Part shown: positions 1 to 21,037 of the stretch, one piece after another
How positions within the stretch are numbered: the first letter of the stretch is position 1
Layout: each line of letters begins with the position of its first letter
Virus record (IMG/VR): IMGVR_UViG_3300046009_010245
Span: 1 to 21,037 of that record
Direction: 5' to 3' (one strand)
DNA length: 21,037 nucleotides
Source of the DNA: a virus
Translations under genes and position numbers: made by a program
Notes under the pieces: generated by a model
The model's database searches: none
Seen by the model: the letters and a program-made list of their open reading frames with translations, nothing else
Told to the model about the DNA's origin: nothing

Positions 1-177
1 TGCCTTTGCAACGGAAGTTTTTCCTGTTCCAGCCTTTCCGTAGAACAACATGTTTGGAATCTTGCCTTCCTTTACCATTCCATTAAAAATGGTGGCAAGG
101 TCAATCGGCAATATGCAATCGGATAGAGTCTTGGGTCGATACTTTTCGACCCAAATTAGATTGTTGATATTAGTCAC
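1..177 (-). CDS. 44: Sliding-clamp loader large subunit gp44 (partial, N-terminus only)
   Basis: This is the first 59 residues of the clamp-loader ATPase that, with gp62, opens the gp45 ring and loads it at primer-template junctions. The reading frame gives a WVEKYRPKTL segment near the N-terminus, typical of gp44/RFC-family loaders. It then gives the Walker A loop FYGKAGTGKTSVAKA at about residues 46-59, cut by the window edge. No in-frame ATG is available, so I take the GTG at 177-175. An AAGGG Shine-Dalgarno-like sequence lies a few bases before it, inside the end of gp45, and the gp45 stop is one base upstream, so translation is probably coupled to gp45. The AAA+ remainder lies outside the window. 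Family assignment is firm; the GTG start is inference. Confidence 0.93.
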   Translation of the reverse strand, partial: MTNINNLIWVEKYRPKTLSDCILPIDLATIFNGMVKEGKIPNMLFYGKAGTGKTSVAKA

Positions 178-178
178 T

Positions 179-850
179 TTAACCCTTGTTGATTGCGATG
201 TAGTAGCAGATATTACCTGATTCATGAGTAAATCTGGATACCACGGTGCTGCTCAATTCTACCTTATATGAACCAGGATAAAACTTTATGTCTTCAACGT
301 TCACAAAACCGCTATAGTCTGGGCCATCATAATTTTCATCAATAACCACCGAAAAGCTGTTTGAAGTGCTGTTCTTGGGGTCATCGATAATAATACTCAT
401 CGAACCATCTTCACCTATGATCTTCAAGTTTGACACGTGAAGAATGCTAGCTGCTTTAAGCATCTCGTCTATGTCGTTTTTATCCAAATTAAATGATGCC
501 GTAATGGATGGCATCTTGATTTCCTTCTTTGGAACGGTCAAGAGGGATTCCGATGAATAAAAATATCTAACGGATGATTTTCCATTGGATATGTCAACAT
601 ACTTCTCGCCAAACTCAAGATCCGGCGTTGCAAACATGCTAACTACCCCAAGGAATTGATTAAGATCAAAAATTGGAATTGTAGTATCAAACTCTTCCTC
701 AATTTTTGCCTCTGCCAAGATATTTCCACCATTAGAAATTGTCCTTAGCGTATTTCCTGGCTTGATTAGGATGTTGGAGTTTATGGCTGCAAAATTTTTA
801 AGAATAGAAAGAGTTTCTCTTGAGAGTCTCATTTTTGTCACAGTTGTCAT
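179..850 (-). CDS. 45: DNA polymerase sliding clamp gp45
   Basis: This is the trimeric processivity ring for the phage DNA polymerase. In T4-like phages it also serves as the mobile activator of late transcription through gp55 and gp33. At 223 residues it is close to the T4 protein (228), and the N-terminal pattern MRLSRETLSILKNFAAIN and the overall two-domain layout match T4-like clamps. A clear Shine-Dalgarno sequence (AAGGA) precedes the ATG. The gene sits 17 bp after a small basic ORF and directly before gp44, the usual clamp/clamp-loader order. A candidate sigma70-type promoter lies upstream at 1027-1054. Nothing is unusual in the protein itself. Confidence 0.95.
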   Translation of the reverse strand: MTTVTKMRLSRETLSILKNFAAINSNILIKPGNTLRTISNGGNILAEAKIEEEFDTTIPIFDLNQFLGVVSMFATPDLEFGEKYVDISNGKSSVRYFYSSESLLTVPKKEIKMPSITASFNLDKNDIDEMLKAASILHVSNLKIIGEDGSMSIIIDDPKNSTSNSFSVVIDENYDGPDYSGFVNVEDIKFYPGSYKVELSSTVVSRFTHESGNICYYIAINKG

Positions 851-867
851 ATAGATCCTTATGTATA

Positions 868-1020
868 TTATTCAAAGTCTTTTTTGTACATTGCATCATT
901 AAGCTGCTGTTTTTGGCCGTGTCTATTGCCTCTTTTGCTTCTTTTTTGTTGTTTTTTACCAAGGCCAGATGGCTTGTTCTTGCGGCGATTAGTAAACTTT
1001 TCAAAGCTGTCTTCATTCAT
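868..1020 (-). CDS. Small highly basic protein upstream of gp45 (50 aa, hypothetical)
   Basis: I do not recognise this protein. It is a 50-residue ORF starting MNEDSFEKFTNRRKNK and dominated by Lys, Arg and Gln in the middle (KKQQKRSKRGNRHGQKQQ), so it is very basic and could bind nucleic acid or RNA polymerase. It ends 17 bp before the gp45 ATG and does not overlap gp45. A competing ORF in another frame (798-1016) runs 53 bases into gp45 and reads less like a real protein. In T4 the gene between 45 and 46 is rpbA, an RNA polymerase-binding protein; this ORF is far shorter and I see no match. The initiation context is weak: the nearest purine-rich element is GGAGA 13 bases upstream. Existence is likely; function is unknown. 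Confidence 0.5.
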   Translation of the reverse strand: MNEDSFEKFTNRRKNKPSGLGKKQQKRSKRGNRHGQKQQLNDAMYKKDFE

Positions 1021-1026
1021 GACTCT

Positions 1027-1054
1027 ATTATATCTCCGTATTGCAGTAAATCAA
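1027..1054 (-). promoter_or_regulatory. Candidate sigma70-type early promoter for the gp45-gp44 operon
   Basis: On the minus strand a TTGATT -35 element (1054-1049) is followed after 16 bases by a perfect TATAAT -10 (1032-1027). It overlaps the stop codon of the 94-aa ORF. The same 16-base spacer and identical -10 occur in the stronger island promoter at 16704-16731. Transcription would start at about 1020, at or beside the ATG of the 50-aa ORF, giving a roughly 170-base leader to gp45. This is a pattern match only. Confidence 0.45.
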
Positions 1055-1335
1055 ATTTCAATCCATTGAAAACTGTCATTGTCTTTATACCAAATGTACA
1101 TTTTTCCATCGGTGTTCATCCATAACTGCCCTTCCCGTGGGTTTATTGGCGCTATAGCGCCCTGGAAAGGCTCGGTTAGTCCTGTGGCTTGCCATTTTTT
1201 CCTGTCTTGCTGGGGGCTTTTCTGGGTCGTTTGCGTGCAAACAAACATTTGCCCCTGATTTAGGACAAGATCCCCTCTCTTGTAGGTTAAGGGGACCCCG
1301 TTTCCGTTTTTAAATTTAAACTGTCCTTTGTACAT
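1051..1335 (-). CDS. Small late-type protein with virion-like motifs between gp46 and gp45 (94 aa)
   Basis: The function is not established. The C-terminus GQLWMNTDGKMYIWYKDND...QWIEI belongs to a recurrent pattern at the ends of phage structural proteins (short 'DGK-x-Y-x-W' modules). The segment YKRGDLVLNQGQMFVCTQTTQ resembles small beta-sheet carbohydrate-binding modules with a 'Y-x-x-GD-V-x-x-x-G-x-x-F-x-C' pattern. No signal peptide or membrane segment is seen. A perfect late-promoter box (TATAAATA, 1350-1343) lies immediately upstream and there is no Shine-Dalgarno sequence, so the gene should be late although its neighbours are replication genes. I infer a minor virion or decoration protein. 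A non-structural role is possible, and the motif resemblance is by eye. Confidence 0.7.
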   Translation of the reverse strand: MYKGQFKFKNGNGVPLTYKRGDLVLNQGQMFVCTQTTQKSPQQDRKKWQATGLTEPFQGAIAPINPREGQLWMNTDGKMYIWYKDNDSFQWIEI

Positions 1336-1342
1336 TTAAAAA

Positions 1343-1350
1343 TATTTATA
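1343..1350 (-). promoter_or_regulatory. Late promoter -10 box TATAAATA
   Basis: This is an exact match to the T4-type late promoter element recognised by RNA polymerase carrying gp55. It overlaps the gp46 stop codon (1348-1346) and lies only seven bases before the ATG of the 94-aa ORF. The mRNA would therefore begin at or very near that ATG (read: TATAAATATTTTTAAATG). Confidence 0.75.
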
Positions 1351-3067
1351 CTTGTACTTTAATCTTGGAAAAATTGTTCTTTTTCTCAAATGCCATATGC
1401 TGATCAAATTTATCTGTAAGAGAATCAGCCTTGTGACTTATAATGTATATAGAACACTTGTTTTTCATCTTATTAAGTATTTTTAGGAAAGATTCTGTTC
1501 CCGTTGCATCAAGTGAAGAATCTAGTATCTCGTCAAAAATTAAAAGGTTGCAGTTAAGGCTGTTCTTCATTTTGGCAACTTCACGCCAAGTCAACAATAT
1601 GGCCAAATCGATACGTTGCTTCTCTCCCTCAGAGAAGCTGGAATATGAGAATGCATCTCTGTATCTTGACTTGATTGTTTCCTTGAACTCCTCATCGATG
1701 GTGAAGTCAACATATAGATTAAGCTTTCCGAGGAACTTGTTGACGAGTCCATTGATGATGGGAACATAATGCTTGATAATGCGGCTCTTAAGCCCGCCAT
1801 CTTTGAGGATATCGTATACAACATCGTGATGAATTTGTTCATTGATTAAACTCTGCAATTTGTTTGATATTTCTAGCTTCTTAGATTCGGACTCTTCAAG
1901 ACTGGCCTGAAAGGATGCAATATTGCTGCTTGCCTCTTTTTCCTTCTTTTCTTTTTCCAGAACCTTTATATTTGATTCAGCATTCCCAATCCTGTAGCTT
2001 ATTGCATTTATGTCGTCGGAAAGAACGCTCTCTTCGTTTTTTTGCTTTTCAAGAAGTTCCTGTGCATCCTTTAGTTCTTCGTTCTTGTTCTTGGCTATTA
2101 CAAGTGCCTTTCTGCACTCCAACAACTTAGCTTCTTTTTCCTTTATGTGTTTTTCTTTTTGATCCTTTGGAAGATCTTGTCCACAGCATTTACATGTAGC
2201 AGTGGAATTGAGAGAGTGTATCTCATCCTTAAGCGTTGATTCAAGAGTCTCTGTCTTGACCAACATTGCAGGAACATCCCTGAGAGAATGTATGTGATCT
2301 TTATTTTCCTTTATCTCAGTCTTAAGTTTGTTGAAGTCTTTGAGGATATTAGTCTTTTCCGAGGAATCCAGTTTTATTCCGTCTTTATAAGACTTTATTT
2401 TGTCTTCAATTATCTTTATGTCACCAGCATTATGATTTTTTACTTGCTCAATGAATTCTTTCTGAGACTTTATCTTTTCGTGGGCTATTTTAAGAAGAGA
2501 ATCCTGTTCTCCTATGCTTATCTTTATAGACGCAAGCTGTCCTTTGACATAAACATTCATGTCAGCCAATATATCCAACTCAAGCAATCCCTCAATGATC
2601 TTTCTTCGTTCTGCTGGAGTCAACTGCATGAATGGTATAAAGTTTGACTTTCCGAGAATTACTACTTGCTTGAATGCCGAAAAATCAAAGCCAAGAACAT
2701 GTTCTTCCAGATACTCTTGGTAATCTTTGGATTTGGCATTTTGGTCAAGAAGTTCGTTATCCTTGTAAATTTCAAAGATCTTGGGAGAAAGACCTCTTCT
2801 TATCATGTAGTGAGAGTTTGACTTGTTGAATTCAATTTCAACCACGCAACCCTTGCTATTCACTGTATTTACAAGTTGAGGTATATTAATTGGGCGAAAG
2901 GGCTTTCCAAACAAACCAAAGCAAAGTGAATCCAAAAGGGCAAATGATTTGCCATTTCCATTTGTCCCCGTAACCAAAGTTGTTTTACGACTGTTTAAAT
3001 TGATTTCGGTAAAATTATTACCAAATGAACCAAAATTTTTAAATCTTACCTTTAGGAATTCTATCAC
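1346..3067 (-). CDS. 46: Recombination endonuclease subunit gp46 (Rad50/SbcC-like ATPase)
   Basis: This is the SMC-like ATPase partner of gp47. The gp46/gp47 complex resects DNA ends for recombination-dependent replication and takes part in host DNA breakdown. Walker A GTNGNGKS is at residues 34-41. A Rad50 zinc-hook CxxC (C292-K-C-C295, followed by GQDL) sits between two Lys/Glu-rich coiled-coil arms (about 180-285 and 300-410). The ABC signature SFSEGEKQR is at 477-485 and Walker B LLIFDE at 508-513. The length of 573 fits the family (T4 gp46 is 560). The start overlaps the gp47 stop by four bases (ATGA), indicating coupled translation and matched stoichiometry. Its stop codon is embedded in the late promoter of the next gene. 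Confidence 0.96.
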   Translation of the reverse strand: MIEFLKVRFKNFGSFGNNFTEINLNSRKTTLVTGTNGNGKSFALLDSLCFGLFGKPFRPINIPQLVNTVNSKGCVVEIEFNKSNSHYMIRRGLSPKIFEIYKDNELLDQNAKSKDYQEYLEEHVLGFDFSAFKQVVILGKSNFIPFMQLTPAERRKIIEGLLELDILADMNVYVKGQLASIKISIGEQDSLLKIAHEKIKSQKEFIEQVKNHNAGDIKIIEDKIKSYKDGIKLDSSEKTNILKDFNKLKTEIKENKDHIHSLRDVPAMLVKTETLESTLKDEIHSLNSTATCKCCGQDLPKDQKEKHIKEKEAKLLECRKALVIAKNKNEELKDAQELLEKQKNEESVLSDDINAISYRIGNAESNIKVLEKEKKEKEASSNIASFQASLEESESKKLEISNKLQSLINEQIHHDVVYDILKDGGLKSRIIKHYVPIINGLVNKFLGKLNLYVDFTIDEEFKETIKSRYRDAFSYSSFSEGEKQRIDLAILLTWREVAKMKNSLNCNLLIFDEILDSSLDATGTESFLKILNKMKNKCSIYIISHKADSLTDKFDQHMAFEKKNNFSKIKVQV

Positions 3068-4110
3068 TCTTCATCCTTTGACAATGCACTATTATATGCT
3101 TCATCTACGATCTTGGCAAGAATCGATTTGTCTATGGACTTCTCGCTTATGGAATTTATTTCCTCATGCAGAAGTTGCAAGGTGTCTTTATGGACATCAA
3201 CTGCAACCAAATCTGGATTTGTTGTGACTTCATCCGTTACTGCCAATTCTGCCACACCTGCCTCATAAAATTTGTCAATGTACTTTTCAAAAGCTGCAGC
3301 CTTAGTGCGGTTTTTGATAAAAATTTTGACATAACAATCTTTGAATTCTTCATAATTGATTTTTGATGGTACGTCCTCGTTATAATCAAACGTGTGGAAA
3401 AGCTTTCCTGTATTTTCAACAAACGATAAAGTACGATCCTTGAAGTCAAATACGTGGAATCCCTTTGTTTCCCAAACATCCGAGAAACCCATCTGGTATT
3501 GCGTTCCGAGATAATGGATATTATCACGGCTAGACTTAAAATGGTAATGGCCAGTAAGAACATACTCAAATTTATTGAACAGTTTTGAGTCATAACCTTG
3601 CTCCACGGAGACTCCTCGCATTGATTGAAATCCATATAACTCAAGATGACCAAACAACAGAGAACATGTTGTGTTTTTTATAAAATCAGAACATTTAGAT
3701 TCATTCTCAGAATTTATCCATGGAAGCAAAGCTACACAGCATGTACTTAGATTAATTTCCGTTGGTTCGGAGTATATTTCCCAGTTTGGGTATTGAGAAA
3801 TCAGTTCGTCCAAAGAATTGACTGCGTTGTTGTTTCTGTAGTAAGTGTCGTGATTGCCACAGATTGCTATGCACTTTATGTTTTTTTCCCTTAATGGCTC
3901 AAAGAATCGTTTTCTCACTTCACTTAAGGTCTTGAAGTTGACGTATTTTCTTCTGTCGAATACATCTCCAAGATGAAATATTGTCTTTATGTTTTCTTTT
4001 TCCATGTAGGGAAAAAGCTGTTTTTCAAAGAACCTTAAAAAGTATTCCAAAACTATAGGAGAATCCGCTTTGTATCCAAAGTGGGTATCATTTAATATTA
4101 TGGATTTCAT
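3064..4110 (-). CDS. 47: Recombination endonuclease subunit gp47 (Mre11/SbcD-like phosphoesterase)
   Basis: This is the metal-dependent nuclease of the gp46/gp47 complex. The calcineurin-type phosphoesterase motifs appear in order: D8-T-H10 near the N-terminus, GDVFDRR at about 48-54, GNHDTYY at 85-91, GHLE and finally GHYHF. These supply the His and Asp ligands for the two metal ions. The length of 348 is close to T4 gp47 (339). The start overlaps the gp55 stop by four bases and the stop overlaps the gp46 start by four bases, so 55-47-46 form a coupled block. No Shine-Dalgarno sequence stands out, consistent with re-initiation. Nothing is missing or broken. Confidence 0.96.
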   Translation of the reverse strand: MKSIILNDTHFGYKADSPIVLEYFLRFFEKQLFPYMEKENIKTIFHLGDVFDRRKYVNFKTLSEVRKRFFEPLREKNIKCIAICGNHDTYYRNNNAVNSLDELISQYPNWEIYSEPTEINLSTCCVALLPWINSENESKCSDFIKNTTCSLLFGHLELYGFQSMRGVSVEQGYDSKLFNKFEYVLTGHYHFKSSRDNIHYLGTQYQMGFSDVWETKGFHVFDFKDRTLSFVENTGKLFHTFDYNEDVPSKINYEEFKDCYVKIFIKNRTKAAAFEKYIDKFYEAGVAELAVTDEVTTNPDLVAVDVHKDTLQLLHEEINSISEKSIDKSILAKIVDEAYNSALSKDEE

Positions 4111-4676
4111 AAATCAAATATGTCTTTTTTTACTTTTCTTTTTCTTTTTATAGGCTTCTTTGGTGAACACATCTCATCAAATCGTTCCATGTCGGAATCC
4201 GTCAACCCAAAAAAGTCTTTTCTTCCTATGTCGATACCTGAATAGATTTCGTTGAACCAGTTCTGAAAGTCTTTATTGTTCTGTTGCTCTGCAAATTTAA
4301 ATTGTGTGTACTTTTCTTTTTTTTCCTTGTTTATTATACGTACAAAAGAAAACCAGCATATTTGGGTTAGGTACCCAAATGGGCTGGTTGACTTCTTTGG
4401 GTCAAAGTTGTCGATGTATGTTATGCAGTTTAATACTGCGTCTGACACCATTTCTTCTCTGTATGGATAATTTGCAAAGTTTGGTCTATAGGAAAGTCTG
4501 GTTGCTATTTTTAGAATGCATTCACCGAGATAGTCGGTTAATTTTGGTTTTTTTCTTCCAGAGTTTTCCGCTTCTTTGCACTTTTTTTTGTATTCAACCA
4601 AAGCATCATAGAGTGCTTGATTGTCTACATAATCAGCATCTGTAGATTTTAATTTTTTTCTCTTTGGTTTTTTCAC
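4107..4676 (-). CDS. 55: Late-transcription sigma factor gp55
   Basis: This minimal sigma70-family factor directs host RNA polymerase to TATAAATA late promoters. Its 189 residues match T4 gp55 (185). The central segment (MVSDAVLNCITYIDNFDPKKSTSPFGYLTQICWFSFVRIINKEKKE, about residues 80-125) is the sigma region 2-like part of the family. The C-terminus ends KKDIFDL, a hydrophobic/acidic motif like the T4 gp55 clamp-binding tail, which docks on gp45. The only usable start is GTG (4676-4674), because a TAG lies four codons upstream in frame and no ATG intervenes. No Shine-Dalgarno sequence is obvious. The gene follows the glycan island by 37 bases with no visible terminator, so island transcripts may run into it. 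Confidence 0.93.
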   Translation of the reverse strand: MKKPKRKKLKSTDADYVDNQALYDALVEYKKKCKEAENSGRKKPKLTDYLGECILKIATRLSYRPNFANYPYREEMVSDAVLNCITYIDNFDPKKSTSPFGYLTQICWFSFVRIINKEKKEKYTQFKFAEQQNNKDFQNWFNEIYSGIDIGRKDFFGLTDSDMERFDEMCSPKKPIKRKRKVKKDIFDL

Positions 4677-4713
4677 AATATAATACTAACACATAATCAT
4701 CTAAAAACAAAGA

Positions 4714-7326
4714 TTAATTTAAATAATCGGAAAACTCCATTTCACATACTTTATATTCAATAGAATTATTTTTTTCCAATTCTTTTATATTCAAAAAAAC
4801 AACATCTTTTTCTAAAAAATTTTTATTGTTTTCTTTGATATAATCAAAGAAATTCCACGCAAGAACAATTAAAACTTTTGGCAAATTATCCAAAGCATAA
4901 TTTTTATTTTTTATCGGAATATTAACTCCTGGAATAAACTTACCATGTTTCATTATATTATCATCGATAGTATAATTAATGTGAGTATTATTGATTCCAA
5001 AATAATTCAATGATGTTGTTGCTTTAGCAGGAGATCCATAAGCAGCAATTTTTCCATATTTGTTTTTTAAATATTTTATATTTTTGTTAACAATAATTTT
5101 TATTGCATTTATGTCATTGGCAAATTTTTCATATATGGAAAAATTAGTGATTCCAAAATCTTTTTCTTCTTGTATAAACTTTTCAACACTGGGATCTATA
5201 TTGCAACCCTGTCTAGAAATATAAACGCGAATTGATCCTCCATGTGTATCAATGTGTTCTACTTTATACACACAAAGATTTAAACGATTAAAAAAGTTAT
5301 TCAAAGAAGTAACACTCCAATAATTGTAGTGTTCATGATAAATATTGTCAAAAGTTAAATCTTTAATAGTATCTTTTAAATATTGAACTTCAATTACAAA
5401 AGAACCTTTGTCATTTAATAAATCAAAAACATTGTTGGCAATATCTTTTAATTCATCGGAGTGTGCAAATACGTTAGATGCGGTTACCAATGCAGCTTTT
5501 CCATATTGATTCAATATTTTATCTACGGTTTCTTTCTTAAAATATTCATTTATTGTAGGTATGTTATTTTTGTTTGCCAACTCTGCAATATTTTTTGCTG
5601 GTTCAACGCCAACAACTGGTATTTGTTTTTCTTTTAATGGTTTTATTGCTATTCCGTCATTGCTGCCAATATCCACAACAAGTGTCGATGGTCCTAAATT
5701 AAATTCTGAAATATATTTTTCTGCAGCTTCTTCAAAATGTTTTCTAAATTTTGCAGTGGTAGAAGAAACATACAGATAATTGTCAAACATTTTGCTTGCA
5801 GGAACTGAAACCGACAATTGGCAATTGTGACATTTTGGACAGTAATTCATTTCCAATGGATACATGTCAACATCTTCTTCCAAGGTATTTTTTAAATTAT
5901 TTGCAAGAGGTGAATTGCCCAATGAAATTACTCTTTCAAGATACTTATTGTCGCATGCTCTGCATGTTGTTTTGTAACTTTCAAGTAAAAGATTTTTAGT
6001 CTTTTCGTTTACTAGTTCATATGGAAGTGTGTGGCTGATCCCGTAATTTTCGTGTTCTCTTTCTCCTCTTACCAAATTTAAAAATATAGAATCTTCGGTA
6101 AATACCATTGCATGTGCAACGTTGGGTTTAATTATGGCAACATCACCTTCATTTATTACTCTTGTTTCTATAGGTGAGTTTGGGACAGACAAATCTTTAA
6201 TTACGCTTATGTATTGACCTTTAATCAAAAGACATTTTTGTTCCTGTATTGGATGGTAATGATTTGCCCTTACCGTACCTTTTTTGGATTCTATGTATCC
6301 TATTAGGTTGATGGGTTCTGTCAATTCATAGTTTAATATTTTTCCACGATAGTCTTTGTATTCTTTACCACCACGATCAATATATTCCAAATCTTGTTTT
6401 ATTTTTTTCTCAGACCAATTATGAATCATCTCTTTTAAACAATCTTTAAGATTGTATCTAAATTCAAATCCGGTTTCCAACAATTTTTTATTTGATATCG
6501 TATAACCCAAATTTGGAATTTCATCTTGAGTTTCTATTACATTCACATCCGGATTGATTTCTTTGCAAAGTTCTGCTACTTTTTTTACTGTTATATTTTC
6601 CTTTGAAAGATGGAATGTTTCTTTGTTTATGTCCTTTCTTTCTGCCATGTATTTTATACATCTTGCCACATCAAATAGTGGTACCAAACTTTTTACTTGC
6701 ACTCCTCCGGAATATAATTTTATTGTTCCATTTTGTGCTGTTATTTTTGCAAACAAATTTGGCATTATACTCATTCTTGTGCTGTCTGTAGAATAGCCAT
6801 AAACAGAACCAAGACGAAGAATAACATAATTTTTGTCAGAATTTTTTAAATCATTTTCTGATTGAACTTTTACAGTTGAATAAGTGAGTACTGGTGTCGG
6901 GGGTTCTGATTCATCAATTCCCAATTTTGTTTTATCAAAACCCTCATATACAACATGTGTTGATGGAAAAATTATTTTGCAATCTTTTTTTACATTGTTT
7001 ATTATATTTTTAGTTCCATCAATACCGGTGCTTCTTATTAACTCGTCTTGCTCTTTGTTTTCCTGCGTCTTTACATAAGCAACGTCAGTTATTCCAGCAA
7101 GATGAATAACCACATCAGCATCTTGAATATGATGCTTTAAATCATTTTCATCAAGAATAGAACATTGAACATAATCGATACCCCAATCTCTAAGTTGTTT
7201 GACTCGTTCAGATAAAAATTTTTTATCTAAAACTACGATATTTTTAAATCTGGCTTCGCCAGAATATAGTTTGCAGAGTTCACTCCCAATGTATCCAAGA
7301 CCACCTGTAATAACAATTTTTTCCAT
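4714..7326 (-). CDS. Triple-domain sugar enzyme: SDR epimerase/reductase + cupin + zinc-binding C-methyltransferase
   Basis: One ORF fuses three modules; residue numbers count from an in-frame ATG at 7350. Residues 9-310 are an NAD(P)-dependent extended SDR with GGLGYIG (16-22), PSTHVVYE (129-136) and catalytic YSTVK (157-161), acting on a nucleotide sugar. Residues 335-445 form a cupin-like domain with HYHPIQEQ (364-371), as in dTDP-sugar isomerases. Residues 460-878 are a C-methyltransferase: zinc ligands CRAC (463-466) and CPKC (504-507), SAM loop VVDIGSNDG (558-566), and a C-terminal domain with AAYGSPAKATT (769-779). Together they suggest formation of a branched or C-methylated deoxysugar. 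The preferred start is the second ATG (7326), giving MEKIVITGGLGYIG; the first ATG (7350) belongs to a duplicated initiation region. Substrates are not known. Confidence 0.85.
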   Translation of the reverse strand: MEKIVITGGLGYIGSELCKLYSGEARFKNIVVLDKKFLSERVKQLRDWGIDYVQCSILDENDLKHHIQDADVVIHLAGITDVAYVKTQENKEQDELIRSTGIDGTKNIINNVKKDCKIIFPSTHVVYEGFDKTKLGIDESEPPTPVLTYSTVKVQSENDLKNSDKNYVILRLGSVYGYSTDSTRMSIMPNLFAKITAQNGTIKLYSGGVQVKSLVPLFDVARCIKYMAERKDINKETFHLSKENITVKKVAELCKEINPDVNVIETQDEIPNLGYTISNKKLLETGFEFRYNLKDCLKEMIHNWSEKKIKQDLEYIDRGGKEYKDYRGKILNYELTEPINLIGYIESKKGTVRANHYHPIQEQKCLLIKGQYISVIKDLSVPNSPIETRVINEGDVAIIKPNVAHAMVFTEDSIFLNLVRGEREHENYGISHTLPYELVNEKTKNLLLESYKTTCRACDNKYLERVISLGNSPLANNLKNTLEEDVDMYPLEMNYCPKCHNCQLSVSVPASKMFDNYLYVSSTTAKFRKHFEEAAEKYISEFNLGPSTLVVDIGSNDGIAIKPLKEKQIPVVGVEPAKNIAELANKNNIPTINEYFKKETVDKILNQYGKAALVTASNVFAHSDELKDIANNVFDLLNDKGSFVIEVQYLKDTIKDLTFDNIYHEHYNYWSVTSLNNFFNRLNLCVYKVEHIDTHGGSIRVYISRQGCNIDPSVEKFIQEEKDFGITNFSIYEKFANDINAIKIIVNKNIKYLKNKYGKIAAYGSPAKATTSLNYFGINNTHINYTIDDNIMKHGKFIPGVNIPIKNKNYALDNLPKVLIVLAWNFFDYIKENNKNFLEKDVVFLNIKELEKNNSIEYKVCEMEFSDYLN

Positions 7327-7363
7327 TTGTATTCTTTCTAATTTTTCCATCTGTATTCTTTCT
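7316..7363 (-). repeat. 24-bp tandem duplication of a ribosome-binding/start region
   Basis: Two adjacent 24-bp copies (7340-7363 and 7316-7339) match at 22 of 24 positions. Each carries AGAAAGAATACA, a purine-rich ribosome-binding stretch, followed by ATGGAAAAA or ATGGAAAAAA. The duplication is in frame (24 = 8 codons), so either ATG can open the same ORF. The downstream copy puts the ATG at the expected family N-terminus. Confidence 0.85.
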
Positions 7364-7396
7364 AAAACAATATACTATAAAGTTTTTACAAATCAA

Positions 7397-7945
7397 TTAT
7401 AATTCAAAAATCCAGCAAGATCCAGATTTTTTTACACCTGGTAACAATTCGTTGATTGCTCTATCTACTGGGCCATAATTGCAGTCATGGCCAGCCAAAA
7501 TTCCACCTGGTGCTATTTTTGGTAACCAATGTTGTATGTCTTCTTTTATAAATTCATATTCGTGGGAAGCGTCAATAAACACAAATTGCAAACTTTTTTC
7601 TTTATATAGTTTTGATGCTTCTACCGAAGTATTTTTTATAGGAATTATTATACTTGAAAGTGGTTTAATATTTTCTAAAAATACTTCATATAATTTATCT
7701 TCTTTTACTGCGGGGTCATTCATGTGAGATTCCACTTCTGGTGATCCCTTCCATGTATCTACACAATCAAATTTAATATTTTTTTGAGAATTATAAATTT
7801 CAACACCCATATAAACTGCGCTTCTTCCTTTCCAAGAACCAACCTCAACAAAATGAGAACCGTTTGGGTATTTTAATACAATTGAACTGTATAAATCTCC
7901 ATAATCAAACCAATTTTCTCCAATATTTTGATAATAATGTTCCAT
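7397..7945 (-). CDS. Class I SAM-dependent methyltransferase (Methyltransf_24-like)
   Basis: This 182-residue soluble methyltransferase is probably for sugar or glycan O-methylation. The SAM-binding loop FVEVGSWKGRSA is at 32-43, the acidic strand FIDASHEYE at 123-131, and GGILAGHD at 147-154 ends the core. This pattern belongs to the small Methyltransf_24/macrocin-O-methyltransferase-like group often found in polysaccharide clusters. Its ATG shares one base with the stop of the upstream epimerase (TAATG), a tight coupling. The downstream gap to the fusion gene is 46 bases. The acceptor cannot be read from sequence. Confidence 0.82.
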   Translation of the reverse strand: MEHYYQNIGENWFDYGDLYSSIVLKYPNGSHFVEVGSWKGRSAVYMGVEIYNSQKNIKFDCVDTWKGSPEVESHMNDPAVKEDKLYEVFLENIKPLSSIIIPIKNTSVEASKLYKEKSLQFVFIDASHEYEFIKEDIQHWLPKIAPGGILAGHDCNYGPVDRAINELLPGVKKSGSCWIFEL

Positions 7946-8910
7946 TATTTTAGTCCTTTAATCCAATTATATGTTTTTTCAAGACCATAAGTTAATGGCT
8001 TAGTGGGGTGCCAATTTAACTTTAGTCTCATCAAGTTGTTATCAGAATTTCTTCCACGAACTCCTTGTGGGCCAGAAATATTTTTGATTGTTAATTTTTT
8101 ATTTGCAATTTGCATAACTATTTCTGCCAACTTATTTATCGATACCATTTCTTCTGAACCAATATTAAGTGGCCCGTTGAAGTCCGATTCCATGAATCTT
8201 CTTACCGCTTCAACGCATTCATCAATATAAAGGAAAGATCTTGTTTGCTGACCATCTCCCCATATTTCCATGGTTTCGTCTTCAGAGAATGCAACCTTTC
8301 TGCATATTGCTGCGGGTGCTTTTTCTTTTCCATTGTTCCAAGAGCCATATGGACCAAAGATATTATGAAATCTTCCAATTCTAACAGGAAGACCATAATT
8401 TCTGTTGTATGCTAGATATAAACGCTCGCTGAATAACTTTTCCCATCCATACTCGCTGTCTGGTGCAGCTGGATATGCAGACTCCTCGGAACACTTTGGG
8501 TTGTTTGGATCTAGCTGGTTATATTCCGGATAAATGCAAGCAGAAGACGAGTAGAAAATTTTTGGCATCTTTGTATATCTTACTGCTTCATTTGCGATGT
8601 TCAGATTGATCTGCGCTGAGTTATGCATAACATCCGCATCATGATTTCCAGTAAAGATATATCCTGCTCCACCCATATCTGCGGCCAATTGATAGATCTC
8701 ATCAAAGGTTTGACCTTCATCTATTCTCATTGAATTTTTTACTTGAGCAGGGTCCCGAAGATCAACAACATAAAATTGATCTGCATCCGATTGTTTGTAT
8801 TCGTGGATTTTTATGTCTGCTGCACGAACAAAATAACCTTCATTTTTAAGACGAGTAACTAGATGACCCCCAATAAATCCACCACCACCACACACTAATG
8901 CTGTTTTCAT
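7945..8910 (-). CDS. GDP-mannose 3,5-epimerase-like SDR
   Basis: This enzyme probably converts GDP-D-mannose to GDP-L-galactose or GDP-L-gulose. It has an N-terminal GGGGFIG NAD loop (8-14), SACIYPE (123-129), YGWEK (154-158), RFHNIFGPYG, KEKAPAA (195-201), GDGQQTRSF and GVRGRNSDNN, a series I recognise from plant GDP-mannose 3,5-epimerase. The catalytic residues known in the Arabidopsis enzyme (C145, Y174, K178, K217) correspond to C125, Y154, K158 and K197 here, all with the same offset of 20, so the active site looks intact. The length of 321 is slightly shorter than plant GME, lacking only an N-terminal extension. Local GC is visibly higher than in flanking genes. Some bacterial relatives may use other sugars; this family subtype is likely but unproven. 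Confidence 0.87.
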   Translation of the reverse strand: MKTALVCGGGGFIGGHLVTRLKNEGYFVRAADIKIHEYKQSDADQFYVVDLRDPAQVKNSMRIDEGQTFDEIYQLAADMGGAGYIFTGNHDADVMHNSAQINLNIANEAVRYTKMPKIFYSSSACIYPEYNQLDPNNPKCSEESAYPAAPDSEYGWEKLFSERLYLAYNRNYGLPVRIGRFHNIFGPYGSWNNGKEKAPAAICRKVAFSEDETMEIWGDGQQTRSFLYIDECVEAVRRFMESDFNGPLNIGSEEMVSINKLAEIVMQIANKKLTIKNISGPQGVRGRNSDNNLMRLKLNWHPTKPLTYGLEKTYNWIKGLK

Positions 8911-8911
8911 T

Positions 8912-9685
8912 TTAATCCTTTATATATTTTTTAAACTTGTCCATATTATTTAACACATATTTTGGAAGATAAGACAAATCAGCAATACATTTTAATTTTA
9001 TGTAATTTCTATTAAGAGGATCTATCAAATGCTCTAAACGATTTTCAACAGCATTTAATGATTCGTCTTTCCAGTCATCATGAGCATAATTTTGAAGTTT
9101 ATTTAAAACGTGATTTTTATTTCCTAAAAAAGAAAAGTGCCAACCACCATTTTCAATACCATGAAATTGATGTTTATTGTGTCTAGTAATTTGAGTATTT
9201 GATAAAAATGTATTTTTTCTAAGCATACACGAACTTTGGCTCAAGGTGGAGCCACGATCTTCGGCCTGAGTATTTAAATAATAATAATGCAATATTTGAT
9301 TAAACAATACTGGAAATTTATTTTCTTTTAAAGCTATTTTAACAGCATCAGAGGATGGAATTTCATCTAAATCGGATATAATTATCAAATCATCGTCTGT
9401 TGCATTTTCCAAGCCATAAGTAATGTGATTTCTCTGCATTACATCATTGTACATTGGATCATTTGGTCTAAATTTATCCGCATCAACAATTACATGAATT
9501 ATTTTAGGTAAAAATTTTTCATATTTATGAATATTTTTTTGAAATAGCATTTCTTTTGGTTTGTTTTGATGTGTTCTTTCTCCCTCTACAATTACAAAAT
9601 AATCAACAACATCATTTAATTCATTTAATCTGATTTCCAATAAATCAACTTCATTATAAAACATGAAACAATCATAAATTTTCAT
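8912..9685 (-). CDS. Glycosyltransferase family 17-like
   Basis: This 257-residue protein is like GT17 enzymes, whose founding member is the eukaryotic beta-1,4-GlcNAc transferase MGAT3; bacterial and viral members act on unknown glycans. The N-terminus KIYDCFMFYNEVDLLEIRL with VDYFVIVEGERTHQNKPK is the family hallmark, and a DLDE metal-binding motif (105-108, in ISDLDEIPS) follows. No membrane segment or signal peptide is present. The start overlaps the upstream methyltransferase stop by four bases, and the stop lies one base before the epimerase ATG. Donor and acceptor are unknown. Confidence 0.85.
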   Translation of the reverse strand: MKIYDCFMFYNEVDLLEIRLNELNDVVDYFVIVEGERTHQNKPKEMLFQKNIHKYEKFLPKIIHVIVDADKFRPNDPMYNDVMQRNHITYGLENATDDDLIIISDLDEIPSSDAVKIALKENKFPVLFNQILHYYYLNTQAEDRGSTLSQSSCMLRKNTFLSNTQITRHNKHQFHGIENGGWHFSFLGNKNHVLNKLQNYAHDDWKDESLNAVENRLEHLIDPLNRNYIKLKCIADLSYLPKYVLNNMDKFKKYIKD

Positions 9686-10269
9686 TTGTTAATTCTTTCT
9701 AAAATAGTCAAGCCATTATTGTTTGTTCTTTTTTCTATTAATTTCCAATTTTTATTTTCTTTTAAAAATTCTTCTATGGCTGGCCAAAGACCTTGGATTT
9801 CAGAATTTGTAATTTTACCTGTGTCATAGTTATTTTCATCGACAATTCCATACAATTCTGTATCATGAAAAATTAAAAATTTATTAACTTTTGTGTGATG
9901 TCTATTAAGTTCACTTTTCAATTGTTGATATGTATGCATGGTATCGATAAACAAAAGATCTGTTTCATCTATATCAATAGTTCTAGTATCACCTAATACA
10001 AATTTATAATTAATATTATTTTTTTTTGAATACTCCACAATTTCATTAAATTCTTTTTCACGACCCCAATGACTTGGGTGCTTTAAATCTACGCAAACCA
10101 TTTTTTTTGGGTTTGAAAAAATTAAAGCAACTGTTGAAACTACTCCCCTAACTCCAAATTCAGTAATTGATGTACATTTTTTCCCATATTCAAATAATAT
10201 AGATAAATGTTCATTTATATCAGAAGGCGTGTTGATTAAATCGTTTAAAGTATTATTTAATGTTTTCAT
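9682..10269 (-). CDS. Class I SAM-dependent methyltransferase (CmcI/Methyltransf_24-like)
   Basis: This is a 195-residue soluble protein with a SAM-loop-like TEFGVRGVVS (36-45), an acidic LLFIDTMHTYQQ (105-116) and LIFHDTELYG further on. This is the layout of the cephalosporin-hydroxylase/CmcI-type and Methyltransf_24 proteins found in glycan clusters. It is distinct from the methyltransferase at 7397-7945; the two share only core motifs, so this does not look like a recent duplication. It overlaps the downstream GT17-like gene by four bases and lies 36 bases after the GT-A-like gene. A putative sugar O-methyltransferase role is inference. Confidence 0.75.
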   Translation of the reverse strand: MKTLNNTLNDLINTPSDINEHLSILFEYGKKCTSITEFGVRGVVSTVALIFSNPKKMVCVDLKHPSHWGREKEFNEIVEYSKKNNINYKFVLGDTRTIDIDETDLLFIDTMHTYQQLKSELNRHHTKVNKFLIFHDTELYGIVDENNYDTGKITNSEIQGLWPAIEEFLKENKNWKLIEKRTNNNGLTILERINK

Positions 10270-10305
10270 ATTTAATTATCCAAGTTTAAATAAAAAATTT
10301 GTTTT

Positions 10306-11004
10306 TTAATTTTTAAAGTCATTTAATATTTTTTCCCAATCTAATCCCGGACTTAAAAAATTTTCATGCACGTGTGTACTTACACCGGGAATCGGGGTAA
10401 ATAGTCTAATATTTTTTGTGTACAATTCTCTAAAAAAATTTCTATCATTTGCAAGATGTTTTTTTGCATATGGTAAAATTTCTTTTAACATTTTTTTAGT
10501 ACACATAAAAGTGGCAGTAGTACTTTCCGCTGTTCTCCAATGAGTATTGTTTTTAAAAAATATGCTTTCCATACCAAACGAAATATCATCATCTCTAGTG
10601 TATCTATCTAAATGATCATATCCACTTATTAATTCAAATGTTTTAACACCATCCAACATAATATTTAAAGCATTTGAAGTATGTACATAATCATCTTCTA
10701 AAAAATAGATGTAATCCGAAGAAGAAAAATTTTCTGCATAATCAAATTTAAAAAAAACAGATTTTATTACGGAATTAAAATTGTTAAAAATTACTTTATA
10801 ATTTAATTCCTCGGCTTTATTCGATAAAATATTTTTATGATCTGAATCCATTAAAACTATTAATTCTACTGGATAATTGCAGGACTGTATTGTTTTTTGC
10901 AAATTAAAAAAACAATCCATTTTATTGAACCATTTTGGTCTTCCCGGTCTGGAATTTATTCCATTTAATTCTGCATTGCACGCTGAGTAAAGTATAGTAA
11001 GCAT
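10306..11004 (-). CDS. Putative GT-A-fold glycosyltransferase
   Basis: This is a 232-residue protein with an N-terminal LTILYSACN strand, ELIVLMDSDHKN (about 47-58) and a YIYFLEDDYVHT segment (98-109) in which EDD (103-105) is a plausible DxD-type metal and nucleotide-sugar site. The layout resembles GT-A (GT2-like) enzymes but I cannot place it in a numbered family. The C-terminal VSTHVHENFL may supply a metal-ligand His. No membrane segment is present. Sampled DNA within this gene is among the most AT-rich in the window (22% GC over 10441-10500). Substrate unknown. Confidence 0.7.
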   Translation of the reverse strand: MLTILYSACNAELNGINSRPGRPKWFNKMDCFFNLQKTIQSCNYPVELIVLMDSDHKNILSNKAEELNYKVIFNNFNSVIKSVFFKFDYAENFSSSDYIYFLEDDYVHTSNALNIMLDGVKTFELISGYDHLDRYTRDDDISFGMESIFFKNNTHWRTAESTTATFMCTKKMLKEILPYAKKHLANDRNFFRELYTKNIRLFTPIPGVSTHVHENFLSPGLDWEKILNDFKN

Positions 11005-11025
11005 AAAAATAATTTTTTATAGGTG

Positions 11026-12018
11026 TTATTTTATTTTCCAAAAATCATATATACCTTTTTCAAGTTCATATGAAGACCACAATTTTCTTTCTTGCATTGG
11101 TTGATTTTTTGCCCAATCCCACATTTTTGTAAGACCTAATTTTAAATTTGTTGGATTTTTAAAATTTAAAATTGTTTTAATTTTATCATGTGATACCCAA
11201 GCATCTTTTACTTCATGTCTCTTTTCCAAATAAACTTTCTCCCCGCCACCCATCACTTCAATTAAAATATTGCATGCTTTATTTATTGAACAGTGTTCGT
11301 CACCTCCAATATTAAAAATTTGTTTTGAGGCTTTTGGATCTATAGCACCCTTCCAAAAATACGGAACACAATCATCAACATAACTAAAGGCTCTGGTTTG
11401 GGTTCCGTCTCCGTATATAGACATAGGCATACCATTCATGTGTTGATACATCCAAATACCCAACACGTTTCTGTATTTGTCCCAGATATTTTGTTTTACT
11501 CCATAGACATTATGTGGTCTAAAGATGCACCAATCCATTCCATGTTGCTCCCCGGCTATTTGTATATCCATTTCACATGCATACTTCGCAACACCATATG
11601 GATCAATTGGGTTTTGTTGGTATGCTTCAACGAATGGTGGTTTGTTGACACCATATACTGCCATCGTTGAAGTAAAAACAAATCTTTTTACTTCATGTTT
11701 AATCGATTGGTTTATGAGCCTAGTTGTGGCAATTAAGTTGTTTTCGTAATTAAATTGACGAATAAAGGGGCTTAAACCTTCGGCAGCATATGCTGCAAAA
11801 TGAAAAACATACTCCGGTTTGTGTTTTTCAAACACATCAGCCAAATAATCTGATGAAGCAAGATTTAGTTTGTAGAATTCAACTTTGCTGTTTATATTAT
11901 CAGAATATCCACCACTTAAATCATCAATTCCAATTATATTGCACTTTACGTTTTCTGAAAGCCAATCTGCCAAACGTGAACCCAACAAACCCGCCACACC
12001 AGTTATTAAAATATTCAT
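11026..12018 (-). CDS. NAD-dependent nucleotide-sugar epimerase/dehydratase (GalE-like SDR)
   Basis: This extended SDR has the NAD-binding loop GVAGLLG (7-13), FTSTMAVYG with Ser117/Thr118, and the catalytic YGVAK (Tyr141, Lys145). The motifs RPHNVYG, YGDGTQTRAFSYVDD and FNIGG match UDP-glucose 4-epimerase-type enzymes. The 330-residue length fits. It likely interconverts a UDP-sugar for the island's transferases, though a dehydratase is possible. It is a different lineage from the GDP-mannose-epimerase-like SDR at 7945-8910 and from the SDR module of the fusion protein. Seven bases separate it from the upstream DUF5672 gene, and its leader carries ACTGTGAGAT, also found before the first island gene. 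Confidence 0.85.
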   Translation of the reverse strand: MNILITGVAGLLGSRLADWLSENVKCNIIGIDDLSGGYSDNINSKVEFYKLNLASSDYLADVFEKHKPEYVFHFAAYAAEGLSPFIRQFNYENNLIATTRLINQSIKHEVKRFVFTSTMAVYGVNKPPFVEAYQQNPIDPYGVAKYACEMDIQIAGEQHGMDWCIFRPHNVYGVKQNIWDKYRNVLGIWMYQHMNGMPMSIYGDGTQTRAFSYVDDCVPYFWKGAIDPKASKQIFNIGGDEHCSINKACNILIEVMGGGEKVYLEKRHEVKDAWVSHDKIKTILNFKNPTNLKLGLTKMWDWAKNQPMQERKLWSSYELEKGIYDFWKIK

Positions 12019-12022
12019 ATTA

Positions 12023-12032
12023 ATCTCACAGT
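12023..12032 (-). repeat. Shared 10-bp leader motif ACTGTGAGAT (copy 2, before GalE-like ORF)
   Basis: The same ten bases (minus strand) occur at 16693-16702 before the GT25-like gene. Here the motif ends four bases before the ATG, spanning the DUF5672 stop codon. It acts as a moderate ribosome-binding sequence (GTGAGAT) or may be a repeat left by recombination. Confidence 0.4.
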
Positions 12033-12727
12033 TCTATATTATTTAGACGCATTACTTCAAGCATATGAGTATCTTTTCCATGAAATCCAAATGTTTCATT
12101 TGGATTTGTGTATACTTCATTTACAAACAAACTTTCGCATGAAAATGTTTTAGCCAAATCAAATGAAGCAAATTTATGATTTTTTTCTTCTAATTGTTTT
12201 CTAAAACCAATGCATATTAAAACATCTTCTGGTATGCCAGAATAATCTAAGTTCATAAGAGATGAAACATCTGTCATCAATTTTTTGCTTCTCATGCAAA
12301 AACCACCATTTCCAATATGGAAAGTATTATTTGATTCTATCAACTTTTCGTGAACAAAAGGCCATCTTTGTGTATTAAAAAACAAATGTTTTTTTGGCCA
12401 TGGTGCTCCAATGTAATCATATTGTTGATAATCTGGATTCCATTTATCTGAATGGGTTATAAAACCATCGTCTTGAACAATTATAACAAATTCAGTATCT
12501 ATGTGTTTTACCAAATCAACCAAGCAAAATTTATTGTATCCATCATAGGTTAATTTTGGTATTTCAACATGAGAATAAAAATCAGACTTTCCAAAATTTG
12601 TGTTGCAAAAAAATTTAACATCACCAAATTTAATCCCATTGCAACTATATTTTAGTGCTTTGAGGTGATTTGAATCTTTTCCAACACCATCTATACTTAC
12701 CAAGGTTGTATTTATTAAATTTATCAT
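12026..12727 (-). CDS. DUF5672-family protein (probable glycosyltransferase)
   Basis: This 233-residue protein matches my recollection of DUF5672, a family found in glycan clusters. The region VIIVQDDGFITHSDKWNP (81-98) carries an acidic DDG motif like the metal site of GT-A enzymes, and DYIGAPW (104-110) follows, as does GNGGFCMRSKKL, a typical glycosyltransferase acceptor-side strand. The C-terminus FGFHGKD is also typical. A function is not experimentally assigned as far as I know. Its start overlaps the DUF6165 stop by four bases. I infer a glycosyltransferase, donor unknown. Confidence 0.75.
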   Translation of the reverse strand: MINLINTTLVSIDGVGKDSNHLKALKYSCNGIKFGDVKFFCNTNFGKSDFYSHVEIPKLTYDGYNKFCLVDLVKHIDTEFVIIVQDDGFITHSDKWNPDYQQYDYIGAPWPKKHLFFNTQRWPFVHEKLIESNNTFHIGNGGFCMRSKKLMTDVSSLMNLDYSGIPEDVLICIGFRKQLEEKNHKFASFDLAKTFSCESLFVNEVYTNPNETFGFHGKDTHMLEVMRLNNIEL

Positions 12728-13098
12728 TCTATGTTTGGAAGAATTTTTTCTTCCGTTATTTGGCTGTTTGATAATACATTGATTTTTTTCTTAATCAAGA
12801 ATCTTTTATCGTTAGTAATGTATACGGATCTAGCTAACTCTACAAATTCTTTATCAAATTGTTTTTTTTCTTCTAATATTCTTATTTTATCTTCAATTTC
12901 CCAAAGAGTTTCATTAATTTGTTGCAAAGTTTCAAGTAATTTTTGATCAATATTCAAAGTCTCAACTGCTTCTTTTAAAACTGAATATTCATTTAACAGA
13001 TTTGTATGTTTTTCTGTATGAGTGCTACACTTCTTCAACTTTATGTTTACTATTGTATATTTGTCTACAATTTCTCCATTTGATACTTCTATTTTCAT
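12724..13098 (-). CDS. DUF6165-family small protein
   Basis: This is a 124-residue, helix-rich protein beginning KIEVSNGEIVDKYTIVNIKLKK, the recognisable N-terminus of DUF6165. The middle (about 25-95) is heptad-like and Glu/Lys-rich, probably a coiled coil (ETLQQINETLWEIEDKIRILEEKKQ). No catalytic motif is visible. The family commonly occurs beside glycosyltransferases in my experience, and here it lies one base from a GT9-like gene and overlaps DUF5672 by four bases. It could be a subunit or scaffold for the neighbouring transferases, which is inference. Function unknown. Confidence 0.72.
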   Translation of the reverse strand: MKIEVSNGEIVDKYTIVNIKLKKCSTHTEKHTNLLNEYSVLKEAVETLNIDQKLLETLQQINETLWEIEDKIRILEEKKQFDKEFVELARSVYITNDKRFLIKKKINVLSNSQITEEKILPNIE

Positions 13099-13099
13099 T

Positions 13100-13837
13100 T
13101 TAGATCATGTAAGTCCAATTTACGTTTCTATAGACCATGTTGGTCAGGTTGTAATATGTTGGACTTTCATTCTCCCTTCTTTTTTCATACATGAAAATAT
13201 TATCTGTTTTGCTGTATTTGTCAACCAAATAACACAGAGATGTTTCTACCGTATGTATTTCAGTTGCTTTTTCAATAACACCAATCCAGTCAAAAAGATT
13301 GAACTGATGTTCTTTGTCTTTTTCAAATGACATTTCTATAACCTGATTGTCTGTATGTATTTTTGGAGTTGAACAAACGACATGATTTGGTGGAGTTCCA
13401 TATGTCATATTGAAAAGTGTAAATGGTTTTTTAAGATTTATATTATACTCATCAATCAACTTTTGCTCACGCTCTTCACTTCTTGTGAGACTAAAACTTT
13501 TGTGCCAATTGGTTAATGGTGTATTTGTGTAATAATACTTGCTGGCCATTATAGAACAATTTTTTAAATAATAGTTTGAAAACGAAACCGGAACGTAAAG
13601 ATCCATTTCTGTATTTACTCCCATGTGGGATCCATACAGTTCTTTCATTGGAAACTCTTCCGATTCACGGTGCCAAACTAAATTTGGTTTTTGTAATTGA
13701 GTTGCAAGCATTTCATAATAAAGGTCTATGACTGGCACATGAACTCTGTAGCCACTCTCAATATACCGATCTATTATTGGTTGAATCCAAATTATGTCAC
13801 CCAATCCACATGGCTGATATATCAAACAATTTTTCAT
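13100..13837 (-). CDS. GT9-like (heptosyltransferase-type) glycosyltransferase
   Basis: This 245-residue protein has the N-terminal IYQPCGLGDIIWIQPII segment, the GLGD loop (11-14) of ADP-heptose:LPS heptosyltransferase-type (GT9) GT-B enzymes. The C-terminal half contains IGVIEKATEIHTVETSLCYLVDK, comparable to the GT9 donor-site helix with its Thr/Ser-Glu pair. It is shorter than standard heptosyltransferases (about 320-350), so one Rossmann half may be reduced. It overlaps the GT10-like gene by four bases. A transferase role is probable, but heptose as donor should not be assumed. Confidence 0.7.
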   Translation of the reverse strand: MKNCLIYQPCGLGDIIWIQPIIDRYIESGYRVHVPVIDLYYEMLATQLQKPNLVWHRESEEFPMKELYGSHMGVNTEMDLYVPVSFSNYYLKNCSIMASKYYYTNTPLTNWHKSFSLTRSEEREQKLIDEYNINLKKPFTLFNMTYGTPPNHVVCSTPKIHTDNQVIEMSFEKDKEHQFNLFDWIGVIEKATEIHTVETSLCYLVDKYSKTDNIFMYEKRRENESPTYYNLTNMVYRNVNWTYMI

Positions 13838-14661
13838 AAGAGTTCCACTATTCTATCGTACAAATAATCATCAGAAGTCTGATGATTCATACATCTTTCA
13901 AAGTTGTCCTTGATGGCATCCATCTTGCTGTAATAAAGATCTTCATTTAAATTATTTATGTCGAACTTGTCATCTAGAAGTATGATTCCATCCATGTTGA
14001 ACATTTTCACAACTTCCGGAGTTCCGTAGTAGATTGGAATGGTTCCGCAGGCAAAGCAATCCATAAGTTTTTCTGTGTAATAGTTTGAATAGCGTTCATT
14101 CTCTATGGTAATTGAGAAACAGTAATCACGCAATACATCTTCTTTTTTCTCAAATGAATTGAATGATCTTCCGTAATAATCTATTGGGAATCCAGTGTTT
14201 TTGAACTGAATCATCGTGTTGTTTCTAAAATGATGTCCATTACACATGGTCTTGCCAGAAGAAACCATTGAAACTAGTTTTGTTTTTGGATGTATTCCCC
14301 GGTCAACAACCCAAGTTGAATTTGCCGCAGGAGGACAATAAGAAAAAATGGGTGATATTTCTAACAACTCATGATCGTGTACAAATATTTTTTTATATAC
14401 TGATTGCATTTTTGAAGCGTTTGTCTTCAAAAAATGCATCTGGTGTGGAATGATTCCTTTTGACTCACATATCCACAAAAATTTATTTGGACAATTGCTT
14501 TTAATTCCACCAAATATATCATAATCAAGATAGACTTCTATGCCATCTATTGATTTTTTATCAAAAATCCATTTAAATTTTGAAGGAGGAACATTATGGC
14601 ATGAAGTTACATCATGTTTAAACGGACTTCCATACGCTGATAATTCTTTTGGCTTGATCAT
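13834..14661 (-). CDS. GT10-family (alpha-1,3/4-fucosyltransferase-like) glycosyltransferase
   Basis: This 275-residue protein carries the GT10 hallmark in its C-terminal half: FSITIENERYSNYYTEKLMD followed by CFACGTIPIYYG (about 182-213), the GDP-fucose-binding segment of this family. No transmembrane anchor is present, as in bacterial GT10 enzymes. GT10 members transfer L-fucose, or related L-sugars, from GDP donors. The island's GDP-mannose 3,5-epimerase-like enzyme could supply GDP-L-galactose as an alternative donor. GC is somewhat higher than in its neighbours (38% over 13981-14040). Start and stop overlap the adjacent genes by four bases each. Confidence 0.83.
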   Translation of the reverse strand: MIKPKELSAYGSPFKHDVTSCHNVPPSKFKWIFDKKSIDGIEVYLDYDIFGGIKSNCPNKFLWICESKGIIPHQMHFLKTNASKMQSVYKKIFVHDHELLEISPIFSYCPPAANSTWVVDRGIHPKTKLVSMVSSGKTMCNGHHFRNNTMIQFKNTGFPIDYYGRSFNSFEKKEDVLRDYCFSITIENERYSNYYTEKLMDCFACGTIPIYYGTPEVVKMFNMDGIILLDDKFDINNLNEDLYYSKMDAIKDNFERCMNHQTSDDYLYDRIVELL

Positions 14662-15266
14662 TTCTTTTTATAAAAAGCATCACCCCAAGTTTGTCCATCC
14701 CAACTTGTTACAATTCTTTCAAAACCAAACTGTTTCAAGAACTCATCGATTTGCTCAACCATTGGGCAATCCTTATACAACTCTGCTCTGTTTACTTCGC
14801 AAAGAAGGTATTGAACTTTTTCAAGTGTCTTTTTTGCACCTTTCAATACTTCCAATTCATATCCCTGAACATCAAGTGTAATTAAATTATAATTAAAATC
14901 ATTATTATTAAAATATTCATCTAAAGTAGTAACATTTACTGTTTCTGATGATTCAAATTTAATTGATGGATATTGTAATAAATGTAAAGCAGGCATTAAT
15001 AAAGAACTTGATTGTCCTCCGTTTGAATGCTCTACAAACATGGTTGCTGTTTTTTTTTCAGAACCTAAAGCTATATTTTCTATTTTTACACCTTTTGTTG
15101 GACCCAATTTTATTAATAATTTTTCATATATTTGTTTTTGTGGTTCAAACATTAAAATATTTGTAGACAATTTACTTAAAAAATCATATTCATTTCCTAA
15201 GTGCGCACCGACTTGTATTATACCATTAATTTTAGAATCTATGTATGGATTTATGTCAAATAGCAT
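14658..15266 (-). CDS. FkbM-family methyltransferase
   Basis: This class I SAM methyltransferase of the FkbM family typically O-methylates sugars or polyketide hydroxyls. Numbering from an in-frame ATG at 15281, SAM loop IIQVGAHLGNE is at 21-31, EPQ at 46-48, and the family hallmark LITLDVQGYELEVLKGA is at 133-149. I prefer the second ATG (15266), which shares one base with the upstream fucosyltransferase stop (TAATG). The more upstream ATG overlaps that gene by 16 bases. DNA composition breaks sharply inside the gene near 14880 (35% GC over 14821-14880, 12% over 14881-14940). It overlaps the GT10-like gene by four bases. Acceptor unknown. Confidence 0.84.
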   Translation of the reverse strand: MLFDINPYIDSKINGIIQVGAHLGNEYDFLSKLSTNILMFEPQKQIYEKLLIKLGPTKGVKIENIALGSEKKTATMFVEHSNGGQSSSLLMPALHLLQYPSIKFESSETVNVTTLDEYFNNNDFNYNLITLDVQGYELEVLKGAKKTLEKVQYLLCEVNRAELYKDCPMVEQIDEFLKQFGFERIVTSWDGQTWGDAFYKKK

Positions 15267-16054
15267 TATATTATTTTCCAATCTTCACAATAAATATCAG
15301 ACCAATTTTTTGGCATGTCTGGAGAATTTCCAAACCATTCTGACGGAGCAATTACTTTTTTAGAGTTGCTTAACCATGCTCCCCACCAACTAAAACTGCT
15401 GTTGGCAATTACATGATATTCACATAGAGACATAGTACACATGTCAACAAACTGATTTTCACTTTCTGTTATAAAATATTTTTTGTTTAATGAATCAAAT
15501 ACATCTTTTGCTAAAGCGGGCTCATCACTGAAAGCAATAATTAACATGTCTTCTGGAAGTTCTTTTAAAGCTTCTTTGTAATATTTAATTGAACAAATTG
15601 GATGCTTGCTTACTAAATTTTTGTAATCTCCAAGTCGCAAATGAACACTTATAACTGGTTCTTTTGTTATTGATCGAATATCTGTTGCCTTAAACTTTAT
15701 TTCTTGATTAAAATCAAATTCATTCAATAGATCAGATCTATAATCTTTAAAATATTTTTCACTTTGAAAATAACCAGTTATATCCGTATTATCCAGTACA
15801 CCAAATATTCCAGCATTGTATGTAAATTCTCTTTCCTGTGCTCTATGCCTTGAAACTAAATTTGTGCTGTCTTTTGCGGAAAGATTTGAAAAACATTCAT
15901 TTAAACAAAAGTTGTGATATGGGTTTTCTGATTTTTTTTGCATAGGTACGCCAAATTCATATCCTCTTGTTTTTGCAATTGCATACAAGGTAGCGTATTG
16001 AAACATTTGGTTTCCCATTCTTCCATATGTTCCCATCAAATTAAAAGTGATCAT
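15266..16054 (-). CDS. GT11 alpha-1,2-fucosyltransferase-like protein
   Basis: This 262-residue GT11 enzyme has GRMGNQMFQYA (11-21), the family N-terminus, HLRLGDY (138-144), the HxRxGD-type GDP-binding motif, and ANSSFSWWGAWLS (217-229), the classic alpha-1,2-fucosyltransferase C-terminal motif. These enzymes transfer L-fucose from GDP-fucose to terminal galactose. No GDP-fucose synthesis genes (GMD, fucose synthase) are in the window, so the donor would come from the host or another locus, or be GDP-L-galactose made by the island's epimerase. The start overlaps the GT25-like stop by four bases. The protein is soluble, with no anchor. Confidence 0.88.
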   Translation of the reverse strand: MITFNLMGTYGRMGNQMFQYATLYAIAKTRGYEFGVPMQKKSENPYHNFCLNECFSNLSAKDSTNLVSRHRAQEREFTYNAGIFGVLDNTDITGYFQSEKYFKDYRSDLLNEFDFNQEIKFKATDIRSITKEPVISVHLRLGDYKNLVSKHPICSIKYYKEALKELPEDMLIIAFSDEPALAKDVFDSLNKKYFITESENQFVDMCTMSLCEYHVIANSSFSWWGAWLSNSKKVIAPSEWFGNSPDMPKNWSDIYCEDWKII

Positions 16055-16686
16055 GGAAAAATAAAATTTCTGTTTTCTAACGGTGAGTCAGTTAATGATT
16101 GCCATTTATTTGCATTTTCTCTATCGTTTGACTGATATATTAATGGCTGTATAGTACAATACACTTTTTGTTGAAACTGTATAGAAGATGTTCCTATGTC
16201 CCATGGAACACCCATAGTATACAAACAATGTCTTCCAACGTCTGCCATGTGTTTTCTGTATGATGGTGTTACATACAAAATAGCATGAGCAGCAAGTATC
16301 CCCCCAATTCTATAGTAATTATCATTAATTTTTTGTGTTACGTAATTTCTATTTCCATGAGAAATGCCCAAATATACTCCATCAGAATCTTCTGGAATGT
16401 CTAATATTGGATTAAAATTGTCAACAAATTCTACGTCATCTTCCAATATTAAAAGGGGTGTAGAATATTCCGTATTTTCCAAAATATCAATGTGAGATTG
16501 ACCACATCCCATAAAATGGTAAATTGATTTTTCTGTATTTGGTGGTGGCTCTATCACCAATCCTGATTTTTTGTGTGTATTTTTAAATCCGTGTTTTTTT
16601 AATCTTTCTTCCATTGTCTCTGCATTTTTTGTTGCGGAGTCAAGATTAATCCAAACAACCGGTATTTCCCTAAGATCTATAATCAT
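16051..16686 (-). CDS. GT25-like glycosyltransferase (first gene of the island)
   Basis: This 211-residue protein resembles GT25 enzymes (LPS biosynthesis galactosyltransferase type). It has an N-terminal VVWINLDSATK with MEERLK, GCGQSHIDIL (60-69), which is the GC-x-x-SH signature, and LLILEDDVEFVDN (78-90) with the EDD metal motif. The C-terminus is shorter than in many members. It is the promoter-proximal gene of the island, with a leader of roughly 11 bases after a predicted start near 16697 and a weak ribosome-binding sequence (GAGAT). GT25 members include both lipooligosaccharide and collagen hydroxylysine galactosyltransferases, so a protein acceptor is possible. Confidence 0.8.
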   Translation of the reverse strand: MIIDLREIPVVWINLDSATKNAETMEERLKKHGFKNTHKKSGLVIEPPPNTEKSIYHFMGCGQSHIDILENTEYSTPLLILEDDVEFVDNFNPILDIPEDSDGVYLGISHGNRNYVTQKINDNYYRIGGILAAHAILYVTPSYRKHMADVGRHCLYTMGVPWDIGTSSIQFQQKVYCTIQPLIYQSNDRENANKWQSLTDSPLENRNFIFP

Positions 16687-16692
16687 TATTTT

Positions 16693-16702
16693 ATCTCACA
16701 GT
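16693..16702 (-). repeat. Shared 10-bp leader motif ACTGTGAGAT (copy 1, before GT25-like ORF)
   Basis: The copy lies just after the -10 of the island promoter and ends six bases before the GT25-like ATG. It is identical to the copy at 12023-12032. As a pair they may mark a common ribosome-binding module or recombination seam. Confidence 0.4.
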
Positions 16703-16703
16703 C

Positions 16704-16731
16704 ATTATAGTTTATTTAAAATAAATGTCAA
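16704..16731 (-). promoter_or_regulatory. Consensus sigma70 promoter driving the glycan island
   Basis: The minus strand carries TTGACA (16731-16726), a 16-base spacer and TATAAT (16709-16704). Both hexamers are perfect consensus, rare by chance, and the predicted start near 16697 is just upstream of the first island ATG at 16686. I infer early transcription by host RNA polymerase. Confidence 0.82.
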
Positions 16732-16746
16732 ATATATTTATTTGAC
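16727..16746. repeat. Inverted repeat holding divergent -35 elements
   Basis: GTCAAATA (16727-16734) and TATTTGAC (16739-16746) form an 8-bp perfect palindrome around a 4-base centre. The left half supplies the -35 of the island promoter and the right half a TTGACT -35 facing uvsY. It may be a shared regulator site or a coincidence of two -35 boxes placed back to back. Confidence 0.6.
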
Positions 16747-16771
16747 TTTATCTAAAGATACTCTAAAGTAC
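16742..16771 (+). promoter_or_regulatory. Candidate uvsY promoter with two 11-bp phased repeats
   Basis: TTGACT (16742-16747) could be a -35, but the best -10 at 16-bp spacing, TAAAGT (16764-16769), matches only four of six positions. Two near-identical elements, TCTAAAGATAC (16751-16761) and TCTAAAGTAC (16762-16771), start 11 bases apart, one helical turn, as expected for an activator site. The promoter is therefore probably weak or factor-dependent. Confidence 0.35.
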
Positions 16772-16781
16772 ATCTTAAAAG

Positions 16782-17219
16782 ATGAATCTAGAGAACCTTA
16801 AAGAACTTATTACTAAAGACTCTCAAATAGACTCTACAGAGTTAGGTATAGAGTCTCTTAAGATACCTCAAATACACTCCAAGTATTTAACAATACTTGC
16901 AGATGTCAAATTACTTTTGACAAAACACCAAAATGACTTGGCAGTATTAAAACTTCGTAAGTGGAAAATTTATACCGGCAAGGCGTCTAGGGAGGAACTT
17001 GAAAGTTGGGGAGAGGAACCCTCAGAATTAACACTGCTAAAAAGCGATGTTGAGCAATTTGTGGAAGCGGATCCAAAAGTCATAGAACTTAAAGCTAGGC
17101 TATCCGTAACCGAAATAAAATTAAAAATGGTAGAGGAATTTATTAGATCCCTTAACAATAGAAATTTTATGATAAAATCTGCCATTGAATGGCAAAAAAT
17201 GATGAATGGCATAGTATAA
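16782..17219 (+). CDS. uvsY: Recombination mediator UvsY
   Basis: UvsY helps the UvsX recombinase displace single-stranded DNA-binding protein (gp32) and assemble on ssDNA. The 145-residue length fits T4 UvsY (137), and the N-terminus MNLENLKELITKDSQIDSTEL parallels T4's MRLEDLQEELKKDVFIDSTKL. The middle KLRKWKIYTGKASREEL is the basic DNA-binding-like region, and the C-terminal IRSLNNRNFMIKSAIEWQKMMNG matches the hexamer-forming helices of the family. It is divergent from the glycan island, with 95 bases between the start codons, and no strong Shine-Dalgarno sequence is seen. Its stop codon lies inside the late promoter of uvsW, so the two genes can be read at different times. Confidence 0.92.
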   Translation: MNLENLKELITKDSQIDSTELGIESLKIPQIHSKYLTILADVKLLLTKHQNDLAVLKLRKWKIYTGKASREELESWGEEPSELTLLKSDVEQFVEADPKVIELKARLSVTEIKLKMVEEFIRSLNNRNFMIKSAIEWQKMMNGIV

Positions 17220-17222
17220 ATA
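17215..17222 (+). promoter_or_regulatory. Late promoter box TATAAATA for uvsW
   Basis: This exact TATAAATA overlaps the uvsY stop (17217-17219) and ends four bases before the uvsW GTG (17227). T4 uvsW is also a late gene, which supports use of this box. Transcripts would start at about the GTG, implying a leaderless or near-leaderless mRNA. Confidence 0.75.
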
Positions 17223-17226
17223 TTAT

Positions 17227-18735
17227 GTGGATATTGAAGTTGAATCTATTGATGAAGTTCGTTACTACATCAAAACAGAACAAGCACTCAAGAAAGAACT
17301 AAGGGATTATTTTTCCTTTATGGTTCCCGGTGCTCAATATATGCCTATGTTCAAGCGTAGGCTTTGGGATGGTAAAATTCGTCTTTACGACATTTTATCA
17401 TCTACTTTGCCGAGGGGATTGAAATCATATCTTCAAAAATTCTGTGAAGACAGAAAATACTCCTTAAATATTAAAGAAAGCAAAAACCCTTTATGCATTA
17501 CGAAGGAAAAACTTTCGGAGTTTTACAAATCTTTGAAGGTTACAGTTCGCAAAAAAGACGTCCAGATGCACGACCATCAGGAACAGGCTATTTTGCATGC
17601 ATTGAACAATCATCGTTCGGTGGTGATTTCTCCCACAGGATCTGGAAAAAGTCTCATTATATACGTATTGGTTCGATTTCTTCAAACGGTACTTCCTACA
17701 GACCGCAAGATTCTTATTCTGGTTCCTACGGTTGGCTTGGTCAACCAGATGGAATCGGATTTTTTTGATTATTCCGGGCAGGACAAGTCGTGGTCTTGCA
17801 AAAAATACATTCACAAGATATCTGCTGGACAAGACAAGGACACTAAAAAGCAGATTGTTATATCCACGTGGCAGTCAATTTACAAGTTGCCAAAGGAATG
17901 GTTTTCTGACTTTGACGCCATATTCTTTGATGAGTGTCATCAAGCGAAGGCAGAGTCAATAAACTTCATAGGACAGAAGCTCCACAAGGCTTGGTTTAGA
18001 ATCGGGACTACAGGAACCCTCCAGCAGACACAGGCCCACAGACTGAGCATAGAAGGAATTCTAGGGCCTGCTGTGCAGTTTATACAAACCAAAAACCTAA
18101 TGACAAAGGGATTGCTTGCAAAGCTAGACATAGATTGCATAATTCTTAAATATAAGGAAGAGGACAAGCAACTGCTGAAAAAGCAGAAGTATGCCGACGA
18201 GATAAAGTGGATCGTAAGCAATGACGAACGAAACAAATTCATCAAAGACCTCGCATTGCGGACAAAGGGAAACACCCTCATACTCTTCAACTATGTCGAA
18301 CTGCATGGACGACCCCTCACGGCTATCATCGAAGCAGAAGCAGGTGATAGAAAAGTATATTTCATCTCTGGAAAGACAGAAGCAGAAACAAGAGAATACA
18401 TACGAAAGGTCGTTGACAAGGAAACGGATGCAATACTGGTGGCAAGTTTTGGCACTACCAGTGCTGGCATTAACATTGTCAATCTTGACAATATTATATT
18501 TGCGTCACCTACTAAATCCGTGATTCGGCTGCTCCAGAGCATTGGTCGTGGATTGCGCGTTTCTGCAAGAAAAAAATCGCTGAAAGTATATGACGTGGTA
18601 GATGACCTTACTATGAAATCGCACAAGAACCACGTCTTCAAGCACTTTGAAGAACGCCTGAAGATATACAAGCGTGAAAAGTTTGATCACAAAATACATT
18701 CAATGATGTTCGGGCAAAGCTCAAAAGATAAATAG
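17227..18735 (+). CDS. uvsW: UvsW superfamily 2 helicase
   Basis: UvsW unwinds R-loops and branch-migrates recombination and fork intermediates, shutting off origin replication and promoting recombination-dependent replication late in infection. Walker A SPTGSGKS (about 135-142), Walker B DECH (235-238), GTTGTL, and motif VI QSIGRGLR (437-444) are all present. The length is 502 (T4 502). The start is GTG: it yields MDIEVESID, matching the T4 N-terminus MDIKV, whereas an ATG two bases upstream is out of frame. No Shine-Dalgarno sequence precedes it. The protein looks intact. It is followed by 15 bases and a strong ribosome-binding site for the next ORF. Confidence 0.96.
   Translation: MDIEVESIDEVRYYIKTEQALKKELRDYFSFMVPGAQYMPMFKRRLWDGKIRLYDILSSTLPRGLKSYLQKFCEDRKYSLNIKESKNPLCITKEKLSEFYKSLKVTVRKKDVQMHDHQEQAILHALNNHRSVVISPTGSGKSLIIYVLVRFLQTVLPTDRKILILVPTVGLVNQMESDFFDYSGQDKSWSCKKYIHKISAGQDKDTKKQIVISTWQSIYKLPKEWFSDFDAIFFDECHQAKAESINFIGQKLHKAWFRIGTTGTLQQTQAHRLSIEGILGPAVQFIQTKNLMTKGLLAKLDIDCIILKYKEEDKQLLKKQKYADEIKWIVSNDERNKFIKDLALRTKGNTLILFNYVELHGRPLTAIIEAEAGDRKVYFISGKTEAETREYIRKVVDKETDAILVASFGTTSAGINIVNLDNIIFASPTKSVIRLLQSIGRGLRVSARKKSLKVYDVVDDLTMKSHKNHVFKHFEERLKIYKREKFDHKIHSMMFGQSSKDK
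18727..18734 (+). promoter_or_regulatory. Late-promoter-like box GATAAATA
   Basis: This octamer matches seven of eight positions of the TATAAATA late box and overlaps the uvsW stop (TAG, 18733-18735), the same arrangement as the boxes at 1343 and 17215. It may be a weaker late promoter for the following ORF. Confidence 0.4.
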
Positions 18736-18741
18736 TAAGGA

Positions 18742-18749
18742 AGGGAGGA
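18742..18749 (+). promoter_or_regulatory. Strong Shine-Dalgarno sequence deciding the start of the Sm-like ORF
   Basis: AGGGAGGA is the best ribosome-binding site in the window. Its spacing (seven bases) points to the ATG at 18757 and not to the one at 18751. It contrasts with the Shine-Dalgarno-less starts of the late-box genes. Confidence 0.7.
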
Positions 18750-18756
18750 CATGCTT

Positions 18757-19419
18757 ATGTCCGATTCACTTCCTGAGAACAGCTTCTCGGGTGTATTAAG
18801 AGTTGTTAAACTCACCTCTGGAGAAGAACTCATTGGCTTTGTCAATGAAGCCACCCAAGAAAAAATAAACATAAAATTGCCAGCAAGACTGGACAATTAT
18901 CTATCACGGGATGAAACAGGCCAGATGATAGAATACGTAAAACTTTCCAATTATCTTCTCAACCTAAAGGCACATGAGGTTTCTTTGCCAAAGACCGTAA
19001 TTGTCTACATAGGTGAACCTGCAATAGAATTGGAAAAGATGTATGAAATGTTTTTCCTTGCAATGCAGAAAGATCCAAAGTCAATAACAGGCAATATTCC
19101 AGGAAGTCCCGAAGGACCCGAAAACGGTCTTCAACTTCTAAATGATTTGTTCAACAATGACGAATTTGTAAATTTTGTAAATAACTTAATTGATAGTTTT
19201 GAGGGTGTTGAGATAATGATGGACGAGGAAGAGGAAGGCGAACTTTTTGCCCAGGATGACATTACAGAGGATCTTGAGCCAAAAGAGTCTCCGAAGCCAT
19301 CCAAGAAGAAGAAACGCAGCTCAATGAAGCCTGAGAAGTCTTCCTTGCCATATAAACCAGAGTCTGACCCCGCAAAACCAGAAAGCTGGCCAGACGACCC
19401 CAGCGAATATCTGAATTAA
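18757..19419 (+). CDS. Conserved hypothetical with Sm-like N-terminal domain
   Basis: This is a 220-residue protein. The N-terminus FSGVLRVVKLTSGEELIGFVNEATQEKINIKLPAR has the strand-loop pattern of Sm/LSm proteins ('V-x-L-x-x-G-x-x-x-x-G'), which suggests RNA or DNA binding, but I know no assigned function. The middle is acidic (MMDEEEEGELF...DDITEDLEPKE). The tail is Lys/Pro/Ser-rich (SKKKKRSS...KPEKSS...) and probably disordered. I prefer the ATG at 18757, because the strong Shine-Dalgarno AGGGAGGA (18742-18749) lies seven bases before it but only one base before an ATG at 18751. Similar ORFs follow uvsW in marine T4-like phages in my recollection. The 3' end overlaps the tail gene on the opposite strand by four bases. 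Confidence 0.75.
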   Translation: MSDSLPENSFSGVLRVVKLTSGEELIGFVNEATQEKINIKLPARLDNYLSRDETGQMIEYVKLSNYLLNLKAHEVSLPKTVIVYIGEPAIELEKMYEMFFLAMQKDPKSITGNIPGSPEGPENGLQLLNDLFNNDEFVNFVNNLIDSFEGVEIMMDEEEEGELFAQDDITEDLEPKESPKPSKKKKRSSMKPEKSSLPYKPESDPAKPESWPDDPSEYLN

Positions 19420-19946
19420 AGTTCTTCCAGCAAATTTGATGGGGCATCTGGATCCATCGTGTAATAAGAATATTTGAATGCTGCCGTGGATTTTACTATA
19501 TTTACGTCAACATTGTCAGTTTGAAAATTTATTCCACCCAAATTTATGGGTATTACATTATGAAAAGTAAATTTTAAATTTACATTGTTGCAATTTAATG
19601 GATCTAAAATTTCTAAGTTTGCTTTTATATGCCAACTTTGATAGAGAATGTTATGGTCCGTGTCATTTTCTATGTTTGTTATGTTGCGTATCCAGGAATA
19701 AAGGCTTTTCCAATTAGTAAGATCAGAATCAACTATAAATTCTATTCTCAGAGGATCAAATGTGGTTGCAGTGGTTGCATAGGGAATGGTTGTTCCGAGT
19801 GCAGTTGGTTGGGTTGCCTCTCCTACAGCAATACCAGGAAGGCTGACCTTTTGGCACATTAATTCAAGCTGTCTTGTTCCCCGTGAAAACACAAGTCTAA
19901 AATAATTGTTGTACAGGGGGTTTATTGAATTTGAACAGATTGGCAT
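19416..19946 (-). CDS. Tail tube-fold protein, gp3-like tail terminator (or gp19/gp54-type paralog)
   Basis: This 176-residue soluble protein has the pattern of T4-like tail-tube-fold proteins: NYFRLVFSRGTRQLELMCQKVSLPGI (about 14-39), FDPLRIEFIVDSDLTNWKSLYSWI, and a C-terminal ATTAFKYSYY-like strand (AAFKYSYYTMD). Length 176 equals T4 gp3, the tail-tube/sheath terminator, and marine T4-like phages often carry gp3 near gp23, so gp3 is my preferred call. A tail-tube (gp19) or initiator (gp54) paralog is the alternative. The ATG follows a late-like box CATAAATA by five bases with no Shine-Dalgarno sequence. The stop overlaps the stop of the Sm-like ORF tail to tail at a TTAA. Confidence 0.68.
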   Translation of the reverse strand: MPICSNSINPLYNNYFRLVFSRGTRQLELMCQKVSLPGIAVGEATQPTALGTTIPYATTATTFDPLRIEFIVDSDLTNWKSLYSWIRNITNIENDTDHNILYQSWHIKANLEILDPLNCNNVNLKFTFHNVIPINLGGINFQTDNVDVNIVKSTAAFKYSYYTMDPDAPSNLLEEL

Positions 19947-19951
19947 AAAAA

Positions 19952-19959
19952 TATTTATG
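19952..19959 (-). promoter_or_regulatory. Late-promoter-like box CATAAATA for the tail gene
   Basis: Seven of eight positions match TATAAATA. The box lies five bases before the tail gene ATG (CATAAATATTTTTATG) and just after the gp23 terminator, so the tail gene would have its own late start. Confidence 0.6.
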
Positions 19960-19966
19960 GTAAAAG

Positions 19967-19995
19967 AAAAACCTCCCGATTTCTCGGGAGGTTTT
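19967..19995. terminator. Bidirectional intrinsic terminator after gp23
   Basis: ACCTCCCGA (19971-19979) pairs with TCGGGAGGT (19984-19992) around a 4-base loop. In the gp23 direction the stem is followed by an uninterrupted T5 then CTTTT; on the plus strand only T4 follows, so it may also stop plus-strand reading from uvsW and the Sm-like ORF. It is about 25 bases past the gp23 stop codon. Confidence 0.9.
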
Positions 19996-20012
19996 CGTGT
20001 GTCTTACACACG
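19996..20012. other. Second small hairpin beside the gp23 terminator
   Basis: CGTGTGT (19996-20002) and ACACACG (20006-20012) form a perfect 7-bp stem with a 3-base loop. In gp23 mRNA it directly precedes the terminator stem. It could stabilise the abundant capsid mRNA 3' end. Confidence 0.6.
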
Positions 20013-20020
20013 GTCACCTA

Positions 20021-21037
20021 TCAGATGGTGTTGCCGTGGAGGTTCTTGATTACAGAGAATCTATAGTATTGATTCAATCCCTTGGTCAAGGTTTCACCGT
20101 CTGGTTGCAAGGTTGTTCCGTTTAGGACGTAGGGGTTGGCTACGACACCATAACGGGTCTTGAACGCAATGCGAGGCTGGAAGGTATTTGGATCAACTGC
20201 ACGTACCATTTGCAGAGGAACGTATGGGCAGTAGAACAATCCAGAATCGTATGGCGATTCACCCTTATATCCAGCGACGAAGAAGTTTACACCAGCTGGA
20301 GTGTAAGGATCAATGTAGACCTTGATCTTGCCGTGGAGAATACCAGCAAATGTGCTTTGAGTGTCATCAACGTTCAGTTGAGGAGCAATTGCTGGGCTGA
20401 GGCTCATGAAGCCAGACATGGCGAGGGCTGCTGCGGTATCGCTATCGCAGATTACAAAATTGCCCTTTCCACGACGGGTTTCCTTGGCGATTGCATTGCA
20501 CTCGCGCTCAATTTGGAAGCAGAGACCACGGAAGCGTTCAGCAGACCAACGACCGTCTGAATCGGTATCAAGGTCATATTCGCCTTTGTTGTTCAAATCA
20601 ATTTGCTGAGAACCGTTGCGAGCAACCCAGTAAATTGTCTTGACGATCTCGCGGTTGATTTCAGCAAGAATTTCTGTGCTGAGAAGATTTGCGAGTTCGG
20701 CTTCGGCATCGAGACCGTGAACAGCCTTGAGGTCTTGTGCCAATTCGACTGTGTAATTGCTGGACAGAGCGCGTGTACGGGCTTGTACGGCAACACGGTC
20801 GATGGAGAAGGCCATTTGATTCCATGTCTTGTATGGATCTGTTCCCAAAGCGCTGGAACCGATGTTTTCACCATAGTTTGTTACGATACCACGGATGGAA
20901 TCAATGCTTGATCCAGCACGAAGAACGCTTGGATCAGATCCACCGGATGTTCCGCAGATACCGCGAAGAGCTCTGAAAGATGCGTCCAAGGTCCAACCAG
21001 AACCACCAAAGGATGGTTGTGGCTCTTGGAACATTCT
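20021..21037 (-). CDS. 23: Major capsid protein gp23 (partial, C-terminal part)
   Basis: This is the hexameric major capsid protein of T4-like phages. The segment SSNYTVELAQDLKAVHGLDAEAELANLLSTEILAEINREIV matches gp23 very closely. Downstream SGLFYCPYVPLQMVRAVDPNTFQPRIAFKTRYGVVANPY is the other hallmark of the C-terminal domain. At least 338 codons are open, and the frame continues past the right edge (AGA before the ATG at 21034), so the start, propeptide and gp21 cleavage site lie outside; the internal Met at 21034 is not a start. GC is clearly higher than elsewhere (55% over 20461-20520), as is usual for highly expressed structural genes. A terminator follows the TGA. Confidence 0.95.
   Translation of the reverse strand, partial: RMFQEPQPSFGGSGWTLDASFRALRGICGTSGGSDPSVLRAGSSIDSIRGIVTNYGENIGSSALGTDPYKTWNQMAFSIDRVAVQARTRALSSNYTVELAQDLKAVHGLDAEAELANLLSTEILAEINREIVKTIYWVARNGSQQIDLNNKGEYDLDTDSDGRWSAERFRGLCFQIERECNAIAKETRRGKGNFVICDSDTAAALAMSGFMSLSPAIAPQLNVDDTQSTFAGILHGKIKVYIDPYTPAGVNFFVAGYKGESPYDSGLFYCPYVPLQMVRAVDPNTFQPRIAFKTRYGVVANPYVLNGTTLQPDGETLTKGLNQYYRFSVIKNLHGNTI

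What the first reader, a model, noticed from the sequence alone, without database searches (positions are those of the whole stretch)
4714..16686. A 12-kb, 14-gene glycan island inserted between late sigma gp55 and uvsY of a T4-like phage
Motifs show GT9-, GT10-, GT11-, GT17- and GT25-like transferases, a GT-A-like protein, DUF5672, DUF6165, FkbM and two other methyltransferases, two SDR epimerases and a triple fusion, all on one strand with ATGA/TAATG overlaps. Core phage genes flank it on both sides. Some marine T4-like phages are known to carry LPS-type genes, but this particular combination looks novel to me; that is inference.
Basis: partly seen in the sequence, partly recalled or inferred. 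Interest (0 to 1): 0.75.

Follow-up and report, generated by a model that had tools for sequence, protein, structure and literature searches.

The report
Swappable sugar-gene cassette in T4-like phages
A lineage of T4-like phages known from metagenomes keeps one genomic slot that is always filled with sugar-building enzymes, and whole sets of those genes have been exchanged between phages much as bacteria exchange O-antigen genes; this suggests the phages diversify a sugar coat, either on their host or on their own particles.

Summary
Fourteen ORFs at 4714-16686, all on the minus strand, lie between gp55 and uvsY of a T4-like phage fragment. All but DUF6165 can be assigned as glycosyltransferases, methyltransferases or nucleotide-sugar enzymes (DUF5672 is glycan-associated but uncharacterised).

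The proposed hotspot test is positive. In 38 other IMG/VR contigs holding both flanks, the slot is always occupied (6.3-15.2 kb, 8-19 ORFs), almost entirely on one strand, low in GC, and differently filled. Flank similarity does not predict cargo (Spearman about 0, 686 pairs). Some pairs have 92-96% identical flanks and no shared cargo; others share all cargo families at 74-76% flank identity. DNA homology resumes within 16 bp of the gp55 start.

Five reference T4-likes lack cargo here and carry uvsY-uvsW in the opposite orientation. A divergent promoter with an inverted repeat is conserved 39/39. Of 530 slot ORFs, 526 lack a predicted membrane segment, so no flippase, polymerase or exporter is present.

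The triple fusion is an ordinary SAR11 gene. One SDR is a GDP-mannose-3,5-epimerase.

This is best read as a viral counterpart of bacterial "replacement" O-antigen islands: a new slot and lineage of a known kind. The glycan's target (host surface or virion) is unresolved.

The parts
16782..17219 (+). uvsY, left anchor of the slot (divergent from the cassette)
   Evidence: Pfam UvsY 2e-26; phrog_231
17227..18735 (+). uvsW; part of the uvsY-uvsW-18751 block that is inverted relative to reference T4-likes
   Evidence: Pfam UvsW_N and ResIII; reference order
16704..16746 (-). cassette promoter region: inverted repeat GTCAAATAAATATATTTGAC (16727-16746) enclosing a late-type TAAATA core, plus TTGACA-N16-TATAAT (16731-16704) facing the cassette
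   Evidence: conserved 39/39 slots; shuffled control 0-0.5; clade late and early promoters compared
16051..16686 (-). A: GT25-like glycosyltransferase (first gene; relatives in 30 of 38 slots)
   Evidence: PF01755 9.8e-4, below cut-off; phrog_24091 1e-37
15266..16054 (-). B: GT11 (alpha-1,2-fucosyltransferase type)
   Evidence: PF01531 1.6e-20; phrog_2644 4e-75
14658..15281 (-). C: FkbM-type O-methyltransferase
   Evidence: PF05050 4.5e-21; TIGR01444 above cut-off
13834..14661 (-). D: GT10 (alpha-1,3-fucosyltransferase type)
   Evidence: PF00852 4e-11; PDB FucT 1e-8
13100..13837 (-). E: GT9/heptosyltransferase-like
   Evidence: no Pfam hit; AlphaFold pLDDT 79.5, Foldseek GT9 3tov 1e-4 and 1psw
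12724..13098 (-). F: DUF6165
   Evidence: PF19662 6.6e-12
12026..12727 (-). G: DUF5672 (putative GT-A-type enzyme)
   Evidence: PF18922 2.5e-19
11026..12018 (-). H: SDR, UDP-hexose 4-epimerase type
   Evidence: PF01370 5e-44; PDB 4zrm UDP-glucose 4-epimerase 2e-47
10306..11004 (-). I: GT-A/nucleotidyltransferase-like fold; no relative in the other 38 slots, relatives in other phages
   Evidence: no Pfam hit; model pLDDT 62, Foldseek GT-A/NTP-transferase hits; S-SRM01 29%
9682..10269 (-). J: RMNT/CmcI-like methyltransferase
   Evidence: PF04989 1e-4, just below cut-off
8912..9685 (-). K: GT17
   Evidence: PF04724 2.7e-31
7945..8910 (-). L: GDP-mannose-3,5-epimerase
   Evidence: PDB 2c59 9e-100; ACIYPE, YGWEK and KEKAPAA motifs kept
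7397..7945 (-). M: class I methyltransferase (MT24)
   Evidence: PF13578 1.2e-17
4714..7350 (-). N: triple fusion SDR + cupin-like + TylC3/TcaB9-type sugar 3-C-methyltransferase; SAR11-type gene
   Evidence: PF01370, PF08421, PF08484; 4rv9 3e-64; 79 of 80 best genome hits Pelagibacteraceae
4107..4676 (-). gp55 late sigma factor, right anchor; cargo homology breaks within 16 bp of its start
   Evidence: phrog_234 1e-51; breakpoints

Best explanation
The island is one allele of a dedicated, exchangeable glycan cassette. In this T4-like lineage the interval between a conserved divergent uvsY/cassette promoter and the gp55 start always holds an operon of soluble glycosyltransferases, sugar methyltransferases and nucleotide-sugar enzymes, and the contents are replaced wholesale or in blocks by recombination, most simply through the conserved flanks (shown: occupancy, decoupling from flanks, edges, promoter; inferred: flank homologous recombination as the route). 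The window's allele would make GDP-L-galactose from GDP-mannose (L), a 4-epimerised UDP-hexose (H) and possibly a C-methylated deoxysugar (N), assemble and methylate them with GT10, GT11, GT17, GT9-like, GT25-like and other transferases, and attach the result to a host- or phage-supplied acceptor, because no lipid-carrier transferase, flippase, polymerase or exporter is present (inferred). The most likely use is remodelling of the infected host's surface glycan, so that other phages or free progeny no longer bind (inferred, the leading of two live options). Confidence below is for the whole chain; the replaceable-slot part alone I put near 0.93.
For: 38 of 38 other slots filled, 6.3-15.2 kb; 171 ORF clusters, conserved uvsY-proximal A-B-D start, variable interior; flank identity against cargo similarity, Spearman -0.02 and 0.03 over 686 pairs; L013 and L028: 96% and 92% flanks with no shared cargo cluster; L002 and L024: 76% and 74% flanks, same cargo families; homology resumes at -16 to 0 of gp55 in swapped pairs; promoter and inverted repeat conserved 39/39; families matched by most slot representatives are sugar enzymes and transferases; L is GDP-mannose-3,5-epimerase; N and a GT17 sit side by side in SAR11 genomes, i.e. 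a probable host surface-sugar module; glycan clusters in pelagimyophages and cyanophages have been proposed to alter the host surface against coinfection (PMC7029224, PMC2984593).
Against: No experiment; host unknown. No integral membrane component in any slot, unlike phage seroconversion modules as I recall them. A late-type element in the promoter and the cassette-fibre adjacency in contig G011 would fit virion glycosylation as well. Fonsimyophages were reported to lack LPS genes (PMC7029224). SNP peaks at the edges, expected for recent homologous replacement, are seen in only some pairs.
Confidence: 0.45

Rival explanations
1. The cassette glycosylates the phage's own virion proteins (for example collagen-like tail fibres or capsid) in the cytosol, and cassette replacement diversifies the particle's surface.
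For: 526 of 530 slot ORFs have no membrane segment and no export machinery is present; never empty; a late-type TAAATA element in the conserved promoter resembles that of gp22/gp23 in relatives; in contig G011 a D-E-F-G-H-J-G-K-L-I-N cassette lies directly upstream of collagen-like tail-fibre genes. Virion glycosylation is documented in mycobacteriophages (cited in PMC12619734).
Against: No fibre gene in or next to the gp55-uvsY slot itself; relative G002 has a full cassette but no fibre rich in GXY repeats in 126 kb; an early-type TTGACA/TATAAT promoter is also conserved; the N+GT17 pair is a cellular SAR11 module.
Confidence: 0.33
2. The genes modify phage DNA (glycosylated bases) against restriction.
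For: Phage glycosyltransferases can act on DNA (discussed in PMC12619734).
Against: Fucosyl- and L-galactosyl-type GTs, FkbM methyltransferases and several NDP-sugar epimerases vary between close relatives; no T4-type DNA glucosyltransferase appeared among the families listed.
Confidence: 0.04
3. Neutral stuffer DNA or an assembly chimera.
For: Low GC, different in each contig; 'stuffer DNA' was raised for cyanophage LPS clusters (PMC3037559).
Against: Full-length ORFs throughout, catalytic residues kept, the same promoter and edges in 39 contigs, consistent family content.
Confidence: 0.04

Closest known systems
Replacement flexible genomic islands of aquatic bacteria (O-chain, flagellin and S-layer glycosylation clusters; PMC4033161)
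   Same: Conserved site, always occupied, same broad function, different genes; exchange decoupled from the flanking genome
   Different: Carried by a lytic phage, shorter (6-15 kb), without flippase, polymerase or transporter; SNP peaks at the edges only in part
LPS-type gene clusters of cyanophages P-SSM2, S-SSM7, S-SM2 (PMC3037559)
   Same: T4-like phage; epimerases, glycosyltransferases and methyltransferases in an operon; no membrane proteins in the nine P-SSM2 genes tested
   Different: Located near hli03/phoH, not between gp55 and uvsY; reported in a few large genomes, not fixed in a lineage with swapping content
Host recognition cluster of pelagimyophages (PMC7029224)
   Same: Hypervariable region with glycosyltransferases in T4-like phages
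   Different: Built around tail-fibre genes; here the slot holds glycan genes without fibre genes, in the replication/late-sigma region
SAR11 SDR-cupin-C-methyltransferase gene next to GT17
   Same: Same domain order as N, 55-59% identity over the full length
   Different: Phage copies are closer to each other (58-79%) than most are to cellular ones, so not a recent transfer

Membership tests
T4-like phage (Kyanoviridae-like relatives) | T4 core genes gp23, uvsY, uvsW, gp55, gp46/47, gp45 | tested here: met
   nearest cultured gp55 47%, uvsY 39%
T4-like phage (Kyanoviridae-like relatives) | co-directional gp23-uvsY-uvsW-gp55 order of cyano- and pelagimyophages | tested here: not met
   uvsY-uvsW-18751 block inverted and followed by the island
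Replacement flexible genomic island | same site occupied in all relatives with different genes of similar function | tested here: met
   38/38 occupied, 171 clusters
Replacement flexible genomic island | cargo exchanged independently of flanking genome | tested here: met
Replacement flexible genomic island | SNP peaks at the boundaries indicating homologous recombination | tested here: inconclusive
   lower identity at the gp55 edge in 3 of 7 pairs, flat in others
Replacement flexible genomic island | lies in a cellular genome | tested here: not met
   virus record; phage core genes on both sides
O-antigen/capsule biosynthesis cluster | Wzx/Wzy or ABC export and polymerisation proteins | tested here: not met
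   526/530 slot ORFs with 0 and 4 with 1 predicted TM; E. coli wbbH 6 and rfbX 9 by the same script
GDP-mannose-3,5-epimerase (L) | fold plus catalytic Cys, Tyr-x3-Lys and second Lys | tested here: met
   alignment to 2c59
Cyanomyophage | psbA, carried by most | tested here: not met
   absent from 10 large relatives; contigs are fragments
Virion-glycosylation system | glycan on a structural protein | not testable with these tools
   needs virions

The most novel reading that the evidence does not exclude
A lytic T4-like lineage carries an exchangeable virion-glycosylation locus: the cassette decorates its own tail fibres or capsid, and wholesale cassette replacement gives phages serotype-like variation of the particle.
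Probability: 0.3. Interest if true: 0.82.

Novelty: new variant of a known kind. Interest (0 to 1): 0.55.

Why it matters
Bacteria vary their O-antigens at fixed, recombining loci. Here a virus lineage shows the same population-genetic design in its own genome, with a conserved promoter and fixed edges, so phage surface-sugar genes are not just occasional captures. That makes it testable whether viruses run their own serotype system, on the host's coat or on their particles, and it supplies a panel of natural alleles with near-identical backbones.

Tried and rejected
Near-identity search of the window against 50,697 phage records: no match. Exact TATAAATA scan of the window: no more than chance; the clade's real late promoters were taken from relatives instead. 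Cyanophage host: no psbA. A viral-contig scan for gene I found nothing, although tblastn found remote relatives. The triple fusion as an exotic chimera: rejected, widespread in SAR11 and also in the 642-kb huge phage LR756502. Sequence searches of A and B against the PDB: no hits. Four slots were joined from two contigs by exact overlaps of 1.2-7.7 kb or more; the main swap example (L013 against L028) does not depend on that.

Full report
WHAT IS THERE. The window is a whole 21,037-bp IMG/VR virus record. On the minus strand, from 16686 to 4714, there are 14 ORFs in tight succession. Pfam above cut-off gives GT11, FkbM methyltransferase, GT10, DUF6165, DUF5672, two SDRs, GT17, a MT24 methyltransferase and the SDR + C-methyltransferase fusion; GT25 and an RMNT/CmcI-like methyltransferase are just below. 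The two proteins without a Pfam hit were modelled: 13100-13837 resembles GT9 heptosyltransferases, and 10306-11004 a GT-A/nucleotidyltransferase fold, with a weak model. Flanks are gp55-gp47-gp46 on one side and uvsY-uvsW on the other, with a tail-tube gene and gp23 beyond. GC is lower in the island.

THE HOTSPOT TEST. I fetched 80 relatives of gp55 and 80 of uvsY from viral contigs, joined loci by exact overlap and kept one copy each. Thirty-eight contigs besides the window hold both genes; the interval is 6.3-15.2 kb, never empty. Its ORFs, 8-19 per slot, are on the gp55 strand with one exception. They fall into 171 clusters, 82 of them singletons. The window's genes recur to very different degrees: A in 30, B in 28, D in 20, G in 10, F in 2, I and N in none of the 38; N does occur on the gp55 side in three further contigs, L245, L251 and L252. 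Most slots begin at uvsY with A-B-D or with another block (7-24-25-34-26: a DXD-type GT, GT2 and a UDP-GlcNAc 2-epimerase among them); the interior is mosaic.

REPLACEMENT. Cargo similarity is unrelated to flank identity (Spearman -0.02 on the uvsY side, 0.03 on the gp55 side, 686 pairs), although the two flanks correlate weakly with each other (0.20). L013 and L028 have 96% and 92% identical flanks and no cargo cluster in common; L024 and L025 (97%, 96%) share only the first genes. L002 and L024 share all cargo families at 76% and 74% flank identity. In swapped pairs DNA homology resumes between -16 and 0 of the gp55 start codon, and on the other side ends between +62 and about +2,500 from uvsY, that is after the promoter or after the first cassette genes. 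Local loss of identity at the gp55 edge, expected for recent homologous replacement, is seen in three of seven pairs. So replacement is shown; flank homologous recombination is the simplest inferred route.

WHERE THE SLOT COMES FROM. In HTVC008M, Mosig, P-SSM2, DLP6 and DSL-LC02 the order is gp23-...-uvsY-(x)-uvsW-small ORF-gp55-gp47-gp46, all in one direction with no cargo. In the window the uvsY-uvsW-18751 block is turned round and the island lies between uvsY and gp55. An inversion therefore accompanied, or preceded, the opening of the slot. No intermediate was found.

CONTROL REGION. The uvsY/cassette intergenic region holds in all 39 slots an inverted repeat GTCAA-N8-12-TTGAC enclosing (A/C)TAAATA, followed by TTGAC-N15-19-TATAAT/TATATT/TATACT facing the cassette; shuffles give close to none. 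In two large relatives the late genes gp22 and gp23 are preceded by TATAAATA/CTAAATA-type sites and gp55 and cobS by TTGACA-TA...T sites. The cassette promoter thus looks equipped for early and late transcription; this is sequence inference.

BIOCHEMISTRY. L aligns over its whole length to plant GDP-mannose-3,5-epimerase with the catalytic motifs kept, so it should make GDP-L-galactose. H resembles UDP-glucose 4-epimerases. The C-terminal half of N matches sugar 3-C-methyltransferases of the D-mycarose/TcaB9 type. GT10 and GT11 are fucosyl-type enzymes that could use L-fucose or L-galactose donors (established knowledge of the families; donor use here inferred). Only 4 of 530 slot ORFs have even one predicted membrane segment, whereas the E. 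coli O-antigen polymerase and flippase score 6 and 9 with the same script. The cassette cannot export or polymerise a glycan alone; it must use the host's machinery or act on a cytosolic acceptor.

TARGET. For host-surface remodelling: N and a GT17 are neighbours in SAR11 genomes, i.e. a cellular sugar module, and earlier authors proposed surface alteration against coinfection (PMC7029224, PMC2984593). For virion glycosylation: no membrane parts, a late-type element, permanent occupancy, and a sister cassette (D-E-F-G-H-J-G-K-L-I-N) directly upstream of collagen-like tail-fibre genes in contig G011. In G001 and G002 (137 and 126 kb) slot-type ORFs occur only in this slot, so each seems to carry one cassette. 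I lean slightly to the host surface, but the evidence does not decide.

HOST. Not shown. No psbA in ten large relatives argues against cyanobacteria; permuted tmRNA genes fit alphaproteobacteria or cyanobacteria (known biology); N points to SAR11. I regard an aquatic alphaproteobacterium, perhaps SAR11, as likeliest.

NOVELTY. LPS-type clusters in T4-like phages are known at other sites (PMC3037559, PMC7029224), and replacement islands are known in bacteria (PMC4033161). I found no report of the gp55-uvsY slot or of cassette replacement in phages in the papers searched. Hence a new variant of a known kind.

Noticed in passing
window 4677-4713 and relatives: gp55 starts with GTG only a few bases after a TATAAT-like box in most relatives, so its mRNA may be leaderless.
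   Followed up: partly
L266:1244-1643 and L273:5525-5923: Two large relatives carry permuted tmRNA genes and about ten tRNAs each.
   Followed up: partly
LR756502.1 451074-453650 (L278): A 642-kb uncultured huge phage encodes the same SDR-cupin-C-methyltransferase fusion at 66% identity.
   Followed up: no
L257, L279-L281 (contig G011): Nearly the same glycan cassette sits next to collagen-like tail-fibre genes in another T4-like contig.
   Followed up: partly
L261:7856-15259 (contig G001): A 2,467-aa protein with 23 collagen-like GXY runs in a relative.
   Followed up: no
window 1051-1335: Small ORF between gp46 and gp45 weakly similar to an L-shaped tail-fibre assembly family.
   Followed up: no

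Follow-up and report, generated by a model that had tools for sequence, protein, structure and literature searches.

A phage-encoded SDR-cupin-3-C-methyltransferase fusion shared with SAR11, a candidate branched 6-deoxysugar synthase

The stretch of DNA analysed here (the window), 21,037 nucleotides (21 kb) long, is a record of a T4-like marine phage. Its minus strand encodes, in one frame, a protein in which three folds are joined, an SDR, a cupin and a sugar 3-C-methyltransferase-like domain, each with conserved catalytic residues, and the whole is widely conserved in viruses and in SAR11 bacteria. The reading we prefer, at roughly even confidence, is that this phage-encoded, SAR11-type protein is a "branched 6-deoxysugar synthase" that would make an NDP-3-C-methyl-6-deoxyhexose.

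Gene structure and the three modules

The fusion gene (4714..7350, minus strand) is an ORF of 878 codons without interruption, running from an ATG at 7350 down to a stop at 4714. A second in-frame ATG is located at 7326 (residue 9), and homologues align from residue 9; because most of them begin at this inner ATG, the true product is probably the protein of 870 residues. The start region (7310-7370, minus strand) is a short tandem near-repeat (AGAAAGAATACA[GA]ATGGAAAAA..ATT), which gives the two in-frame ATGs, 7350 and 7326, nearly identical upstream sequence. The initial annotation had placed a fusion of 870 residues at 4714-7326 and had given no strand. Its size is probably right, the end at 7326 being where most homologues start, and the missing strand is minus; a plus-strand reading of 4714-7326 was dropped, since it contains stops throughout. 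A phage setting did not figure in that annotation. The further claims that three modules are fused in one chain and that each keeps its motifs (YxxxK in the SDR, HYH in the cupin, CxxC-CxxC in the methyltransferase) were borne out, and the ORF is unbroken in the window by the stop codons between domains that had been considered as an objection. An assembly artefact or chance read-through was ruled out because some 40 further viral contigs and many SAR11 genomes carry the same three-part frame. The fusion is under purifying selection (dN 0.01-0.28 and dS at least 0.43 wherever computable, in nine pairs compared and in all three modules). An AlphaFold2 model of the whole chain, computed from 63 aligned natural sequences, contained three well-folded domains (mean pLDDT 90.3, pTM 0.79). 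Invariance was counted over 63 homologues for the SDR and the cupin and over 59 for the methyltransferase.

The C-terminal module (residues 460-860; 4771..5973, minus strand) was matched by the Pfam families Methyltransf_13, Methyltransf_23 and Methyltransf_14 with E values of 1e-13 to 1e-40. Methyltransf_13 (zinc CxxC...CxxC) covered residues 463-522 at 51.8 bits (cut-off 31.3), the four cysteines C463, C466, C504 and C507 all being present in the window, and Methyltransf_14 (C-methyltransferase C-terminal domain) covered residues 702-852 at 139.5 bits (cut-off 23.5). The fold is that of MtmC, KijD1 and TcaB9 (TMt about 0.9, 25-32% identity). Residues Y525, H630, Y671, E673 and H674, invariant in 59 of 59 homologues, correspond to Y76, H181, Y222, E224 and H225 of the TcaB9 chain, whose numbering is two off the published numbers; according to the titles of the mutant structures, these five are all the residues mutated in TcaB9 crystal structures. 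MtmC, TcaB9 and KijD1 (TylC3/EryBIII type) share the whole C-terminal 400 residues with the fusion, including the zinc site, SAM domain, C-terminal domain and catalytic residues, but they stand alone in actinobacterial antibiotic pathways, whereas here the unit is fused behind an SDR and a cupin. Sequence and model together point to a putative sugar 3-C-methyltransferase of the TylC3/TcaB9 type. Zinc ligands are lost, with the catalytic residues kept, in a sister subclade of eight sequences (L029, L030, L031, L033, L035, L041, L043 and L089), which have, for example, D-G-C-S or D-T-S-S.

The SDR module (residues 9-315; 6406..7326, minus strand) was matched by Pfam Epimerase over residues 12-240 (1.4e-22, 80.7 bits), and PHROGs returned only a generic epimerase match for the fusion. 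The module has the two signatures sought for an extended SDR, GGLGYIG (GxxGxxG) at the NAD site and Y157-STV-K161 (YxxxK). Y157 and K161 were found in 63 of 63 homologues, glycines 16, 19 and 22 in 61 of 61 (two have gaps), and D42, the Asp after beta-2, in 62 of 63. Following S130, the T-[DS]-E pair of dehydratases is absent and is replaced by T131 (serine in three homologues), H132 and V133, the last two being found in 63 of 63; TIGR01181 scored 61.8 bits against a cut-off of 365. An NDP-sugar 4,6-dehydratase (RmlB/GMD) was rejected because of the missing motif. Since the NAD site and YxxxK are present and T-[DS]-E is not, the SDR should act on C4 by reduction (or oxidation) and not by dehydration, and the 4-keto group would most simply come from another enzyme. 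The best PDB match, by both sequence and fold, was Campylobacter Cj1427 (24% identity), which acts on C4 of GDP-heptose, with other NDP-sugar epimerases close behind by fold.

The cupin module (residues 320-447; 6010..6393, minus strand) carries R361-x-x-H364-Y-H366...Q371 and H413, with NHYHPIQEQK as its motif strand. Pfam Cupin_2 gave 1e-3 and 19.2 bits, under the cut-off of 27.2. In the PDB, a single-sequence search had no match and a profile search had weak matches only (CapF, E 0.11), so a fold search was performed with Foldseek using the isolated AlphaFold2 model (pLDDT 91.8). This matched deoxysugar cupins (E 5e-7, TMq about 0.65) with a jelly-roll fold and the catalytic His motif, namely NDP-4-keto-6-deoxysugar 3,4-ketoisomerases, RmlC-type 3,5-epimerases and ChmJ. 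The best fold matches were the sugar 3,4-ketoisomerases FdtA and QdtA (about 16-22% identity), in which the mutated H49 and H51 form the HxH motif, and the active site looks as much like that of a 3,4-ketoisomerase as that of an epimerase. Keto migration to C3 is, however, incompatible with a C3-methylated carbon, which cannot become a ketone, so the chemistry makes an epimerase role more likely. The fold matches also included DdahB and MlghB, GDP-sugar cupin epimerases of GDP-heptose pathways that are RmlC-like and longer; like Cj1427, they are separate proteins that work on heptoses, without methylation.

CapF/WbjC (UDP-2-acetamido-2,6-dideoxy-L-arabino-hexulose reductase) likewise joins an SDR to a cupin behind it in a single chain; there the cupin epimerises and the SDR reduces C4. 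The likeness to the fusion is weak and located at NH[YW]H; CapF/WbjC has no methyltransferase, and the fusion scores 19.2 bits on NF047837, for which the cut-off is 500. A 743-residue "Methyltransferase" of the giant virus Klosneuvirus KNV1 in BFVD (A0A1V0SJ68) could be aligned with almost all of the model (E 3.7e-51, 20% identity) and for this reason is likely an SDR-methyltransferase fusion, although its relative domain placement differs and, by its length, it probably lacks the cupin. In the open-access literature searched, neither a description of the three-part architecture nor biochemistry on the fusion was found.

Genomic context and distribution

The fusion gene belongs to a glycosylation island of about 12 kb (4714..16686, minus strand) inserted into the T4-like core between gp55 and UvsY, with the sliding clamp gp45, gp46/gp47 and the late sigma factor gp55 on one side and UvsY, UvsW, the tail tube gp19 and the major capsid gp23 on the other. 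Variable regions rich in glycosyltransferases have been described in T4-like phages of SAR11 (PMC7029224). The island contains a homologue of GDP-mannose 3,5-epimerase (GME; 7948..8910, minus strand; PDB 2c59, E 9e-100), a GT17-family glycosyltransferase (8915..9685, minus strand) and two fucosyltransferase-family genes, GT10 (13837-14661, minus strand) and GT11 (15269-16054, minus strand), whose families normally use GDP-fucose. The span from GT10 to GT11 (13837..16054, minus strand) includes an FkbM methyltransferase gene between the two, and the island also holds a UDP-glucose 4-epimerase-like SDR, a glycosyltransferase weakly matched to GT25 and small methyltransferases. No 4,6-dehydratase gene was found within the window. 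The nearest capsids in the phage collection were mostly from cyanophages; at about 53% identity they indicated no firm host, and a host assignment from the capsid was dropped.

Viral loci numbered 16 in the first scan and 54 in a profile scan, and once duplicates were removed, the whole fusion was present in one ORF in about 40 distinct viral records in addition to that of the window, among them a 642-kb phage genome. Two viral copies are broken by stop codons or a frameshift (L007:5310-5495 and L050:5795-5825), through either sequencing error or decay. The initial annotation had implied that the fusion is rare and had named its presence in many bacterial genomes as evidence to the contrary; this rarity was overturned by matches in 90 of 197 sampled genomes of Pelagibacteraceae (SAR11), most of them full length. 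That the steps are usually separate proteins holds true for nearly all other sampled bacteria. Matches were obtained in 11 of 117 sampled genomes of the wider order containing Pelagibacteraceae; among 289 sampled genomes of the class (Alphaproteobacteria), the fusion was found only in the SAR11 centre genome, other matches being nearly all methyltransferase-only; and the SDR-cupin half was absent from 348 of 349 sampled Pseudomonadota. The bacterial matches listed included at least one SAR86 and at least one Patescibacteria carrier, and Patescibacteria were rejected as a wider reservoir, the fusion being present in 1 of 380 genomes of the phylum. Phyla beyond Pseudomonadota and Patescibacteria were covered through the best 80 bacterial loci, all of which span the full fusion and nearly all of which are SAR11. 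From these genome samplings, the fusion is frequent in a single bacterial family and among viruses, and rare elsewhere.

Usually no other sugar gene adjoins the bacterial fusion gene, and a GT17 gene is often its divergent neighbour: the protein cluster to which the window's GT17 belongs was near the fusion in 48 of the 80 bacterial loci and directly adjoining, on the opposite strand, in 45. In many SAR11 loci (L067-L143) the fusion is located between what we take, from reading the sequences, to be a lon/clpX/clpP/tig-like block and nuo operon-like genes. Neighbours in several viral loci (L011, L037, L039 and others), named by their N-termini, are presumably NeuB-like (sialic-acid-type synthase), NeuA-like (CMP-sugar synthetase) and a GDP-fucose synthase beside GMD.

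Proposed pathway and its alternatives

We infer the order and regiochemistry of the reactions, the nucleotide, the acceptor and any channelling as follows. A separate dehydratase of host or phage, most often GDP-mannose 4,6-dehydratase (GMD), would make an NDP-4-keto-6-deoxyhexose. The C-terminal domain would place the methyl group of SAM on C3 in the manner known for TylC3/TcaB9, in which a C3 carbanion beside the 4-keto group accepts the methyl. The cupin would take off and return a proton beside the 4-keto group, which would alter the configuration of C5 (or, if it acts ahead of methylation, of C3), and the SDR would reduce the 4-keto group. The product, an NDP-3-C-methyl-6-deoxyhexose of the virenose or evalose type, would go to one of the island's glycosyltransferases and end up on the host surface or the virion. 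A similar set, comprising GMD, a 3-C-methyltransferase and an epimerase/reductase acting on a 4-keto-6-deoxy sugar, was proposed in silico for Coxiella virenose (PMC3539893), there as separate genes and without a cupin. If the activity is as proposed, a good share of SAR11, which rank among the ocean's most abundant bacteria, would produce 3-C-methyl branched sugars, as would large phages; surface modification or virion glycosylation would then have a concrete, assayable candidate, and the protein would be a ready-made one-chain biocatalyst.

The substrate is probably GDP-linked. Around the fusion, the GDP-sugar genes of the window are GME, GT10 and GT11. Dehydratase surveys were performed for GMD and CDP-glucose dehydratase. 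Of the 197 Pelagibacteraceae genomes, 34 have a short GMD-type dehydratase; the fusion is carried by 31 of these 34, against 59 of the remaining 163 (Fisher 1.7e-9, a statistic that ignores phylogeny). This is an association, not proof, because the genomes share ancestry and are in part incomplete, because the split into short and long forms was made once the table had been seen, and because three other-type matches were left out of the short group. Many SAR11 carriers, their genomes being incomplete, are without a short GMD, and a link with the long form was discarded for want of enrichment in carriers (9 of 32). A GMD homologue (at least 49% identity) was present in 10 of 37 viral records with the fusion or the SDR-cupin half. 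Because a likely GDP-fucose synthase accompanies GMD in some phages, GMD may serve fucose there. CDP-glucose 4,6-dehydratase, counted by hand, was likewise more frequent among carriers (12 of 20) than among non-carriers (10 of 40), and for this reason GDP is favoured and not settled. This count, together with the fact that the best-matching characterised 3-C-methyltransferase structures are dTDP-sugar enzymes, would suit a CDP- or dTDP-linked 4-keto-6-deoxyglucose as the true substrate of the same pathway, in a yersiniose- or mycarose-like branch. Against this, the larger sample shows the stronger link for the GMD type, and GDP is what the sugar genes of the window suggest; we hold the CDP or dTDP substrate to be a doubtful though serious candidate.

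A different course of reaction is suggested by the nearest solved relative of the SDR, Cj1427, which holds NAD(H) tightly and is a C4 dehydrogenase, not the reductase that the preferred pathway calls for. Because it oxidises C4, a self-contained enzyme has to be considered, in which the SDR, acting as Cj1427 or GDP-mannose 3,5-epimerase does, would use bound NAD+ to oxidise an unmodified NDP-hexose or -heptose at C4, the methyltransferase would act on C3, the cupin would epimerise and the SDR would re-reduce C4, with no dehydratase involved. The retention of D42, as in NAD enzymes, agrees with this, as do the SAR11 loci in which GT17 is usually the only sugar gene adjoining the fusion and the 3 of 20 hand-inspected carriers that are without a strong match to GMD or CDP-glucose dehydratase. 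The identity to Cj1427 is just 24%, however, and other NDP-sugar epimerases are nearly equal by fold; the co-occurrence with GMD points to an outside supply of the 4-keto group, 6-deoxy sugars are the substrates of those methyltransferase relatives that have been characterised, and we know of no one-chain oxidise-methylate-reduce enzyme of this kind. We judge the self-contained route unlikely, and its extended form, in which such an enzyme would serve SAR11 and phages from a common nucleotide sugar and phages would swap its halves to vary the product, improbable. A cupin (and perhaps an SDR) with a structural or regulatory part only, which would make the fusion a plain methyltransferase, would fit the failure of the cupin to pass any curated cut-off. 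It fits poorly with the invariance of R361, H364, H366, Q371 and H413 in 63 sequences, and of the three modules the cupin is the best preserved, at 87-91% identity in the three pairs that include the window, where the SDR and the methyltransferase reach 64-76%. This reading is very improbable.

Unfused forms and module exchange

The fusion is not obligatory, because three viral loci (L052, L053 and L058) encode the SDR-cupin protein separately, with the C-methyltransferase gene within about three genes; in a further locus (L054) the two halves are neighbouring genes that overlap by a few bases. The unfused SDR-cupin proteins of these four loci are about 450-460 residues long. Their retention of a C-methyltransferase nearby suggests that the three activities belong together. 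In the fusion, the linker between cupin and methyltransferase is about 12 residues, and substrate channelling within the chain is plausible.

In trees of both halves, which were unrooted and had weak deep support, the SAR11 sequences and one unclassified Proteobacteria contig (L109) cluster with support of 99 and 86, and the viral sequences, the SAR86 copy and the Patescibacteria copy are interleaved. The Patescibacteria copy (L064:8001-10556), 65% identical to that of the window, lies on a MAG contig without obvious phage genes; its place among viral sequences reflects either transfer or misbinning. The eight sequences that have lost zinc ligands group as a single clade (support 92) in the methyltransferase tree but do not stay together in the SDR-cupin tree (AU p 0.029, for a group picked after the data had been seen), and between L001 and L022 identity falls from 92-98% in the SDR front to 38-88% in the methyltransferase. 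Because of this disagreement between the halves and this drop across the gene, module exchange between phages within the fusion is likely, though not proven.

Follow-up and report, generated by a model that had tools for sequence, protein, structure and literature searches.

What controls the expression of a large glycan-gene island in an uncultured T4-like phage, and at which stages of infection would the island be active? The window, by which we mean the whole 21,037-nt stretch analysed, is an IMG/VR record representing a 21-kb fragment of such a phage. Its minus strand carries, in the order of transcription, gp23, a tail-tube family protein, the island, gp55, gp47-like and gp46-like genes, gp45 and gp44. 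The gp23 gene is incomplete and extends past the window edge, and the tail-tube family protein occupies the gp3 position. Both gp45 and gp44 were recognised by position and sequence; the gp45-like ORF (179-850) is a candidate sliding clamp by these two marks only, not by family search. The plus strand holds uvsY, uvsW and a 'methylamine utilization' family gene. For uvsY the nearest cultured phages share only 33-39% identity, for gp23 about 53%. The genes that frame the locus are the following.

4107..4676, minus strand: gp55 late sigma factor, the right-hand island border in transcription order (phrog_234, E 1e-51)
4714..16686, minus strand: glycan island of glycosyltransferases, sugar epimerases/dehydratases and methyltransferases
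16051..16686, minus strand: first island gene, a GT25-like glycosyltransferase (Pfam PF01755 at 19.5 bits, below the cut-off of 24)
16782..17219, plus strand: uvsY (PF11056, E 2e-26)
17227..18735, plus strand: uvsW helicase (PF21241 and helicase domains)
18751..19419, plus strand: 'methylamine utilization' family gene, third in the inverted uvsY-uvsW block (phrog_471)

Family searches identify GT25-like, GT11, GT10 and GT17 glycosyltransferases in the island, and its first gene also matches phrog_24091 and, weakly, the phrog_2835 glucosyltransferase. In a single 878-aa ORF at 4714-7350, a middle region of some 120 aa links an NAD-dependent epimerase domain to a Methyltransf_13/14-type C-methyltransferase. 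WhiB, considered as a sign of an actinobacterial host, gave no match and was rejected. In the cultured Kyanoviridae P-SSM2, Sf-FS3, DSL-LC02, HTVC008M and Mosig, and also in S-PM2, gp23-gp3-uvsY-uvsW-gp55-gp47 lie on one strand with no island there. Compared with this order, the uvsY-uvsW-methylamine-family block of the window (16782-19419) is inverted relative to gp23 and gp55, while its internal order is the same as in the cultured relatives. The cultured arrangement therefore indicates that the block has been inverted in this clade, with the island at its inner border, beside a divergent element.

That element lies in a gap of 95 bp (16687-16781), the length given in the earlier note, which separates the first island gene (ATG at 16686) from uvsY (ATG at 16782). 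The minus-strand sequence here, GTCAAATAAATATATTTGACATTTATTTTAAATAAACTATAATGACTGTGAGATAAAATAATG, has as its last bases the ATG with which the first island gene begins. We distinguish the following features in it.

16704..16709, minus strand: -10 hexamer TATAAT of the island promoter
16726..16731, minus strand: -35 hexamer TTGACA of the island promoter, spacer 16
16697, minus strand: predicted early transcription start, 7 nt past the -10 by standard sigma70 geometry, with a 5' leader of about 11 nt
16735..16741, minus strand: predicted late promoter box ATAAATA ([AC]TAAATA in relatives; TAAATA invariant in 54/54 unique sequences)
16729, minus strand: predicted late transcription start, placed by T4 late geometry with the box at -12..-6; leader of about 43 nt
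16742..16769, plus strand: putative divergent uvsY promoter TTGACT-N16-TAAAGT, recognised by sequence, TTGAC invariant in relatives

The earlier note had reported a consensus promoter, TTGACA-16-TATAAT, facing the island, and it is present exactly as described. The window contains no other 12/12 sigma70 match besides this one (16731-16704), and Markov-1 resampling gives 0.04 such matches expected per window on both strands; the probability of one falling in the gap 16687-16781 on the minus strand is about 1.5e-4. The first island gene has its ATG 17 nt past the end of the -10, instead of the roughly 18 given before. The -35 hexamer is TTGACA and not the GTTTAC of strict T4 early promoters; early promoters of RB49, RB43 and Aeh1 likewise favour G at -33 (PMC1524935).

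To examine conservation, 80 relatives were taken by uvsY protein homology only, not by promoter sequence. Those with enough flank make up, together with the window, 77 loci with 54 unique sequences; the conserved copies are related by descent, so that these are not 54 independent tests, and gene starts in the relatives come from a simple ORF caller. All 77 uvsY-anchored loci of this uncultured T4-like clade carry GTCAA-[AC]TAAATA-N2/3-TTGAC[A/T]-N16-TATA[A/T]T between uvsY and the oppositely directed gene. GTCAA, TAAATA and TTGAC are found in 100% of the unique sequences, the spacer is 16 in 53 of the 54, and the -10 is either TATAAT (36) or TATATT (18). The boxes are near-invariant while spacer and flanks drift, with mean major-base frequencies of 0.93 for the -35, 0.95 for the -10 and 0.64 for the spacer. 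Scanning 2.9 million viral contigs by pattern only returned at least 106 further loci, on contigs shared in part with the uvsY-anchored set; among the matches listed, uvsY is the divergent neighbour in 106/106. Relatives G001 (64402/64734) and G002 (18398/18729) have another divergent gap in which a late box overlaps a sigma70 promoter; it precedes a gene of 199 aa without a family match.

Weaker promoter-like sites in the window number 98 against 82 expected, as might suit a chance consensus match in AT-rich DNA. Such a match is so improbable as to be negligible: only 0.04 full matches are expected, and a promoter kept in the same place at 77/77 loci selected by uvsY homology stands above chance and already refutes this explanation. 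The same conservation backs a sigma70-type promoter pointing into the island.

On the same strand, 3 nt upstream of the island -35, lies the sequence ATAAATA. Among the 7-mers enriched upstream of called genes, ATAAATA and CTAAATA rank first and third in G001 (137 kb) and are the two most enriched in G002 (126 kb). [AC]TAAATA precedes the gp23, scaffold, tail sheath, neck and head-closure genes in relatives, and uvsW and the third gene of its block also have late boxes. CTAAATA is the late box of Aeh1 (PMC1524935; PMC2988020), and that of S-PM2 is NATAAATA (PMC2984593). Judged from sequence, [AC]TAAATA is the late (gp55-type) promoter box of the clade. It resembles the T4-type gp55 late promoter (TATAAATA; CTAAATA in Aeh1) in the box itself, in its occurrence before virion genes and in the presence of gp55 (phrog_234) adjoining the island, along with the gp45-like ORF known by position and sequence only; it differs in that a sigma70 promoter directly follows the box. 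Conservation thus bears out the late boxes that had been noticed at virion-side genes. The division drawn in the earlier note between an early island and late virion genes is not supported, since the late-type box upstream of the island -35 is kept in every relative examined; of the contents of the gap, that note had seen the sigma70 site and overlooked the TAAATA box and the divergent uvsY promoter.

The position of TAAATA just upstream of the -35 could speak against a dual function, the hexamer being an AT-rich, UP-like element of a promoter at which the sigma70 site alone matters and expression is early only. The sigma70 hexamers are indeed conserved as strongly as the TAAATA box, and an A-rich stretch at -40 to -44 is often present in T4-like early promoters (PMC1524935). 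We nevertheless consider an early-only promoter unlikely: an UP-like element would tolerate AT substitutions, whereas TAAATA shows no change at all, and the position preceding it is A or C only, the same choice as in the late boxes of the clade. In T4 late promoters the box occupies -13 to -6 (PMC1524935). With the box at 16741-16735, late transcripts would start near 16729, within the -35 of the early promoter, so that the two promoters of the island would overlap and should exclude each other. In T4 genes e and soc a hairpin in the late leader hides the ribosome site. An RNA hairpin masking the ribosome site in the late leader was rejected here (z = -0.43).

The GTCAA beside the late box reads TTGAC on the plus strand, which is the -35 of the putative uvsY promoter. 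In relatives a -10-like hexamer follows on the uvsY side after 15-18 nt, mostly 16, with a match of 4.8/6 compared to 3.6/6 in shuffles, and in several of them the uvsY promoter is TTGACT-16-TATAAT. The plus-strand TTGAC and the better-than-shuffled -10 suggest that uvsY has its own divergent promoter. The same bases could be read as an inverted-repeat operator, GTCAA-N9/10-TTGAC, at which a dimeric regulator controls both directions. In the window the arms GTCAAAT and ATTTGAC form a perfect 7-bp inverted repeat, and the GTCAA...TTGAC motif has exactly one copy in each of four large relatives; one site per genome is compatible with a dedicated regulator, whereas a genome-wide regulon of the motif was rejected on this count. 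An operator is nonetheless quite improbable: the spacing of the arms is not constant but shifts by one base, the middle lacks symmetry, and divergent promoters account for both arms, each serving as a -35 whose -10 lies 16 nt away.

We conclude that the gap is probably a bidirectional element, in which overlapping early sigma70 and late gp55 promoters would drive the island and a sigma70 promoter would drive uvsY, with glycan cassettes exchanged behind it. The use of each promoter, its timing, the start sites and the cassette-swapping recombination are what we infer from sequence. Host RNA polymerase would transcribe the island from about 16697 in the early phase of infection. When gp55 has been produced and replication is under way, gp55-polymerase, together with the sliding clamp, would initiate at about 16729 and the island would stay on late; its expression thus probably begins early and continues late. 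On the plus strand, the sigma70 promoter in the same short interval would drive uvsY, and recombination in the promoter or leader would place glycan cassettes behind the fixed element.

Overlapping early and late promoters have been reported in RB49, S-PM2 and Syn9, phages without MotA; as a point against the dual reading, S-PM2 genes at such promoters did not show T4-like middle kinetics by Q-PCR (PMC2984593). As in these phages, a sigma70-type early and a gp55-type late promoter overlap before one gene, the late box (16741-16735) and the -35 (16731-16726) sharing one upstream region. The genes concerned in those phages are homologues of T4 middle genes (PMC2984593), whereas the pair described here heads an exchangeable glycan island and is accompanied by a divergent uvsY promoter. 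MotA and AsiA found no match in four large relatives, on contigs that are possibly incomplete and with a control set that contained no positive genome.

The first genes behind the promoter belong to three families without BLAST similarity to one another: GT25-like at 54 loci (the window and one truncated copy among them), PF04488 at 17 and a phrog_14945 glycosyltransferase at 4. Identical 42-43-nt promoters precede members of different families, and one 42-mer stands before all three. The occurrence of unrelated glycosyltransferase families behind promoters that are sometimes identical over 42 nt points to an exchange of cassettes behind a fixed promoter. The island measures 6.4-15.2 kb from the element to gp55 by contig coordinates, in the 21 contigs that include both, and among five phages compared the island genes are largely unrelated and gp55 is 85-90% identical. 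Variable content between conserved uvsY and gp55 makes this a hyperplastic region of the T4-like kind. The cyanophage g15-g18 hyperplastic region and the pelagimyophage host-recognition cluster similarly hold variable genes, including glycosyltransferases, between core genes (PMC2984593, PMC7029224), but the present one is located between uvsY and gp55, beside an inverted uvsY-uvsW block, and has a near-invariant promoter at its mouth. Glycan genes are also carried by P-SSM2, whose LPS-type clusters have been suggested to change the host surface (PMC2984593); that phage, unlike this clade, lacks an island between uvsY and gp55.

A further proposal, for and against which we find the case evenly balanced, is that the divergent early/late element acts as a fixed expression dock: cassettes would recombine in at the start codon or in the leader, in many cases inside the promoter itself, and inherit early and late expression at once. 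The new part is the fixed docking position, overlapping early and late promoters being already known. If true, the dock would be the phage equivalent of expression sites whose cassettes can be exchanged. The bidirectional element would show a way for a phage to swap host-interaction genes without rebuilding their regulation, and it predicts that the surface-glycan genes of an uncultured but widely sampled T4-like clade act early and late, not early only. Early action would be of advantage in changing the host surface or blocking rivals, and by late action virions could be decorated; the island may serve either of these ends, host-surface change or virion decoration, or the two together.

Several minor observations concern transcript starts and ends. 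Upstream of gp55, 67 unique relatives display TTGA/TTGT/TTGC-16-TATAAT-like hexamers whose end is exactly 6 nt away from the GTG start, and a Shine-Dalgarno sequence is found in only 4 of these 67; the early mRNA of this late sigma factor is predicted to be leaderless. The window has a degenerate version with the same geometry, TTGTTT-16-TAGTAT-6-GTG (4677-4715). Read-through as the sole source of gp55 in the window was rejected, its own promoter-like region being weak rather than absent. Distances from late box to gene start are two-peaked in relatives G001-G004, at 5 nt and at 16-28 nt. The short class includes 31 genes at 5 nt and 43 at 5-6 nt, with a Shine-Dalgarno sequence in 1 of 46 at 4-6 nt; at 12-45 nt it is present in 39 of 58. 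At a distance of 5 nt, T4 late geometry has transcription begin at the A of the ATG itself, so that about half of the late genes look leaderless. Two short-distance cases lie in the window: 4 nt separate ATAAATA from the GTG of uvsW (17227), and 5 nt separate the box from the ATG of the tail-tube gene (19946). Distances below 12 nt number none in a 50-kb T4 stretch and one in S-PM2. Between gp23 and the tail-tube gene, a perfect 12-bp stem flanked by A and T runs (19968-19995) is likely a two-way terminator.
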